DNA of 64,000 bases from Gordonibacter massiliensis (ex Traore et al. 2017) (GTDB taxonomy: Bacteria; Actinomycetota; Coriobacteriia; Coriobacteriales; Eggerthellaceae). Location: NCBI GenBank assembly GCA_900170005.1, contig LT827128.1:1364001-1428000 (forward strand), given 5' to 3'. Below the pieces are notes generated by a model. It saw nothing but the letters and a program-made list of their open reading frames with translations. It made no database searches and was not told where the DNA came from. Numbering within the stretch: the stretch's first letter is position 1; every line of letters starts with the position of its first letter. Shown piece by piece: positions 1 through 64,000 of the stretch. A program made the translations under genes and the position numbers.

Positions 1-639
1 CATGCCGATGGTCTGCTTGGTCTTGGGCAGGTGCACGGTGATGAAGTCGGCCAGCGGCACGATGGCGTCCACGTCGTCGTAGAGCGTCACGCCCAGCTGC
101 TCGGCGCGCTCGGGGCTGCAGTACGGGTCGTAGCCGACGAGCTTCATGCCGAACGCGCTCGCCCGCTCGGCCACCAGGCCGCCGATGCGCCCCAAGCCGA
201 AGATGGCGAGCGTCTTCTCGAAAAGCTCCACGCCCGTGAACTTGGAGCGCTCCCATTTGCCGGCGTGCATGGAGGCGTTGGCCTGGGCGACGTTACGTGC
301 GCAGGCCAGCATGAGGGCCATGGTGTGCTCGGCGGCGCTCACGATGTTCGACGTGGGGGCGTTGCACACGATGACGCCGCTGTCCGTGGCGGCCTCCACG
401 TCCACGTTGTCCACGCCCACGCCGGCGCGGCCGATGATGCGCAGGTTCTCCCCCGCCTCGATGACGTCGCGCGTGACCTTCGTGGCCGAGCGCACGATGA
501 GCGCGTCGTAGCCGGGAATCTCGGCGACGAGCTCGTCGGGCGACATATCCAGCTTCACGTCGACCTCGTAGCCCTTGTCGCGCAGCAGCGCGACGCCCGC
601 GTCCGCCAGCTTCTCGGCAACCAGAACCTTCTTCGTCAT
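1..639 (-). CDS. serA: D-3-phosphoglycerate dehydrogenase, N-terminal part (runs off left edge)
   Basis: The first 213 residues are present. They begin MTKKVLVAEKLADAGVALL and continue with VRSATKVT, the GRAGVGVDNVD loop and the nucleotide-binding loop GLGRIGGLVAERA, all typical of the SerA branch of D-isomer 2-hydroxyacid dehydrogenases. SerA oxidises 3-phosphoglycerate to 3-phosphohydroxypyruvate, the first step of serine synthesis in the cytosol. The ATG at 639 is preceded by a GAGGTGG-like ribosome site. The C-terminal part, including the catalytic His and any ACT domain, is outside the window, so the long and short SerA forms cannot be told apart. serC, the next pathway enzyme, lies 8 kb away on the same strand. 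Confidence 0.95.
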   Translation of the reverse strand, partial: MTKKVLVAEKLADAGVALLRDKGYEVDVKLDMSPDELVAEIPGYDALIVRSATKVTRDVIEAGENLRIIGRAGVGVDNVDVEAATDSGVIVCNAPTSNIVSAAEHTMALMLACARNVAQANASMHAGKWERSKFTGVELFEKTLAIFGLGRIGGLVAERASAFGMKLVGYDPYCSPERAEQLGVTLYDDVDAIVPLADFITVHLPKTKQTIGM

Positions 640-729
640 AACGGCAACCACCTCTGCAAGAGTTCGATTCCTATGTTTTTCGCTTTACCGCGCTGGAGCA
701 TTCTACCTTCCGCCGGCGCAACGGCCCCC

Positions 730-758
730 ATGATAAAACGAAACCGCCCGCCCTTTAA
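730..758 (-). promoter_or_regulatory. candidate serA promoter
   Basis: Minus-strand TTAAAG (753-758) and TATCAT (730-735) are separated by 17 bases, about 90 bases upstream of the serA ATG. The -10 matches the consensus at five of six bases and the -35 is weak, so this is a candidate only. Confidence 0.3.
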
Positions 759-934
759 GGACGAGCGGCGAAATAACCTATGAATAGCGAAACGATGGCT
801 CCTTGGCACAGCCGTCACTTGCCGAAAACACCGGGATTCGAAGCGCGGATGCGATTGGATGTGGAATCGCCGATGTCCCCTTCCCCCATATCGGATATCC
901 TTGATTCACCGCACACGCAAAGGGAAGGAACATT

Positions 935-1378
935 GTGGAAAAGACCGCATCGCAAAAAGCCCTTAAAGTTATCTCCATCATCATGATCGTGCTCGCCGCG
1001 CTGGCGCTGCTCTTGGGTATTGGCGGGATCGCGGCCGGCGGAGCCCTCGGTCTCTTGGGCACCAGCGTGGACGGCCGCCCTGGAGCGATGTTCGTGGGCG
1101 GATTGACCATCTTGGCCAGTCTCGCCATCGTGGTTGGCGGGGGCATCAACCTGGTCATAGGCATCTTCGGCTTGCGCGGCGCAAACGATCCCCACAAGAT
1201 CGGCGCGTTTTTTGTGTTGAGCATCATCGGCGTTGTATGGGCCGCCATCAACTCCATCGGAACGCTCATGGGCGGATCGATGGATGCGGGCACCATCGTA
1301 AGCGCGATTTGCGGGCTTATCCTGCCCGTGACCTGCTGCGCGCTGGCCTACAGCATCAAGAAGGAGAACAATCTCTAA
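935..1378 (+). CDS. small four-helix membrane protein, function unknown
   Basis: This is a 147-residue protein of almost entirely hydrophobic, Gly/Ala-rich sequence. Four membrane segments lie at about residues 9-33, 50-76, 86-110 and 119-140, and the C-terminus is short and Lys-rich (SIKKENNL). The start is a GTG at 935, preceded by AGGGAAGGAA at good spacing; no in-frame ATG precedes it. I see no catalytic motif and do not recognise the family. It is a single gene between the divergent serA and the convergent ilvC, with no operon partner. Confidence 0.75.
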   Translation: MEKTASQKALKVISIIMIVLAALALLLGIGGIAAGGALGLLGTSVDGRPGAMFVGGLTILASLAIVVGGGINLVIGIFGLRGANDPHKIGAFFVLSIIGVVWAAINSIGTLMGGSMDAGTIVSAICGLILPVTCCALAYSIKKENNL

Positions 1379-1458
1379 GCGTTCCGTTCAGAGTCGCCCC
1401 CGTTGCCGCCCGAGATATGCTTTCGGCCGCTAAGACGTGTTTTCGGCGACAGCACACG

Positions 1459-1494
1459 AAAAAGGGGCCAGACTCATTTGAGCCGAGCCCCTTT
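1459..1494 (-). terminator. intrinsic terminator after ilvC
   Basis: The minus strand reads AAAGGGGC, an 18-base loop, GCCCCTTT and then more T, giving a perfect 8-bp stem and a TTTTT tract 24 bases downstream of the ilvC stop. The A/T symmetry means it could also stop transcription arriving from the 935-1378 gene. Confidence 0.75.
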
Positions 1495-1517
1495 GCGTTG
1501 CGTTCTCGCCCTACCGA

Positions 1518-2540
<1,023 letters not shown>

Positions 2541-2586
2541 TTACCTTGGTTCAGGTTGTCGTCCTGGGCGGATGAATGCCCCGTTT

Positions 2587-2690
2587 GTCATCCTGAGCGA
2601 GCAGAGCGAGTCGAAGGATCTTCGGCGGCGCAAGATCTCCTTTGCCGAAGATCCTTCGACTGCGCGCTGCGCGCTCCGCTCAGGATGACA
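2587..2690. repeat. 104-bp palindromic intergenic element between ilvN and ilvC
   Basis: The left arm starts GTCATCCTGAGC and carries TCGAAGGATCTTCGGC. The right arm returns GCCGAAGATCCTTCGA and ends GCTCAGGATGAC, so the whole segment can fold into one long, slightly imperfect hairpin. It has the look of a mobile REP/MITE-like unit. It lies inside the ilv operon, where it could attenuate read-through or protect the 3' end of the upstream message. I found no second copy in this window. Confidence 0.75.
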
Positions 2691-2696
2691 TGGGGC

Positions 2697-3182
2697 TCAC
2701 ACGTCCTTGCTGTTCCGGCTCATCGCTATCTTGCCGGTGCGGGTGATCTCCTTGATGCCGTAGGCGCGGAAGAGGTCTTCCATGCCCTTGAGCTTGCTTT
2801 CGTCGCCCGTGGCCTCGATGGTGAGCGAGCTTTTGCCCACGTCGACGATCTTGGCACGGAACACGTTGGCTATCTCGATGATCTCGCTGCGCCGTTCGGG
2901 GCTGGCGTTTACCTTGAACAACACGAGCTCGCGCTCGATGGCGTTGTCGTTGGTGAGGTCGGTGATCTTGTGCACGCTGATGAGCTTGTGCAGCTGCTTG
3001 GTGATCTGCTCGTAGGCCACGTCGTCGGCCTTCACGATGGCCGTGACGCGCGACATGGTGGGGTCTTCGGTGGGGCCCACGGACAGCGACTCGATGTTGA
3101 AGCCGCGCCGCGAGATGAGCCCCGTCACGCGCGACAGCACACCGGGCTTGTTCTCCACGAGAACCGACAGGATGTGCCTCAT
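2697..3182 (-). CDS. ilvN: acetolactate synthase small (regulatory) subunit
   Basis: This 161-residue protein starts [19 protein letters not shown], the hallmark of the ACT domain of AHAS regulatory subunits (about residues 3-78). The IlvN/IlvH C-terminal domain follows (KVNASPERRSEI, DLFRAYGIKEI, RTGKIAMSR). It binds valine and modulates the IlvB catalytic subunit. Its ATG overlaps the ilvB stop as ATGA at 3179-3182, so translation is probably coupled and subunit ratios fixed. The length is usual for the family. Confidence 0.96.
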   Translation of the reverse strand: MRHILSVLVENKPGVLSRVTGLISRRGFNIESLSVGPTEDPTMSRVTAIVKADDVAYEQITKQLHKLISVHKITDLTNDNAIERELVLFKVNASPERRSEIIEIANVFRAKIVDVGKSSLTIEATGDESKLKGMEDLFRAYGIKEITRTGKIAMSRNSKDV

Positions 3183-5053
3183 CGCTCTCCCCCTTTCCCG
3201 CCCGCGGCGCCGTCCGCCTCGGGCACGTCCGTGCGCACGGCGCCCACCGCCACGTCGATGGCACCGATGACGTCGTCGAGGGCCTTGCCGGGCGCCACCA
3301 TGGGAAACACGTTCTGGTCGCGCGAGATGGCCACGTCCAAGAGATAGGGGCCCTCGGCAGCCAACATGCGCGCGAGCGCCGCGTCCAGCTCGGCAGGGTC
3401 CTCCACGCGCGCGGCCTGCCAACCGTAGGCGTCGGCCAGCTTCACGAAGTCGGGGTTGGCGTCGAGCAGCGTGGACGAGTAGCGCTCGCCGTAGAACAGG
3501 TGCTGCCATTGGTGCACCATCCCCAAACAGCGGTTGTCCATGATAAGCACCTTCACCGGCACGCCGTGGATGGCGGCCGTGGCCATCTCCTGGCTGTTCA
3601 TCTGGAACGACCCGTCGCCGGCCACGCACACCACCGTTTTGTCGGGGCACCCGATGGCGGCGCCGATGGACGCCGGGAAGCCGAAGCCCATGGTGCCGAG
3701 GCCGCCCGACGAGATGAACGAGCGCGGAACCTCGCGTGCGACGTGCTGCGCGGCCCACATCTGGTGCTGCCCCACCTCGGTGACGACGATGCTCTTCTCG
3801 GGATCGAGCGCGTCGGAGAGCTTCTCCATGACCACCTCGGGCACGATCTCGTTCGGGGCGTCGCCCACGTTCGGGTGGTAGAACGGGTGGCGCCGCCGCC
3901 ATTCGGCGATCTGCGCCACCCACGCCGCCGTCTCGGGCTGGGCACCCTCCTTCTCAAGCTGGGCCACGATACCCCCGAGCACGCCCTTCAGGTCGCCCAC
4001 GATGGGGATCTGCGCCTCGCGCACCTTGCCGATCTCGGCCGGGTCGATGTCGATGTGGATGACCTCGGCGTGGGGCGCGAACTCGTCCAGACGCCCCGTC
4101 ACGCGATCGGAGAAGCGCGCGCCCGCCGCGATGATGAGGTCGCTCTCCGTCATGGCCAGGTTCGCGTACTTGGAGCCGTGCATGCCCACGGGCCCCAGGT
4201 TGAGCTCATGCGAGGCGGGGAACGCGCCCTTGCCCATGAGCGTGGTGACCACGGGGATCCGCATGAGCTCGGCGAGCGCCTTCAGCTCCGCCGCCGCGCC
4301 GGAGGACACCACGCCGCCGCCCACGTAGAGCACGGGGCGCTCGGCACGGCGGATGCGGGCCACCGCCTGCTTGATCTGCTTGGCGTTGCCGCGGTAGGTG
4401 GGCTTGTACGAGGGCAGGTTCACCTCGTCGGGGTACTCGAACACCAGCCGCTCGCTGGCCAGGTCGCTCGGCACGTCGATGAGCACGGGGCCGGGACGCC
4501 CCGTCTTGGCGATGTGGAACGCCTCGCGGAACGTGGTCGTGAGCTCGTCGGTGGTCTGCAGCAGGTAGCTGTGCTTCACCACCGGCATGGTGATGCCCAC
4601 GATGTCGGACTCTTGGAACGAGTCGGTGCCGATGACGCCGCGCGGCACCTGGCCGGTGATGACCACGAGCGGCACGGAGTCCATGTAGGCGGTCGCGATG
4701 CCCGTGACCGTGTTTGTGGCGCCAGGGCCGCTCGTGACGATGGCCACGCCCACGTTGCCCGTGGCGCGCGCGTAGCCGTCGGCTTCGTGCACCGCGCCCT
4801 GCTCGTGGCGCGACAGCACGTGCTTGATCTGCTTCGAGTCGTACAGCGCGTCGTATATCTTGATGGCCTGGCCGCCCGGATAGCCGAACACCAAGTCCAC
4901 GCCCTCGGCCTCGAGCGAAGCCACGACGGCCTGAGCCCCGGTCATGGTGGCGCCTTGCTTGTCGATCTTGCTGCCCAGGCCGCGCGGCGCGCCCTTGACG
5001 GCCGCCGTCGCGCCGGGACGCGGCTGCTGCTGGTTCTGATGCGGTTCGGTCAT
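3179..5053 (-). CDS. ilvB: acetolactate synthase large (catalytic) subunit
   Basis: This is a 624-residue ThDP enzyme that condenses two pyruvates, or pyruvate with 2-oxobutyrate. The catalytic Glu lies in [16 protein letters not shown], with [14 protein letters not shown] just before it. The ThDP/Mg motif is [16 protein letters not shown], ending in MDNRCLGMV; the usual NN pair is DN here, and the second Asn, the metal ligand, is kept. A hydrophilic tail of about 35 residues rich in Gln/Pro precedes the conserved start at [14 protein letters not shown]. The ATG at 5053 overlaps the ilvD stop (ATGA), and the stop overlaps ilvN the same way. Confidence 0.97.
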
Positions 5054-6723
5054 GAGACGTACGCCCCCTTGTCTGCGGACGAGACGAGCTTCGCGTACTT
5101 CGCGAGCACGCCGTGGTCGTGTTTCGGCGCCGGCGGCGTCCATTCCGCGCGGCGGCGTTCCAGCTCGGCGTCGCCGACATTGAGCGTGAGCGCGCCGCCC
5201 TCGATGTCGACGGTGACGGAATCGCCCTCCTCGATGAGCGCGATGGGGCCGCCGGCCGCCGCCTCGGGGCTCACGTGCCCCACGGCCGGGCCCTTCGTGG
5301 CGCCCGAGAAGCGCCCGTCGGTGATGAGCGCCACGCTCTTCGACAGGCCCATTCCCACGATGGACGACGTGGGCGTGAGCATCTCGCGCATGCCCGGACC
5401 GCCCTTCGGCCCCTCGTAGCGGATGACCACCACGTCGCCGGCGACGATCTTGCCGGCGTTGATAGCCGCGCAGGCCTCCTCCTCGCTGTCGAAGCAGCGC
5501 GCGGGACCGGTGTGGCAGAGCATGGAGGGGTCCACGGCCGACTTCTTCACGATGGCGCCGTCGGGCGCGATGTTGCCGTGCAGCACGCGCAGGGCGCCCA
5601 CCGGCGAGAAGGGGTTGTCGTGCGCGCGCACCACCTCGCCGTCGGCGGGCTTCGTGCATGCGCGCAGGTACTCCTCCATCGGGCCCATGCACGTCACCGC
5701 GCTGCGGTCGATGAGCCCCAGCCGGTCCAGCTCGTGCATGACCACCGGCACGCCCCCCACCTCGTACAGGTCGGTGAGCGGGCGCGGGCCGGAGGGCTGC
5801 AGCTTCACGAGGTGCGGCGTGCGCGCGCTCGCGGCGTCCCAGTCGTCCATGGTGATGGGGTGCCCCGCCTCGCGCGCGATGGCCGTGAGGTGCAGCACCG
5901 TGTTCGTGGAGCCGCCGAAGGCCATGTCGCATTCCATGGCGTTCTTGATAGCCGCCTCGCTCACGATGTCACGCGCGCAGACGCCACGCTCCAGCAGCTC
6001 CATCACCTTCATGCCAGCGTGCTTCGCCAAGCGGATGCGCTCGGAGTACACCGCGGGCACGGTGCCGTTGCCGGGAAGCGCGATGCCCAAGGCCTCGGTG
6101 AGGCAGTTCATGGAGTTCGCCGTGAACATACCCGAGCAGCTGCCGCAGGTGGGGCACGCGGTGTCCTCGTAGTACTTGAGCTCGTTCTCGGTCATGGTGC
6201 CGTTCTGCACGGCGGCCGCGCCGTCGAACAGCGTGTTCAGGTCGGTGGTGGGTCCGCACCCTCCCGGCTGCTTGCCGGCCAGCATCGGCCCGCCCGACAC
6301 GAACACCGTGGGGATGTTCACGCGCAGCGCGCCCAACAGCATGCCGGGGACGATCTTGTCGCAGTTGGGAATGCACACGAACGCGTCGAAGGCATGGCCC
6401 CGCACCGCGCATTCCAGGCTGTCGGCTATGGTCTCGCGCGACACGAGCGAGTAATGCATGCCGTCATGGTTCATGGCGATGCCGTCGCACACGCCGATGG
6501 TGGATATCTCGAACGGCACGCCGCCGGCCATGTAGATACCGGCCTTCACGGCCTCGGCGATCTTGTCCAGGTTGTTGTGTCCCGGGATGATGTCGTTGCG
6601 CGAGTTGAACACGGCGACGAGCGGCCGCTCCATCTCCTCGTCGGTGATGCCGTCGGCCTTGAACAGGCTGCGGTGCGGCGCCCGCGCGACCCCGGTGGTC
6701 ACGGCTTCGCTTCTTCGATGCAT
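5050..6723 (-). CDS. ilvD: dihydroxy-acid dehydratase
   Basis: The protein has 557 residues. It dehydrates 2,3-dihydroxy-isovalerate/methylvalerate to the 2-oxo acids. Iron-sulfur cysteines are visible in [12 protein letters not shown] and [18 protein letters not shown], and [11 protein letters not shown] and [19 protein letters not shown] are conserved C-terminal motifs. I chose the ATG at 6723 ([11 protein letters not shown]) because AGGAGAAAGGA lies just before it; an in-frame start further upstream would fall inside the leader. It is the first structural gene after the T-box-like leader and terminator, so it sets expression of the whole ilv group. Confidence 0.96.
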
Positions 6724-6791
6724 GCCGATCCTTTCTCCTCGTGCGTACCGCCCGCGCGCCCTCGGCGCTGCGGCTGCGGCCCGTGTGCCCA

Positions 6792-6828
6792 TAAAAAAAT
6801 CCCGCTGCAGGCAAGTCGCTGCACCAGG
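6792..6828 (-). terminator. intrinsic terminator (attenuator) in the ilv leader
   Basis: On the minus strand, CCTGGTGCAG pairs with CTGCAGCGGG across an 8-base loop (one G-G mismatch, one wobble) and is followed directly by ATTTTTTTA. It lies 69 bases before the ilvD start and downstream of the T-box stem I. Its place fits a regulated read-through decision. Confidence 0.8.
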
Positions 6829-7088
6829 ACCACGGTTAATGAGAAAGGATGCACCTCGACTGACGGAGGTTGCACGCTTCGACGGGTAACGGTTGTCGCC
6901 GGCTCAGCCTTACTTGCCCCGCGCGCGGAGCGGAGGTCGTCCGTTCGCACGCGAAACGTTCATGCCGAACTGCTCGGAGGGGGCTTTCGGACCGTCCACC
7001 GCCGGCTCGCAGCTAACCGCCGGCTCTCTGTCAGATGGATTCGTCCCTACTGGTCCTCGTCATCGCATTTCGATCTATGAGGTTGTTG
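6829..7088 (-). promoter_or_regulatory. T-box-type leader of the ilv operon
   Basis: The minus-strand leader contains GATGACGAGGACC, then AGTA (7051-7048), then AGAGAGCCGG (from 7029), GGTTAGCTG, CGAGCCGGCGG and later CCCTCCGAGC. This order and spacing is that of T-box stem I: the AGTA loop-E side, the AG bulge and the distal loop. The specifier loop is best read from GCATGAACGTT; GTT (Val) at 6957-6955 is the most plausible specifier, but this is tentative. A canonical antiterminator bulge (UGGN-ACC) is not obvious: TGCAACC near 6870 is the nearest candidate and deviates at one key base. T-box leaders sense uncharged tRNA and are widespread in front of amino-acid genes. Confidence 0.7.
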
Positions 7089-7094
7089 GGCGTT

Positions 7095-7122
7095 AGTATA
7101 CTCCTCGATCGTTGAGGCGCAA
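7095..7122 (-). promoter_or_regulatory. promoter of the ilv leader
   Basis: Minus-strand TTGCGC (7122-7117) and TATACT (7100-7095) are spaced by 16 bases, placing the transcription start near 7088, just before the T-box stem I. Confidence 0.6.
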
Positions 7123-7204
7123 GAAAAACTTTGACGCTCGAAGGATTCCCGCAGGAAATTCACACGGATGCGGTCGGAGATAAGGGCAGAGAGGTCGACG
7201 AGAT

Positions 7205-7465
7205 CTAACGTGCGGCCTGTTGATGCACAAGCGCTTCCACCCGCACAAGATCTTGTTCGGGGTAAAGCGTGTACACGAGGTCGAACGGATTCACCGCCAC
7301 TTTGCGAACGCCTTCGCCGAACTCCTCCTTGATCGATGCCGGAACCATCGAAGAACCGAATTCGCCGAAACGCTCGATGTTGTCCAAATTCTCAAGGATG
7401 CGGTTTTCCACCTTCGGCGACGTCACCGACGCGAGATCGTCGGCGAAACGCTCCGCGTACTCCAT
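7205..7465 (-). CDS. RelE/ParE-superfamily toxin of a type II toxin-antitoxin pair
   Basis: This 86-residue protein begins MEYAERFADDLASVTS. It has the helix-then-sheet pattern of RelE/ParE toxins: an N-terminal helical region with IERFGEFGSSMVP, a basic strand GEGVRKVAVNPFDLVYTLYPEQ and a C-terminal VRVEALVHQQAAR. RelE members cleave mRNA at the ribosome and ParE members block gyrase; the sequence does not decide which applies here. The start is either 7465, one base after the antitoxin stop, or 7474 (MPRMEYAER), which overlaps it; both give coupled translation. Its pairing with a Phd-like gene under an operator supports the call. Confidence 0.8.
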   Translation of the reverse strand: MEYAERFADDLASVTSPKVENRILENLDNIERFGEFGSSMVPASIKEEFGEGVRKVAVNPFDLVYTLYPEQDLVRVEALVHQQAAR

Positions 7466-7466
7466 C

Positions 7467-7757
7467 CTAGGCATGCGAGGCCCGCTTGTCGCGCACTGCG
7501 GCCATGAGATCCTCGCGAGACGAATAATAGCGCCCGTTCTCGAAATCCTCGCGAGATTGCCGAAGGGCCTGCGCCATGCGTTGCTCGTAAAGCGCCTGCT
7601 CGACGGCATCGTCAATTTTTCTTTGCAAAACGCCCTCCGACATGAAAGCGTACTTTCCGCGACCGTTCTCGGTGATGTAGACGATCTCGCTGTCCGCAAT
7701 CTCCTTGATTTCGCGCTGCTGATTTTTCAGCGCGGTGGAGGGGTAAATAGCCGGCAT
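7467..7757 (-). CDS. Phd/YefM-type antitoxin
   Basis: This 96-residue protein opens with MPAIYPSTALKNQQREIKEI, followed by VYITENGRGKYAFMS, the strand pattern of Phd/YefM DNA-binding domains (about residues 1-55). The C-terminal half (ALYEQRMAQALRQSREDFENG) is helical and acidic and would wrap the toxin. AAGGAG precedes the ATG at good spacing. It is the first gene of the pair, as usual for type II systems, and its promoter contains a perfect inverted repeat that it probably binds to autoregulate. Confidence 0.82.
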   Translation of the reverse strand: MPAIYPSTALKNQQREIKEIADSEIVYITENGRGKYAFMSEGVLQRKIDDAVEQALYEQRMAQALRQSREDFENGRYYSSREDLMAAVRDKRASHA

Positions 7758-7770
7758 AATCGTTCTCCTT

Positions 7771-7837
7771 AATAAGGTTCTTAATTGCGGTCTTTATTAG
7801 GAACCTTATTGTACCCTCTTTCAAGCCCGGAGTGCAA
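7771..7837 (-). promoter_or_regulatory. promoter and operator of the toxin-antitoxin pair
   Basis: Minus-strand TTGCAC (7837-7832) and TACAAT (7813-7808) are spaced 18 bases. A perfect 10-bp inverted repeat, AATAAGGTTC (7771-7780) and GAACCTTATT (7801-7810), overlaps the -10 and the start site. Binding of a Phd-like antitoxin there would block transcription. Confidence 0.75.
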
Positions 7838-7913
7838 AGGCAACTGCCCTCGCCATACTACCGATGCGGTAGGCAGTTCCGATGAGTTTTTAATTGCAGG
7901 AAGAAAACCCGGC

Positions 7914-8165
7914 TTACTTACGGAGGATCGAAGATGCGGCCTTCTTGAAATCCAAGAGGTCGCACAGCTCCACGTCGAGCGCTACCGCAATGCGGTAAAG
8001 GCCGTCGACGCTGATACCCACTTTCCCGTTCTCTATGCGAGAAATATACGAGCCTCCGCTGGTACCACCGACCATTTTGGCAAGCCTGTCTTGGGACAGT
8101 CCTTGACCTTCTCTGACGGTCCGAAGCCTCTCTCCGAGGGTTTTTCTGAATTCGATTGCGTCCAT
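7914..8165 (-). CDS. XRE/Cro-C1 family transcriptional regulator
   Basis: The protein has 83 residues and is almost entirely one HTH_3 domain: RKTLGERLRTVREGQGLSQD, LAKMVGGTS, YISRIENGKVGISVDGLYRIA and VALDVELCDLLDF. The recognition helix is at about residues 36-46. The ATG at 8165 has only a weak GGGA site. It is divergent from the 75-residue gene at 8246 across an 80-base gap containing a near-palindrome, a typical regulator-target or two-regulator arrangement. Confidence 0.85.
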   Translation of the reverse strand: MDAIEFRKTLGERLRTVREGQGLSQDRLAKMVGGTSGGSYISRIENGKVGISVDGLYRIAVALDVELCDLLDFKKAASSILRK

Positions 8166-8199
8166 TTCCCAAGGGTATGCGCTACAATCATAAAAGCCT

Positions 8200-8213
8200 T
8201 GACCGATCAGTCA
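8200..8213. promoter_or_regulatory. candidate operator between two divergent HTH genes
   Basis: TGACCGATCAGTCA is a 14-bp palindrome with one mismatched pair, centred on GATC. It lies in the 80-base gap between the starts at 8165 (minus) and 8246 (plus). A minus-strand TATGAT sits beside it. It is a natural site for the XRE protein but unproven. Confidence 0.35.
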
Positions 8214-8245
8214 TGGTAGAAAGAGCGAAACCGAAAGGAATTCGC

Positions 8246-8473
8246 ATGGACGAAAACAGAGGTGCCTCCACATTCGAAACGCTTGTGCATTTGCACGGAA
8301 AGAGCATGGAATACCTCAAATCGTCGGGAATCATCACAAGTTCCCAGATGAAGAAGCTAGAACAGGAAGATTATGGAGCCGTGAGGATATCGACAATGGG
8401 AGCAATCGTACACGTCTTGAATTGCGACATTTTAGAAGTCCTGAGCGCATTCGCCTCGGGCCGAAACGATTGA
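8246..8473 (+). CDS. small HTH-like protein, probably XRE-related
   Basis: This 75-residue protein (MDENRGASTFETLVHLHGKS...) starts at an ATG with GAAAGGAA nine bases upstream. The segment YLKSSGIITSSQMKKLEQED, followed by ISTMGAIVHVLNCDILEVLSAF, matches the helix-turn-helix-plus-cap pattern of Cro/C1 or HTH_26 domains, but the usual Q/S residues of the turn are degenerate. It is divergent from the XRE gene at 7914-8165. Function unknown; it could be an antagonist or a degenerate regulator. Confidence 0.6.
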   Translation: MDENRGASTFETLVHLHGKSMEYLKSSGIITSSQMKKLEQEDYGAVRISTMGAIVHVLNCDILEVLSAFASGRND

Positions 8474-8615
8474 ACGCGTTACACTCTCTCCCTCGCCGCC
8501 CTTCTGCCAGCAATCCATGCTATAGGCATCGAATAAGCTCCCTATGCCAAATGTGTTTATCGCAAATGAAAATGGCCTGTGGCCCTACAGCCTGCTCTAT
8601 TGCCGTCGGCTTCCG

Positions 8616-8664
8616 CAAAAAACAGCGAAGGCCCGCGGTCCTATTCGGAACCGCGAGCCTTCGC
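8616..8664 (-). terminator. intrinsic terminator after serC
   Basis: On the minus strand GCGAAGGCTCGCGGT pairs with ACCGCGGGCCTTCGC across a short loop and is followed by TGTTTTTT. It lies 27 bases after the serC stop and is one of the strongest terminators in the window. Confidence 0.88.
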
Positions 8665-8690
8665 CTCGATGCACTTCTCGCTAAATAGCC

Positions 8691-9773
8691 TTACGAATGC
8701 GCCTGCTCGAACTTGTCCATGAACGCCACGAGGGCCTCCACGCCGGCCTTTGGCATGGCGTTGTAGATGCTGGCGCGCATGCCGCCCACGCTGCGATGAC
8801 CCTTCAGGTTCTCGAGTCCGGCGGCCTTCGACTCGGCCACGAACGCGGCGTCGAGGTCGGCGTCGCCCGTGACGAAGGGCACGTTCATGAGCGAGCGGTC
8901 CTCCTTGCGCACGGTGCCGCGGAAGAGCTTGCTCTGGTCCAGGTAGTCGTAGAGCAGCGCGGCTTTCTCCTGGTTGCGCTGCTGCATGGCCTCAAGGCCT
9001 CCCTGGTCCTTCAGCCACTTGAACACCTTGCCGCAGATGTAGATGCCGTAGGCGGGCGGCGTGTTGTACAGCGAGTCGGCGTCGGCCTGCGTCTTCCACT
9101 TCAGCATGGTGGGCGTGCCCTCGAGCACGTCGTCGCGGATGAGGTCCTCGCGGATGATGGAGATGACCACGCCGGCCGGGCCGATGTTCTTCTGCGCGCC
9201 GCCGTACATCACGCCGTACTTCGTGATGTCCACCGGCTCGGACAGGAAGCACGACGACACGTCGGCCACCAGGTCCTTGCCCTTGGTGTTCGGCAGCGTA
9301 TGGAACTTCGTGCCGTAGATGGTGTTGTTCTCGCAGATGTAGACGTAGTCGGCGTCGGCGGACACATCCAGGTCGGAGCAGTCGGGAATGTAGGAGAACG
9401 TCTCGTCCTCGCTGCTCGCAATGGCGCGCGCGTCACCGTAGATCTTGGCCTCCTTGAAGGCCTTCTTCGCCCACGATCCCGTGATGAGGTAGTCGGCCAC
9501 GCGGTTCTTCATGAGGTTCATGGGCACGGCGGCGAACTGCTGCGACGCGCCGCCCTGCAAGAACAGCACGCGGTAGTTGTCGGGAATGCCGACGAGCTCG
9601 CGCAGATCGGCCTCGGCGTTCTCGATGATCTCGCCGAACGCCTTGGAGCGGTGGCTCATCTCCATGACGGACATGCCGCATCCGCGGTAGTCCAGCATCT
9701 CGGACGCGGCCTCGGCCAGCACCTCCTCCGGCAAGACGGCGGGACCTGCTGAAAAATTGTACACCCTGGCCAT
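8691..9773 (-). CDS. serC: phosphoserine aminotransferase
   Basis: This 360-residue PLP enzyme starts MARVYNFSAGPAVLPEEVL, the canonical SerC opening. It transaminates 3-phosphohydroxypyruvate to 3-phosphoserine (and 3-hydroxy-2-oxo-4-phosphonooxybutanoate in B6 synthesis). The GGASQQFAAVPMN phosphate-binding segment, the PLP-lysine region GGAQKNIGPAGV and the C-terminal GHRSVGGMRASIYNAMP are all present. The ATG at 9773 has GAAGGAG upstream. It is monocistronic with its own strong terminator. The preceding pathway gene, serA, is on the same strand at the left edge. Confidence 0.97.
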   Translation of the reverse strand: MARVYNFSAGPAVLPEEVLAEAASEMLDYRGCGMSVMEMSHRSKAFGEIIENAEADLRELVGIPDNYRVLFLQGGASQQFAAVPMNLMKNRVADYLITGSWAKKAFKEAKIYGDARAIASSEDETFSYIPDCSDLDVSADADYVYICENNTIYGTKFHTLPNTKGKDLVADVSSCFLSEPVDITKYGVMYGGAQKNIGPAGVVISIIREDLIRDDVLEGTPTMLKWKTQADADSLYNTPPAYGIYICGKVFKWLKDQGGLEAMQQRNQEKAALLYDYLDQSKLFRGTVRKEDRSLMNVPFVTGDADLDAAFVAESKAAGLENLKGHRSVGGMRASIYNAMPKAGVEALVAFMDKFEQAHS

Positions 9774-10157
9774 GCGCGCTCCTTCTCTCTGTTCTGTTCC
9801 CCGGTCGGCCGCGATGCGTGTCGGCGAGCGCGTCGTCGCGCAAGCGGGCGGTGGATATGGATGCATTGTACTATGCGCGCGCCGCACGCGCGCAGACGAC
9901 GGCAGAAAAGATCAGCGGGCGGCGGACCTGCCGCGCAAAGCCGGCACGGGAGGATGCCGGAAAGGCGTCGAAAGGGGAAACGGGGTGTCGGCTTGCTGAC
10001 TGATCGGCCATACGCGGGAAACGGATGGGCCGATCGCAGGCGGGAAACGTCGCACGGAGCCTAAACTCCCTCTTCGCATCATGAGAAACCGTTGGACGAA
10101 TCGGCGCGGCACCGCGATCGGGCGCACGGCGGGCCAACGACTGGAAGGAGGCACGGC
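9774..10157. other. 384-base divergent intergenic region
   Basis: This region lies between serC (minus) and the C39-like gene (plus). It has a GC-only inverted repeat at 9874-9894 (TGCGCGCG / CGCGCGCA around CCGCA) next to a minus-strand TACAAT that may be the serC -10, though no good -35 accompanies it. I see no convincing gene; open frames here lack codon bias and ribosome sites. Confidence 0.4.
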
Positions 10158-11066
10158 ATGCCGTACCGCGGACTACCCTATTTCGTATCCGAGCAAGCGG
10201 GCGCGGGCAACCGCGTGGACCCTTACGCCTCCGAGCGCCACGCCCTGCCCGACTGCGCTCAAGGCGTTCGCTATTCGAGCGCGCCGCGCAGCGACGAGCG
10301 CCGGGTGACGCCCTACCGCGCTTGCCAGACCGTGTGCCCGCCGCGTGCCCGCGCGTCCCGAGTCGACGCCCAGCCCGCGCTCTCCGACGTCGAGCCCCTG
10401 CGCATATTGGCGGCGGTCATGCTCATGGCCGTGGTCGCCGTGGTCGCGGCGTTCGTGGGCATCGGCGTGGCGAACGGCTTCACCGGCATCGTCGACGGAG
10501 CCGTCCTCAGCATCGACTCGTCCAATACCGCAAGCGAGAACGTGGCGCTCAGCACGGCGCCGTCGGAATGGGAGCAGGGCACGGTGCCCCAGCTGTACCA
10601 GGCCGACTACCAGTGGGCCGATCGCCCTTACGGTTCCGGCACCATGGGTTCCGCCGGCGCGGCTCCGCTGAGCCTTGCCATGGTGCATGCCTGCCTCACC
10701 GGCGACACCGCCACAGGCCCCGTCGAAGTGGCCTCCCTGGCGCAGCGCAAGGGCTACGCGGACCAGCCGGACGCCACCGCCCTGCTCACCGACGGCGCCG
10801 CCGAGATCGGGTTGACGGCGCGCCCCGTGGAAGCCAGCGAGCTTGCCCTGCGGCGCCAGCTCAACGCGGGCTTCCCCGTCATCTGCGCCGTGTCGTCCGA
10901 CGCCTTCGGAGGGCACGCCACGTACATCGTGCTGTGCGGCATCGACGAGCACAGCCGCCTCGTCGTCTGCGACCCCGGCAGCGTGGACCGGTCGGAGAAG
11001 CGCTGGAGCTTCGACGACGTGCTGTCCGCGAGCACGTCGATGTGGGCCTACGGCGTGGCCGGCTGA
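10158..11066 (+). CDS. membrane-anchored C39-like protein without the catalytic cysteine
   Basis: The protein has 302 residues. A cytoplasmic, Arg/Pro-rich head (1-78) is followed by one TM helix (about 79-103, ILAAVMLMAVVAVVAAFVG) and an extracellular domain. From about residue 140 the fold matches Peptidase_C39_2: YGSGTMGSAGAAPLSLAMVH, then FGGHATYIVLCGIDEHSRLV and VCDPGS. In active members the first motif reads GCGPTSLAMV; here AGAAPLS replaces it, so the nucleophile Cys is gone while the His and Asp-like positions remain. AAGGAGG precedes the ATG. It is probably a binding or scaffold pseudopeptidase in the cell envelope; I cannot assign a ligand. Confidence 0.75.
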   Translation: MPYRGLPYFVSEQAGAGNRVDPYASERHALPDCAQGVRYSSAPRSDERRVTPYRACQTVCPPRARASRVDAQPALSDVEPLRILAAVMLMAVVAVVAAFVGIGVANGFTGIVDGAVLSIDSSNTASENVALSTAPSEWEQGTVPQLYQADYQWADRPYGSGTMGSAGAAPLSLAMVHACLTGDTATGPVEVASLAQRKGYADQPDATALLTDGAAEIGLTARPVEASELALRRQLNAGFPVICAVSSDAFGGHATYIVLCGIDEHSRLVVCDPGSVDRSEKRWSFDDVLSASTSMWAYGVAG

Positions 11067-11079
11067 CGGGCGGGGTGAA

Positions 11080-11150
11080 CGAAAGCGCCGCTTCACTGGG
11101 CTTGCAGGGCAAGGACGCGCGTTTTCACGACTTTCGATACGATCCTGATC
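11080..11150. repeat. short copy (A) of dispersed palindromic repeat family 1
   Basis: The segment contains GGGCTTGCAGGGCAAGGACG, then GCGCGTTTTCACGACTTTCGATAC. The same two end blocks bracket the long copies at 12175-12332 and 40262-40416, so this looks like a copy with the central hairpin lost. It lies just after the C39-like gene. Confidence 0.65.
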
Positions 11151-11155
11151 GTGTT

Positions 11156-12139
11156 TTACGACACCACGTTGACCGGGCGCTCCCCCGCGGCCACGCGGGC
11201 GACGTTCTCCCATACCGCGCGATGGGCGCGGTGGAACATGCCCTCGGTCACGCCGCCGATGTGGGGCGAGAGCACCACGCGATGGGCGGCTTCGGCGGGC
11301 AGGGCGAGCAGCGGGTGGTCGGCGGGAACGGGCTCGGGATGGAGCGTGTCGCAGCCCGCGGCCCCGATGGTGCCGTTCGCGATGGCGCGGGCCAGCGCCT
11401 CCTGGTCGACGATCTCGCCGCGCGCCGTGTTGACGAGCACGGCGTCGCTTTTCATGCGGGCGAGGAAGGCGTCGTCCACCATGCCGCGCGTGGCGTCGGT
11501 CACGGGCACGTGCAGGCTCACGATGTCGCACGTGGCGGCCAGCCGGTCCAGCTCCTCGAAGCGCACGCGCAGGCGCTCCTCGTCCCCGGCGGGCAGCGGC
11601 GTGCGCTTGTTGTAGACCATCTCGCAACCCCAGTTTGCCAGGCGCTCGGCCGTGGCCTGGGCGATGGCGCCGAAGCCCACGAAGCCCACCTTGCAGTCGC
11701 CCAGCTCGCGGATGCCCTCCACCATCATGCGCTCTTTCGTCTGTATCTGCCGCCCCGCGCGCACCGCGGCGTCGCCCGCCACCGCGTCGCGCAGGCACGC
11801 CAGCATGAGCAGGACGGTCTGCTCGGCCACCGCGCCCGCGTTGACGCCGGCGTTGTTGCACACGTGCACGCCCCGCTTGCGCGCCGCGTCGAGGTCGATG
11901 GCGTTGTAGGCCACGCCCTCGGAGTGGACGAGCTTGAGGTTCGGCATGGACGAGATGAGCTTGGCGCTCACCGGGCTGATGGCGTCGGCCAAGATGAAGT
12001 CGGCGTCGCCCGCCTGCGCCAGGATGGCGTCGTCGTCGGTGCCGCGCGGCACGACCTTCAGGTCGACCTCGCCCACGATGGGCAAATCGGGCAGGTACTT
12101 CCTCGTGCGGGCCTCGTCGCCTATCACCAAAAGCAGCAT
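11156..12139 (-). CDS. D-isomer specific 2-hydroxyacid dehydrogenase
   Basis: The protein has 327 residues. The catalytic domain is split around a Rossmann domain: HSEGVAYNAIDLDAARKRG, then the NAD loop GFVGFGAIAQATAERLANWG (about residue 145) and the catalytic Arg region LVNTARGEIVDQEALA. The His-containing LHPEPVPADHPLLALP and the PHIGGVTEGMFHRA motif follow. This is the phosphoglycerate dehydrogenase-like subfamily of NAD-dependent 2-oxoacid reductases; the substrate cannot be read from sequence. The ATG at 12139 follows GAAGGGG. It shares ancestry with serA at the left edge but has no ACT domain. Confidence 0.9.
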   Translation of the reverse strand: MLLLVIGDEARTRKYLPDLPIVGEVDLKVVPRGTDDDAILAQAGDADFILADAISPVSAKLISSMPNLKLVHSEGVAYNAIDLDAARKRGVHVCNNAGVNAGAVAEQTVLLMLACLRDAVAGDAAVRAGRQIQTKERMMVEGIRELGDCKVGFVGFGAIAQATAERLANWGCEMVYNKRTPLPAGDEERLRVRFEELDRLAATCDIVSLHVPVTDATRGMVDDAFLARMKSDAVLVNTARGEIVDQEALARAIANGTIGAAGCDTLHPEPVPADHPLLALPAEAAHRVVLSPHIGGVTEGMFHRAHRAVWENVARVAAGERPVNVVS

Positions 12140-12174
12140 GTGCAAACCCCTTCGCTCGAATACGCCGTCAAAGG

Positions 12175-12332
12175 CTGCGTCAAAACGCCGTTCGTCGGTC
12201 TTGCAGGGCAAGGGCTCTGCCCTTGCCGCCCAACAGGGAACGTTTCCGCGGGCTGACGGCAAGGGCAGAGCCCTTGCCCTGCAAGGCGGCCTCGAAGGAC
12301 GCGCGTTTCCACGGCTTTCGATACAACCCCTT
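12175..12332. repeat. long copy (B) of dispersed palindromic repeat family 1
   Basis: The core is a perfect 28-bp inverted repeat: the arm at 12201-12228 begins TTGCAGGGCAAGGG and the arm at 12257-12284 ends CCCTTGCCCTGCAA. Each arm is itself a hairpin (GGCAAGGGC/GCCCTTGCC). The outer flanks carry AAAACGCCGTTCGTC on the left and CGCGTTTCCACGGCTTTCGAT on the right. It lies upstream of the dehydrogenase start. Confidence 0.85.
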
Positions 12333-12454
12333 CGATTCTAGCCTTCCGGGCGGTGTTTGGCGAGGGCGGAGGAAGGACGGCGAAGCGCATCCGTCCCTAG
12401 GAGAAACCATACGCCCAGCGCCCCGCAGATCACCTCGCGCTCGTCGCACGGCAT

Positions 12455-12498
12455 GAAAAACCGGCTGCCGACTCACCCGAAGGGGAGCCGGCAGCCGG
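12455..12498 (-). terminator. intrinsic terminator after surface protein A
   Basis: On the minus strand CCGGCTGCCGG pairs with CGGCAGCCGG across a 17-base loop and is followed by TTTTTC. It lies 35 bases after the stop of the gene at 12533-16675. Confidence 0.85.
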
Positions 12499-12532
12499 AA
12501 AGGCGGTGAAACCAGGATGGAGCGTGTTCTCG

Positions 12533-15500
12533 CTAGCCGCGCAGGCGCCTGCGGGCGATGAGGGCAAAGCACGCGCACGCGAGGACGGCCATGAGCCCGG
12601 CAGCCAGAACGGGTATCGCGGCGTCGCCCGTGGAGGCTAGAGCCTTGACGCCGCTTGCGGAGCCGGGCGAACCAGCCGAAGCGCCGCCCGCAGAGCCGGT
12701 TTCGCTCCCTCCCTGCTCGAACGTGCCGAGCTGCTTGGCGGAGGCGAATGCGGCTTTGGCCTCGATCAGGTCCTTCGTCGCCGCGTCGACCTCGTCTTGC
12801 AGGGCGAGGGGGTCGTCCAGCACGGCTTGGGCCCGGGCTATCGCCGCGCGGTACGCGTCGAGCGCCCCTTGCGTGACGAACTCGGCACCGGATGCGACCT
12901 CGCCAGGGCCGGCCGCCACCGTCGCGGCGGCGACTTCCTCGCGCGCCTCCTTGACCAGCGAGGCCAACGCGGAGGTGTCGGCCTTCAGGCCCGCCCGCTT
13001 CGCATCGTCGAACGACGACGAGGCGGTCGCCAGGTCCCTCAGGGCGGCGTCCACGCCGTTCTGCGTGCGAGACGCGTTCTGCAGCTCCGATCGCGCAGCA
13101 GCCAAGGCCTGCTCGTATGCGTCGAACTGTCCCTGCGTGACCCACTTGTTCCGAGCGAGGACGTCGGTTCCGTCCACGCTCACCGTCGTGGCGGAAAGGT
13201 CTTCGGTGCCGGCCTTCACGGCTTCGGACAGCGCAGCCGTGTCGACAGCGGCGGTTTTGACGTGCGCGTTGAACGTCGCCAGGGCTTCGTTGAGGGCAGC
13301 CAGGGAGGCGTCCACCCCCGCCTGCGACGTATCGGCCGCAACGCCGTTGCCAGCCGCCGAGGCGATGGCGTCGACGACGTCTTGCGACGCTCCGATGGCG
13401 TTCTCGAGCGCCTGCAGATCCTCCGAGGTGCACCACGTCTTGCCATGGGGCACGTCGCGGCCGTCCGTCGAGATCGCCGGCCCATCGGCGGCGGCGCGCG
13501 CGATGGACAAAGCCGCGGCCAACGAGACCGTGGAGGGGTTGGCGGTGTTCGTAGAGGATCCGAAAGCCGCCGTTGCGCTCTTTACCGCCTGCAGCGCGGC
13601 GTCGACCTCGTTCTGCGTCGCCGCCGTGTTCGAGGCGACGGCGCCCTGGGCGTCGAGAACGGCCTGCAGCTGGTCAACATTCTCCTGGGTGGCCCAATCC
13701 CGGCCGGCGGGCACGTCGTTGCCGTCGACGCTGACGACGACCGCGTCCTTGGCCGCGGCGGCCTCGGCAAGCGACGACTTCAAAGCATCGTAGTCGGTGA
13801 CCGCCGTCTTCACGGCAGCGTCGAAGCTCGCTCTCGCGTTGCCGAGCGCTTGAGCGGCGGCGTCGATCTCGTCCTGCGCAGCATCGGCCTTCTCCGCCAC
13901 CGCCTTCGCGGCGGCTATCGCGTTCGTCAGGGCGCTCGCGTCGCTGGAAGCCACGTAGGTCGAACCGTTGGCGACGTCCTTGCCGTCGGCGCTGACCGCG
14001 ACGGTCTCGAGGGCGGATTCGGCCCCGGAAACGGCGGCCGTCAGCGCATCGAAGTCCTGCACGACCAGCAGCCGGTTGGAACCCGACCAGTCGTACTTCG
14101 AAAGCGACTCGTCCTTCGACGTCGTATAGGTTGCCAGCAAGTTGCTCGGCGAGTACGGATCGTTGACTTTGAAGGCGTTCGTAAGTGTTTTCACGGTTTC
14201 AGGAATCGTGAAGTCGTCCGGAAGGCGCACTAACGAGGTGCAGCCCGTGAAAGCACTCGAGATAGTAGTGACCGACGCGGGGATAAGAGGAGCCGTTGCT
14301 ATACCCGTACAATTCTGGAACGCACTCTGCAACGAGGTCACGGTATCGGGGATCACCGGGGCCTTCTTCAGTCCCGAACACCCGGAGAAAGACTCCCTCA
14401 TGTTCTCCAGTCCGTCGGGAAGCACCGGGGCCTCTTCGAGAGCCCGGCAGTTTTGGAAGCAGCGCCACATGTTCGTGACGCCGGCAGGTATCTTCGAGGG
14501 ACCCGTTTCGAGAGCGACGCAGTTCTGAAACGAAGCGAACATGCTGCCTTCGACGCTCCCCGGAATCTCGGGTGCCGTCTGCAGTGCCGTGCAACCGGCA
14601 AAAACGTTCGTGATGGTTTTCGTGCCTTCAGGAATAGCCGGGGCGCTCTCAAGCGACGTACATCCGCTGAAAGTTCCCGCCATGTTCTCAAGCGAGCTTG
14701 GAAGAGCCGGAGCAAGCTTCATGGACGTGCAGTTCTGAAACGAGCTCTCCATGTTCGTGACGCCGTCGGGAATAGCGGGAGCCATCTCGAGAGACGAGCA
14801 ACCGGAAAAGGTCGAGCTCATATTTTCGACGCTCTGAGGAATCGTCGAGACATCCTTCATCGACGAGCAACCCATGAACATGTTGGCCATCGAAGTCAAG
14901 CCTTCGGGAATTTCTGGCATTTTCTCCAAAGACGAGCAACCGATGAAAGCGGAAGAAGCCTCCCTTACGCTTGCGGGAATCATCGGGGCCTCTTTCAAGG
15001 AGCTGCAATTTCCAAAAGTTCCGTTCAAGCAACTCAACTTGCTAGGCAAAGAGGGGGCGGCTTCCAACGCGGTGCAGTCGGTGAACGTAGACCACATAGT
15101 GGTGATGGAGTCGGGTAAATTGGAAACCGTCAGGAGATTCGAGCAATACTGGAAGTAGAACGAAATATCAGTCGGCGTGACGCCTGGTTCGAAAACAACC
15201 GTTTCTATTTTCGTTTGAAGACCCGTATTCAGGGGATAGGTGACCCAAGGCGCTTCGCCCGAAGTGCTGAACTGTTTCAAATCGCCTGTTCCGGACACGA
15301 CGAATCGTCCATCGCTGTAAAGCGTCGCCGTCGCATCGGACGGCGTTTCCTTGCCGATGTCCCACGACCCGATCGCCGTGACGGGGGCCGCGGTGACGAA
15401 CTCGTACACGATGGGCTTGCCGAGCGATCGAGTGGTCTGCGGCTGCAAGTCGGCGCCGAACACCAGGTAGTACGTCTTGTTGGCCTCAAGACCGCTCGCC

Positions 15501-16675
15501 GTGATCTTCACGCCGTCGTACGAAGGCCAATCGCGATCCGGGTTCACCAAGGAGAAGCCCAGCGTGCCGCCGGCGGCGGAGGCGACCGGCGTCAAAGCGC
15601 TCGCGTCGAACGAGCCACCCGCCGTCGGGTCGCTGTCGTACACCAACACTTTGTCGGCGCACGTTCCGGTCCAGGTGTTCAGCAACTGCCAATTCGACCC
15701 GCTGCCGTCGGCATGGATCACCATCGAAACCGAACCGTCGTCGGCCAGAGTCATCGGCTGCCGCATCTTGTTGAACCAGCAGGAGCCTATCTTGGAAAGA
15801 TCGGTGACGACTTCAGACGGCGAAGGGGACATGATGCCGAGCTTCGTTCCGCCGTTGCCCTGTTCCCTCCCGTAGCCCGCTTGGGATTCGTCCCCGCTCC
15901 ACACGGCCGCCTTGTCGGTGAAGGTGTTGAATTCGAACACGATGTTCGCGTACAGGCGGGCCCACTGGCCGGCAGTGCCGTTCTTGACAACGAAATAGTA
16001 CGTTTGATCGGGGTCGATATTGCTTGCATCGACGGTGCAGACGATGTTCTTCCACCAGTTGTCGGAGGTGCCCAGCACGGACACGTTCGAAGCGTTCCCC
16101 TCCCAAACCACGTTGGCGGGATCGCTCCACGATGCGGGATCGTCGCTTTTGGTGACGAGCAGCCCGCCGTGGCCGTCGAACAGGTACACGGGGTTCACGC
16201 CCCCGGCGCCCACGTACGTCAACGTGAACTGCAAGGTCGCGGCGTTCGCGTCGTAGGAAGGAAGGATGATGTTCTTGTAGTAATACGGATCGCTGTACGT
16301 GCCCGAGCCGGACGTGTCAGTCTTGTTCATGTCGGTGAGCACGGATATCGTCGACCCCGTGACCGCCCCGTTGTCGTAGCCGGTGACTCCCTTCGACAAA
16401 GGATCGGTGAGCGACCAGGCCGGGAACCCTTTCCTCGAGGTGCCGCCCGACGACGCGTACCACGGATCGCTGGCCTCGTCCCAAGGCGAGTCCTGCCAGC
16501 CCTGGTACGGCTCGTAGCCGTCTTGCTGGCTGTAGACGATCGGCGTCGTCTCGGCATACGCACTCGAGGAGAGCCCGGGAGCAAGCGAAACGGCAAGAAT
16601 CGCAGCGATCGCGCACGCGAGCGCCAGCCCCAACCTCCTCTTCACGCCCCGGTTTCTCACGGCTTCGCACCCCAT
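12533..16675 (-). CDS. surface protein A: BspA-like repeats, five FIVAR-like modules, LASTG anchor
   Basis: This is a 1380-residue secreted protein. The signal peptide spans about 1-43 (NRGVKRRLGLALACAIAAI). Two beta-rich modules follow with the phrases TYYFVVKNG and TYYLVFGAD, shared with surface protein B. About 13 BspA/DUF285-like repeats of some 23 residues occupy about 490-840 (pattern PDGVTNMESSFQNCTSMKLA). Five FIVAR-like helical modules (about 870-1320) each open with a signature such as VSVDGNDV...W.T. The C-terminus has LASTG, a TM segment and RRRLRG, fitting a sortase substrate of the LAxTG kind. The ATG at 16675 has AAGGAGG. No sortase gene is in the window. The probable role is adhesion or ligand capture. 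Confidence 0.88.
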   Translation of the reverse strand: MGCEAVRNRGVKRRLGLALACAIAAILAVSLAPGLSSSAYAETTPIVYSQQDGYEPYQGWQDSPWDEASDPWYASSGGTSRKGFPAWSLTDPLSKGVTGYDNGAVTGSTISVLTDMNKTDTSGSGTYSDPYYYKNIILPSYDANAATLQFTLTYVGAGGVNPVYLFDGHGGLLVTKSDDPASWSDPANVVWEGNASNVSVLGTSDNWWKNIVCTVDASNIDPDQTYYFVVKNGTAGQWARLYANIVFEFNTFTDKAAVWSGDESQAGYGREQGNGGTKLGIMSPSPSEVVTDLSKIGSCWFNKMRQPMTLADDGSVSMVIHADGSGSNWQLLNTWTGTCADKVLVYDSDPTAGGSFDASALTPVASAAGGTLGFSLVNPDRDWPSYDGVKITASGLEANKTYYLVFGADLQPQTTRSLGKPIVYEFVTAAPVTAIGSWDIGKETPSDATATLYSDGRFVVSGTGDLKQFSTSGEAPWVTYPLNTGLQTKIETVVFEPGVTPTDISFYFQYCSNLLTVSNLPDSITTMWSTFTDCTALEAAPSLPSKLSCLNGTFGNCSSLKEAPMIPASVREASSAFIGCSSLEKMPEIPEGLTSMANMFMGCSSMKDVSTIPQSVENMSSTFSGCSSLEMAPAIPDGVTNMESSFQNCTSMKLAPALPSSLENMAGTFSGCTSLESAPAIPEGTKTITNVFAGCTALQTAPEIPGSVEGSMFASFQNCVALETGPSKIPAGVTNMWRCFQNCRALEEAPVLPDGLENMRESFSGCSGLKKAPVIPDTVTSLQSAFQNCTGIATAPLIPASVTTISSAFTGCTSLVRLPDDFTIPETVKTLTNAFKVNDPYSPSNLLATYTTSKDESLSKYDWSGSNRLLVVQDFDALTAAVSGAESALETVAVSADGKDVANGSTYVASSDASALTNAIAAAKAVAEKADAAQDEIDAAAQALGNARASFDAAVKTAVTDYDALKSSLAEAAAAKDAVVVSVDGNDVPAGRDWATQENVDQLQAVLDAQGAVASNTAATQNEVDAALQAVKSATAAFGSSTNTANPSTVSLAAALSIARAAADGPAISTDGRDVPHGKTWCTSEDLQALENAIGASQDVVDAIASAAGNGVAADTSQAGVDASLAALNEALATFNAHVKTAAVDTAALSEAVKAGTEDLSATTVSVDGTDVLARNKWVTQGQFDAYEQALAAARSELQNASRTQNGVDAALRDLATASSSFDDAKRAGLKADTSALASLVKEAREEVAAATVAAGPGEVASGAEFVTQGALDAYRAAIARAQAVLDDPLALQDEVDAATKDLIEAKAAFASAKQLGTFEQGGSETGSAGGASAGSPGSASGVKALASTGDAAIPVLAAGLMAVLACACFALIARRRLRG

Positions 16676-17237
16676 ACCGTTCCTCCTTGTTCTCCTAGAT
16701 GGACACGCTTGCGCCAAGCCTCCGCAAACGCGAGGCTGACGCTGTGCAATGGATTTCGCTTTCGCAGCCCTTCGATCGAGAAGCTGCGGAAGCGAAATCT
16801 TCGAGTCAATGCCCGATATAGGTAATATTCTAGTAACGAAATAATTCAGCCGAACGGAGAAAATCTCATGTTGGCTGTTCGCCGAGAACTGGCCGTTATC
16901 TTCCGCCATATTGTCACTTATTCACCGTTTGGCGAACGACCGACGTTTTTCGAAATCCGTGCGTCCGCGAACGATCCGGTCGCAAGCAGGCTGCCCCGAC
17001 GCGCTGCGATGCGGGACCGAAGCGAGAAAGGCTTTGCGGCGCAACGGCTTCGCAACGCCAACAACGTTGCACGGCAGGGCCGCGTGGTGCTTTGCATCCC
17101 CTGCGATGAGCGATGCCGCCGTTTCGCGAAACCGGCGCGTTGCCGTATGGTAAAGCGCGAAGGAAAAACCGAGGGGATCGCTCGAATTATCGGACGGCGA
17201 CGAGCCTCGGACCATCCGCACGACGGATGGAAGCAGC
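16676..17237. other. intergenic region upstream of surface protein A
   Basis: The first 250 bases are AT-rich against the surroundings, with a minus-strand TAGAAT (16827-16832) as possible -10 and the 34-bp motif at 16887-16920. From about 16950 to 17230 the sequence is GC-rich with no codon pattern on either strand. A perfect 7-bp hairpin (CCATCCG/CGGATGG, 17212-17230) stands just before the cysK-like fragment. Confidence 0.4.
16887..16920 (-). promoter_or_regulatory. 34-bp conserved motif, copy 1 (upstream of surface protein A)
   Basis: Plus-strand AACTGGCCGTTA, then CTT, then CCATATTGTCACTTA. A second copy at 37984-38017 matches 30 of 34 positions and lies upstream of surface protein C. 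Both face large surface-protein genes on the minus strand, so a shared regulator site is the simplest reading. Confidence 0.6.
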
Positions 17238-17294
17238 ATGGTCTACGACAACGTGCTCGAAACCATGGGGCGCGCCCTCATCCGCCTGAACCTC
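17238..17294 (+). pseudogene. 5' remnant of a cysteine synthase-like gene
   Basis: The reading frame MVYDNVLETMGRALIRLN closely follows the canonical CysK opening (M-x-Y-D-N-I-L-E-T-I-G-N-T-P-L-x-R-L-N), with a two-residue loss at the TP position. After this the frame turns into Arg/Pro-rich sequence with no further CysK motif and runs into the opposite-strand gene at 17348. It reads as the stump of a deleted gene, possibly a rearrangement scar. The match is short, so chance resemblance cannot be excluded. Confidence 0.45.
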
Positions 17295-17347
17295 CCCGCA
17301 AGACCGGTTCGCCGGCGACCCCCATGGGCTCCAGAACCGCTCTGCCC

Positions 17348-17902
17348 CTACCCCGCCTGCCTCATGCGGGCGAGCAGGGGTTTGCAGGCGTTGCTGAACA
17401 CGAGCATGACCAGGGGGCGCACCACGAGGAAGCAGAGCGCGTAGGCCGCCGCGGCGGCAAGGGGGAGCGTGCCGGCGTAGGCGCCGGCGAACGCGCCCAG
17501 GGGAACGCCCGAGAGCGTCACGCCGATGGCGCACATAACGGGCGCCATGATGCACACGTTCACCAGCACGAGCACGGCCGACACGCCCACGCCCTCGCGC
17601 CTGCCGCCGCAGATCTTGTCGAGCAGCCAGAAGCTGAGCCTGTTCGCGAACAGGCTTCGCACGGTGAACGCGATGCAGAACCACAGGGGGAACGACGCGA
17701 GCAGCGCCAGCGGGTCGAACGAGGGCGCCGGGTGCACGACGACGTTCACGAACAGGATCATGGCCGTGGCCATGCCCACCACGAACAGCGTTTGGAACAA
17801 GGTGCCCTCGCCTTCCGAGGAGGGCGCGTCGAAGTCGCCGCGCAGACAGTCGACGTAGGTGTAGCGAAACCGGCGCTCGCCGGGGTTCTCGGAACGGGTC
17901 AT
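17348..17902 (-). CDS. four-TM membrane protein, DUF2798-like
   Basis: This 184-residue protein starts MTRSENPGERRFRYTYVDCL, with GAAGAGGTG upstream. Four helices lie at about 40-63, 72-93, 105-128 and 140-165. The two halves look alike (LWFCIAFTVRSLFANRLSFW against YALCFLVVRPLVMLVFSNAC), a duplicated two-helix unit like DUF2798. A 255-base gap separates it from the DUF2149 gene upstream, so membership of the same transcript is uncertain. Function unknown. Confidence 0.7.
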   Translation of the reverse strand: MTRSENPGERRFRYTYVDCLRGDFDAPSSEGEGTLFQTLFVVGMATAMILFVNVVVHPAPSFDPLALLASFPLWFCIAFTVRSLFANRLSFWLLDKICGGRREGVGVSAVLVLVNVCIMAPVMCAIGVTLSGVPLGAFAGAYAGTLPLAAAAAYALCFLVVRPLVMLVFSNACKPLLARMRQAG

Positions 17903-18157
17903 ACGGCACCTCTTCTTCTCGCGATCGCGCCGCACAACGGCGGACGCACGCGGACGCGCAGGCGGCGCGTCCGCGAAACTGATGTCCAGTGGTTTGTTGG
18001 TGTTGGTGCCGACCGGGAAACCCGGCAGCGCTGCTCCGCCCCACAAAGGCAAGCGAGATGACTCCAGTGTAGCGCGCATCGCGCACCAGCGGCACGGTTT
18101 CTCCACATTCCGCACCGGCGAACGGCTGTCCACGCAATCGAAAAGACGTGTCGCCTT

Positions 18158-18493
18158 CTACTCTCCCCCCTCCGGGGCCACCACGTAGAGTTGGCCGGTT
18201 TCCTCGTCGCGGTAGACGGTGCCGAGGTTCTCGTAGGTGCTGCCGCTCGCGGCGATGCCTTCTTCCACCGCCTCCAAGTCACCCTGTATCTCGCGGATGG
18301 CGGGGCTGCCGCCCGACGTGCGCACGCTTTCCAAATCGACGTTCCAGTTGGCGATGAGCGCCAGCAGAAGGCCGCAGGCGAACACCAGCATCACGTCCAT
18401 GAGGTTGCCCATCGACCCCATGGGGTCGCGCTCGTCGTCGTCCAGAAGCTTCGAGCCCGCCAAACGGGAGGCCTTCAGATCACGCTTCGGCAT
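18158..18493 (-). CDS. DUF2149-family membrane protein (ExbD-like partner)
   Basis: This 111-residue protein has an N-terminal cytoplasmic part with LLDDDERDPMGSMGNLMDVM, one TM helix (about 38-55, VFACGLLLALIANW) and an extracytoplasmic tail with YRDEETGQLYVVAPE. The D-P-x-x-x-x-x-N-L-x-D-V block entering the TM is the DUF2149 hallmark and has the topology of ExbD/TolR/MotB: a single TM beginning with a conserved Asp. The ATG lies inside the end of the upstream ExbB-like gene (14-base overlap), so the two are translationally coupled. It probably completes a proton-driven motor. Confidence 0.78.
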   Translation of the reverse strand: MPKRDLKASRLAGSKLLDDDERDPMGSMGNLMDVMLVFACGLLLALIANWNVDLESVRTSGGSPAIREIQGDLEAVEEGIAASGSTYENLGTVYRDEETGQLYVVAPEGGE

Positions 18494-19214
18494 GGAGGGC
18501 CGCCTTTCCCTCGAGCGCCAAAGCCGCGACGTCGGCCGGAAAGCCCGCCCGGCTCGGGAACGCGAACCCCTCCGCATGCAGGGCGTCCGCCTTCTCTAAG
18601 ATCGTGTTCATGGCGCCCTCGACGCTGATCAGGTAGTCGGCGTACCAGCGACGCCGCACCTTCGTCACCAGGAAGCACACGACGGCCACCGCGAGGCCGG
18701 CCACGGTCGTGTCGAACGCCACCAAAAGCGACGACGACAGCGTCTCCAGGTCGCCCGAGCTCAGGGCCACGATGCCCGGGCCCAAGGGGATGAGCGTGCC
18801 CATCAAGCCCAGCATGGGGGCGATCTTCACGGCGGAATCGGTGAAGGAAAGCGCCTTCTGGTACCGCGCGCTCTCGTCGGCCAGCAGGCGCTTGGCCACC
18901 TCGGTGAGGGCGTCTTCGGGCAGGTACATATACGAGACCAGCTCCCTCAGGCCGTTCCTTTGGGAGTCCAGCAGGCCGCTTCGGTCGATCACGCCGTCGA
19001 GCTGCCCGTAGGGCGCCGCGTCGAGGTCGGCGATCAGCCGCGGCAGCGCCACCCGGTAGCGCCGGCGTTCCACCGCCACCTCCACCACCAGCGAGCCGAG
19101 CGTGTACACGGCGTACGCGGCCAGTATCACCAGGCAGACGACGGTGGGGATGAGCAGCCCCTGCGACAGCGCGTGGAGCGCGTCGTTGGCGAAGAATTGG
19201 TTGAGGAAGTTCAT
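18480..19214 (-). CDS. MotA/TolQ/ExbB proton-channel family protein
   Basis: This 244-residue protein has TM1 at about 18-40 (LLIPTVVCLVILAAYAVYTLG), a cytoplasmic loop of about 85 residues, and TM2/TM3 at about 127-150 and 165-190. APMLGLMGTLIPLGPGIVAL and LLVAFDTTVAGLAVAVVCFL carry the conserved G-T and T-T residues of the family. ExbB/TolQ use ion flow to move an ExbD/TolR-like rod; here the rod candidate is the overlapping DUF2149 gene. In a cell with no outer membrane the classical TonB role is unavailable, so its task in this operon is open. The ATG at 19214 has AAGGA 11 bases upstream. Confidence 0.88.
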   Translation of the reverse strand: MNFLNQFFANDALHALSQGLLIPTVVCLVILAAYAVYTLGSLVVEVAVERRRYRVALPRLIADLDAAPYGQLDGVIDRSGLLDSQRNGLRELVSYMYLPEDALTEVAKRLLADESARYQKALSFTDSAVKIAPMLGLMGTLIPLGPGIVALSSGDLETLSSSLLVAFDTTVAGLAVAVVCFLVTKVRRRWYADYLISVEGAMNTILEKADALHAEGFAFPSRAGFPADVAALALEGKAALHAEA

Positions 19215-19276
19215 GAGGTCGAAATCCTTTCAGAGAGCTCGAAGATGCGGAGCGGGAAGCGGTTGCGCACTCGGGG

Positions 19277-20287
19277 TCAGGTTGCCTGCACGATCAGGTC
19301 CCGCGCGCATTGGAATCCTCCGGCGACCCAGCGCCGGTGCAGGCAGTTCTTGCACGACGGCCTGCGGTCGATGCATTCTTCCGCGTCGTTGTCCCACTCG
19401 AAGGCGGGGCACACGCGCGACCAGCTGTCGTCCGCGTTGCCGATCTCCCCCAGGTCGACCTTGGAGCACGGATGCGCCACGCCGTCGACGACGTCGCACA
19501 CGACCGTGAGCGCGCCGTCGTGCAGGACGGGCTTCCCTTCCGCGTCGAGGGCGAAGGGAAGGTTGGGGGCCAGGCCCTCGCCTCGCGCGTCGACGAGCCG
19601 GACGGGGCCGCGGAAATCGCGGGCGAGACGGCAGGCGACCGCCGCCACGTCGCAAGCGACTTCGCCCGCGCAGAGCTTCGAGAAGTTCCACTTGCCCCGG
19701 AAGCGCCCGTCGTTGCCCCCTAGGCGCAGGCCCACGCCGGCCAGGGCCCCCACCACGCCGGACCCGTCGCCGCCGTGCTCGCTCAAGCTCACCCAGGGGA
19801 TGCGTCCCGCCAGATCGTAGGCCGATTCGATGCTGCAGAAGTCGACCTTCGCCCGGTACCCGAACGCGACGAGCGCCTCGACCATCCGTCCGTCCTCGCC
19901 CTCGAGGCCCGTCCCAGCCCAAAGCGCGGCCCTGGGCACGCGCGCCACGCAGAGCCCCGGGTCCGACGTGGGGGCGCGGTGCTCCGCGATGATGCGCATC
20001 GCGCGCAAGCGCATCTCCCCGATGCGCGACGGCGGCATGAGGGCCTCGAACACCATCGAGGAGTTGTGCGAGGTGTAGGGCACGTCGTCGCGCAGCAAAA
20101 GCTGGTGGCGCGTCACCTCGAGCCGCAAACTCCCTCCCAGCTCCACGGCGGCCGATGCGACGAGGCTCGCTATCTCCCCGGTGGACGTCGCGCGGGTCTC
20201 GTCGTCGGTGTCGTCGATGCCCACGACAACCGCGACGAGGTCCGAGGCGGCCGAATCCGCCGGCGTGTTCATCAGATGGGCGCGCAT
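19277..20287 (-). CDS. TiaS-like protein with Cys-rich C-terminus
   Basis: This 336-residue protein starts near VAVVVGIDDTDDETRATSTG, the GIDDTD motif of archaeal TiaS (tRNA-Ile2 agmatinylcytidine synthetase). The next part (RHQLLLRDDVPYTSHNSSMV, then RIIAEHRAPTSDPGLCVA) also follows the TiaS N-terminal domain. The C-terminus has a Cys cluster (VCPAFEWDNDAEEC, PSCKNCLHRR, FQCARD) suggesting a metal site. Bacteria normally modify tRNA-Ile2 with TilS, so a different substrate is likely. The ATG directly follows the TAG of the binding-protein gene. The role in the ABC operon is unknown. Confidence 0.7.
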   Translation of the reverse strand: MRAHLMNTPADSAASDLVAVVVGIDDTDDETRATSTGEIASLVASAAVELGGSLRLEVTRHQLLLRDDVPYTSHNSSMVFEALMPPSRIGEMRLRAMRIIAEHRAPTSDPGLCVARVPRAALWAGTGLEGEDGRMVEALVAFGYRAKVDFCSIESAYDLAGRIPWVSLSEHGGDGSGVVGALAGVGLRLGGNDGRFRGKWNFSKLCAGEVACDVAAVACRLARDFRGPVRLVDARGEGLAPNLPFALDAEGKPVLHDGALTVVCDVVDGVAHPCSKVDLGEIGNADDSWSRVCPAFEWDNDAEECIDRRPSCKNCLHRRWVAGGFQCARDLIVQAT

Positions 20288-21478
20288 CTACCTTCCCCCT
20301 CCGCTTCCGGATCCGCTGCCTTGGCCCTCTTGCCCGCCGGACCCTTCGGCACGCAGCCCCTCGCCTGCCACGATGGCTTCCCACGTGGCGTCGTCGATGT
20401 CCAGCCCCACCACGTCGCGGTAGTAGGAGCGCACCGTTTCCTCCAAATCGACGTCCTCGTAGAGCTGCGGGTACAGCGTCTTTCCCAGCCAGAGCATGCC
20501 CAAAAACGTCTCGGGATCGCCGCGCTGGCCCCAGCGGCTCGTGGACACCGGCAGGTTGCGCACCTCGCCCGCCGCCACGGCGGCCATGCCCTGCCACTGC
20601 GCGTCGCCCAGGATGGAGCTGCGGGCGTCGGCGGTGCTGCACACGATGACGTCGGGGTTCCACGCGTACACCTGCTCGAGCGTGGCCGTGTAGTCGCCGG
20701 TGCCGCCCACGCCGGCCTCGCCGGCGGAGACGTCGACCGCGCCGCAGCGCACCACCCAATCGGCGCCGAGCGATCCGGACCCGTCCGTCAGCAGCGGGTC
20801 GTTGATGGAATGGTACACGCGCTTCCGCTCGCTTTCGGGAACGCTCGCGGCGCGCTCCTCCACGAGGGCGGCCGTTTCGCGGTAGTATTCCGCGACGGCC
20901 GCGGCCTTCTCGGCGGCCGCGGGGCCGCACACCCGGCCCACCAGCTCGATGGCGTCCTGCTGCTCCTCCACCGTGGAGTAGTCCACCACCACGTACGGGA
21001 TGCCCAGCTTGTCGAGCTTGGCGGTCTCCTCGCCCCCGTCGTACAGGTCCCGCTTGACCAAGGCGACGTCGACGCCGGCGGAAAGCAGGGTCTCCACGTT
21101 CACGCTGTTCCCTGAAAGCTGCTCGACCGATTCGAGTCCGGGACAGAGTTCTCGCAGCAGCTCGTTGGACAGGACGCCGCCCGGCGCCCCCATGAGCTTG
21201 TCGCCCGCCCCCGCCAGCACGCACACGTTGCCCGAGAAGGCGTCCAGCGCCGCGATGCGCTGCGGGTCCGCCGGCACGCTCACCGTGCGGCCGAGCGAGT
21301 CGACGACCTCCTTCGTCTCCGTCGCGGAGCCCTGTCCTGCAACGGCCGAGCCGTCGAACAGCGTCGCAAGCGAGCCTCCGTTCAGCGCGAACAGCCCCAG
21401 GCCGCACACCGCCACGATGAGCAACCCCACCGCTGCCGACGCCAAGACCGTTTTCGCACCGCGTTTCTGCGTTGTCAT
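20288..21478 (-). CDS. FecB/BtuF-type substrate-binding protein, membrane-anchored
   Basis: The protein has 396 residues. An uncleaved or signal-type helix is at about 10-32 (VLASAAVGLLIVAVCGLGLF) without a proper lipobox, so anchoring is by TM rather than lipid. The binding-protein domain runs from VVDSLGRTVSVPADPQRIAA through LLSAGVDVALVK, AWNPDVIVCSTADA and WGQRGDPETFLGMLWLGKTL, the pattern of helical-backbone binding proteins for metal chelates and corrinoids. The C-terminal tail is Gly/Ser-rich. It overlaps the ATPase gene by ATGA. The ligand cannot be read from sequence; a metal complex (heme, siderophore or corrinoid) is the family expectation. Confidence 0.87.
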   Translation of the reverse strand: MTTQKRGAKTVLASAAVGLLIVAVCGLGLFALNGGSLATLFDGSAVAGQGSATETKEVVDSLGRTVSVPADPQRIAALDAFSGNVCVLAGAGDKLMGAPGGVLSNELLRELCPGLESVEQLSGNSVNVETLLSAGVDVALVKRDLYDGGEETAKLDKLGIPYVVVDYSTVEEQQDAIELVGRVCGPAAAEKAAAVAEYYRETAALVEERAASVPESERKRVYHSINDPLLTDGSGSLGADWVVRCGAVDVSAGEAGVGGTGDYTATLEQVYAWNPDVIVCSTADARSSILGDAQWQGMAAVAAGEVRNLPVSTSRWGQRGDPETFLGMLWLGKTLYPQLYEDVDLEETVRSYYRDVVGLDIDDATWEAIVAGEGLRAEGSGGQEGQGSGSGSGGGR

Positions 21479-22416
21479 CGAGTATCCTCTCCCGTCTCGC
21501 TCCCCGTCGTGCTCAGGGGGACGATCTGCCTCACGACGGCCGCGCGGCCGTCGTCGAAACCCTCCAAGTCCCCGCCTCGCCGGAACCGAACCTCGGCGAC
21601 GGCGGCCGCCACGCCGAAGTAACGCCAGAGCGCGTCGGGCGTCAGCACCTCGTCGGGCGTCCCTTCCCGCGCCACCCGCCCGTGCGACATGAGCGCCACC
21701 TTCACGTTCAGGCCGGCGGCCGCCAGATGGAACGCCTGGTTCGGCGCGTGCGTGGCCATGAGGACGGTCGCGTCGCGCTCGCGCACCAGCCGTTCGACCG
21801 TCTCAAGGAACACCAGCTCGTTCTTGAAGTCCAGGTGCGCCGTGGGCTCGTCCAGCACGATGAGCGGCGTGTCCTGCACGAGGGCGCGCGCCAGCAGCAC
21901 CATCTGCATCTCGCCGCCGGAAAGCGCCGTGCACGCCCGCTCGCGCAAACGGTCGATGCCGCACGTCTTCAGCGCCTCGAGCGCGCGCCGCCGATCGTCC
22001 GCGTCCGTCGATCCGAAGCCCGCCTGGTAGGCCGTGCGGCCCATGAGCACCAGATGCTCCACCGTGTAGGGGAACGTGCGCTCGTGCATCTGGGGAACGT
22101 AGGCCAGAAGGCGCGCCCGCTCCCAGGCCCGCATGCCAGCCGTGTCGCCGCCGTCGACCTCGATGACGCCGGACGCCGGCCTGTTCTCGCCCAGCACGCA
22201 GTCGAGGAACGTCGATTTTCCGCACCCGTTCACGCCCATCAGGCAAACGACCGACCCCCGCTCCACCTCGAGCGAGAAATCCTGCAGCACGCGATGGTCC
22301 CCCCACGAAAACCGCACGTCGCGCGCCTTGAGCATCGGAGGGGACGCCGACCGGGCGGCTTCGGCCCCCGCCGCGCGGTCGGCCGTCGGCGACGCCGCGC
22401 TTGCCGATCCGGTCAT
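21475..22416 (-). CDS. FecE/BtuD-type ABC transporter ATPase
   Basis: The protein has 313 residues. Walker A is GVNGCGKSTF, the Q-loop region AYVPQMHERTFPYTVEHLVL, the signature ALSGGEMQMVLLARAL, Walker B PLIVLDEPTAHLD and the H-loop ATH. The C-terminal 40 residues (FRRGGDLEGFDDGRAAVV) form an extra tail. It energises the permease encoded immediately upstream. The ATGA overlap on both sides shows tight coupling with permease and binding protein. Confidence 0.93.
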   Translation of the reverse strand: MTGSASAASPTADRAAGAEAARSASPPMLKARDVRFSWGDHRVLQDFSLEVERGSVVCLMGVNGCGKSTFLDCVLGENRPASGVIEVDGGDTAGMRAWERARLLAYVPQMHERTFPYTVEHLVLMGRTAYQAGFGSTDADDRRRALEALKTCGIDRLRERACTALSGGEMQMVLLARALVQDTPLIVLDEPTAHLDFKNELVFLETVERLVRERDATVLMATHAPNQAFHLAAAGLNVKVALMSHGRVAREGTPDEVLTPDALWRYFGVAAAVAEVRFRRGGDLEGFDDGRAAVVRQIVPLSTTGSETGEDTR

Positions 22417-23429
22417 CGCCAGCCACCGCCCTTCGTCTTCTTGAGCAGGTACACGAAGAACGGCGCGCCGATGAGGGCCGTGAGTATGCCGAGCGGCACC
22501 TCGCTCGCCCACAGGCAGCGGGCGCAGGTGTCGACGACAACGAGGAAGGCGCCGCCGAGCGCCATGGAAACGGGGATGAGGCGCCTGTTCTCGCTTCCCA
22601 CCAGCATGCGCCCGATGTGCGGCACGATGAGCCCCACCCATCCCACCACGCCGGCCATGCACACGGCGCCGGACGTGGCGAACGTGGCCGCCGCCACGAT
22701 GACGCCCTTGTCCCGGCCGACCTCGAGCCCCAGCGAGCGCGCCTCCTTGTCGCCCATGGACAGCACGTCCACACGCCCCGCGAACAAGACCAGCACGACG
22801 CAGCCGGCGGCCATGACGGCGACCGACCAGAAGTTCTCCCATCCCACCGACGAGAGGCTCCCCATGAGCCAGTACACGATCGACGGCAGCTGCGTGTCGG
22901 CGTCGGCCACGTACTTCATGAGCGACACCAGCGCCGAGAACACGCTCGACACGATGGTGCCGCCCAGGATGAGCATGATGGTGGGCGCGCTTTTGTACAC
23001 CCGCGCGATCCAGTAGCTGGCGCATACGGCCACGATCCCGAACAAGAACGCCGACGGGTAGACGGCCGCGCCGCCGCCGAACAGCACGATGGCGAGCGCG
23101 GCGCCGAAGCCCGCGCCGTTGCTCACGCCCAGAAGGCCTGGGTTCACCAACGGGTTGCGGAACACCCCTTGGAACGCCGCGCCGGAAGCCGAGAGCGCCG
23201 CGCCCACGGCTGCGGCGGCCAGCGCGCGCGGCAGGCGCACCTGCAGCACCAGCGTCGCGGACTCGGGCGTGACGGCGGCAGGGCCCCCCGGCAGCCACGA
23301 CACGAGCGCTTGGCACACCTCGGGCAGCGTCAGCGCGTAGCGTCCGCAGAACAGCGACGCGAACACGCAGACGAGCGGCAACGCGAAGATCGCCGCCGAC
23401 CTGAGGAAGCCGCCGTCAGAGCGCGCCAT
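22413..23429 (-). CDS. FecCD-type ABC transporter permease
   Basis: This 338-residue protein has about ten TM helices. Family motifs include RLPRALAAAAVGAALSASGA, FQGVFRNPLVNPGLLGVSNG and the coupling region LSMGDKEARSLGLEVGRDKG, all standard for the BtuC/FecCD/FhuB group that imports siderophores, heme and cobalamin. PHIGRMLVGSENRRLIPVSM is the conserved C-terminal cytoplasmic loop. The start overlaps the end of the upstream flavoprotein gene by 14 bases. Confidence 0.94.
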   Translation of the reverse strand: MARSDGGFLRSAAIFALPLVCVFASLFCGRYALTLPEVCQALVSWLPGGPAAVTPESATLVLQVRLPRALAAAAVGAALSASGAAFQGVFRNPLVNPGLLGVSNGAGFGAALAIVLFGGGAAVYPSAFLFGIVAVCASYWIARVYKSAPTIMLILGGTIVSSVFSALVSLMKYVADADTQLPSIVYWLMGSLSSVGWENFWSVAVMAAGCVVLVLFAGRVDVLSMGDKEARSLGLEVGRDKGVIVAAATFATSGAVCMAGVVGWVGLIVPHIGRMLVGSENRRLIPVSMALGGAFLVVVDTCARCLWASEVPLGILTALIGAPFFVYLLKKTKGGGWR

Positions 23430-24888
23430 GTGCGCTCCCTTCGCAATCGCCCGTCGCCACGAGCGCGACGCCGGTGCGCGCGATATCGCTTTCCAGCACC
23501 TCGCCCATGCGCACGGGGGCTTGGACGCTCAAGCGGCGGCAGGCGCGGGCGACGTCGAACAGCCGGTCCTTCGGCACCGGGCGCTCCGTGCGCACGGGCA
23601 CGAGCGGACGGCGGCCGCCGGCAACGGCGACGGTGCCCGTGAACATCCGCGTGGGACAGGCCAGCTCGCGCCGGGCGAACTCATCGCCGCGCGGGCAGGT
23701 GTTGCCCGTCACCCCGCCGTGCTCGGACGCCTCCATCACGCATCCGGTCGGGCACACCGTGCACACGATGCGCTGGACGCCGGCGGGCAGGTCGCCGCCC
23801 ACGTCGCCCATCCTGCCTTTCGGCTCGCCGATGGAAAGGCCGACCATGCGCGCCAGGTCGTCGGGCAGCGCGGGAGCCGGCTTTCCGGACAGCGCGGCCG
23901 CATGGGCCGCCGCGGCGATACCGGTGCGCAAGCCCTCCTGCGTCACCTGGTCCACCAGGTCGTGCGGCACGTTGGCGTTGCCGCAAAGGAACAGGCCCGA
24001 AGCGTCGGGCGCGAGCGCCGGGGAGTCCAGCACCTCGCGCTCGGGGACGAGCCCGCACGCCACCAGCAAGACATTGCAGCGCACGTATTCCTTGCGCGCC
24101 AGGTCGAACGATCCGTCGGCCCGCAAGGGCGCCACGGTGACCCCTTGCAGCTGCCCGTAACCGTGGACGCTCGCCAAGCCCCAGCCGTAGCGAAGGGGGA
24201 TGTCGAAATCCTGGATGCACCGGATATGGTTGCGCACGAGGCCCGTGGCCTCCTGCCCCAGAACCAGGCGCACCTCGGCGCCTTCCAGCGTCATGCGCCG
24301 CGCCATGATGAGGCCGATGTCGCCCGACCCCAGCACGACGGCCTTGTCGCCCGGAAGCTGGTTGGCCACGTTGACCATGTACTGGGCCGACCCCGCCGTC
24401 AGCACGCCGGCCGGGCGGCCTCCCGGTATCTGCAGCGCCCCGCGCGTTCGCTCGCGGCACCCGGTCGCGCACACGACGGAGCGCGCGACCAGCGTCGCTC
24501 GGCCGCCCAAGGAGGGTCCGAGGGCGTCGATGCGCAGCAGCCCGTCGGCCGACGGGCCCTCCACCGACAGCACCGTCGCGGCAAGCGCCGTCGGCACGTC
24601 GTCACCGCGCACGCGTTCGATCCAACGATGGGAGAACTCGGGGCCCGTGAGGGGCTCTCCGTACAGGTACAGGCCGAACCCGTCGTGGACGCACTGGGGC
24701 AGCACGCCGCCCAGGTACTCCTCGCGCTCCAGCACGAGCGTCCGGTACGGGCCGCTCTCCGCGACGGCGACCGCAGCCGCCATCCCCGCCGAGCCGCCCC
24801 CTATGACGACCGCGTCGAACACGCCGTCCACGTCGACGCGCCCTTTCGCGGCCGGAAGGTCCCGCCCCTCCGCTACCGGCTTCCTCAT
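23416..24888 (-). CDS. FAD/NAD(P) oxidoreductase fused to DUF1667
   Basis: The protein has 490 residues. The flavoprotein part (about 1-370) has AVVIGGGSAGMAAAVAVAES, CATGCRERTRGALQIPGGRP, a second dinucleotide loop VVLGSGDIGLIMARRM and CGLVPEREVL. DUF1667 follows (about 375-490): IVCTVCPTGCVMEA, NTCPRGDEFARREL and PTRMFTGTVAV, with four conserved Cys. In many Firmicutes these two parts are separate genes next to a GlpA-like dehydrogenase; here they are one protein. The ATG overlaps the upstream GlpA-like stop (ATGA). It is likely an electron-transfer partner of that gene product. Confidence 0.87.
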   Translation of the reverse strand: MRKPVAEGRDLPAAKGRVDVDGVFDAVVIGGGSAGMAAAVAVAESGPYRTLVLEREEYLGGVLPQCVHDGFGLYLYGEPLTGPEFSHRWIERVRGDDVPTALAATVLSVEGPSADGLLRIDALGPSLGGRATLVARSVVCATGCRERTRGALQIPGGRPAGVLTAGSAQYMVNVANQLPGDKAVVLGSGDIGLIMARRMTLEGAEVRLVLGQEATGLVRNHIRCIQDFDIPLRYGWGLASVHGYGQLQGVTVAPLRADGSFDLARKEYVRCNVLLVACGLVPEREVLDSPALAPDASGLFLCGNANVPHDLVDQVTQEGLRTGIAAAAHAAALSGKPAPALPDDLARMVGLSIGEPKGRMGDVGGDLPAGVQRIVCTVCPTGCVMEASEHGGVTGNTCPRGDEFARRELACPTRMFTGTVAVAGGRRPLVPVRTERPVPKDRLFDVARACRRLSVQAPVRMGEVLESDIARTGVALVATGDCEGSAHGAL

Positions 24889-26360
24889 GCCCGCTTCACC
24901 TGCCTTTTGACCACGCGTCCGCCGCGCTCGCCCTTCGCGATCTCCCAGGGCGCGCACCCCAGCTCGTCGGCCATGATCTCCAGGATGCGCGGCGTGCAGA
25001 AAGCGCCCTGGCAGCGCCCCATGCCGCAGCGCAGCCGGCGCTTCAACCCGTCGAGGGTGCGCGGCGGCAGCGTGTCGTGCATACAGCTGCGGACATCGCC
25101 TTCGGTGACGCGCTCGCAACGGCACACCACGTGCCCGTAGCGCTCGTCGGCTTCGAGCAGCGCGCGCTGCTCGGCGGCGGTGCAGTCCATGAAGGGCCTC
25201 CGGTGCGCGGGGCCCTGGTCGCGCGGATCGAAGCCGGGCGACTCCTCCAGGCGCAGGCCTTGCTCCCCCAGCAACCGAAGCGCCCGGTCGGCAAGCGCCG
25301 GAGCGCTGGTCATCCCCGGGTTCTTGATGCCGAGCGCGCTGACGAAGCCGGGCGCCGACACGCGCACCACGAAATCCTTCTTCTCCTTCTCGACGTTGAC
25401 GATGTTGGCCCGGATGCCGGAGAACTCGGTGATGACCTGCCCGAAATCCAAGTCGGGCACCAGCTTGCGCGCGACGCGCTTCACGTGCTCGATGCCCGCC
25501 TTCGTCGTGGCGTTGTCGGCGAAGGACCGCACGTTCTCGCTCGTGGGACCCGCCAAGAGGTTGCCGTCGACGGTGGGGGCGAGCAGCGTGCCTCCCTCGT
25601 CGGTCTCCTGCGCCTGGAACAGCACGTGGCGGATGGGCTCCTTGCCCGCAAGGCCGCCTTCCTGCTTGTCGAACACGACGAACTGGCCTCGGCGGGGGCG
25701 CACCACGATGTCGGCCGCGTGCACCTGCACGTCCAGCAGCGCCGCCTCCTCTCCGGCCATGTTCACCACGTACGGCGCCCGGACCCGGCGACCGTCCTTC
25801 GCGCGCAGCTCCCATCGGCCCGAGACGCGCTCGATGGCGTCGACCTCGAAGCCGAACTCGAACCGAACGCCGTTGGCGACGGCGTTGCGCGCCGTGGCCA
25901 GCGCGAGGTCGAACGGCGAGACGATGCCCGTCGTAGGGGCGACGAGCGCCGCGACGACGCGCTCGGACAGACGCGGCTCCAAGCAGCGGGCCTCGTCGCC
26001 CGAGACGACCTCCAAGTCGCCCGCCCCGTTCAGCCGCGCGCGCTCGCGCTTCTCGGCGATATGCTCCACCCCGGCAGGGTGGAACGCCACGTACAGGGCG
26101 CCCACGCGCTCGAACGGCACCTGCAGCTCGTCGGCGATGGAATCGAAGCACGCGTTTCCTTCGACGCAGCTCGTCCCCTTCAGGCTGCCGCCCCGCGGGT
26201 GGAACCCGGTGTGGACGAGCCCGCTGTTCGCCTTGGTGGCGCCTTCGCCCACGTCGTGGGCGGCTTCCAGCACGCACACGTCCAGCCGGTACCGAGCCAG
26301 GGCGCGCGCCATGGTGCACCCCAGGATGCCCGCGCCGACTATCGCTACGTCAACGTCCAA
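24885..26360 (-). CDS. GlpA/LhgO-like FAD-dependent dehydrogenase with [2Fe-2S] C-terminus
   Basis: The protein has about 491 residues. The FAD loop is DVAIVGAGILGCTMARALAR and the DAO-family body has KANSGLVHTGFHPRGGSLKG and TEFSGIRAN. The C-terminal BFD-like domain carries VVCRCERVTEGD and CGMGRCQGAFC, four Cys for a [2Fe-2S] cluster, as in anaerobic glycerol-3-phosphate dehydrogenase GlpA. No ATG lies near the conserved start; I chose TTG at 26360, which has GAGGGAAG at good spacing. The substrate is a 2-hydroxyacid or polyol phosphate in known relatives; with an ABC importer and LxxTG proteins around it, another role such as ligand reduction is possible. Confidence 0.85.
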   Translation of the reverse strand: MDVDVAIVGAGILGCTMARALARYRLDVCVLEAAHDVGEGATKANSGLVHTGFHPRGGSLKGTSCVEGNACFDSIADELQVPFERVGALYVAFHPAGVEHIAEKRERARLNGAGDLEVVSGDEARCLEPRLSERVVAALVAPTTGIVSPFDLALATARNAVANGVRFEFGFEVDAIERVSGRWELRAKDGRRVRAPYVVNMAGEEAALLDVQVHAADIVVRPRRGQFVVFDKQEGGLAGKEPIRHVLFQAQETDEGGTLLAPTVDGNLLAGPTSENVRSFADNATTKAGIEHVKRVARKLVPDLDFGQVITEFSGIRANIVNVEKEKKDFVVRVSAPGFVSALGIKNPGMTSAPALADRALRLLGEQGLRLEESPGFDPRDQGPAHRRPFMDCTAAEQRALLEADERYGHVVCRCERVTEGDVRSCMHDTLPPRTLDGLKRRLRCGMGRCQGAFCTPRILEIMADELGCAPWEIAKGERGGRVVKRQVKRA

Positions 26361-26437
26361 AATCGTCTTCCCTCTCGTCTCTTTCGCCGCGTTCCCGTCG
26401 CCCGTGCAGGACGCCCCCCTTGCGGCCGAACCGCTTC

Positions 26438-27448
26438 CTAATGCGCCGTGTGCCTGCGCCACGCCACGGCGCGCTTTCCCGCTCCCAGCAACGCGAGGCA
26501 AACGGCTATCAGACCCAACGTCAAAACGAACTGCCACGTGAGCTCCGGAACCTCGACGGGAACCGCATCGGTCGCCTTGCCCGTATCGAGACCGGCCGCT
26601 CCTATGGTGTAGAGCACGCCGCCGCCCAATCCGGACGCACGGCTCTCGCCGTCCTTCGCCGACGATTCGACGGCGGCTTCCTCTGGTGCCGCGACGGCCT
26701 CGGAGGACGCGTCGGGCGAGGTGCCGGTCGATGCGCCCGAACCGTTCGCCCCGCTCTGGTCGAGCCCGCCGCCGGTGGAGTCGGAGCCCGCCATGCCGCC
26801 GCCCGAACCGTTCGCCCCGCTCTGGTCGAGCTCGCCGCCGGTGGAGTCGGAGCCCGCCATGCCGCCCGATCTCGCTCCCGTCGTGCCAGACGGCGGGGGC
26901 GGAGGCGGATCCGGCGGTTCCTCCACCGGCTTCTCGCCGGCGGTGGTGAAGGTGATGGAATCTCCGCTACCCGAGTCGACGCTCGGGTTCCCCGCTTGCC
27001 GCATACCTGGAGCTATCGACAAGGTGTAGACGGTGCCAGGCTGAAGCGGACCGTAACTCACGTATATCTTCTGGCGCTCAAAGCCCGAATCGTCGTTCTG
27101 GTATCCGTCGAAATTGTGGTAAGCCGAAAAACCGACGCTCGAGCCGTATTCGTCGTAGAGCGAAATGCATCCGACGTTATGGTCGAACACCCATATGCCC
27201 CAGTCGCCCGTCGACTGGTCCCTCTGCCCGACGACGTTGTTGCTGAACTGGAGCGTGATAACTCCCGACACCGGCATGCCCGAGGCGGAAATGCTCGAAC
27301 TGTTCAGGAACGGACTTGCATAAGCGCGCGCTGGCGCGACGGAGCTCGTCAAGGTCAGAGCGACCACGCATACGGCGAGCATGGTCGCTGCCAAACGCCA
27401 TCGCTTCAAGTTTTTTTTGGTATGCTCGGCCCCGCCCAAGTTCCGCAC
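26438..27448 (-). CDS. TM-anchored surface protein with Ig-like domain and repeat linker
   Basis: This 336-residue protein has a signal peptide at about 12-42 (WRLAATMLAVCVVALTL), then one beta-sandwich domain to about residue 170. That domain contains GVITLQFSNNV, QKIYVSYGPLQPGTVYTLSI and ITFTTAGE, the phrase pattern of Big_5 domains. A Pro stretch and a Gly/Ser linker with a tandem 22-residue repeat (GGMAGSDSTGGELDQSGANG) follow. A C-terminal TM (about 300-322) ends in RAVAWRRHTAH; there is no LxxTG. The start is a GTG at 27448 after CGGGG. It sits between surface protein B and the flavoproteins, so it may pass a ligand from wall to membrane. Confidence 0.75.
   Translation of the reverse strand: MRNLGGAEHTKKNLKRWRLAATMLAVCVVALTLTSSVAPARAYASPFLNSSSISASGMPVSGVITLQFSNNVVGQRDQSTGDWGIWVFDHNVGCISLYDEYGSSVGFSAYHNFDGYQNDDSGFERQKIYVSYGPLQPGTVYTLSIAPGMRQAGNPSVDSGSGDSITFTTAGEKPVEEPPDPPPPPPSGTTGARSGGMAGSDSTGGELDQSGANGSGGGMAGSDSTGGGLDQSGANGSGASTGTSPDASSEAVAAPEEAAVESSAKDGESRASGLGGGVLYTIGAAGLDTGKATDAVPVEVPELTWQFVLTLGLIAVCLALLGAGKRAVAWRRHTAH
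26735..26866. repeat. two 66-bp tandem repeats in the linker of the Ig-like protein
   Basis: Units 26735-26800 and 26801-26866 differ at a single base and encode the duplicated 22-residue Gly/Ser/Asp linker. Near identity indicates a recent duplication, and such units can vary in number between strains. Confidence 0.9.
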
Positions 27449-27526
27449 CCCCGAAAAACGCTGTTCAAGCGACGCGTTGACCCCGACCGATCGGAGCCAA
27501 CGCGTCCATAATATCTCTACTTGAGA
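27449..27526. promoter_or_regulatory. hairpin in the gap between surface protein B and the Ig-like protein
   Basis: A perfect 9-bp inverted repeat, GACGCGTTG (27471-27479) and CAACGCGTC (27498-27506), is followed on the minus strand after 11 bases by TTTTT. The palindrome GAGATTAATCTC (27523-27534) spans the stop of the upstream gene. It could be a partial terminator that lowers downstream expression within the operon. Confidence 0.4.
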
Positions 27527-30500
27527 TTAATCTCGTTTACGATACATCAAAAAGCGAGCCATGCATAGAGCAGCAAGCGCTCCCGCTGCCGTGCCCGCGA
27601 TGGAAAGCAGCTGAACCGGATCGCCCGTCTTGACGAGCGGCGCGGCGGCCCCGCCCTGGGAAGCCACGGACGTCCCGCCGGCCGCGGATCCTCCCGAACC
27701 GGCTCCGCCCTTGCCCGGGTCGGTTACCGCACCCGAGTCGGAGCCCTTGGTCCCCGCCTGCTTGGCCGCGTCGAAGGCGGCGAGCGCCTTGTTCAGCTGC
27801 AAGGAGGCGGCGTCCGCCTCGGCCTGGGTGGCGTCAGGGTCGGCCGCGATCGTGCGCGCGGCGGCGATGGCGGCGTCCAGGGCGTCCGCCACGTCCTGGG
27901 TCACCCAAGACGCGCCCTTGTCCACGTGGGAGGCGTCGGTGTCGACTACGACGCCCTTGCGGGCGGCCTCCGCCTCGTCGGCGGCGCCGGTCAACCCGGA
28001 GATCGCCGCCTGCGACGCCTTCAGCCCCGCGACGGGCCGGAAGGCCGCTTTCGCGTCGGCCAGGGCCTTGGCGGCGGCGTCGACGTCGGCTTGCGAGGGC
28101 TTGTCCTGCTCGGCAAGAACCTTCGCGTCGGCCAGGGCCTTGTCCAAGGCGTCCTTCGCCGACTCCGTCACCCACGTTTTGTCGGAAGCGACATCCGAGC
28201 CGTCGGCGCTGACGACGACCCCGTCGGCGGCTTCGGCGGCGGAGGCGACGGCGCTGCCCAGCGCGTTGACCGACGCGGAGGCGGCCATGGTGCCGGCGGC
28301 CGGCTTGAACGCGGCCAGCGCGTCGGCCAGGGCCTTCGCCGCCGCGTCGACCTCGGCCTGATCGGGGTTCTCCTGCTTCGCGAGCGCCTCGGCGGCGGCA
28401 ACGGCGTCGTCGAGCGTTTGGGCGACGTCCGCGCTCACCCACGTCCTCGTCGACTCGACGTCGGTGCCGTCGGCGCTGGAGGCCACACCCTCGCGGGCCG
28501 CCTTCGCGGCCGCGGCGGAGGCGGCGAGGTCGCTCACGTCGCCGTCGACGGCCTTCGTGCCGGCAGCGGGCTTGAACGCGGCCTTCGCGTCCGCGATGGC
28601 CTGGACGGCGGCGTCGACGTCGGCTTGGCGCGGCGCCTCTTGGGCGAGAACGGCCTCGGCATCGGCGACGGCCTTGGCCAGATCGCCCATGGCCTTCTCG
28701 GTGACCCACGTTTTGTTGGAGGCCACGTCGGTGCCGTCGGCGCTCACCGCCACCCCTTCGATGGCCGCCCGCGCCGCCGTGAGAGCAGACTCAAGCGCAG
28801 TGGTATCGGCCGCGACGACAACCCGGCAGCCGGCAGTCACGCCACCTGCCGTGGCCGTTACGAGGGCCTCTCCGCCATCGACGGCTACGACAGCCCCTTC
28901 ATCGTCGACGGTAGCCACTTCGGAATCGGAAGACTCCCAAGCAACCTCCTTGTCAAACGCATCGTCGGGCGCAACCTGAGCATGCAGCGTCACCGTCTGG
29001 CCGGGAGCCAAGGAGAGCTCAACCTGGTCAAGCGTCACGCTCTCGACCGCGATGGGATCGACTGCTGTGAGTTTGCGGTTGTCACCGGCCCAATCGTAGT
29101 TCACGATCGATTCGTCCACCGGATCCGTCACGAACGTCTCGAGAGGATTGGCCGGAGAGTAGGGATCTCCTACGGAGAACGTCTCCCAATACCCCCAGTC
29201 GCTAGCGGGCAGCATGAATCCCTGGGGCAGCGAGGTGAGCGAGGGGCAGTCTTTGAACGCAGCGTCGACGTTGTCCAATCCGGCAGGAAGAAGCGGCGCC
29301 GTAACCAGAGAGGCGCAACCTTCGAACGTAGCGTACATGCCCGTCACATTGGATGGTATCGTCGGCGGATCGACGATGGCCGTACGGCTGAAAGCGCAAC
29401 TCAACTGCGTCACATTTTCGGGAATTATTGGTGCTTTGGCTAGCGAAACGCATCCGTCGAAGGCCGAGTACATGTTCGTCACGCTGTCAGGAATGACGGG
29501 TGCCTCCGCAATACCGGTGCGGGCGAACGTCGACGACAGGCTCGTCACGCCGGAGGGTATCTTCGGGGCAACCTTGATGCCCGGGCAGTCGCTGAACGTG
29601 CGCTCCAAAAACGTGACGCTTTCCGGAAGGGCCGGCGCTTCGGTCAAAGACGCACAACCGGCGAAAGCGCCGTTCAGGTTCGTCACACCGTCGAACACGA
29701 CAGGGGCCTCCGCCAAAGAGCTGCAACCGTTGAACGCGTTCTCCCAGTTCGTCGCCGCAAGGGGAATGCCCGTCGCTTCGGTGAGCGCGGTGCAGTTCGA
29801 GAATTCGAAATGGGCGAGCGACGCAAACTTGGACAGGTCGACGGAAGTCAGAACCGTGCTTCCTCCGACCTTCAAAGACTCGACCTTTTCCGGAGAGGCG
29901 AACCTGAGACCGTCCAGAGCGAGGTTCAAACACCCCGTGAACGATGCCGCTTTCACCGACGCCGGAAGGTCGATGCCCTCAAGCGCGGCGTTAGGGAAAC
30001 CCGATGCGACGAAAAAGCTGCGCGTCGATGAGAACGAGACCGTTTCGACCCCATCATGAAGCAGGATGTTCTTCAACTGCTGACAATCGTTGAAGCCTGA
30101 GAACTCCTTCAGCTTCGTGCATTTGGTGAAGTCCACGGTTTCGAGCACCTTGCCATACTGGAAGGGATCGTCCACCAGTTCGGTCACATTTGCAGGCAGC
30201 GTGACCTTCGTGCAGTTCTGCATGCCTGTGAACGCACTGCTTCCAATGGAGTCCAAAGCCACGCAGGGCGTCAGATCAAGTTCGGGCACGCTGGCATAGG
30301 CGAAGGCGTAATTGCCAAGGGTCGTCAAGGACAAGCATCCGGAAAGATCTATCTCCTCGAGCGAGTTGATGAGAACGCCCGTGTTGGCATTAGGGCCTTG
30401 GCTCGAAAAGGCCGACCTGCCGATGCTCTCCAGCTGGGAGCAGCGCGAGAAATCGAGCTTCTTGCAGTAATCGAGCCGATCGAACGCGTAGTCTCCAATG

Positions 30501-32755
30501 CTCTTCAAAGCCGCAGGAAAAGCGATGACGTCCATCGAGTTGCTCGTGCACAGGCGGGAGAACCCGTAAGTCCCGATGCTCTCCAGCTGGCTGTCGTCCG
30601 GGAATATGAGTTGATTGGCTTTGAGCGCGTAGAACGCGTACCCGTTGACAGCCTTCACGCTGGATGGAATGGTCAGGGCGTCGCATGCGGTCAGGATCTT
30701 GCTCGCCGCCTGCCCACCGCTCATTTTCGCCCCGTCGCCCAGGGCGGTGACCGTGAAGGCGTCGGGGCCGCTCGTCACGCTCGAGGGGATGACGACGTCC
30801 TTGCCGGCCTGGGAAGGACTGCTCATGGCCGTGATGGTGACCTCGCCCGCATCCACGTTGTCGATGCGGCAGGTCCAGGTGCCTATCTCGTCGGTGAAGG
30901 AGAACGTCTCCCCTGCCTCGCGGGCCTTGGAGCCGTACGCCTTCGCGGCGTTGAACGCGCTCGTCGCCCCCTCGAGCGGCGCGACGGCGGCGTCCACCTC
31001 GTCCTGCGTGGCGTTCTCGTTGTCGAGCACGGCCTGGGCGGCGTCGATGGCCGACTGGAAGGCGCCGAGTGCGTCGGCCGTGACCCAGTAGGCACCGCGC
31101 GACACGTCGGCGCCGTCGGCGCTGGCCGCCACGCCGACCTTGGCCGCGTTCGCGGCCTCGAGAGCCGACGCGAGCTTCGCCGTGTCGAGGTAGGTGCCGT
31201 CCTGCTGCGCGGCCGTGAACGCCGCCTGGGCGTCCGCCAAGGCGGACAGCGCGCCGTCGATGGCGGATTGGGTCGGGTTCAGGCTGTCGCGCACCTGCTG
31301 CGCGGCGACGGCGGCGGCCTTGAAGGCGTCGTGCGTCTCGAGCGCGATCCACTTCGAACCGCGAGGGACGTCGGTTCCGTCGGCGCTGACCGCAGTTGCC
31401 TCGAGGTCGGCGTTCGCCTTCTCGAGCGCGCTGTCGAGCGCGGAGGTGTCGGCGACGTCGCCGGTGGTGAACCTGAACAGCACCGGTTTCTCGAGCTTCG
31501 AGTTCGTCGAGACCCCGCAGGCGCTTTCGAACACCAGGTAGTAGTCTTTGCCGGACTCCAGCACGTCGTTCTTCACCGTCAGGTAGGTGGGCGCGATCTT
31601 GTCGGTGAACACGAAGTCCAGGTCACTCTGGTCGTCGTCCGACCAGCTTGCCACGATCTTGCCGGGATCGAGCGAGATCGCGTCGCTTCCCACGCCGACG
31701 CCGTCGGCGTCGTAGATGTGGATGTTGGGATAGGCCACCTGCTTCGCCGTTGCCTCGTTGAACTGCTGCGCGTTCGACCCCGAAAGGACGAACGTGAACT
31801 TCGGGCTCGCCGCGTCCACGTAGCTCGCGATGTCGTTGCAGAAGCTCTTCGTGTTGCGGGAGGCGGTCAGGTTCGTCGTGATGTGCCGGGGGTTCGGCTC
31901 GGTGAGGTCGACGATGGCAGCGCCGCCCTGCTTGGCGTAGTAGGGCGTCACGATGTCCTGGCCCTCGGGGTAGCTGATAGCCTGCTGCGACGTGTCGGTG
32001 GTGAACTCGAACACGATGTTGGCGCTCAGGCTGCGCCCCAGGGTGCCGCCGTTGCCCATGGTGCAGCCCTGCTCGAACACGAGGTAGTAGGTCTTCCCGG
32101 CCTCCAGCGCGTTCGCGGGCAGCGTCCACCTGAACCCGGTCACCCAGTTCGAGTAGTGCTGGGCGAAGTTCTTGTTGTATTGGAACTGGCTCTCGACGCA
32201 CGGGGCGACGAGGTCCTTGCCCAAGCCGTTCTCGTCGAGCGAGCTGTAGATTTTCACGTATGCGCCCATGCCGCTGTAGGCACCGTTGTTGCCGCCGGGG
32301 CCCTGGCGCTCCCATTGGAACGCTATCGGTGCGGTCGCGTCGTAGGGGCGCGTGATGATGTTGTAGTAGTACGCCGGCGTCTTGTTCACGGCCTTCCACA
32401 GGGCGTCGCCCGTCAAGCCGCTGTCGAGCGCGCCCAGGTCGACGGTCTCGGCGACGTACTTGCTCGTGTCGGTGACGATGACGTCGTCGATGAACGTGCC
32501 GTCGCCGGCCGGCTCGTCCATCCAGATGCCGTAGGTTTCGAGCGCCGCGCGGCCCGCGTTGTCGGGGACGTAGGTGGAGGCGCCCTGGAAGCCCTGGTAG
32601 TAGGACGCGCCCTCCCAGTTGTTGTCGGCGGTCGGAGAGGCGTAGGCCTGCCCTGCCGTGAAGCACATGCCGAGCGCGAGTGCGAGCGCCATCAAGGCGC
32701 TTTCGAGCTTGAACCGGGTCTGCCGCTTGTCGATAGTGCGTTGTCGTGCAAGCAT
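27527..32755 (-). CDS. surface protein B: BspA-like repeats, Big_2, six FIVAR-like modules, LVKTG anchor
   Basis: This is a 1742-residue protein. The signal peptide is about 1-40 (SALMALALALGMCFTAGQAY). Two beta-rich modules (to about 440) carry KTYYLVFEQG and DYYLVFESA. Two FIVAR-like modules (about 450-605) follow, then a long BspA-like leucine-rich region (about 650-1190, for example CSQLESIGRSAF and PDSVTNMYSAFDGC). A Big_2 domain (about 1235-1315, LAPGQTVTLHAQVAPDDAFD) precedes four more FIVAR-like modules (about 1320-1660, each opening like VSADGTDV...TWVT). LVKTG, a TM segment and YRKRD end the protein. I chose the ATG at 32755 because AGGAAGG is well spaced; an in-frame TTG at 32779 is possible. 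It is 102 bases after surface protein C, with no terminator between. Confidence 0.88.
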   Translation of the reverse strand: MLARQRTIDKRQTRFKLESALMALALALGMCFTAGQAYASPTADNNWEGASYYQGFQGASTYVPDNAGRAALETYGIWMDEPAGDGTFIDDVIVTDTSKYVAETVDLGALDSGLTGDALWKAVNKTPAYYYNIITRPYDATAPIAFQWERQGPGGNNGAYSGMGAYVKIYSSLDENGLGKDLVAPCVESQFQYNKNFAQHYSNWVTGFRWTLPANALEAGKTYYLVFEQGCTMGNGGTLGRSLSANIVFEFTTDTSQQAISYPEGQDIVTPYYAKQGGAAIVDLTEPNPRHITTNLTASRNTKSFCNDIASYVDAASPKFTFVLSGSNAQQFNEATAKQVAYPNIHIYDADGVGVGSDAISLDPGKIVASWSDDDQSDLDFVFTDKIAPTYLTVKNDVLESGKDYYLVFESACGVSTNSKLEKPVLFRFTTGDVADTSALDSALEKANADLEATAVSADGTDVPRGSKWIALETHDAFKAAAVAAQQVRDSLNPTQSAIDGALSALADAQAAFTAAQQDGTYLDTAKLASALEAANAAKVGVAASADGADVSRGAYWVTADALGAFQSAIDAAQAVLDNENATQDEVDAAVAPLEGATSAFNAAKAYGSKAREAGETFSFTDEIGTWTCRIDNVDAGEVTITAMSSPSQAGKDVVIPSSVTSGPDAFTVTALGDGAKMSGGQAASKILTACDALTIPSSVKAVNGYAFYALKANQLIFPDDSQLESIGTYGFSRLCTSNSMDVIAFPAALKSIGDYAFDRLDYCKKLDFSRCSQLESIGRSAFSSQGPNANTGVLINSLEEIDLSGCLSLTTLGNYAFAYASVPELDLTPCVALDSIGSSAFTGMQNCTKVTLPANVTELVDDPFQYGKVLETVDFTKCTKLKEFSGFNDCQQLKNILLHDGVETVSFSSTRSFFVASGFPNAALEGIDLPASVKAASFTGCLNLALDGLRFASPEKVESLKVGGSTVLTSVDLSKFASLAHFEFSNCTALTEATGIPLAATNWENAFNGCSSLAEAPVVFDGVTNLNGAFAGCASLTEAPALPESVTFLERTFSDCPGIKVAPKIPSGVTSLSSTFARTGIAEAPVIPDSVTNMYSAFDGCVSLAKAPIIPENVTQLSCAFSRTAIVDPPTIPSNVTGMYATFEGCASLVTAPLLPAGLDNVDAAFKDCPSLTSLPQGFMLPASDWGYWETFSVGDPYSPANPLETFVTDPVDESIVNYDWAGDNRKLTAVDPIAVESVTLDQVELSLAPGQTVTLHAQVAPDDAFDKEVAWESSDSEVATVDDEGAVVAVDGGEALVTATAGGVTAGCRVVVAADTTALESALTAARAAIEGVAVSADGTDVASNKTWVTEKAMGDLAKAVADAEAVLAQEAPRQADVDAAVQAIADAKAAFKPAAGTKAVDGDVSDLAASAAAAKAAREGVASSADGTDVESTRTWVSADVAQTLDDAVAAAEALAKQENPDQAEVDAAAKALADALAAFKPAAGTMAASASVNALGSAVASAAEAADGVVVSADGSDVASDKTWVTESAKDALDKALADAKVLAEQDKPSQADVDAAAKALADAKAAFRPVAGLKASQAAISGLTGAADEAEAARKGVVVDTDASHVDKGASWVTQDVADALDAAIAAARTIAADPDATQAEADAASLQLNKALAAFDAAKQAGTKGSDSGAVTDPGKGGAGSGGSAAGGTSVASQGGAAAPLVKTGDPVQLLSIAGTAAGALAALCMARFLMYRKRD

Positions 32756-32857
32756 AGAGGTCCTTCCTGTCGGCTTCAACCGTCTTTCGTAGAGCTTTCG
32801 GAACCGGGTCGAGCGAACCCCGGCTCGGTAGCCGCGACCCGATTCCCGTATCCCGGG

Positions 32858-35800
32858 TTACGCCTCGTTCCGCCCTCGCCTGCGCGCGAGCGCCGCGCAC
32901 CCCAGGCCCGCTAAGGCGAGCAGGGCGAGCGATGCGATGGGCGCGGCGGCGACGCCGTCCCCCGTCTTGAGGAGCGCGGTGCCGGAGCCGCTCGACGCCC
33001 CGCTTTCGCCGGGCGTCGATCCCGACCCGTCGCCGACGGGCCCTCCTTGCTCGTACGCCCCCTGCTGCTTGGCCACGTCGAAGGCGGCGACCGCCTCGGC
33101 AAGGGCCGTACGCGCCGCGTCGAAATCGTCCTGCGTGGCATTCGGGTCCTGCAGCGTCGCACGGGCGTCGGCAAGGGCTTTGGACAGGGCGTCGTGCGTT
33201 TCCTGGGTCACCCACGTCGTGTCCGTCGGCACGCTCGACGCATCGGAGGCGACCACAACGGAATCGAGGTTTTCCGCGGCCCGCTCGACGGCGGAGGCCA
33301 AGGGGCGCGGATCGGGCCTCAACCCGTCTTTCTTGGCGGCATCGAACGCCGCCGTCGCCTCGGACAGCGCCGCCAGCGCCGCGTCGACGGCGTTCTGCGT
33401 CTTGCCCGATGCCGCGAGGGCGACCCTTGCCCGCCCGATGACCTCGGCGAAGGCCGCCGCGTCCGCCTCGCTCGTCCACTGCTCGGTGCAATACACCTCC
33501 GAGCCGTCCGTGCTCACCTTCGTCGCCGCTCGGTCGGTCGCAGCCGCCTCGCACGCCTGCGACAGGCGCGTCGTGTCCACGCTGGCGCGATGCGCCACGT
33601 TGGCGAAGAAGTCCTCCTTCGCCGATGCGAGCTCGCGCTGCGCGGCGTCGATGTCGTTCTGCGTCGCGCCCGCGTCGTCGGCGACGCCGCGCGCCTTGTC
33701 GATGGCGGCTTGCAAAACAGCCTTCTCGGCGGCGGTGGCCCACACCTTGCCGTCGACGACATCTTTGCCGTCGAGCGACTCCGCCACGCCCCCCAGCTCG
33801 GAAGACGCCTGCGCGATGGCGGCGCTCAGCGCGATCTTGGTGGGCGCCGCCGTGTTCTTGCTCGTGCGGTCGAACTCTTCTTGGGCGGCGGTGAGCTCGG
33901 CGAGAGCCGCGTCGGCCTCTTTCTGGGTGGCCTCGCCGCCGTCTGCCAGGGCTTGCGCCTTGTCGATGGCGGCTTGCAGGACGGCCAGGTTCTCGGGCGT
34001 CGCCCAATCCGTTCCCGGCGCGACGTCCTTGCCGTCGGCGCTGGAAGCCAAGCCGTCCTTGTAGGCCTGGACCGAGGCCACGGCTTCGCGCAGCTTCGCG
34101 AAGTCGGCCGGCGGCTCCTCGATGGCGAACGTCTTCGACACGGTCCCGCGATAACTCCCCGTGCCGGTCACCTTCAACGTCGCCGTGCCGGGATCGACGT
34201 TGTCGGAATAGGACACCTCGTAGTCCCTGCCCGGCTCCAAGCCGCGCGTCGAGGCGGGCGTCACCGCGTCCGCTTTCGCCGCTTCGTCCCAGATGCGGAT
34301 CTCGGGAACCGCGATGGTCACGGAAACGTCGGGCTCCACCTCCAAACCCGTCCATTGCTGCGGCCCGACGTCGGAAACGGCGCAGGCGCTCAAATCGGTC
34401 GCCTCGACGGCGAAGGTCCAGCGCGCCTCCTTTTGCAGAGAGGCGGCCACGTTGTGGCCGGTCGTGTCCTTGCTGGCGACGAGCGTGTAGGTCTTGCCCG
34501 GTACGAGCACGCCCTCGTCGACGCCGAGCACGATGGTCGGGGACGTGGAGAGCGTCTGCCAGTACAGCCCGTTGCCGATGGTGGCCACCGCGGTGCCGTC
34601 CTCGTCGACGATCGAGAACGCCTGGTCTATTCTTTCGCGGTACTTGCCCCACTGCCATCCGGAATGGCCGGGCTGCCACCCGGACCCCGGGCCTCCGAAG
34701 GCCAGAGAGAACAGGGCGCCTTCGGCCGCGACCGGGGAAAGCAGGTAGTTGTCGTAATAATCGCTCGTCTCGTCGTAGAAGACGCCCTCCAAGGGCCCCG
34801 CGTTTTGAAGGGACACCGTCGCTCCGTTGCCCTGGTATCCGTAGACGGGAGTCCGGTCGGTCGAGGCCTGCTCGTCGAAGCCCGTGCAGCGCACCGTGAG
34901 CGTGGCGAAATCGCCGCCGGCCACCGTGCGGATGACGAGACGGGCCTCGCCGTTCGCCCGCCCCGTTAGCTCGTTCCAATCGTAGGGGCCCGTGCCGGGG
35001 TGCGTCGCCACGTTTGCGTTCGTGACAAGGCCCACGAAGCCGCTCGTGACGAACCCGCCGTCGCGCACGACGGTCACGGTCGCCCGAGGGTCGTCTTTCG
35101 TCAACTCCACAACGTCGCCGTCGGTCACGGCCGCATGGTTCACGTAGATGCCGTCCTCGAGCGAGGCGAAGGTCACGTTGCCGTAGCCGGCGGCAGCCTG
35201 CGGCGTCGTGCTCGTCGGATAGCCGTACAGCACGCAGGCGGAGTATCCTGCGAACACGCCCTGGCCCCATACCGGAAGGGAACCGTCGCCCTTGGACCGC
35301 ACCGTCACCGAGGCGAGCGCGCCCATGTTGGAGAACGATCCGTCGCCGATCGAGGCGACCGATGCCGGAACCGACACCGTGGCGACCGTCGCCTTCGAGG
35401 CGAACGCCTGCGCGGCGATGCCCGTGACCTTGCACACGGTGCCGGTCGCCGGGTCCTCCACCGTCTCCGGAATCTCCACGTCCACCGGCTTCTCGCTCAG
35501 AAGGTCGATGCCCGCAACCTCGGCCGTGCCCATGGCCGCGTTGTAGCGGTAGGACAGGCGGTAGCGCTCCGGATAGTCAACGACGAACCGGAAGTCGACG
35601 TTCTTGCCCAAAAACGATATGCCGTTGTTGGCGCCGAAGTCCTTGCCGAAGCGCAGCGTGTACGTGCCTGCGGGCAACGAGCCGGCTTCGACGCCCACGC
35701 GGACGGCCGTGATGCCGAAGCCTTGGGGCTTGCCGTCCTGGCCGTCGAACACGATGCTGAACTTCTTCAAGAGGCCGTTGCCGTCATCGTAGGTCGCTAC

Positions 35801-37687
35801 CGTGTTGCCGTCCGCGTCGACGATGCTGACGTAGGGCAAGCAGAAGCTCATCTGGTAGGTTCCGTCGCCGCCGTTCGCGTTGTTTCCGCGGGCCATGCCG
35901 AAGGCGAACACGATGTCGTCGTACCCGTTGAAAGGAACGGTGAAGCGGTTGTCGAAACGAACGTCGTCCTCGCCGTAGAACATGATATCGGGGTTGGGAA
36001 GGCTGGAACCGGGCAGGGCGTTCAGATCGAGCAGCCTTATCTGCTGGTCGAGGCCCTGGTAGCCCTTGTATTTCTCCGGTTCGTCCACAACGGAGTTCTC
36101 GGAGAACCTCGCGTACAGCACGTAATCCGTCACGGGCTTCCACTCGCTTGCCGGATGCATGAGGCTCGCGTCCGACGTCCACGTGGAGAACGTGTAGCCT
36201 TCCCGTTCGGGCTTCGCCAGCTTGCCGCTTTCGAACACCGTGTCCGCCGCGAAGGAGCCGCCGTTCATGACGGCCACCGCCGTCAGCGACGCAGCGCTCG
36301 AGGTGTAGCCCTCCATGGCCTTCGCACTGGCGGCGTCCTTCACGTACACCGTGCGTTGGGTTTTGATCTGGTCCTTCCGGTCGCCGAACGAGTTTTCCGA
36401 CACGCTGGCGAGCGTGCATGCCGAAAGGTCGATGCCGGTCAGGTTGAACGCTCCGGTGAAGGCGCGGTCTCCCACGGTGGCAAGCGCGTTTCCGCCCTTG
36501 ACCGTGGCGAGGTTCTCCAGGCCCAGGGCATACGCCCCGATGCTCGTGACGCCGTCGCCGACGACCGCGTCGGTGATCGTATCGGCATAGGCGGCGAACC
36601 AGGGAGCCTCGCTCGCCGAGGCGTAGTCCCGTATCGCGCCGGCGCCTTCGAACCTCAACGTGTGCGTCGCTCCGTCTTGGTTCGCTTCGACCGTCGCTAT
36701 GAGCGAGCCGTCCTGCGCCGCGGAGGCGTCCCAGGAATCGGGCTCGCCGGGATCTTCCCCGTCGGCGCGCTCCTTGATGGAAACCGCGTAGTTGCCGCCG
36801 TACTGGATGGAGTTCGGGCCGTCGAACCGGGCGAACCCGTCCTCGTCGACCACCGCCTCGTACACGGCTCCCGACGGATCGCCCAAGATCGACAGGGCGG
36901 AACCGAAGGTGTTCGTCGTCGACGTATCCGAGAAATCGACGCTGTAGCCGGTGCCGCGGGAGGTCTGCCCGACGTCGTAGCCGCCGTAATAGGACATCGC
37001 GACAGTGTCGCCGACCTTGACCTGCTTGTCTTCGGAAAGACCGGACGTGGCACCCACCGCATCGAACGCGTACTCCCAGCTGTCGAAGTAGGTGGCGAAG
37101 CAACCGTGCCACGCGAACGCGATGCGCAGGTCCCCCGTCGAGGTGTCCTGCGCGGAGTACGGGGAAAGGCGGAACGCGTAAGTCCAGTCGGACTGCGTGC
37201 TCGATTCCAATCCGCTCCACACGTCGGCAGCGGCGCCGCTCGCGTTGGCGAGGACGGGGCCGACGCCGGCCGTGCCAACGCGTCGTCCGGCACCGTCGTG
37301 CATGTCGAACGCCATGGAGCTTGCGAGCGCGCCGTCTGCGACGTTACCCGTGCGCTGCTCGAACACGACGGCGAACGGAGCGAAGGAGTCCTCGCCGCTC
37401 GCCGCGTTGTTGCCCATCCCGCTCCAGAACGCAGAAGGCCTGGTTTGCTCCGGATCGCCTATCTTGGTGACGAGTATCCGGTAGGGATCGTCCGCTAAGC
37501 CGCTCGCCGTCGCGGCATTGTAGGCGTCCTGTCGGGGCCCGTCGAACGCCAGCGCGGTCGCCGGAACCGCCACCACCATGCTCAAGGCGAGCGCGATGCT
37601 CAACGCCACGCGCGCCGCCGCCCCGCGCACACGGGCGAACGCCAAGGTGCTTCGTTCGCTTGCTTCCCTTGTTCCCGTCAAACCCAT
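32858..37687 (-). CDS. surface protein C: LRR, Listeria-Bacteroides-like repeat, four FIVAR-like modules, LLKTG anchor
   Basis: This is a 1609-residue protein. The signal peptide is about 1-48 (RVALSIALALSMVVAVPATA). A BspA-like segment (about 340-445, GVTSIGAYALGLENLATV) leads into a Flg_new-type repeat (about 475-530, KPEREGYTFSTWTSDASLM). Further beta modules contain GTYTLRFGKDFGA and KTYTLVASKD. Four FIVAR-like modules lie at about 1200-1530 (SSADGKDVAPGTDWATPENL and relatives), then LLKTG, a TM and ARRRGRNEA. AGGAGGT precedes the ATG at 37687. It is the first gene after the AT-rich promoter at 37.8 kb and may head the whole minus-strand series down to about 18 kb. Confidence 0.88.
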   Translation of the reverse strand: MGLTGTREASERSTLAFARVRGAAARVALSIALALSMVVAVPATALAFDGPRQDAYNAATASGLADDPYRILVTKIGDPEQTRPSAFWSGMGNNAASGEDSFAPFAVVFEQRTGNVADGALASSMAFDMHDGAGRRVGTAGVGPVLANASGAAADVWSGLESSTQSDWTYAFRLSPYSAQDTSTGDLRIAFAWHGCFATYFDSWEYAFDAVGATSGLSEDKQVKVGDTVAMSYYGGYDVGQTSRGTGYSVDFSDTSTTNTFGSALSILGDPSGAVYEAVVDEDGFARFDGPNSIQYGGNYAVSIKERADGEDPGEPDSWDASAAQDGSLIATVEANQDGATHTLRFEGAGAIRDYASASEAPWFAAYADTITDAVVGDGVTSIGAYALGLENLATVKGGNALATVGDRAFTGAFNLTGIDLSACTLASVSENSFGDRKDQIKTQRTVYVKDAASAKAMEGYTSSAASLTAVAVMNGGSFAADTVFESGKLAKPEREGYTFSTWTSDASLMHPASEWKPVTDYVLYARFSENSVVDEPEKYKGYQGLDQQIRLLDLNALPGSSLPNPDIMFYGEDDVRFDNRFTVPFNGYDDIVFAFGMARGNNANGGDGTYQMSFCLPYVSIVDADGNTVATYDDGNGLLKKFSIVFDGQDGKPQGFGITAVRVGVEAGSLPAGTYTLRFGKDFGANNGISFLGKNVDFRFVVDYPERYRLSYRYNAAMGTAEVAGIDLLSEKPVDVEIPETVEDPATGTVCKVTGIAAQAFASKATVATVSVPASVASIGDGSFSNMGALASVTVRSKGDGSLPVWGQGVFAGYSACVLYGYPTSTTPQAAAGYGNVTFASLEDGIYVNHAAVTDGDVVELTKDDPRATVTVVRDGGFVTSGFVGLVTNANVATHPGTGPYDWNELTGRANGEARLVIRTVAGGDFATLTVRCTGFDEQASTDRTPVYGYQGNGATVSLQNAGPLEGVFYDETSDYYDNYLLSPVAAEGALFSLAFGGPGSGWQPGHSGWQWGKYRERIDQAFSIVDEDGTAVATIGNGLYWQTLSTSPTIVLGVDEGVLVPGKTYTLVASKDTTGHNVAASLQKEARWTFAVEATDLSACAVSDVGPQQWTGLEVEPDVSVTIAVPEIRIWDEAAKADAVTPASTRGLEPGRDYEVSYSDNVDPGTATLKVTGTGSYRGTVSKTFAIEEPPADFAKLREAVASVQAYKDGLASSADGKDVAPGTDWATPENLAVLQAAIDKAQALADGGEATQKEADAALAELTAAQEEFDRTSKNTAAPTKIALSAAIAQASSELGGVAESLDGKDVVDGKVWATAAEKAVLQAAIDKARGVADDAGATQNDIDAAQRELASAKEDFFANVAHRASVDTTRLSQACEAAATDRAATKVSTDGSEVYCTEQWTSEADAAAFAEVIGRARVALAASGKTQNAVDAALAALSEATAAFDAAKKDGLRPDPRPLASAVERAAENLDSVVVASDASSVPTDTTWVTQETHDALSKALADARATLQDPNATQDDFDAARTALAEAVAAFDVAKQQGAYEQGGPVGDGSGSTPGESGASSGSGTALLKTGDGVAAAPIASLALLALAGLGCAALARRRGRNEA

Positions 37688-37819
37688 TTCGAAGCCAACC
37701 TCCTGTACAGGTCTATCATGCGTTCGCGAAGACGATGCTCCGAAACTTCCTTCGGATTCCCCTACCCTCCGCGTCGTCACTCCATGGTCAGTATTATTCT
37801 TATTTGTAGATAATTTTAT

Positions 37820-37847
37820 ATTATATTCAGTGTGGTATTATTCGCAA
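37820..37847 (-). promoter_or_regulatory. promoter of surface protein C and perhaps the long operon
   Basis: Minus-strand TTGCGA (37847-37842) and a perfect TATAAT (37825-37820) are separated by 16 bases. The predicted 5' leader to the ATG at 37687 is about 125 bases. Confidence 0.6.
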
Positions 37848-37983
37848 ATCAGCCATACCGACTTTCTCGCCGCACACGCTCGGAGCGCATGGGCGCAAGA
37901 GTCCGAATATTCCTTGATGAAACTATTCTATTGATCGAATAAATAATCCCGAGGAGAATCGTGCGTATTGACTGTTACGAAGA

Positions 37984-38017
37984 AACTGGCCGTTAACTTA
38001 GTCCATATTGTCACTTA
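37984..38017. promoter_or_regulatory. 34-bp conserved motif, copy 2
   Basis: AACTGGCCGTTA, then ACTTAGT, then CCATATTGTCACTTA; 30 of 34 positions match the copy at 16887-16920. It lies between the surface protein C promoter and the divergent Fic start, so it could control either or both. Confidence 0.6.
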
Positions 38018-38078
38018 GCACTTGTATACTGTAGGCATTCGAGCATAATTCATCGTCGAAGCAAGGGAGGATTGCTGC

Positions 38079-39233
38079 ATGGCTCTGGAGAAAGCGAACG
38101 CGCCATCGAGCCAGCACGACATCGTTCGCCCTTTGTCCCGCATCGAGCTGCAGTTGGACAACGAGACCGCACGCATGCTGGGCGACGCCGAATTGGCCGT
38201 GCGCTCGCTCGACCGCCACCGGGACGATGCGCTCGCCGAGCAGGCGTTCGCTGACGCCTGCCTGCACATCGAGTCCATCGCCAACATCAAGATGACCGGC
38301 AAGCAGGCCAGCACGCAGCACGTGTTCCGCACCGCTGTCATGCAACCCCAGCAGAAGGACAGCAAGGGCGAACAGGCGAAGTCGGAATCGCTCAGGAACA
38401 CCGATGCCCTTCTAACGGCTTGCGAGCTGGGGAAAGGGCGCATCCGCAGAGACACGTTCGGCGAGATACACCGCCACCTGCTCACGGGCACGACGCGCGA
38501 ATCCTTCAGGGGGCAGCTCCGCGCCAATGCCAAGCAAGTAGGCGGCAGCCGCTACCATTCGTTCGGGTCGCCCTATCGCACGCCCGATCCGGCCGACATT
38601 CCCCCGCTGTTGGGCGACCTGGCCGTTTTCTGCGACCACGCCGAGCTGCCCGCTGTCGCCCAAGCGGCGCTCGCGCACGTGCAGTTCATCGCCATCCACC
38701 CCTTCGAGCGAGCCAACGGCAAAACGGCGCGCGCCATCATCCAGCTGGTTTTCCAGCACCGCGGGCTCATTTCGAAGGCCATCGCGCCGCTGTCGCTGTC
38801 CATGGTCATCTCGTCGCACGACTACCAGAAAGGCGTCGTGTCCACCATGCAGAACCTCCTGGCGGACCGGCCCGACCCGCAGGAGCTGAACGCCTGGCTG
38901 CGCTACTTCTGCACCTGCTGCACGCGCGCCGTCGACGAGGCCGTCGCCTTCGAGCGGAAGGCGACGGCGTTGCAGGAAACCTGGCTTTCCCACCTGGGAA
39001 CGCGGTCCGACTCGGCTACCACGCTGCTCGTGCGCGCGCTGCCGGGCATTCCGGTGTTCACCGCCGCCAGCGCCGCCGCCTACATCGACCGCAGCTTCAA
39101 GAGGGCCACCTCGGCCGTCGACGAGCTGATGGAGGCCGGCGTCATCGCGCAGATCACCGAGGGCAAGCGGAACCGCGTGTTCGAGTGCCCCGGCATCGTC
39201 GACGCCTACGCCGGAATCACGGGGTTCCAGTAA
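38079..39233 (+). CDS. Fic-family protein with variant active motif and C-terminal winged-helix-like domain
   Basis: The protein has 384 residues. The Fic domain (about 110-250) has GQLRANAKQVGG, VAQAALAHVQFIAIHPFERA and then NGKTARAIIQLVF. The family motif HPFx(D/E)GNGRxxR is changed to HPFERANGKTAR: the His is kept, but the first Gly of the anion hole and the first Arg are replaced. The C-terminus (about 310-384, FTAASAAAYIDRSFKRATSA) looks like the winged helix seen in Fic regulators. GGGAGG precedes the ATG. Fic enzymes AMPylate or otherwise modify proteins; the substitutions raise the chance of altered chemistry. It is divergent from surface protein C. Confidence 0.85.
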   Translation: MALEKANAPSSQHDIVRPLSRIELQLDNETARMLGDAELAVRSLDRHRDDALAEQAFADACLHIESIANIKMTGKQASTQHVFRTAVMQPQQKDSKGEQAKSESLRNTDALLTACELGKGRIRRDTFGEIHRHLLTGTTRESFRGQLRANAKQVGGSRYHSFGSPYRTPDPADIPPLLGDLAVFCDHAELPAVAQAALAHVQFIAIHPFERANGKTARAIIQLVFQHRGLISKAIAPLSLSMVISSHDYQKGVVSTMQNLLADRPDPQELNAWLRYFCTCCTRAVDEAVAFERKATALQETWLSHLGTRSDSATTLLVRALPGIPVFTAASAAAYIDRSFKRATSAVDELMEAGVIAQITEGKRNRVFECPGIVDAYAGITGFQ

Positions 39234-39309
39234 ACCGGCAAGGCGGGAGCGGGCCCGCACGCCCGGTATCGAGCGCGCCCTTCTCGGCTCCGCGCAACCG
39301 CACCCGCCG

Positions 39310-40116
39310 CTACCGCACGCTCACCAGCAGGTCTTGGTACGCCGCCTGCACGCAAGCCGGATGGCCGGCCCGCGCGACGACGGACGCCAGCGTCTCGGCG
39401 GGCAGCCGGTAGGTGTTGTTGTTTTGGGAGATGTGCATGGCCACCACCTGCTCCAGCTCGCCGCACAGAAGTCGCTCCAGCTCCTCGGCCGCCTGCACGT
39501 TCGAGAGGTGCCCCACTTCGGACGCCACGCGGCGCTTCACCGGATAGGGATACGGGCCGTCGGCGAGCATCTGCACGTCGTGGTTGCTCTCCAGCGCCAA
39601 AAGCCGCACGCCCGAAAGCGCCTCGTCGGCCTCCCCCGTCACGACGCCGGTGTCGGTCATGAAACCCGCGACGTCGCCGCCCGCCGCTTCGAAGCGGAAC
39701 CCGCACGAGGCGGCGGCGTCGTGCGACGTGCGGAACACGTGCACGGACATGCCCGCGAGCGACAGCGCGTCGCCCGCATGGAGCGCGCGCACGTCGTGCG
39801 CGCCCTCGAGCGATACCACCTCGCTGCTGGCGGCGTGCACGGCGTCGTCCACGTACACTGCGGGCGCGATCCCCTGCTTCGCCAGGCCCCGCAGCACCAC
39901 GCCGAGGCCCTTCGTGTGGTCGGTGTGCTCGTGGGTGACGACGATGGCTGCCAGGTTCGCCGGATCGAAGCCCGCCTCGGCCGATCGCGCGAAGAAGTCG
40001 CGCTTGCATATCCCGCAGTCCACCAACACGCCCGCGCCCGTCGCCGTGTCCTCGACGATGGCCGCGTTGCCGCGGCTTCCGCTGGCCAGCACGTGCAATG
40101 CCAAACGACGTTCCAT
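39310..40116 (-). CDS. MBL-fold hydrolase, WalJ/YycJ-like
   Basis: The protein has 268 residues. The metal-binding motif THEHTDHTKGL is near residue 61, with LASGSRGNAAIVED at the N-terminus, FMTDTGVV in the middle and LLALESNHDVQMLADG followed by YPYPVKRRV. VGHLSN and HISQNNNTYRL complete the WalJ/YycJ pattern. Relatives are single-domain phosphodiesterases or nucleases linked to cell-wall and DNA maintenance. No WalRK genes are near. It is convergent with the Fic gene and appears monocistronic. Confidence 0.88.
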   Translation of the reverse strand: MERRLALHVLASGSRGNAAIVEDTATGAGVLVDCGICKRDFFARSAEAGFDPANLAAIVVTHEHTDHTKGLGVVLRGLAKQGIAPAVYVDDAVHAASSEVVSLEGAHDVRALHAGDALSLAGMSVHVFRTSHDAAASCGFRFEAAGGDVAGFMTDTGVVTGEADEALSGVRLLALESNHDVQMLADGPYPYPVKRRVASEVGHLSNVQAAEELERLLCGELEQVVAMHISQNNNTYRLPAETLASVVARAGHPACVQAAYQDLLVSVR

Positions 40117-40261
40117 TCGCTTCTCTTCCCGTCCGTCTCCCGCATCTGTCTCGCATCCGATTGTACCCGAAGCGCCGGACGCGCAAGGGCAGACGCCTGC
40201 GCGCCCGGCGCTTCTCCATGCGCGGCGCGCCCCGTCGTCGGCCGGCTCTCCGTCGACAGGG

Positions 40262-40416
40262 CCGTATCAAAAGCACCGTTTCGTTGGTTTCGCAGGGCAA
40301 GGGCTCTGCCCTTGCCGCCCGACAAGGTGCGTTTTCGCAGGCAGACGGCAAAAGCAGAGCCCTTGCCCTCCGGTGCGATCATCGAAAACGAGCCTTTCAC
40401 CGGCTTTCGATGCAGC
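40262..40416. repeat. long copy (C) of dispersed palindromic repeat family 1
   Basis: The left arm at 40291-40317 begins CGCAGGGCAAGGGCTC and the right arm at 40346-40370 reads GGCAAAAGCAGAGCCCTTGC. Outer ends GTATCAAAAGCACCGTTTCG and CACCGGCTTTCGATGCAG match those of copies A and B. The inverted arms have three or four mismatches, so this copy is older or less constrained than copy B. Confidence 0.82.
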
Positions 40417-40435
40417 CCCTTCCATTTTCGAATGG

Positions 40436-40491
40436 AAAGTTAGCTTTACATTATGAACCGAAGCGCCTATACTGAATGGAAAGCTAGCTTT
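40436..40491 (+). promoter_or_regulatory. promoter with two operators for the XRE/DUF2178-like pair
   Basis: TTTACA (40445-40450) and TATACT (40468-40473) are 17 bases apart. The palindromes AAAGTTAGCTTT (40436-40447) and AAAGCTAGCTTT (40480-40491) lie on the -35 and just after the -10; both sit in the longer direct repeat GAATGGAAAG-TAGCTTTACATT. This is a textbook layout for negative autoregulation by the HTH protein encoded 30 bases downstream. Confidence 0.85.
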
Positions 40492-40521
40492 ACATTTGCA
40501 CGGCATTCGAAAGGACCGCGT

Positions 40522-40725
40522 ATGGAGAACCGCCTGGAGGAGATCCGCAAGGAGCGCGGCATAAAACAGGAGGACCTCGCGCTGGAGCTGGGCGTGTCGC
40601 GCCAGACCATCAGCTCGCTCGAGAAGGGGCGCTACAACCCCTCCATCCTGCTGGCGTTCAAGATAGCCCGCCGCTTCGACCTGAGCATAGAAGACGTGTT
40701 CATCTACCGAGAGGAAGACCAATGA
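40522..40725 (+). CDS. XRE-family regulator (YozG/YgzD type)
   Basis: This 67-residue single HTH_3 domain protein has LEEIRKERGIKQEDLALELG, then VSRQTISSLEKGRYNPSILL, then ARRFDLSIEDVFIYREED. I chose the ATG at 40522, after AAAGGA, because the 23-residue upstream frame crosses the operators. The stop overlaps the next ATG (ATGA). Such short XRE proteins are often paired with a multi-TM DUF protein and repress their own operon. Confidence 0.92.
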   Translation: MENRLEEIRKERGIKQEDLALELGVSRQTISSLEKGRYNPSILLAFKIARRFDLSIEDVFIYREEDQ

Positions 40726-41138
40726 AGAACAAGCCCGCCGTCATCACCCTGTCTCTGGGGATCCTGTTCGCCCTCGCCACCGTCGCGTTCGCCTTCAACG
40801 TAGGCGGCGTGTCCGACGCGCTGCCGCTGGGGGCGCAAGCGGCCTTCGGCCTGGGCGGCTGCGCGTTCGCGCTCGTGGTCTGCGGCATCTTCGCACTCGT
40901 GCAGAAGCCCACGAAGGCCCAGATCATCGAGCAAACCGACGAGCGCAACGTCGCCATCGGCAACCTGGCCGCCACCAAGGCGTTCAACCTCTTCACCGTG
41001 CTCGTGCCCGTGGTCGCCCTCGTGCTGTGGGTTCTGGGCCAGGTGACCCTTGCGGGCGTGCTCGCCATCATCGCCTTGGAGGTGGCGGTGTTCGCAGCCT
41101 ACCTCGTGTTCATCGCCCGCGCGCAAAAGACCATGTAG
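40722..41138 (+). CDS. four-TM membrane protein, DUF2178-like
   Basis: This 138-residue protein has hydrophobic segments at about 6-27, 37-60, 84-106 and 110-132. Between helices 2 and 3 lies TKAQIIEQTDERNVAIGNLA, where the D-E-R-N block is typical of DUF2178 and related families paired with XRE regulators. It is translationally coupled to the XRE gene. The biochemical role is unknown; it may sense envelope state and antagonise the regulator. Confidence 0.8.
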   Translation: MKNKPAVITLSLGILFALATVAFAFNVGGVSDALPLGAQAAFGLGGCAFALVVCGIFALVQKPTKAQIIEQTDERNVAIGNLAATKAFNLFTVLVPVVALVLWVLGQVTLAGVLAIIALEVAVFAAYLVFIARAQKTM

Positions 41139-41146
41139 GAACGACC

Positions 41147-41180
41147 ATGTCCCAAAAGGGGACAGCCCCTTTTGGGACAT
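41147..41180. terminator. 15-bp perfect hairpin after the DUF2178-like gene
   Basis: ATGTCCCAAAAGGGG and CCCCTTTTGGGACAT enclose the tetraloop ACAG, nine bases after the stop. No T-run follows, though T4 lies inside the stem. It may terminate or stabilise the transcript. The following gap to 41439 holds no other recognisable element or gene. Confidence 0.55.
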
Positions 41181-41439
41181 TCCTTCAGGACGTTCGGACC
41201 CCGTCGCTCGATAGGATGCGGCTTATCGGGACGGCGGCAAGTACAGGATCGCCGACCCGCGCATGACGGTTTCGCCCCCCAACGCACCCTCCCCGAACCG
41301 CGAAAGCCTGCCGAACACCCGCCCAAGACGCGCGCCGGCCGCCCTTCCGCGTCGCGCGCCGCGCGCTTCGCCTACCATGGATGCACGAGCAATCCCAACC
41401 AGAATCGCATAACCGCGTCTGCATCCGAAGGGGAACGGC

Positions 41440-42504
41440 ATGCCCAAGCACACCATCGCAGCATTCCTTGCACGCAAGGACATCAAGATATCGTTCCAGC
41501 GCTACGCCATCGACGCCCTGTCGGCCATGGCCCAGGGACTGTTCGCCTCGTTGCTCATCGGCACCATCCTCTCCACCATCGGCGACCTCGCGCACCTCGC
41601 CTTCCTGAACGAGATCGGCGCGTTCGCCAAGAGCGTGGCGGGGCCGGCCATGGCCATCGCCATCGGCTACGCGCTGCGGGCGCCCGCGCTCGTGCTGTTC
41701 TCGCTCGCGGCCGTGGGCTACGCCGCCAACGCGGCGGGAGGCGCGGGCGGGCCCTTGGCGGTGCTCGTCATCGCCATCGTCGCCGCCGAGGTGGGAAAAG
41801 CGGTGTCGAAGGAGACGAAGGTGGACATCATCGTCACGCCCGCCGTCACCATCCTCGCCGGCTGCGGGTTGGCGCTGGGCGTGGCCCCGTGGATCGGCGC
41901 GCTGGCCTCGTCGGTGGGCGGGTTCATCATGTGGGCCACGGAGCTGCAGCCCCTGTTCATGGGCATCATCGTGTCGGTGGTCATCGGCATCGCGCTCACG
42001 CTGCCCATCTCGTCGGCCGCCATCTGCGCGGCCCTGGGGCTCACGGGCCTCGCCGGGGGTGCGGCGCTCGCGGGTTGCTGCGCGCAGATGGTGGGCTTCG
42101 CCGTCATGAGCTTCCGCGAGAACCGCTGGGGCGGCCTGCTCTCGCAGGGCCTGGGCACGTCCATGCTGCAGATGGGCAACATCGTGAAGAAGCCGCTCGT
42201 GTGGGTGCCGCCCATCGTGGCGTCCGCCGTCACCGGGCCGCTGGCCACCTGCGTGTTCGCACTGCAGCAGAACGGCCCCGCCGTGGCCTCGGGCATGGGC
42301 ACGTGCGGGCTCGTGGGCCCCATCGGCGTGTACACCGGCTGGGTGTCAGGCATGGAGGCCGGCGCGGCGGCACCGGGCGCCTTCGAGTGGATCGGCCTGG
42401 TGCTGGTGTGCCTGGTGCTGCCCGCCATCATCAGCTGGGCCGTGTGCGCCGCCATGCGCAAAGCCGGCCTCATCGTCGAGGGCGACCTCAAGCACGAGGA
42501 CTGA
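41440..42504 (+). CDS. PTS EIIC-like (PTS_EIIC_2 family) membrane protein
   Basis: This 354-residue protein has eight to ten predicted helices, with glycine-rich segments such as GFIMWATELQPLFMGIIVSV, ALTLPISSAAICAALGLTGL and NGPAVASGMGTCGLVGPIGV. The layout fits the short EIIC group that occurs without IIA/IIB partners, and none is encoded nearby. The ATG at 41440 has GAAGGGGAA upstream. Family members may act as uncoupled permeases; the substrate is unknown. Confidence 0.82.
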   Translation: MPKHTIAAFLARKDIKISFQRYAIDALSAMAQGLFASLLIGTILSTIGDLAHLAFLNEIGAFAKSVAGPAMAIAIGYALRAPALVLFSLAAVGYAANAAGGAGGPLAVLVIAIVAAEVGKAVSKETKVDIIVTPAVTILAGCGLALGVAPWIGALASSVGGFIMWATELQPLFMGIIVSVVIGIALTLPISSAAICAALGLTGLAGGAALAGCCAQMVGFAVMSFRENRWGGLLSQGLGTSMLQMGNIVKKPLVWVPPIVASAVTGPLATCVFALQQNGPAVASGMGTCGLVGPIGVYTGWVSGMEAGAAAPGAFEWIGLVLVCLVLPAIISWAVCAAMRKAGLIVEGDLKHED

Positions 42505-42582
42505 GCGCCGCCGAAGGGGCGCGGCGGCGGCCGCGCGTCCCTCGCGAGCACCCCGTAAGAGCGGTGCTTCGGGCGCGGCCTG

Positions 42583-43416
42583 CTACAGCCTCTCCACGAT
42601 GCCCGTGACCAGGCGGGCGAAGTCGGCCTCGCGGTCGCGCGCCACGTCGAGCACCTCCTCGTCGGTGGGCGAGGCGCCCTCGATGCCGCACGCCATGTTC
42701 GACACGAGCGACATACCCAGCACGCGCATGCCCACATGCCGCGCGGCGATGACCTCCTCGCACACGCTCATGGCCACCGTGTCGGCCCCCCACGAGCGGA
42801 AGGCGCGGATCTCGGCCGGCGTCTCGAAGCTCGGCCCCAGAAGGCCCAGGTACACGCCTTGCTGCACACGGATGCCCAGCTCGTCGGCCACCTGGAGCGC
42901 CAGCCGGCGCAGCTCGGGGTCGTAGGCGTCGAGCATGGAGAAGAACCGAAACGCGATGCCGTCGGGCTCGAGGCCCGCCACGGGGTTGCGCCCGGTGAAG
43001 TTGATGTGGTCCTCCATGACGCAGAAATCGCCCACCCGGTAGCCTTCGTTGATGGCGCCGGCGGCGTTCGTGGTGACGAGCGTGCCGATGCCCAGCCCGT
43101 GCATGAGCCACACGGGGTACGCCACCTCCTGGGCGGTGTTGCCCTCGTAGCCGTGCAGGCGGCCCTGCATGGCCAGCGCGCACTTCCCGCCCAGGTTTCC
43201 GCACACGAAGCGGCCCACATGGCTCGTGGCCGTGCTCGTCTTCATGTGGGGCACCTCGCCGAAGGGCACGTAGACGGCGTCCTCTATCTGCTCGGCCAAA
43301 GGGCCCAGCCCCGAACCCAGTATCATGCCCACCTCGGGCGCGCGCCCGCCGATGCGCTCGGCCACGACGCGCGCGGATTCGGCCAGGTTCTCTTTCAACA
43401 CGTTGGGCTGGGACAT
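42583..43416 (-). CDS. purine nucleoside phosphorylase
   Basis: This 277-residue protein of the trimeric PNP/MTAP family has MILGSGLGPLAEQIEDAVYV, the phosphate-site VCGNLGGKCALAMQGRLHGY, LVTTNAAGAINEGYRVGDFC and LLGPSFETPAEIRAFRSWGA. The substrate motif normally GMST-x-x-E reads AMSVCEEVIAARHVGMR, keeping the catalytic Glu-type residue. It splits inosine/guanosine to base and ribose-1-phosphate for salvage. It is preceded on the same strand by the ATC-hydrolase-family gene with a 136-base gap. Confidence 0.92.
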   Translation of the reverse strand: MSQPNVLKENLAESARVVAERIGGRAPEVGMILGSGLGPLAEQIEDAVYVPFGEVPHMKTSTATSHVGRFVCGNLGGKCALAMQGRLHGYEGNTAQEVAYPVWLMHGLGIGTLVTTNAAGAINEGYRVGDFCVMEDHINFTGRNPVAGLEPDGIAFRFFSMLDAYDPELRRLALQVADELGIRVQQGVYLGLLGPSFETPAEIRAFRSWGADTVAMSVCEEVIAARHVGMRVLGMSLVSNMACGIEGASPTDEEVLDVARDREADFARLVTGIVERL

Positions 43417-43552
43417 TGATGCGCTCCTTGAACTATGGGACGATGACTGTTGCCAGACGTATTCTAGCGCACGATCGACCGCCGCGCGAGAAGGCCCGCG
43501 GACGATCGAGGCCCAAGGAGCACGAGGCGAGCGCGATCGCCGACAGCGCTCC

Positions 43553-44065
43553 CTAGCTCGCGGCCGAGCCGTCGCGGCGCACGTAGCGGATGGCGCAGCA
43601 GTCGTCGCCGCGCGCGATGGTCTTCGGCAGGTCCAGTTCGACGCCGTGCGCCTCGCCGATGCCGCGGTCGCCGCACATGGCCAGGTCGCACAAGCGGGAT
43701 ATCTCCTCGTCCGTGCAACCCTGCTTCTGCCACGCCTTCACGAGCGGGCAGTAGTGGAAGTCGATGGAGAGCTTGTCGTCCGTGCACTCCACCACCTTCA
43801 TCTCGAACACGATCTGCGCGCTCTTCGTGAACAGCACCTTCTTCAGGCCCTTGAGGCTCTTCGTGCCGCTCTGCTTCACGATCTCGCCGCCTTGGTACAG
43901 CCCGCAGCGCTTCACGGCGTCGGCCGCGAAAGAATCGTCGGGCAACCCGTGCTTGCGCGCCTCGTCAACCAGCAAGTACAGCCACAGCGCCCGGTGCTCC
44001 AGCTGCTCGCGCACTTTCACGAACAACGGAAACGTGTTCTTGGGCTCGTTCACGATGGCGCTCAT
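43553..44065 (-). CDS. L-2-amino-thiazoline-4-carboxylic acid hydrolase family protein
   Basis: The protein has 170 residues. The diagnostic C-terminal block is FHYCPLVKAWQKQGCTDEEI followed by LCDLAMCGDRGIGEAHGVEL and RGDDCCAIRY, matching ATC_hyd proteins. These are small Cys/His-rich cytosolic proteins; the founding members hydrolyse a thiazoline ring to S-carbamoyl-cysteine, but most genomic members are uncharacterised and common in gut anaerobes. It is monocistronic, with GGAGGGGC-like sequence upstream of the ATG. Confidence 0.88.
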   Translation of the reverse strand: MSAIVNEPKNTFPLFVKVREQLEHRALWLYLLVDEARKHGLPDDSFAADAVKRCGLYQGGEIVKQSGTKSLKGLKKVLFTKSAQIVFEMKVVECTDDKLSIDFHYCPLVKAWQKQGCTDEEISRLCDLAMCGDRGIGEAHGVELDLPKTIARGDDCCAIRYVRRDGSAAS

Positions 44066-44545
44066 GAGGCCCCTCCCCCTTGTCGGCTTTTAATGCAAGG
44101 TTCATTATACGGCATGGCGCATCGGAGCCGCCCGAAGCACGGGGCCGCGCAGCCGTAAGCCAAGCAGGCCGCCGGCGGCGCGACGTCGCCAAAAGGGCCC
44201 GAGACGACGCGGACGCTATCCGCTGAAGCAACGCCGTGCGAATCCGGCGGCCGTTTCCGAGCAGAATTGACGGTAGGGTACGGATTCCGCAAGTTCGAAC
44301 CCTCCCGAATGACGTCTTCGACCGCCTTTTCGTCCGCATCGCCCTTGCATGGATTTCGCGATCTGGGCAAACGCGGCTTGATGCGCTGCTACCCCATCCG
44401 GCTCGCGTTCCCTACCGTGATTTTTGCTCGGAAAAGCATCCCCCTCTTGCACGGAGCCCGAAAGCCGGAACCCCAAAGCGCATCGCGCGGCGCGTGGCAC
44501 GGCTCGGAGCGCGAACCCGTGCAGCGCGCGCCCGCTTGAAGGTTC
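44066..44545. other. 480-base intergenic region with a MITE-like element
   Basis: No open frame here has both a ribosome site and codon bias. The only structure is the inverted-repeat-bounded segment 44254-44434 described separately. The remainder is GC-rich spacer. Confidence 0.5.
44254..44434. repeat. 181-bp MITE-like element with imperfect terminal inverted repeats
   Basis: The left end, TTTCCGAGCA...ACGGTAGGGTACG (44254-44282), and the right end, CGTTCCCTACCGT...TGCTCGGAAAA (44406-44434 and flank), match at 25 of 30 positions as inverted repeats. The 123-base middle has no transposase frame. I could not identify a target-site duplication. Confidence 0.55.
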
Positions 44546-45667
44546 CTAAGCGCGGCGACCTGTGAGCACGCGCGGCCGGTCGGCCAGGTCGCGCACGACG
44601 CGCACGTCCGCGAAGTCCGCTTCGGCGGCGAGGCGGGCCGCGTCGTCCAGGCAGGTCTCGTGCAGCTCGAAGGCGAAGCTGCCGCCCGGTTTGAGCGCGC
44701 GGGCGCAGAACGCCAGCAGGCGTCGGAACACGTCGAGGCCGTCCGCTCCCCCGTCGAGCGCGAGCGCGGGCTCGAAGGCGGCGACTTCGCGCGGGATGTC
44801 CGCCAGCACGGCCGTGGGGACGTAGGGCGGGTTGGACACCACGAGGTCGAGCCGGCCCAAAGCGCTTGCGGGAACGCCCTCGCCCAGGTCGCACTGCACC
44901 ACGCGCACGCGGTCGGCCACGTCGAGCGCCTCGGCGTTCTCGCCGGCGAGCGCCACCGCCTCGGGGGCGATGTCGGTGGCGATGACGCGCGCCCGCGGAT
45001 GCTCGTAGGCGATGGAGCAGGCTATGCAGCCCGACCCCGTGCAGAGGTCGGCCACGAACAGCGGCGACGGAAGGGATGAGGCGGGCGCGGCGCCGGTTGT
45101 CGGAACGGGCGCGCTGCCCGGCGAGACGGCGGCTGCTTCGCCGGTGGAGGCGTCGCCGCCGAACGCGGCGGGCGCGGCGCCGGCGGGGTCAGAGGGCGCG
45201 GCGCCGACCGAGCCGGGAGATGGGACGCCCTCCCCCTCGCCCTCCGCCGCCATGGCCGCGAGCAGCTCCTGCGCCTCGGCCTCGGTCATGCGCGAGTCGA
45301 GCGCGCGCGGCCTGTCGGCGCTCGGCAGCAGGGCCAGCGCCTCGCTCACCAGCACCTCGGTCTCGGGACGGGGGATCAGCACGCCGGGACGCACCTTCAC
45401 CGCGATATGGCGGAAGGCGACCTCGCCGGTGATGTACTGCAGAGGCTCGCCCTTGCCGCGGCGCGCCACGTAGTCGCGCAGCACGTCGCGCTCGTCCATC
45501 GACAGCGGGCGCTCGAACCCCGTGTACAACTCGATGCGGCGCAGCCCGCAGGCCTCGCCCAAAAGCCATTCCGCCGACAGACGCGGGTTCTCGTCGCCCT
45601 TGCGCGCCAGGTAGCCCTCGGTCCACTCGAGCGCCGCCTTGACGGTCCAGATGTCGTTGTCAGCCAT
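44546..45667 (-). CDS. prmC: release factor glutamine methyltransferase with an unusual Ala/Gly/Pro-rich insertion
   Basis: This 373-residue protein compares with about 280-290 in most PrmC/HemK. The N-terminal helical domain ([20 protein letters not shown], then [20 protein letters not shown] and [11 protein letters not shown]) and the methyltransferase domain ([30 protein letters not shown]) are intact. Between them, at about 118-205, is an 80-90 residue low-complexity stretch ([20 protein letters not shown]). PrmC methylates the GGQ glutamine of release factors; prfA is directly upstream on the same strand, the usual order. Confidence 0.94.
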
Positions 45668-45878
45668 GGTGAATCCCTCTATGTTGGATGCCGTTCGCAG
45701 AAGCGCCCTCGAAGGCGCCCGCGTCCGCTGCGGACGGAAAACGGCTATCGGAAAAACGTCCGCGTCCGCGTTCTCGCGCTTCGCGCGAGCGGGCGCTCTG
45801 GAGAGCGCCCCTACGGATTCTCCCGACGAGAGCCCCTTGCCATTGGGCCAGGCTCACCCGGCGGCAGGCCGTCGGAAC
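45668..45878. repeat. prmC-prfA gap carrying palindromic repeat family 2
   Basis: The segment 45771-45816 is a 46-bp copy, in reverse orientation, of the element at 47224-47269 (44 of 46 identical). The core is GGGCGCTCTGGAGAGCGCCC with a CGCGCTTCGCGCGAG arm. Near 45870, GGCGGCAGGCCGTCGGAACC abuts the prfA stop and resembles the sequence at the trxB stop. Confidence 0.7.
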
Positions 45879-46946
45879 CTACACCGCCGCTTCGAGCTTC
45901 GCGGCGCGGTCGGCCGCCTGCAGCGCGGTGATGAGCTCGCCCAGGCTCGCGCCGCCGGCGCCCAGCAGCACGCCGTTGTACGTGCCGTTGTAGCCGATGC
46001 GGTGGTCGGTCACGCGGTCCTGCGGGCCGTTGTACGTGCGGATCTTCTCGCTGCGGTCGCCGGTGCCGATCTGGCTGCGGCGCTCGGCGCCTTCGGCGGC
46101 CTGCTGCTCGGCCAGCATCTTGTCGTACAGGCGCGCGCGCAGCACGGCCATGGCGGCTATCTTGTTCTGCAGCTGCGATTTCTGGTCCTGCGACTGCACC
46201 ACCAGACCCGACGGCAGGTGCGTGATGCGCACGGCCGAGTCGGTGGTGTTCACGCACTGGCCGCCCGGGCCGCCGGCGCGGTACACGTCGATGCGCAGGT
46301 CGTTCTGGTTGATCTCGACCTCCACCTCGTCGGCCTCGGGCAGCACGGCCACCGTGGCCGTGGACGTGTGAATGCGCCCCTGGCTCTCGGTCTTGGGAAC
46401 GCGCTGCACGCGATGCACGCCGCTCTCGAACTTCATGAGGGAGTACACCTTGTCGCCCTTGACCTTGAACTGTATCTCCTTGTAGCCGCCGGCTTCGGAA
46501 GGCGACACGTCCAGCGTCTCGGTCTTCCAGCCCTGCTCGGAGGCGAACCGCTCGTACATCTTGTACAGGTCGCCCGCGAAGATGGCCGCCTCGTCGCCGC
46601 CGGCGCCGGCGCGGATCTCCACGATGATGTCCTTGTCGTCGGCCGGGTCGGCCGGGATGAGCATGAACTTGATGTCCTCTTCCAGCGCGGGCAGGCGTGC
46701 CTCGATGCCGGCGATCTCCTCCTGCGCGAACTCCTTCATGTCCGCGTCGGAGAGCATCTCCTTCGCCGCCGCCAAGTCGTCGGCGGCCTGCACGTACTCG
46801 CGCGCCTTGTTCGCGAGCGGCCCCTGGTTGGCGTACTCCTTGGCCAGGCGGTTGTACTCTTTTTGGTCGGAGAGCACGGCCGGGTCGCCCATCTTGGCCT
46901 GCAGGTCCTCGTAGGCCTCGATGATCTTCTCGAGCTTCTCTCGCAT
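45879..46946 (-). CDS. prfA: peptide chain release factor 1
   Basis: The protein has 355 residues. It recognises UAA/UAG and triggers peptide release. The PCRF domain has [20 protein letters not shown], and the GGQ loop is [20 protein letters not shown] (about residue 228). [12 protein letters not shown] marks the C-terminal domain. MREKLEKII at 46946 gives the family length and follows GGAAAC; an in-frame ATG at 46961 (MQETD) is the alternative. prmC, which modifies the GGQ Gln, lies downstream. Confidence 0.96.
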
Positions 46947-47040
46947 ATCCGTTTCCTGCATGTGCGTGGGTGTCCTTCGTGACGTGGTTCCGGTGCGCGC
47001 AGCGGGCGATCCCCGCAAGCGCGCCTCTTTTCGCAACTGT

Positions 47041-47510
47041 CCATGATATCAGAGAGCGCGGCAAAGCGCAGCCCATTCGCGCGAAGCGCGAAAACAACCT
47101 CGCTGGTCGGCGCTGCGAGCAGGCGCGGCGACGCAAGGCGCGAGGCAAACGCCTCAGGTCGACCGCGCGGGAGCGAAGCGACCCGCGCTTCGCTCGCAGC
47201 GCGAAAACCGCCGCGCAGGTAGACCGTAGGGGCGCTCTCCAGAGCGCCCGTTCGCGCGAAGCGCGAAAACTGCCGCCCAGGTTGGCGTAGTAAGTCAGCG
47301 AGGCCCGCCCTCGTGCCCGAGATCGTGGAGATGGCGGGGGCGTGGCGTACTTCGGTACGCGAGCCCCCGGCATCGCCGCGAGGTCGGGTGCGAGGACGGG
47401 CCGCAGCGTCGACCTCGTTTCGGCGGCCGTCAGGCCGACGAAACCCGAAGATCGGGTGCGAGGGCGGGCCGCAGCGTCGAGTCGTTCCGGCGGCCGTAGG
47501 CCGCCGGAAC
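47041..47510. repeat. repeat-rich prfA-trxB gap (families 2 and 3)
   Basis: Three blocks are visible. TTCGCGCGAAGCGCGAAAAC occurs at about 47077-47096 and again inside the full family-2 copy at 47224-47269. A hairpin GGCGTAC-TTCG-GTACGC lies near 47345-47361. Two direct copies of a roughly 64-bp unit (about 47382-47445 and 47450-47513), each starting TCGGGTGCGAGG and GGCCGCAGCGTCGA, end in a hairpin; the second ends in a perfect 12-bp stem GTTCCGGCGGCC/GGCCGCCGGAAC touching the trxB stop. No gene is apparent. Confidence 0.75.
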
Positions 47511-48488
47511 CTAAATGGCCAGATACTCCGCAGCCTCTTCTGCGCACAGGGCGCCGTCGGCCACGGCGGTCACCACCTGGCGCAAGCCCTTCGTGCGCAC
47601 ATCGCCGGCCACGTAGACGCCGGGCACCTCGGTCGCGCCCGTCTCGTCGGCCACGAGGTAGCCTGTCTCGTCCATCGTCAGCGCGCCGTCCAGGAACTCG
47701 GTGTTGGGCTCGGTGCCCACGGCCACGAACAGGCCGTCCACGGCGATGTCGCGCTCCTCGCCGGAATCGAGCAGCTCCACGCGCACGCCCGCGAGCTTGC
47801 CTTCGTCCGCCACCAGCTTGCGCGGCACGGCGTTCCACACGAACTCGAGGTTCGGCAGGTCCTCCAGGCGCTTGTGGTAGATGGCGGTGGCGCGCAGCTT
47901 GTCGCGACGGTGCACCAGGTACACCTTCTTGCAGATGCGCGACAGGTAGATGGCGTCGGCCGCCGCCGTGTTGCCGCCGCCCACCACCATGACCTCCTTG
48001 TCGCGGAAGAAGTTGCCGTCGCACGTGGCGCAGTACGACACGCCGCGGCCCTGCAGGTCGTCTTCCAGCTCCAGCCCCAGCTTGCGCGGGCGCGCGCCGG
48101 TGGCGATGATCACGCTGTTGGCGCGGTACTCGTTGAACGCGGTCTTGAGTACCTTGGGGTTCTGGGTGAAGTCCACGCCCAGCACCTCCTCGCCCACATG
48201 GCGCACGCCGAAGCGGTCGGCCTGCTGCTTCATGGAGAAAGCCAGCTCGAAGCCGTTCGTGCCGTCGGGGAAGCCCGGGTAGTTCTCCATGTGCTCGGTC
48301 TGGGCCAGCTGCCCGCCCGGGGCGATGCGCTCGAACAGCACGGTTTCGAGCCCGGCGCGCGCGGCGTAGAGCCCGGCCGTGAGGCCGGCGGGGCCGGCGC
48401 CGACCACCGCGACGTCGATGACCTGGTCTTCGGTTGCGGCGGCCTTGCACTCCGTGGATGTTGCGTTGTTGACGGGTTCCTCTGTCAT
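47511..48488 (-). CDS. trxB: thioredoxin reductase (NADPH)
   Basis: The protein has 325 residues. FAD loop AVVGAGPAGLTAGLYAARAG, redox centre SYCATCDGNFFRDK, NADPH loop MVVGGGNTAAADAIYLSRI and FAD-tail GVYVAGDVRTKGLRQVVTAV are all canonical. An extra N-terminal stretch of about 22 residues rich in Thr/Ala precedes the conserved start. It keeps thioredoxin reduced; trxA lies 3 kb away, and the two genes share a promoter pattern. Confidence 0.97.
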   Translation of the reverse strand: MTEEPVNNATSTECKAAATEDQVIDVAVVGAGPAGLTAGLYAARAGLETVLFERIAPGGQLAQTEHMENYPGFPDGTNGFELAFSMKQQADRFGVRHVGEEVLGVDFTQNPKVLKTAFNEYRANSVIIATGARPRKLGLELEDDLQGRGVSYCATCDGNFFRDKEVMVVGGGNTAAADAIYLSRICKKVYLVHRRDKLRATAIYHKRLEDLPNLEFVWNAVPRKLVADEGKLAGVRVELLDSGEERDIAVDGLFVAVGTEPNTEFLDGALTMDETGYLVADETGATEVPGVYVAGDVRTKGLRQVVTAVADGALCAEEAAEYLAI

Positions 48489-48529
48489 GGGGAAGCCTCC
48501 TAATCGTGGAACCTATGCGTTTGGTGCTC

Positions 48530-48557
48530 AGTATAAGGCTCGTCGTTCAACTGTCAC
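48530..48557 (-). promoter_or_regulatory. trxB promoter
   Basis: Minus-strand GTGACA (48557-48552) and TATACT (48535-48530) are spaced 16 bases. The spacer begins GTTGAACGACG and is strikingly similar to that of the trxA promoter. Confidence 0.65.
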
Positions 48558-48648
48558 CGAATCGGCACCAATATACGCCGAATATGCAGGAATCGGTTGG
48601 AGTACCGTCAAGACGCCGCCCCGAAGGAGGCCCGTCCCCTTCGAAACG

Positions 48649-49995
48649 TCAGCAAGCCTCGCCCGCTCCCGCGGGCTGCACCGCCGCCTGCTCGGCGCGC
48701 CTCCGGTGGCGGAAGCGCAGGAGCGCGCCGGCCGCGCAGGCCAGCAGCATCTGCACGATGGTGACCGAGAACCAGATGCCGTCCACGCCGGCCGCGCGCG
48801 CGATGCCGAACACCACCAGCACCACGAGCACAGCCTCGCCGTACACGATGGCGTTCGACGCCTTCGCATCGTCCACCGCGTAGAAGTACGACGTGGACGC
48901 GTGCGTGAACCCGTAGAACACGTAGGCCATGGAGAAGATGGGCAGCGCGTAGGCCACGATGGCCGCCGTCTCGGCCGACGAGCCGAACAGCAGCGGCACC
49001 TGGTTGCGCAGCAGGTACATGGCCAGAAGGCCGACGGCGCCCAAGCTGATGGTTATGACGTAGTTCGTGTTCCTGAACCGCCGCACGCCGTCGGCGTCGC
49101 CCATGCCGTAGTGCTTCGAGATGAGCGGCTGGCTTCCGTCGCCCACGCCCTGGATCAGCATCTGGATGACGCAGGCCGTGTACGACACCACCGCGTAGGC
49201 CGCGAGCGCCGTCTCTCCGCCGTAGGCCGACAGGTTCACGTTGATGGCCACCACGGTGGCCTCGGGCAGCAGCGTGAGCCCGAACGGCGCCATGCCCAGC
49301 TTGAGCGCGTGCGCGACGATCTTGCCGTCCGGGCGCAGGTCGGCCCGCGCGATGCGGTTCTTCTTCAGCAGGAAGAACACGAGCACCGGCACGAACGCCG
49401 CCGCCTGCGACACCGCCGTGGCGGCTGCGGCGCCGGCCGTTCCCCAGCCGAACAGCATGACGAACACGTAGTCCAGAAGCACGTTCATCAAGCCCGCGAG
49501 CACCTGCACCGCCATGGCGAAGCCCACGCGCCCTTGGTTGCGGATGAGCGGCGTGCAGCCCGTGACGAATATCTGGAACGGCACGCCCCACGCGATGACG
49601 CTCGTGTACGCCACGGCCTGCGCGAGCGTCTCGCCCTGCCCGCCCAGAAGCCGGCAGATGGGCTCGGCCGCGAACAGCAGCAGCGCCATGACAGGCAGCG
49701 CCGCCACCAGCAGCATGACGAACGTCGTGCCCACGGCGCGCCGCGACTTCGCCTCGTCGCCCGCGCCGCGCGCGATGGACGAGATCACCCCGCCGCCCAT
49801 GCCGATGCCCGTGCCCACGGCCATGACGAACGCCACGAGCGGGAACGCCACGTTGATGCCGGCCACGCCCGCATCGCCCACCGCATGGCCCACGAACATG
49901 CCGTCCACGATGCTGTACACGCTCGCCAGCGTGAACGTGAGCATCGTGGGCAGGATGTAGCGCAGGTATTCTTTCAACATGCTTTTCTTGATCAT
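48649..49995 (-). CDS. MATE-family efflux transporter
   Basis: This 448-residue protein has about twelve TM helices in two halves. The N-terminal half has MLTFTLASVYSIVDGMFVGH, GMGGGVISSIARGAGDEAKS and GCTPLIRNQGRVGFAMAVQV; the second half has GVGDGSQPLISKHYGMGDAD. These fit the DinF/NorM-like MATE branch that exports drugs or metabolites using Na+ or H+ gradients. The ATG at 49995 follows GGAGCG. Its promoter is a MerR-type 19-bp spacer promoter, and the divergent MerR gene is its obvious regulator. Confidence 0.93.
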   Translation of the reverse strand: MIKKSMLKEYLRYILPTMLTFTLASVYSIVDGMFVGHAVGDAGVAGINVAFPLVAFVMAVGTGIGMGGGVISSIARGAGDEAKSRRAVGTTFVMLLVAALPVMALLLFAAEPICRLLGGQGETLAQAVAYTSVIAWGVPFQIFVTGCTPLIRNQGRVGFAMAVQVLAGLMNVLLDYVFVMLFGWGTAGAAAATAVSQAAAFVPVLVFFLLKKNRIARADLRPDGKIVAHALKLGMAPFGLTLLPEATVVAINVNLSAYGGETALAAYAVVSYTACVIQMLIQGVGDGSQPLISKHYGMGDADGVRRFRNTNYVITISLGAVGLLAMYLLRNQVPLLFGSSAETAAIVAYALPIFSMAYVFYGFTHASTSYFYAVDDAKASNAIVYGEAVLVVLVVFGIARAAGVDGIWFSVTIVQMLLACAAGALLRFRHRRRAEQAAVQPAGAGEAC

Positions 49996-50043
49996 GGTGA
50001 TTCGCTCCGATAAGTCTCTTGCTTCAGGTATTGACCGCATGCT

Positions 50044-50074
50044 ACTCTAAACCTTAAAGCGGCTTCAAGGTAAA
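50044..50074 (-). promoter_or_regulatory. MerR-type promoter of the MATE gene
   Basis: Minus-strand TTTACC (50074-50069) and TAGAGT (50049-50044) are 19 bases apart, too long for normal polymerase. The spacer holds the dyad ACCTTGAAG-CCG-CTTTAAGGT (50051-50071, 8 of 9 pairs). This is the hallmark of promoters realigned by MerR-family activators. Confidence 0.85.
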
Positions 50075-50313
50075 GACGCAAGAAGAGATGATTCGCATAA
50101 TCTTCAAACCTCGCGCCCCATCAGCAACGACGATGCAAGAACGCAAAGAGCGCCCGGACGGCAGCGTGCGAGGGAGCAGGGATCTGCACGGACGCGAAGC
50201 GACGCGCGGATGCGAGCAAGCGCAAGGACGCAAGCCGGTGGAGCGGGCGCGAGCGGGAGGGCGCGAAGCGGCCCGCGGAAGGCGACAGGACGACGCGCCT
50301 CGAAAGGAGCGGC

Positions 50314-51096
50314 ATGGAGTACCCCAAGCGATACGACATCAAGGACGCGGCGCGCTACCTGGGCGTGGCACCGTCGGCGTTGCGCTACTGGGAGCGCGAG
50401 GGCCTGGTGACCGCGGAGCGCAACGGAGCGAACGACTACCGGCGCTACTCCGTGCACGACCTCATCGACGCGGGCGAGATCGTGTTCTACCGCAAGCTCG
50501 GGGTTCCGGTGAAGGAGCTGCAAGGCTACCGCTCCCTTTCCCTCGAAACGCTCGACGAGGCGCTCGCCGACACGCAGTCGGACATCGAGCGGCGCATCGC
50601 CGAACTCGAGGCCGTGGGCGCCCGCCTCGCCCGGCAGCGCAACCTCAACGCCTGCGCCAAGCGCCTTGCGCGCGGGGGCATGAGGCCGGGCATCCCCGCC
50701 ATCAAACGGCTCTCCCCGCTCGATTACGATTCCGAGCGACAATGGCAGCTGTTCGTCGACGAGCCGTGGCGCTACGGCATCATCGTCGAGGCCGCGCGGC
50801 CCGACGTCTACCGCGAGGCCGTGGTGGACCTGCCCGCCTCCGAAGGCGAGACCATCTGGCCCGAAAGCGCCGAGGCGAACCGCCGCGAGAAAGGCGGCAG
50901 GGCCACCCGGTCGCTCGAGTGCCTGCTGCGTATCGATCCGGAAACCGACGAGACGAACGCCCGCGCCCTGTTCGCCGAAGCCGTCCGCTACGGGTTGCGC
51001 GCACGGCTGATCATCGGAAGCTACCTGCTAGCCGCCGCCGCCGACGGCGCCAGCGGCCCGCGCTGGGACTACTACCGAGCCTGGGTCATCACCTGA
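50314..51096 (+). CDS. MerR-family transcriptional regulator with large effector domain
   Basis: The protein has 260 residues. The winged HTH is at 5-75: RYDIKDAARYLGVAPSALRY, WEREGLVTAERNG, YRRYSVHDLIDAGEIVFYRK. A coiled linker (about 80-125) and an effector domain of about 130 residues follow (LFVDEPWRYGIIVEAARPDV), in the style of BmrR/multidrug sensors. AAAGGAG precedes the ATG. It is divergent from the MATE exporter, whose promoter carries a MerR dyad, so it is the likely drug-responsive activator. Confidence 0.9.
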   Translation: MEYPKRYDIKDAARYLGVAPSALRYWEREGLVTAERNGANDYRRYSVHDLIDAGEIVFYRKLGVPVKELQGYRSLSLETLDEALADTQSDIERRIAELEAVGARLARQRNLNACAKRLARGGMRPGIPAIKRLSPLDYDSERQWQLFVDEPWRYGIIVEAARPDVYREAVVDLPASEGETIWPESAEANRREKGGRATRSLECLLRIDPETDETNARALFAEAVRYGLRARLIIGSYLLAAAADGASGPRWDYYRAWVIT

Positions 51097-51574
51097 GCCG
51101 TTTTGGGCCTCGCGGGACAAAATCGGGAGCTATGGTAAGTTTTCCTGCCAATGCTCTCTATACGCGCATGCGCCACCAGGGGCTTTCCTACATCATGCCG
51201 CCAGACGCCCTCAAGAGCTTGCCATTGCGGTCGAATTTGTCCATGACTTAATTACTTACATAATTAGGTAGGAGCTACGCGCCCAGAGTCACGAACGCGA
51301 GGAAGCGGGCGGGCAAGGCTTCAGGCTGCTTGGGAGAATTCCGTCCGCCCTTGCGCGCGTCCAGCGCAGATCCGGCGCGGCTCCAACTTGGCCCCCGTAC
51401 GGCTCCGGTCAACAGCGCAAAGCGGAGCCGCACCTTTATAGAACGAGAAGCATTTCCGCATGACAGCGGCGAATGAAAGAATCCTCGCCCTGCGGACCTC
51501 CCGGCCCCGATACGCGAGGGGCGCCGGTCGCGATCGCGACCGGCGCCCCTTGAAAGCCTTGCGCGCCCGTCGGG
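51097..51574. other. 478-base region between MerR and trxA genes
   Basis: A 39-codon plus-strand frame (51133-51252) lacks a well-spaced ribosome site and resembles nothing I recognise. An AT-rich patch near 51248-51275 (TTAATTACTTACATAATTAG) is followed by GC-rich spacer. The only strong structure is the palindrome at 51517-51550. Confidence 0.35.
51517..51550 (-). terminator. perfect 34-bp palindrome after trxA
   Basis: AGGGGCGCCGGTCGCGA is followed directly by its reverse complement, 25 bases beyond the trxA stop. It would form a very stable hairpin. There is no T-run, so termination may need another factor, or the hairpin may only protect the 3' end. Confidence 0.6.
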
Positions 51575-51883
51575 CTAGGCCAGCATCGACAGGATGTTCT
51601 GCTTGGGCTGCACGCCCACGGCCTGCTTCTTCACCTGGCCGTTCTCGAACACGATGAGCGTGGGCACGCTCATGACGCCGTACTTCTGCGCGATGTCCGG
51701 GCTCTGGTCGATGTCCAGCTTGTACACGGACGCCTTGCCGGCCTGCTCGCTGGCGATCTCGTCGACCGTGGGGGCGAGCATCTTGCACGGGCCGCACCAC
51801 GTGGCGAAGAAGTCGACGAGCACGGGACCCTGCGCGTCGAGCACCTTGGACTGGAAATCGGAAGAAGAAACAACCTCGCTCAT
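51575..51883 (-). CDS. trxA: thioredoxin
   Basis: This 102-residue classical thioredoxin has VLVDFFATWCGPCKMLAPTV, with the WCGPC redox site at about residues 28-32, the cis-Pro loop MSVPTLIVFENGQ and C-terminal ILSMLA. The ATG at 51883 follows an AGGAGG-like site (AAGGAGGCTTTTC). It is reduced by TrxB; the two promoters share a specific spacer sequence. Confidence 0.97.
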   Translation of the reverse strand: MSEVVSSSDFQSKVLDAQGPVLVDFFATWCGPCKMLAPTVDEIASEQAGKASVYKLDIDQSPDIAQKYGVMSVPTLIVFENGQVKKQAVGVQPKQNILSMLA

Positions 51884-51989
51884 GAAAAGCCTCCTTATGT
51901 GTCCGAGCCGCTTGAGCGGCCGCGTCGCGGCGCCTGCGGCACCGCATCGCCGCGCCCGGCGGGCGCGCGATTCCTTCTGTTCTCCTCGT

Positions 51990-52017
51990 ATTGTAAACGC
52001 CTTCGCTCAACTGTGCA
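51990..52017 (-). promoter_or_regulatory. trxA promoter
   Basis: Minus-strand TGCACA (52017-52012) and TACAAT (51995-51990) are spaced 16 bases, with a spacer starting GTTGAGCGAAG. The rest of the 51884-52224 divergent region shows no further element. Confidence 0.6.
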
Positions 52018-52224
52018 TCTAATTGTTACGGTTTGGGGCATAAATCTTGGTTTTCCCGACATTTTCACGCGGCGAGCGGTTTGCGCGGCGAGCGCGCTCC
52101 ACCGTTGCTCCACAGCTCGGCCGCCCCGCACGGCGGGCAGGCCGACCTTGCGGTTCGCTTTCGGAAGGCGCCGCCGCATCCTCGCTGCGCTATAATGGGC
52201 GCGAGACGCAGAAAGGATGCCCGC

Positions 52225-53148
52225 ATGAGCGAAACGAACCCCCGCACCTCCCCTTCCCGAACCTCGGAAACCCGCGAGCCCGCCTGGCGCGGGCACGCCA
52301 CGGCGCCCGTCGACCTCGTGCTCGAGGGCGGCGCCATGCGCGGCCAGTTCACGGCCGGCGTGCTGGACGCCTTCATGGACCGCAAGCTCTTCTGCGAGCG
52401 CGTCATCGGCGTTTCGGCGGGGGCGCTTTGCGGCTACAACTACGTGGCCGGCGACGCGGGCCGCTCGTGCTACCTCAACGTGAAGTACGCGGGCGACTGG
52501 CGCTACCTCTCCATGAAGAGCTTCGTGCGCACGGGAAACGCCTGCGGCCGCGACTTCGCCTTCAACGTGATACCCAACCAGCTGGAACCCTTCGACTACG
52601 ACGCGTTCAACGGCTCGCCCCTGCGCCTGGTGGCCGTGTCGAGCGACCTGGACTCCGGCGAGGCCGACTACCACGAGTTCCACGACGCGCTGGACGACGT
52701 GCCCTACCTCATAGCCTCGTCGTCCATGCCGCTCGTGAGCCAGATCGTGGAGGTGGACGGCAAGCGCCTGCTCGACGGCGGCACGTGCGACAGCGTGCCC
52801 GTGCTCTACTCGCTGCTCACCGGCCCCGCCAAGCGCATCGTGGTGCTCACGCAGGACTCCGGCTACGTGAAGGGGCCGAACAAGCTCATGGCGCTTCTGC
52901 GCCAGCGCTACGGCGACTTCCCCTTCTACCTCGACAGGCTCCAGCACCGCCACTACGAGTACAACCGCCTGTACCGGGCCCTGCCGTGCCTGCACGACGA
53001 GGGGCTCATCTTCCTCATCAGGCCGCCCGAGCCCGTCACCGTGGCCAGCATGGAGAAGGACCCGGCCAAGCTCATGGCGCTCTACGAGCAGGGCTACGCC
53101 GAGGCCTTGCACGTCTGGCCCGCCCTCGAACGGTACCTGGCCGAATAG
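52225..53148 (+). CDS. patatin-like phospholipase
   Basis: The protein has 307 residues. The patatin domain opens VDLVLEGGAMRGQFTAGVLD (oxyanion loop), the nucleophile Ser lies in VIGVSAGALCGYN (GxSxG), and the catalytic Asp is in KRLLDGGTCDSVPV (DGG). This is the RssA/YjjU-like bacterial group of lipid acyl hydrolases, cytosolic with no signal peptide. I chose the ATG at 52225, after GAAAGGA, because the longer frame upstream has no conserved residues. Divergent from trxA. Confidence 0.92.
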   Translation: MSETNPRTSPSRTSETREPAWRGHATAPVDLVLEGGAMRGQFTAGVLDAFMDRKLFCERVIGVSAGALCGYNYVAGDAGRSCYLNVKYAGDWRYLSMKSFVRTGNACGRDFAFNVIPNQLEPFDYDAFNGSPLRLVAVSSDLDSGEADYHEFHDALDDVPYLIASSSMPLVSQIVEVDGKRLLDGGTCDSVPVLYSLLTGPAKRIVVLTQDSGYVKGPNKLMALLRQRYGDFPFYLDRLQHRHYEYNRLYRALPCLHDEGLIFLIRPPEPVTVASMEKDPAKLMALYEQGYAEALHVWPALERYLAE

Positions 53149-53333
53149 GCGGTTCGGAAGCCGTCGCCGCGGGCGGCGCGCTCCCTCCGCCAACGCGTGG
53201 TGTAGTGTTGGTGTGCTGCCTCGCCTACCATGGCGAGGGCATGCTTCCCCACCCCCTCGGCGCGGACGGGAAGCGGCCCCGCGGGGCGCGCTTTGCGCGA
53301 ACCCGAAGGAGCAACGACGACAGGAGGTTTCCC

Positions 53334-53798
53334 ATGAGCGTCAAAACGAACGGAACCGAGAGAACCGCCGCCCTGCCCCGCCTGCTCATGGCCGCGGCGC
53401 TGTGCGCCCTCGCGCTGGTCGCGGCGGCGTTGAGCTCGTGCGGCGGAGGCCAGGCGAAGTCCACCGTGGCGGTGACGCTGGAGAGCCAGGCCGGCACCGG
53501 CTACCAGTGGACCTACGTGGCGAGCCCCGACGACGTGTTCAAGGAGACGAGCCACGACACGAAGGCCGACGAGAGCAAGGCGGGCGGCACCGTCACGGAC
53601 ACCTTCACGTTCCAGGCCCAGAAGGGCACGGGCGACGGCGACGCGTCGATCACCTTCCTGCTGGAGCGCCCCTGGCTGAACGCCGAGGAGGACGAAGACG
53701 TGAGAACCGTCCAGTACGTGTTCAAGGTGAGCGACGACAAGAACGTCACGCTGTCCTACGCCAACGGCGAGAACGCCCCCGACCCCGTCATCTCGTGA
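53334..53798 (+). CDS. chagasin-type (I42) protease-inhibitor-like lipoprotein
   Basis: The protein has 154 residues. The signal peptide ends in the lipobox LSSC (VAAALSSCGGG), so it is a membrane lipoprotein. The mature part has GTGYQWTYVASPDD (the family's N-P-x-T-G-Y-x-W loop), TFTFQAQKGTGDGDASITF and ERPWLNAEEDEDVRTVQYVF (the R-P-W loop). All three cysteine-protease-contacting loops are present, though loop 1 lacks the usual NPTT. AGGAGG precedes the ATG. A target protease is not evident nearby. Confidence 0.85.
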   Translation: MSVKTNGTERTAALPRLLMAAALCALALVAAALSSCGGGQAKSTVAVTLESQAGTGYQWTYVASPDDVFKETSHDTKADESKAGGTVTDTFTFQAQKGTGDGDASITFLLERPWLNAEEDEDVRTVQYVFKVSDDKNVTLSYANGENAPDPVIS

Positions 53799-53940
53799 CC
53801 GCCGCGAGCTTCAACCGTTGCTCCAACCAACCCGCCGCGCGGATGCGGCGCGCCGGCGGCTGTCATAATTGGGAAAACACCGCGCCCCGCCGCCTGGTCC
53901 GGGCGCGGCATAGGCAACGGGCATCGGGAAGAAGAGGCGC

Positions 53941-55845
53941 ATGGGCAAGCGAATCACCTGGCGCGCGAACGCGCTCATCTGCATCATCATCCTGCTGGGT
54001 TTCGCGCTCACCTCCTACATCAGCTACCACTCGAACCGCGAGGCGTTCGAGCAGGACGCGGAGCGCGTGTCGCAGCTCACGTCCGAAGGCATCGCGCGCG
54101 ACATCGACGCGCAGTTCACGCGGCCCATCGACGTGTCGCTCACCATGGCGAACGACAGCCTGCTCAAGGAGTACCTGACCGTCGAGCGCGAGCACCTCGA
54201 CGACGCGGACTACCTGGAGTCGCTGCGCGCGTACTTGGACGCCTACCGGGCGAAGTACGGGTACGACTCCGTGTTCCTAGCCTCCGCCGCCACGGCGCGC
54301 TACTACCATTTCAACGGCCTCGACCGCATGCTCGACGACCGGGGCAATCCGGAGAACGACTGGTACCACGCCTTCCTTGCCGGCGGCGAGGAGTACGCGC
54401 TCAACATCGACAACGACGAGGCCACCGACGACGCCATCACCGTGTTCATCAACTGCCGCATCCTCGACGAGGACGGCGGCACGCTCGGCATCGTGGGCGT
54501 GGGCTTCCGCATCGACGACCTGCGCGGGCTGTTCTCCGCTTACGAGGAGCAGACCGGCACGAAGGCGTACCTCGTGGACGGCGCGGGCACCGTCGAGGTG
54601 GCCACCGACGGCTCGGACGACGGGCATACGAACCTGTTCGCACAGGGCGCTTTCGCCGGCTTCGACGAGCAGGTGACGGCCAGCCGCGAGGAGGATCGGA
54701 GCCTGTGGTACTCCACGGACGAAGGATCGGGGTACCTCGTGGCCCAGTACATCCCCTACCTTGACTGGTTCCTCGTGGTCGATCACGACACGTCGGAACT
54801 CGACGCGCAGACCGCCCGGCAGTTCGCGCTGGCCGCCGCGGTGATCGCAGGGGTGGTCGCACTGGTGCTGGTGGCCACCACGAGCATATTCCGCCGCTAC
54901 AACGAGCTCATCGTGAAGCAGACGGCTGCGGCCGAGCAGGAGCACAAGTCCCTGTTCCAAGAGGCGGCCGAGCAGCTCTACGACAACATCTACGAGATCG
55001 ACGTCACGCACGACCGCGCCGCGAGCGAGGAAACGGAGCAGTACTTCCAAAGCCTGGGCGTGCCGCCGAACACGCCGTTCAGCAAGGCGCTGGCCGTCAT
55101 CGCCGAGAAGCAGGTCAAAGAGGAGTTCCGCCAGCGCTACCTCGACACGTTCGCGCCCGCGGCGGTGCTCGAGGCCTACGCGCGCGACGAGGACGGCCTC
55201 ACCTACGAGTTCATGATGTCCGACGACGACGGGGCGTACTCCTGGATGCGCATCAACGCGCACCTGTTCACCTGGAGCGACGACGGCTCGGTTCGCATGC
55301 TGGTGTACCGGCAGAACGTCGACGAGGAGAAGCGCCGCGAGCACGCCATGATCGAGCAGATGCAGCGCGACTCCCTCACGGGGCTCTACAACAAGGCGGC
55401 CACGCAGGAGCGCATCCGCGACCGCCTGGCCGCAGCGCCCGACGACCCGTTCGCCTTCCTCATCTTGGACGTCGACGACTTCAAGTCGGTGAACGACCGT
55501 CACGGGCACAGCGCGGGGGACACGGTGCTCACGGAGTTCGCGCGGGCCGTGAGCGGCCAGTTCCGCCGCGACGACGTGGTGGGCCGCATCGGAGGAGACG
55601 AGTTCGCGGCGTTCCTGTCCGTGCCGGACGTCGCGGCCGCGCGGAAGAAGGCGGCCGAGCTCGTGGAGGCGCTGCGTATGGACGTGGAGACCGACGCCGG
55701 AACGTGCCGCCTGTCGGCCAGCGTGGGCGTCGCGCTCGCTCCCGCCTGCGGGCGCGACTTCGAAGCGCTGTACCGCCGGGCCGACCGCGCGCTGTACCGG
55801 GCCAAGGCGCTCGGCAAGGACTGCTTCGTGCTCGACGAGGGCTGA
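53941..55845 (+). CDS. Cache-domain diguanylate cyclase (GGDEF)
   Basis: The protein has 634 residues. TM1 is at about 9-29 (ALICIIILLGFALTSYISYH). The extracellular double-Cache-like domain (about 35-280) includes KYGYDSVFLASAATARYYHF and LDWFLVVDHD, and TM2 is at about 283-306. A cytoplasmic PAS-like segment (about 330-465) follows, then the GGDEF domain (about 470-634): DSLTGLYNKAATQERI, ILDVDDFKSVNDRHGHSAGD and the intact RIGGDEFAAFLS. It makes c-di-GMP in response to an external small ligand. No EAL or PilZ gene is nearby. The start has GGGAAGAAGAGG upstream. Confidence 0.93.
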   Translation: MGKRITWRANALICIIILLGFALTSYISYHSNREAFEQDAERVSQLTSEGIARDIDAQFTRPIDVSLTMANDSLLKEYLTVEREHLDDADYLESLRAYLDAYRAKYGYDSVFLASAATARYYHFNGLDRMLDDRGNPENDWYHAFLAGGEEYALNIDNDEATDDAITVFINCRILDEDGGTLGIVGVGFRIDDLRGLFSAYEEQTGTKAYLVDGAGTVEVATDGSDDGHTNLFAQGAFAGFDEQVTASREEDRSLWYSTDEGSGYLVAQYIPYLDWFLVVDHDTSELDAQTARQFALAAAVIAGVVALVLVATTSIFRRYNELIVKQTAAAEQEHKSLFQEAAEQLYDNIYEIDVTHDRAASEETEQYFQSLGVPPNTPFSKALAVIAEKQVKEEFRQRYLDTFAPAAVLEAYARDEDGLTYEFMMSDDDGAYSWMRINAHLFTWSDDGSVRMLVYRQNVDEEKRREHAMIEQMQRDSLTGLYNKAATQERIRDRLAAAPDDPFAFLILDVDDFKSVNDRHGHSAGDTVLTEFARAVSGQFRRDDVVGRIGGDEFAAFLSVPDVAAARKKAAELVEALRMDVETDAGTCRLSASVGVALAPACGRDFEALYRRADRALYRAKALGKDCFVLDEG

Positions 55846-55966
55846 GGCCGGGGCTGCGAGGGACGCCGAAACGCGTCATACGCGCGAGAGGTTCGCGAGC
55901 GAACCGGGCGCTCGCGTCCACGCTCAACCCCGAGCGTATGGGCCGCCTTGGACGCAAAGCGCCGGC

Positions 55967-56881
55967 TCAGCCCTCGTCCTCGGCGTCCCCCTCCTGCGCC
56001 TCATCGGCTTCCCGCCCCGCTTCCGGCGCACAGGCGCCGTCCTCGCGCTCCGTCTGGCGCTCGCGCCTGCGGCTCCGCGCGTCCTGGGCGCGGAACTCGG
56101 ACACGAACCCCGCCGAGAAGATGCCGGCCGGAATGGCCACCACGCCGATGGAGAGCACCATGGTGAGGAACCCGATGAGGCGCCCCGCCGCCGTCACGGG
56201 CACGAGGTCGCCGTACCCCGTGGTGGTGATGGTGGTCATGGCCCAGTACATGCCGGTGAGCACGCTGTCGAACTTCTCGGGCTGCACGGGATGCTCAACC
56301 TCGTACATGAGCACGCTCGCCGTGACGGTGAGCAGCGCCAGCACCATGAACGCGGCGATTATCTCGTGGCGGCGCTTCTCGAACACGCGCGAGATGGAGC
56401 GCAGGCCGCGCATGTAGCGCGACAGCTTGATAAGGCGCAGCAAGCGGATGATGCGCGCGGCGTTGAGCATGGAGGCCGACACCGGCACCACGAGCACCAA
56501 CAGCCCCGGAAGGAACGCCAGCAAGTCGATGAGCCCCATGGGCGAAAGCGCGTAGCCCACCCGGGCGCGTGCGGGAGTGCGGCCGGGGCGCGCGAGGTCG
56601 GCCACCCACAGACGGGCCGCGTACTCCACCGCGAAGCAGACGCTCGATGCGAGACCGAACGCGAGCAGCACCTGCGACACCCCCGTCGACACGTCCACCT
56701 GAGGCTCGGTGAACACGAGCAGGGCATTCGCCACGATGAGCGCGAACAGCGCGATGCCGAGCACCCGCGCCGCGCCGTGGGCCCGACGCACGTCCTCGAG
56801 CGCGAAGAACGTCTGCCGCTTGAACGCGGAAGCCTGCGCCCAGCGGGCGGATTCGCCTTGCTTTTTCCTGTCGTTGGTCAT
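55967..56881 (-). CDS. voltage-gated-like potassium channel
   Basis: This 304-residue protein has six TM helices. S4 is basic: NAARIIRLLRLIKLSRYMRG. The pore is GMYWAMTTITTTGYGDLVPV with the TTGYGD filter. The C-terminal tail is charged (SRRRERQTEREDGACAPEAG) and lacks an RCK domain. The ATG at 56881 is preceded by AGGTATACTGG, a weak site. Convergent with the GGDEF gene; the YbjQ gene follows upstream on the same strand after 62 bases. Confidence 0.93.
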   Translation of the reverse strand: MTNDRKKQGESARWAQASAFKRQTFFALEDVRRAHGAARVLGIALFALIVANALLVFTEPQVDVSTGVSQVLLAFGLASSVCFAVEYAARLWVADLARPGRTPARARVGYALSPMGLIDLLAFLPGLLVLVVPVSASMLNAARIIRLLRLIKLSRYMRGLRSISRVFEKRRHEIIAAFMVLALLTVTASVLMYEVEHPVQPEKFDSVLTGMYWAMTTITTTGYGDLVPVTAAGRLIGFLTMVLSIGVVAIPAGIFSAGFVSEFRAQDARSRRRERQTEREDGACAPEAGREADEAQEGDAEDEG

Positions 56882-56943
56882 AAGGCCAGTATACCTGATG
56901 CCCGCGCCCTTCAGAACAAACGGCCGCGCGGGCCCGACTCCGT

Positions 56944-57267
56944 CTACGCCTGCGCGAGGGTCACGGCCGTGCCGGAGGCGGTGACCATGAGCATGTTGCC
57001 CTGGCCGAGTACCTCGTAGTCCATGTCCACGCCCACCACGGCATGCGCGCCGAGCGCCGTCGCGCGCTGCTCCAGCTCCTGCAGCGCCTCGGTGCGCGCC
57101 TGCAAAAGCTCCTGCTCGTAGCCCTCGCTGCGACCTCCCACGATGTTGCGGATGCCCGCGCCGAAGTCGCGCAGGAAGTTGATGCCGGTGATGACCTCCC
57201 CGAACACGATGCCGTAGTACCCGGTGACGCGATAGCCCTCGACGGAGGGCGTGGTGGTGACGATCAT
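56944..57267 (-). CDS. YbjQ/UPF0145 family protein
   Basis: This 107-residue protein starts [60 protein letters not shown] and [20 protein letters not shown] follow the YbjQ pattern throughout. These form small oligomers sometimes annotated as heavy-metal-binding; function is not established. AGGAG precedes the ATG by eight bases. Confidence 0.93.
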
Positions 57268-57477
57268 AGGGTTCGCTCCTGTCCTCGTTCGCTGAGCGCG
57301 CGGCCCATCGGCCGGAAACGCGCGCAACCCAGTCTACCACGTCGCAGCGGCCGCACCGAAGGACGTGGAAGAACGGCGAATCGGGAGCGTTCGCGAAGGA
57401 TGCTCGTCCCGCAGGGCGAAGGTGTACAATGAGCGGGATTCACCGGTTTCGCACCCGTGCCCGAAAGGCCCCGACCC

Positions 57478-59184
57478 ATGCCCGTCGACCTCATATCGCT
57501 CGCCATCATCGCGCTCGTCGCGGCGGCGTGCCCCATCCTCGCAAAGCTCATACCCGGCAAGCTCGTCCCCGAAACGGTGTTCCTGCTCATCGCCGGCGCG
57601 GTGCTCGGGCCGAACCTCGTGGGCGCCATCGAGCTCACCGAATCGGTGGGACTGCTGTCCGATCTGGGTCTGGCCTTCCTGTTCCTGCTGGCAGGCTACG
57701 AGATCAACCCGAAGAGCCTCACCGGCTCCCAGGGCAAGCGGGGCCTGGCAACCTGGGCCGTGTCCATCGTGCTGGCCTTTTTGTTCGTGCATTTCGCCGG
57801 CAGGCTGTTCGACAACGAGCTGGAATCGGTGGCAGTGGCCATCGCGCTCACCACGACGGCGCTGGGTACGCTCATGCCCATTTTGAAGGAGCGCGAGCTC
57901 ATGGGCACGCGCGTGGGTGAGTCCGTCCTGGCCTACGGGACGTGGGGCGAACTCTGCCCGGTGCTGGCCATGGCGCTGTTGCTGTCGACGCGCGCCGAGT
58001 GGAAGACCATCCTCATCCTGTTGGCGTTCGCGGCGCTCTGCGTGCTCGTGGCCGTGGTGCCCGCCAAGGCGAAGAAGGCCGGCCACAAGCTGTTCAACTT
58101 CCTCACCGCGAACGCCGAGGGAACGTCGCAGACCATGATGCGCGTGACCGTGCTCTTGCTCGTGGGGCTGGTGGCGCTTTCGGCCGCGTTCGACCTCGAC
58201 ATCGTGCTGGGAGCGTTCGCGTCGGGCTTCGTGCTGCGCTACATCATCCCCGAGGGCGACCATGCGCTCGAGCACAAGCTCGACGGCGTGGCCTACGGCT
58301 TCCTCATACCCATCTTCTTCGTGGTGTCCGGCGCGAAGATCGACCTTCTGGCCGTGTTCCAGCAGCCCGCGCTGCTCGTGGGCTTCATCGTGCTGCTGTT
58401 GCTCATACGCGCCGTGCCCATATTCGCGGCGCTCTCCACCGGCAAGGACACGCGCGACATCTCGTCGCACAACCGCTTGACCATCGCCCTGTACTGCACC
58501 ACGGCGCTCCCCATCATCGTGGCCGTGACGTCGGTGGCCGTGAGCGCGGGCGCCATGCCGCAGGAAACGGCCAGCGTGCTGGTGGCCGCCGGCGCCATCA
58601 CCGTGTTCCTCATGCCGCTTTTGGGATCGCTCACCTACCGCGTGGCCGACGCGAAGCCCATCGAAGCCGTGCGCGAGATCGCGCGCAACCCGCGCGACAT
58701 CGGCGACATCCTGCGCGAGCACTGGGAGCTGGAGCGCTTGCTGGCCCGCCAAGAGGCCGCCGCCCGCCTGGCGACCCGGCGCGACCGGCACGAGGGCCGC
58801 GAAACGCCGTGGGAGGATATCGCGTTCGGCCTGCAGCGCTCGTCGGCGCGCAAGCGGGCGCTGGACGAGGCGCTGGACTTGGCCGCGCAGGAGATGTCCG
58901 CGAAGAAGGCCGCGGCCGGCGAATCCGTGAACGAGCATGTGGCGCCTCTGGCGGAGCGGCGGCTGCAGCAGCGGGAGGAGCGGAGGCGGCGCATGGCCGA
59001 GCGCGCCGTGCGCGAGTACCACCGCCGCATGAAGGAGATGGGCAACGCGGCCGAGCGCATGGGCATCGACCGCGAGGAGGCGCGCCGCATGTTCGAGGGC
59101 GCGCGGGACGCCCGCGCGTCCCTCCTACGCGAATTGCACGAAGAGCCCCGCCGCGACGACGAGGAAGAAGATCCCCGAGCCTAG
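57478..59184 (+). CDS. CPA2-family cation/proton antiporter with Arg-rich C-terminal tail
   Basis: This 568-residue protein has about twelve TM helices: PGKLVPETVFLLIAGAVLGP, LSDLGLAFLFLLAGYEINPK, ALTTTALGTLMPILKERELM and FLIPIFFVVSGAKIDLLAVF are CPA2/KefB-like. The last 170 residues are cytosolic, rich in Arg/Glu/Ala and probably coiled-coil (RLQQREERRRRMAERAVREY). I chose the ATG at 57478, after GAAAGG, over an in-frame GTG 21 bases upstream. No TrkA-N domain is present. Probable role: Na+ or K+/H+ exchange. Confidence 0.9.
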   Translation: MPVDLISLAIIALVAAACPILAKLIPGKLVPETVFLLIAGAVLGPNLVGAIELTESVGLLSDLGLAFLFLLAGYEINPKSLTGSQGKRGLATWAVSIVLAFLFVHFAGRLFDNELESVAVAIALTTTALGTLMPILKERELMGTRVGESVLAYGTWGELCPVLAMALLLSTRAEWKTILILLAFAALCVLVAVVPAKAKKAGHKLFNFLTANAEGTSQTMMRVTVLLLVGLVALSAAFDLDIVLGAFASGFVLRYIIPEGDHALEHKLDGVAYGFLIPIFFVVSGAKIDLLAVFQQPALLVGFIVLLLLIRAVPIFAALSTGKDTRDISSHNRLTIALYCTTALPIIVAVTSVAVSAGAMPQETASVLVAAGAITVFLMPLLGSLTYRVADAKPIEAVREIARNPRDIGDILREHWELERLLARQEAAARLATRRDRHEGRETPWEDIAFGLQRSSARKRALDEALDLAAQEMSAKKAAAGESVNEHVAPLAERRLQQREERRRRMAERAVREYHRRMKEMGNAAERMGIDREEARRMFEGARDARASLLRELHEEPRRDDEEEDPRA

Positions 59185-59218
59185 CCGGCGCATCGCGCGT
59201 GCGCAGGCTGGAAACCGA

Positions 59219-59507
59219 CTACCGGGAGTCCTCGCGTTCGGATTCTTCGCGGGCGGCGTGGAGCGCCCAAACGACGAACAGGTCGACCAAAACGATGATC
59301 GCGCCCGCGAAAGCGAGCATTCCGTCGTTTTCGGGCCACTGCCTGTCCGGTGGCGGCGGAGCCCCTTTCGCGCTTCGAGAGAGCCGAAGCCCCTGCGAGC
59401 ACGTGCCTCCAACGGCCGCGAGCCATCTGCACGCCCGCGACGACGAAGACGAGCCCCATCAGCAATATGCCCGCCACGAACACCGCAAGGCCCCAACCGA
59501 ACCCCAT
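59219..59507 (-). pseudogene. two-TM membrane protein gene with a frameshift
   Basis: From the ATG at 59507 (GAGGGGG site) the first frame gives MGFGWGLAVFVAGILLMGLV and AGASALSKRE. Near 59365 (a GCGAAAGGGGC run) the plausible protein moves to another frame, which continues APPPPDRQWPENDGMLAFAG, then IIVLVDLFVVWALHAAREES and stops at 59219. The two halves together make a sensible DUF3784-like two-helix protein; neither alone does. Either a real one-base indel or a sequencing error. Confidence 0.6.
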
Positions 59508-59521
59508 GTGCCAACCCCCTC

Positions 59522-59554
59522 AAACGAAGCGCCCCGCCGTTGAGGGCGAGGCGC
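59522..59554 (-). terminator. intrinsic terminator after the DUF5105-like lipoprotein gene
   Basis: On the minus strand GCGCCTCGCC pairs with GGCGGGGCGC (one G-T pair) around CTCAAC and is followed by TTCGTTTG. It lies about 115 bases after the stop at 59671 and just before the frameshifted gene. Confidence 0.6.
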
Positions 59555-59670
59555 GCGTTCCGTCATGTTCGAGCAAGCACGGAAATCATCCTGGAAGAAC
59601 GGAACAGGCGATCCGCCGTGCGCCTTCGTCCAGAATAGCATACCTGAAGCCGCATTCCCCCGGTGCGGCG

Positions 59671-60228
59671 CTACCCCAGAAGGGCGCCGGCTATGTTGCG
59701 CTCGGCCGAGGCGGTGGGCGACCAGGTGTTGTTCGCGAGCTCGTAGTCGAGCACGATCGGCTCGGTCTCGGTGGGCTCGATGCCCGCCAAGGCGGTCATG
59801 ACGGTTTCGCCGATCTTCTGGTTCATGGCGCTCCGGTCGAGCTCCGCGAAGGACTCGTCGCCCATGAGCTGGTCGGCCGCATCTTGCAGCGCCTTCTCGT
59901 AGGCGGAGAAGCTCTTGCACGTGAGCACGACGGTGACCTGCGCCTTGTCGCCGTCGACCGTGACGTCGTCGATGCGGTAGTCGAAGCCGTTCAGGTAGGC
60001 CTTCATGAACTCGTTCGCGTCGAGGCCGTACACTTCCAGCCCAGACATGTTCGCGCCGGACACGATCTCGGCCATGGCCGCATCGTCCTGGTTCTTCAGG
60101 CCGTCCAGCTCCTGGGTCACGCCGTCGCGGATGACCTCCTCGCTGCTCGGGCCGCAGCCCGCCAGCATCCCCAGGCACACCGTCATGAGCGCGGCGATGC
60201 ACGCGACGGCTATTCTCCTTTTCCTCAT
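59671..60228 (-). CDS. DUF5105-like lipoprotein
   Basis: The protein has 185 residues. The signal peptide RRIAVACIAALMTVCLGMLAGC ends in the lipobox LAGC. The mature part has VIRDGVTQELDGLKNQDDAA, GLDANEFMKAYLNGFDYRID and VTVVLTCKSFSAYEKALQDA, the pattern of small DUF5105/DUF4878-like lipoproteins common in Coriobacteriia and clostridia. GAGAGGA precedes the ATG. It probably sits on the outer face of the membrane; the ligand is unknown. It follows thrS by 264 bases. Confidence 0.78.
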   Translation of the reverse strand: MRKRRIAVACIAALMTVCLGMLAGCGPSSEEVIRDGVTQELDGLKNQDDAAMAEIVSGANMSGLEVYGLDANEFMKAYLNGFDYRIDDVTVDGDKAQVTVVLTCKSFSAYEKALQDAADQLMGDESFAELDRSAMNQKIGETVMTALAGIEPTETEPIVLDYELANNTWSPTASAERNIAGALLG

Positions 60229-60492
60229 ACCAATCCTCTCCCATAGGTTACAACGGCTCGCGAAGTATGACGAGCCCGCACAGTATAGCGGTATCGGCAC
60301 ACGCCACGAGAAAACGCAAGAGGCTGTATCGAAAACGTTGATAAAGCGTCCCCAGATCGAATACACCCCCTGAACGGCGAATGCCGACAACCAGGGCAGT
60401 CGTCGACATTCGTGGTATTGCGCAATTATACGGTTTTCGAAGCGCCGAGGCGACCCTCCCCCTTCGACAAAACGGCGAAGGCCGCGAAAGCC
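60229..60492. other. thrS to lipoprotein gap
   Basis: A hairpin of 11 bp with one mismatch, CGAATGCCGAC (60379-60389) and GTCGACATTCG (60403-60413), lies here, with a minus-strand TATAAT at 60425-60430 that may belong to the lipoprotein promoter. GGCTGTATCGAAAACG near 60310 resembles the outer end of repeat family 1. No gene. Confidence 0.4.
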
Positions 60493-62406
<1,914 letters not shown>

Positions 62407-62765
62407 GATGGTTCCTTTCCTGCCGGGTGCAGACAAAGCACCTGCATCGATTGAGGCCGCGTCTTGAGTGCGCGACCGTGTCCAGTATGCCACGAACGGC
62501 CTGGCGGCCAGCCGCGTCCACGATTTCAACAAACGCCGGATCGGGTGAAACGGCACGATCCGCTCCATCAGGACCCCGCGCCCGGCACGATGGAAACGGG
62601 CCATGATCCTGCCTTGTGAATAAATGCTATGGGAAAAGCAACAGATAGGTGACAGGAACGGCACCGGCGTCTCCTTCCCGTTACCATAGGGCCTCGCAAA
62701 ATACTAAAGCGATTTACTAGAAATTAGAGAAAGCGCACTGAAGCGCTGGACGTGGAACGGAATCG
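62407..62765. other. divergent region between thrS and a surface-protein gene
   Basis: No gene with ribosome site and bias is seen. An AT-rich patch at about 62695-62735 includes AAAATACTAAAG, a possible plus-strand -10. A short inverted repeat AGCGC/GCGCT flanks CTGAA near 62740. I see no T-box or terminator features for thrS. Confidence 0.35.
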
Positions 62766-64000
62766 ATCATAGGCAACTTCGGGAAAACCATACGCCACGG
62801 CGTTGTTGTGCTGCTGGCAGTCGTGCTGGCGGCGGGGACCTGCGCGCCCTCCTTCGAGCGCGCGTTCGCCTCCTCGCAGGCCCCCGCCGAAAGCGCGGGG
62901 ATGCCGCAGGGCGAAGCGCGCGACGACGCGGCCGACCGGGACGAGCTCGACGACGCGGGCGAACTCTCGCACGAACCCGAGGCGGAGCCGGAAGCGGCCG
63001 AGCCGGAGCGCGGCGGCGCGGATGCCGCCGCAGCAGAAGAGCCCGCTCCCCCCGCCGCCCCGAACGACGTCGAAGACGGCGGCGCGTCCGCAGAACCCCT
63101 CGACGCGGCCGAAGAGGGGCGCGCAAGCTCCCTGGTGACCACGTTCCAAGAGCTTTCCGCAGCCGTCGCCGCGCCGGACGTCGACGCGATCGTCCTCGGC
63201 GGCGACATCGTTATGACCGGGCATATCACCATCCCCGCCGCCAAAACCGCGCTGACGATAGACGGCCAGGGCCGCTACGCGCTCGAGCAGCAGGGAGCGA
63301 CCACGCTCATCTCGTCTTCGACCGCGCGCCCCGTGTACACGCTGAGGAACATGACGATCGTCGGGCGAACCTACTACGGCGTGGTCTGGTGCACCGCGGC
63401 GTCCGGTGCGCCGACCATCGTCCTCGACAACGTCGACTACACGGGCCCCCAGCTCGTGTACAACCGATACGGCAACGTGTCGTTCGTCGGCGAGAACAAC
63501 GTGCTCGTCAAGTCGAACGGAAGCAACTCGAACACGGCCGAGGAGATAGGCGAGGTGCACGGCGTTTCCGTGCTCGGCAAGCTCACCGTCGAATCGACGT
63601 CGGTCGGCAGCGCCTTCTTCTGGATGTTCGGCGCAGGGTCCGAGAAGCCCTTTCTCACGATCGCGAGCGGGGCGCAGGCGTCCTTCAAGACTTCCGCCAA
63701 CACCGGCCGGGGCTTCTTCTGGATCGAGGGCACGACCTACAACGTCGTCTTGAACGTCGAGGATGGCGCGTCCCTCCTTGTCGACATAACGGGATACAAC
63801 CCGCTGAGCACGGCGGAGGACCACCGCGTCGACTCGATGCGCATCGGAAGGAACGCCACGGCGGTGTTCAACTTCGCCGGAGGCATCGCCCTTTCCAACG
63901 AGCTCGTCGTGGAGGAGGGCGCCATCCTGCGGATGAACTACCTCAACAAGCCGGGAACGAACGGCTCTGCGTACGCGTACCCGCTGTTCCGCTTCCTCAG
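62766..64000 (+). CDS. surface protein, 5' part, with uncertain start codon (runs off right edge)
   Basis: At least 400 residues are present. The N-terminus has a good signal peptide (GKTIRHGVVVLLAVVLAAGT, then FERAFASS), an acidic Ala/Glu/Pro linker to about residue 120, and a beta-helix-like region: FQELSAAVAAPDVDAIVLGG, TIDGQGRYALEQQGATTLIS, MTIVGRTYYGVVWCTAASGA. The pattern is that of pectate-lyase-fold adhesins. The frame has no ATG after the in-frame TGA at about 62740. Candidates are ATC/ATA at 62766/62769 (with GGAACGG upstream) or GTG at 62808, which would remove the basic n-region. The anchor is outside the window. Confidence 0.7.
   Translation, partial: MIGNFGKTIRHGVVVLLAVVLAAGTCAPSFERAFASSQAPAESAGMPQGEARDDAADRDELDDAGELSHEPEAEPEAAEPERGGADAAAAEEPAPPAAPNDVEDGGASAEPLDAAEEGRASSLVTTFQELSAAVAAPDVDAIVLGGDIVMTGHITIPAAKTALTIDGQGRYALEQQGATTLISSSTARPVYTLRNMTIVGRTYYGVVWCTAASGAPTIVLDNVDYTGPQLVYNRYGNVSFVGENNVLVKSNGSNSNTAEEIGEVHGVSVLGKLTVESTSVGSAFFWMFGAGSEKPFLTIASGAQASFKTSANTGRGFFWIEGTTYNVVLNVEDGASLLVDITGYNPLSTAEDHRVDSMRIGRNATAVFNFAGGIALSNELVVEEGAILRMNYLNKPGTNGSAYAYPLFRFL

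Follow-up and report, generated by a model that had tools for sequence, protein, structure and literature searches.

In Isd-type relays of Gram-positive bacteria, a ligand is passed by surface proteins to a binding protein and from there to an importer of FecCD type, and these relays are not known to have a motor. In the Ton system, the D-box of TonB (ISVTMVT, Phi-z-Phi-z-Phi-Phi-z) lies next to the membrane anchor and is captured by the ExbD dimer through strand recruitment; the ExbD exchange L132Q abolishes transport as well as D-box binding (PMC10907165). TolQ-like motors have also been described with vWA force transducers, one vWA family being predicted to turn inside the pentamer; Ton parts in monoderms were called likely non-functional in the same paper, which does not mention DUF2149 (PMC12204202). 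The pair of ExbB and DUF2149 is annotated in tables of Bacteroidota hmu operons (PMC10434189), where HmuU and HmuV have been drawn as powering the outer-membrane receptor HmuR (PMC12583661). Another study describes the two proteins as uncharacterised and leaves an influence of HmuT, HmuU and HmuV on HmuS activity possible (PMC13227078). The terms monoderm and DUF2149 are both absent from a 2026 review by term search (PMC12905483), and a motor-client tail was found in none of the titles and abstract openings listed for HmuS/CobN, HmuU/HmuV, ExbB/ExbD in monoderms or archaea, the D-box and a TonB-like C-terminal TM.

The window (the whole stretch of 64,000 nucleotides analysed here) belongs to a genome of 3.95 Mb on a single contig, from the class Coriobacteriia. 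Features of the gene run under study are listed in Table 1. An ExbB homologue and a single-TM DUF2149 protein overlapping by 14 bases had been proposed in the original prediction, and this was confirmed by profile matches and by the ATG at 18493, which was taken as the DUF2149 start; a longer listed ORF of 139 aa begins further upstream. By ORF coordinates the overlap is 14 nt (18480-18493). The pair had also been described as following a FecCD system. It does stand at the end of the same-strand run (FecCD permease, ATPase, binding protein, TiaS-like gene, then motor pair), but it does not directly adjoin the importer genes, from which it is separated by the TiaS-like gene and a gap of 62 nt ahead of ExbB. 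Most adjacent genes of the run abut or overlap, and a second gap of about 77 nt lies ahead of the FAD genes.

Table 1. Features of the motor and importer gene run, in positions of the window.
Feature	Position	Strand	Evidence or remark
ExbB/TolQ-like proton-channel subunit, 244 aa	18480-19214	-	PF01618 E=1e-12, 48.3 bits (cut-off 22.9)
ExbB T140	18795-18797		position of a pore threonine
ExbB T170	18705-18707		position of a pore threonine
DUF2149, minimal ExbD-like subunit, 111 aa, single TM	18158-18493	-	PF09919 E=4.3e-8, 33.8 bits (cut-off 27.1)
DUF2149 Asp33	18395-18397		in TM helix
DUF2149 C-terminal hairpin, residues 91-105	18179-18223		
TiaS-superfamily protein, 336 aa, additional Cys-rich C-terminus	19277-20287	-	profile of 12 relatives against TiaS structures
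Peripla_BP_2 ABC substrate-binding protein	20288-21478	-	PF01497 E=6.5e-11
ABC ATPase	21475-22416	-	PF00005 E=4.6e-28; NF007082 E=3.6e-57
FecCD/BtuC-type permease	22413-23429	-	PF01032 E=9.9e-85
FAD/NAD oxidoreductase with DUF1667 (GlpB-like by eye)	23416-24888	-	PF07992, PF07892
FAD oxidoreductase with BFD [2Fe-2S] domain (GlpA-like by eye)	24885-26360	-	PF01266, PF04324
Candidate motor client	26438-27448	-	sequence anatomy; no Pfam match up to E 0.05
LGGGVLY segment of candidate client	26609-26629		box-like
C-terminal TM of candidate client	26480-26536		

FecCD permease, ABC ATPase and Peripla_BP_2 protein are thus all present together in the window run. The best NCBIfam models for the ATPase were corrinoid, F420-0 and heme types, every one scoring under its cut-off, and the permease matched the BtuC model at E=9.6e-70, also under the model cut-off. 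The profile of relatives of the TiaS-like protein matched the TiaS structures 3au7 and 4rvz at E of about 6e-11 (5.6e-11 for 3au7); the single protein scored far under the NCBIfam TiaS cut-off and was therefore left without the TiaS name. Members of its family also adjoin ExbB-DUF2149 in other Coriobacteriia, and the protein may modify the imported ligand. The two FAD oxidoreductases lie in the same gene run, and a part for them in the motor/importer system is doubtful. Prediction inside 17800-27700 gave 0 promoters and 3 terminators, which is not above shuffled sequence, and the riboswitch search of the window returned none. The operon is flanked by three giant surface proteins; Pfam assigned LRR_5 and FIVAR domains to the one that was scanned, and the tails of the giant proteins, read by eye, resemble sortase signals (LASTGD, LVKTGD, LLKTGD).

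T140 and T170 of ExbB occupy the positions of the pore threonines in TM2 and TM3 and are invariant in 24/24 aligned homologues. No match of DUF2149 to PF02472 (ExbD/TolR) was obtained, PF09919 being the sole family at E up to 0.1. Its TM helix covers approximately residues 24-49 and starts with N-L-x-D, and the ExbD-like TM Asp, on which the original prediction depended, is present as Asp33 (Asp in 70 and Glu in 1 of 71 homologues). Gly91, at the start of the C-terminal hairpin, is kept in 71/71 sequences. The AF2 model built from 71 sequences, which is of modest confidence (mean pLDDT 69.9), shows a long helix at residues 24-49 and strands at 93-95 and 102-104, and in it a C-terminal hairpin but not the full ExbD domain was seen. 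Judged by sequence and model, DUF2149 is outside ExbD by the family test and ExbD-like in anatomy.

Profile searches of the genome found 2 DUF2149 genes and 2 MotA_ExbB genes, adjacent at both places; as both ExbB-like genes lie beside DUF2149, ExbB-DUF2149 motors are the only ones of the family found in the cell. The genome gave no match to ExbD (PF02472; control, 5 of 14 genomes matched), TonB_C (PF03544; 3 of 14), Omp85 (7 of 14) or CobN (PF02514; 5 of 14), and a sortase was present (3 of 14). A CobN-driven hmu system in this genome was ruled out by the missing CobN match. The original prediction had the organism look Gram-positive and called for a check for TonB and an outer membrane; with the outer-membrane marker Omp85 absent and sortase there, the cell seems to be without an outer membrane. 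Selection was estimated against the second species of the genus carrying the operon (locus L034): the dN/dS values were 0.117 (ExbB), 0.183 (DUF2149), 0.193 (TiaS-like protein), 0.148 (binding protein), 0.160 (ATPase), 0.325 (FecCD) and 0.263 (candidate client). By this comparison the ExbB-DUF2149 pair is under purifying selection. In the third genome of the genus (G088) no DUF2149 match was found, and 2 of the 3 listed genus genomes are positive.

DUF2149 occurred in 31 of 296 sampled genomes of the class and 18 of 396 of the phylum. A scan of named genomes with an ExbB profile matched at least 592 stretches, at least 568 of which were relatives; the best 80 of these came from Coriobacteriia, Thermoleophilia, Nocardioides, Frondihabitans, Conexibacter, methanogens, ANME archaea and one Firmicutes MAG. 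Among plasmid records, Bacteroidota hmu operons and a Runella hyp operon also carried the pair. That the pair might be unique to Gordonibacter massiliensis was ruled out by its occurrence across the class, the phylum and archaea. Neighbourhoods were compared in 105 loci collected via DUF2149 or via ExbB, excluding the duplicates L069 and L071-L075 and the short locus L041; genes were called with our own codon model, which made some errors, such as the overlong ExbB ORFs at L202, L203 and L209. DUF2149 followed ExbB on the same strand in 101/105 loci with an ExbB call. This order, together with the second pair in the same genome, argues that the pairing is not due to chance.

Neighbourhoods differed between lineages. 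Methanogen loci had mostly DUF2162 and often CobN. Eggerthellaceae-type loci had FecCD and a binding protein along with large surface proteins, while the neighbours in other Coriobacteriia were an ECF-S-like gene, a propeller-like protein and a TiaS-like gene, often together with a Tup-like importer. Thermoleophilia and Actinomycetes had either a PKD surface protein, accompanied by Tup-like or FecCD importers, or a toroid protein, and ECF-like genes were present at some of these loci. The motor thus recurs beside FecCD, Tup-like or ECF-like importers, the last two labels being given partly by eye; the labels GlpA/GlpB-like, Tup-like, CbiQ/ECF-like and Eggerthellaceae are provisional assignments, made in part by eye. 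A Moco/W riboswitch was found at locus L055 (11365-11491), ahead of Tup-like importer genes, and the search of 8 other loci returned tRNAs only.

At fixed cut-offs, 61 of the 105 loci encode, on the same strand and within 1.5 kb of the motor, a protein that ends in a TM followed by a short tail; the 44 loci without such a protein at this distance result partly from rough gene calls and the TM threshold. Many of these putative clients have a low-complexity linker and a short strand (V-x-G-x-x-Phi, here called the box) 11-36 residues ahead of the C-terminal TM, and their export is presumed from sequence anatomy. The box is found on unrelated ectodomains. Boxes read VEGYEM, VSGHVM and VQGMVM in methanogen CobN, VTGELL, VDGYLL, VRGILL and VSGQLI in actinobacterial PKD proteins, and LSGYVL and VHGALL in propeller-like proteins. 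By box class the 105 loci divide into 28 strict (K also allowed), 13 more with a relaxed box, 20 with the C-terminal TM only and 44 with none.

Box counts were made on 58 deduplicated candidates with a C-terminal TM, located on the same strand within 4 kb of a motor; this set includes, as an exception to the distance limit, the L034 client of the window type, which lies 7.2 kb away. Candidates more than 60% alike were left out, as were, by hand, the motor-subunit, transporter, GroEL-like and amidohydrolase-like clusters and the odd ORFs c273 and c609. The strict box V.G.[VLMIE][LMIV] was present in 25/58 (shuffle mean 0.9, maximum 6 in 500), a count that is not independent because CobN clients are of common descent; with the CobN clients removed it was present in 10/42 (shuffle mean 0.7, maximum 4). 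It was missing in 33/58, among them the Eggerthellaceae-type clients of cluster c17, which have RWQVFEMM-like segments, and the window candidate. In a comparison that kept c273 and c609, the strict box was found in 25/50 proteins near the motor versus 3/27 elsewhere in the same loci (Fisher p=0.001), and 2 of the 3 far proteins belong to client families located further off. The relaxed pattern is frequent by chance (33/58; shuffle mean 9.6, maximum 19), and a D-box-shaped pattern that permits Gly in the middle (17/58; shuffle mean 4.5, maximum 11) was a weaker discriminator with moderate enrichment. The shuffle test ran on the same data that suggested the pattern, so further tests were sought in CobN paralogues, in Bacteroidota and in new actinobacterial loci.

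For the CobN paralogues 9 genomes were searched, 6 of which had CobN, and 19 genes were kept after two contig-end fragments were dropped and two frames of one gene merged. CobN genes within 20 kb of DUF2149 made up 6/7 of those with a C-terminal TM versus 2/12 of those without (Fisher p=0.006). The exception is a TM-tailed CobN at L160, 74 kb from DUF2149; the two TM-less genes near DUF2149 (4.9 and 19.8 kb) are both in a Firmicutes genome. The strict box was present in 5/7 TM-tailed and 0/12 TM-less CobN, the remaining two tails reading KKGKVM and KAYEIE; three of the five boxes (L096, L104, L120) were already in the discovery set, which makes this test only partly out of sample. Out of sample and read by eye, 4/4 Bacteroidota CobN/HmuS proteins beside ExbB-DUF2149 end in a TM, and 3/4 have a box-like segment (VKGYKM, DKGTVM, TKGGMVL; EALVLES in the fourth). 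Of the 13 new actinobacterial loci, also out of sample, 2 had the strict box and 1 the close form ISGDVV; 4 showed a variant of AYEV type that was noticed only after the fact, and 6 had none. Poor gene calls explain some of the new actinobacterial loci in which a box was missing. At the Firmicutes locus L213, which coincides with L141, VRGKVL was read by eye in the protein that overlaps ExbB and has its TM under the threshold.

The candidate client of the window lies 7.2 kb upstream of ExbB, with the two FAD enzymes between. It has a signal-peptide-like N-terminus, an ectodomain, a Pro/Gly-rich linker, the box-like LGGGVLY, a C-terminal TM and a basic tail. LGGGVLY is identical in the second species, where the TM has one edge substitution and the linker an indel. 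Since LGGGVLY is a weak box that fits the relaxed pattern only, and given the distance from ExbB, the chance that this protein is the window's motor client is put at about even. Homology of its ectodomain to the neighbouring giant surface proteins was considered as well and not accepted (best phmmer E 0.013).

A clearer client case is found at the second locus of the genome, where a surface protein (L003, 8429-10411) overlaps the second ExbB by 4 nt. Its juxtamembrane segment RWQVFEMM is a family variant and not a strict box. The structure model (mean pLDDT 65; SUOX-like domain mostly 75-92) predicts Ig-like domains followed by a domain of SUOX/pterin-binding fold. Residues 356-526 of the model matched the pterin-binding protein PruR (7kp2) with Z 12.2, rmsd 2.6 and 125 aligned residues, and the domain matched sulfite dehydrogenase 8s5s with Z 8.6 and the bacterial oxidoreductase 1xdy, whose cofactor contains W, with Z 8.3. 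A shared fold of this kind does not by itself establish binding of pterin or molybdopterin. The plain Foldseek list for the model contained mostly Ig-like domain matches; by sequence, no PDB hit to the SUOX-like fold and no Pfam match up to E 1 were obtained. Profile probabilities of 55-79% weakly suggest that this fold may also be present in the PKD proteins of actinobacteria and in a small protein of Coriobacteriia.

The best reading, to which we give slightly better than an even chance, is that ExbB and the minimal-ExbD protein DUF2149 form a proton-driven motor acting on a C-terminally anchored receptor, as an inverted TonB. The ExbB ring would hold a pair of DUF2149 subunits, and proton flow would turn their TM helices with Asp33 inside the ring. 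The extracellular hairpins of DUF2149 would grip the client strand just outside the membrane, the client being an exported ligand-binding protein on a C-terminal TM. As the gripped strand would be part of the anchored ligand-binding protein itself, receptor and force transducer would be a single polypeptide. The client ectodomain could then be pulled, twisted or reset through the wall, so that a ligand, or the product in the case of CobN/HmuS, would be freed and passed to the binding protein and on to the FecCD importer. This reading builds on the genes with their coupling and conservation, the TM Asp and Thr residues, the lack of a TonB, ExbD or Omp85 match and the recurrent client tail; from these we infer the assembly, the proton drive, the binding of the box and the transfer of the ligand.

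An alternative assigns the motor to the cell wall or to wall-anchored adhesins, where it would serve remodelling, spacing or display of giant BspA-like proteins and not uptake. The three giant proteins around the operon and the recurrence of large surface proteins at Eggerthellaceae-type loci speak for it, but the giant proteins end in sortase-like signals unlike the client tail, the motor is repeatedly accompanied by importer genes, and no known domain except PF09919 was found in DUF2149; we consider this reading rather unlikely. Another reading does without a separate client and has the motor energise the ABC importer, or the docking or opening of its binding protein, directly; we consider it unlikely. 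At L042, L043, L044 and L047 the gene immediately ahead of ExbB encodes the binding protein and the one immediately behind DUF2149 is FecCD, with no client between, and all these genes share a run in the window. ABC import is already powered by ATP, however, the importer type varies, methanogen loci have CobN and DUF2162 instead, and proteins with a C-terminal TM recur. The original prediction had the rod act on surface proteins or on the binding protein; comparative evidence favours the surface proteins, and action on the binding protein is possible because of the gene order at these four loci.

That the pair is a functionless Ton-type remnant or a horizontally acquired hmu fragment would accord with the view of monoderm Ton parts in PMC12204202, with the patchy spread in class, phylum and genus and with the absence of CobN from the genome. 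This is improbable in view of dN/dS values of 0.12-0.18, conserved motor residues, two separate loci and the recurrent association with importers. An anti-phage Zorya-type or flagellar-type stator, indicated by weak matches to ZorA (E=0.024) and MotP/PomA/MotA (E 0.003-0.012), is highly improbable, as DUF2149 gave no PADLOC match and the neighbours are nutrient importers and surface proteins.

A wider statement may also be considered, although we would give it somewhat less than an even chance. On this view, ExbB-DUF2149 would power a class of systems of its own, independent of TonB and spread over Archaea, Actinomycetota, a Firmicutes lineage and Bacteroidota. Force would there be transduced by the receptor or dechelatase, with its C-terminal TM docking at the ExbB ring and its juxtamembrane strand serving DUF2149 as a functional D-box. 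The Bacteroides motor would then drive HmuS too, and not just the outer-membrane receptor. According to PMC12583661, the heme-converting activity of B. theta was in the membrane fraction and HmuS made without membrane anchors was limited to 1-2 turnovers; a motor driving HmuS would fit both reports, and the authors give other possible causes. ExbB/ExbD-type motors have been described mainly as reaching the outer membrane, and a pull across the wall on anchored receptors would broaden their known roles. The original prediction holds in placing a motor in an importer operon of a monoderm. That the pairing is unknown does not stand, as the pair is annotated in Bacteroidota hmu operons (PMC10434189) and is also present in archaea and further Actinomycetota. 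What is new is the D-box-like tail that recurs among the clients; the pairing of ExbB with DUF2149 was already known.

Compared with the known systems, the pair of the window is the same as that of the hmu operon HmuY-R-S-T-U-V, in which HmuU is ExbB-like and HmuV is DUF2149, and in which the dechelatase HmuS, a CobN-like protein, is anchored in the membrane and ends in a TM; 3 of 4 CobN/HmuS proteins read carry a box-like segment. Bacteroidota are diderm, and the hmu system has a TonB-dependent receptor. The window genome has no CobN match. The methanogen DUF2162-ExbB-DUF2149-CobN clusters also contain this pair, with TM-tailed CobN and boxes of the VEGYEM/VSGHVM type; they differ in that the client is CobN-like and an ABC importer is not regular. 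The vWA transducers are another non-TonB partner of a TolQ-like motor. The Ton system differs from the window genome, which has neither TonB nor an outer-membrane marker and whose DUF2149 lacks PF02472, but the two are alike in the ExbB-like ring subunit, the rod subunit with a TM Asp, and an alternating strand near the anchor with a low-complexity linker. Client boxes such as VTGELLS and VSGKVMK follow the D-box alternation, the middle hydrophobic residue being usually Gly, and they precede a C-terminal TM on the receptor itself.

Downstream of a single copy of the putative ExbB-DUF2149 motor pair in Methanosarcina (locus L096), three consecutive CobN genes with a TM tail were found, and the short strand VEGYEM was present ahead of the C-terminal TM in 3/3 of these tandem copies. 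On a Runella plasmid (L219), ExbB-DUF2149-CobN lies within a hydrogenase hyp operon, together with a TonB-dependent receptor, and this placement hints that the ligand is nickel or a nickel tetrapyrrole. At L055, a Moco/tungsten riboswitch (RF01055, 11365-11491, 65 bits) precedes a Tup-like importer immediately beyond an ExbB-DUF2149-TiaS-like cluster.

The Cys-rich addition to the window's TiaS-superfamily protein has the pattern CX6CX2CX11C and was limited, in an alignment of 12 TiaS-superfamily sequences, to this protein and that of L034 (same operon, second species of the genus). All three giant surface proteins, with called lengths of 1380-1742 aa, end in LxxTGD followed by a TM and a basic tail, and are probably sortase substrates; LRR_5 and FIVAR were identified in the one that was scanned.

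Elsewhere in the window, a gene run (1-6702) resembles branched-chain amino acid and serine synthesis by eye (SerA-, IlvC-, IlvN-, IlvB- and IlvD-like), and two small neighbouring ORFs (7205-7757), resembling a toxin-antitoxin pair by eye, gave no Pfam match at E 0.001.

Features and their locations
Feature	Location	Remarks
Giant surface protein 1	window 12533-16909	
Giant surface protein 2	window 27527-32779	
Giant surface protein 3	window 32858-37780	
TiaS-superfamily protein	window 19277-20287	extra Cys-rich C-terminus
TM-tailed CobN copies at L096 (L166, L164, L159)	G296:C33	Methanosarcina
Proposed motor client	L112 8144-9928	prenyltransferase-type alpha-alpha toroid, Ig-like domain
Proposed motor client	L197 11059-12999	prenyltransferase-type alpha-alpha toroid

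Both proposed toroid clients are adjoined by ECF-like genes and are reminiscent of transcobalamin/intrinsic factor.
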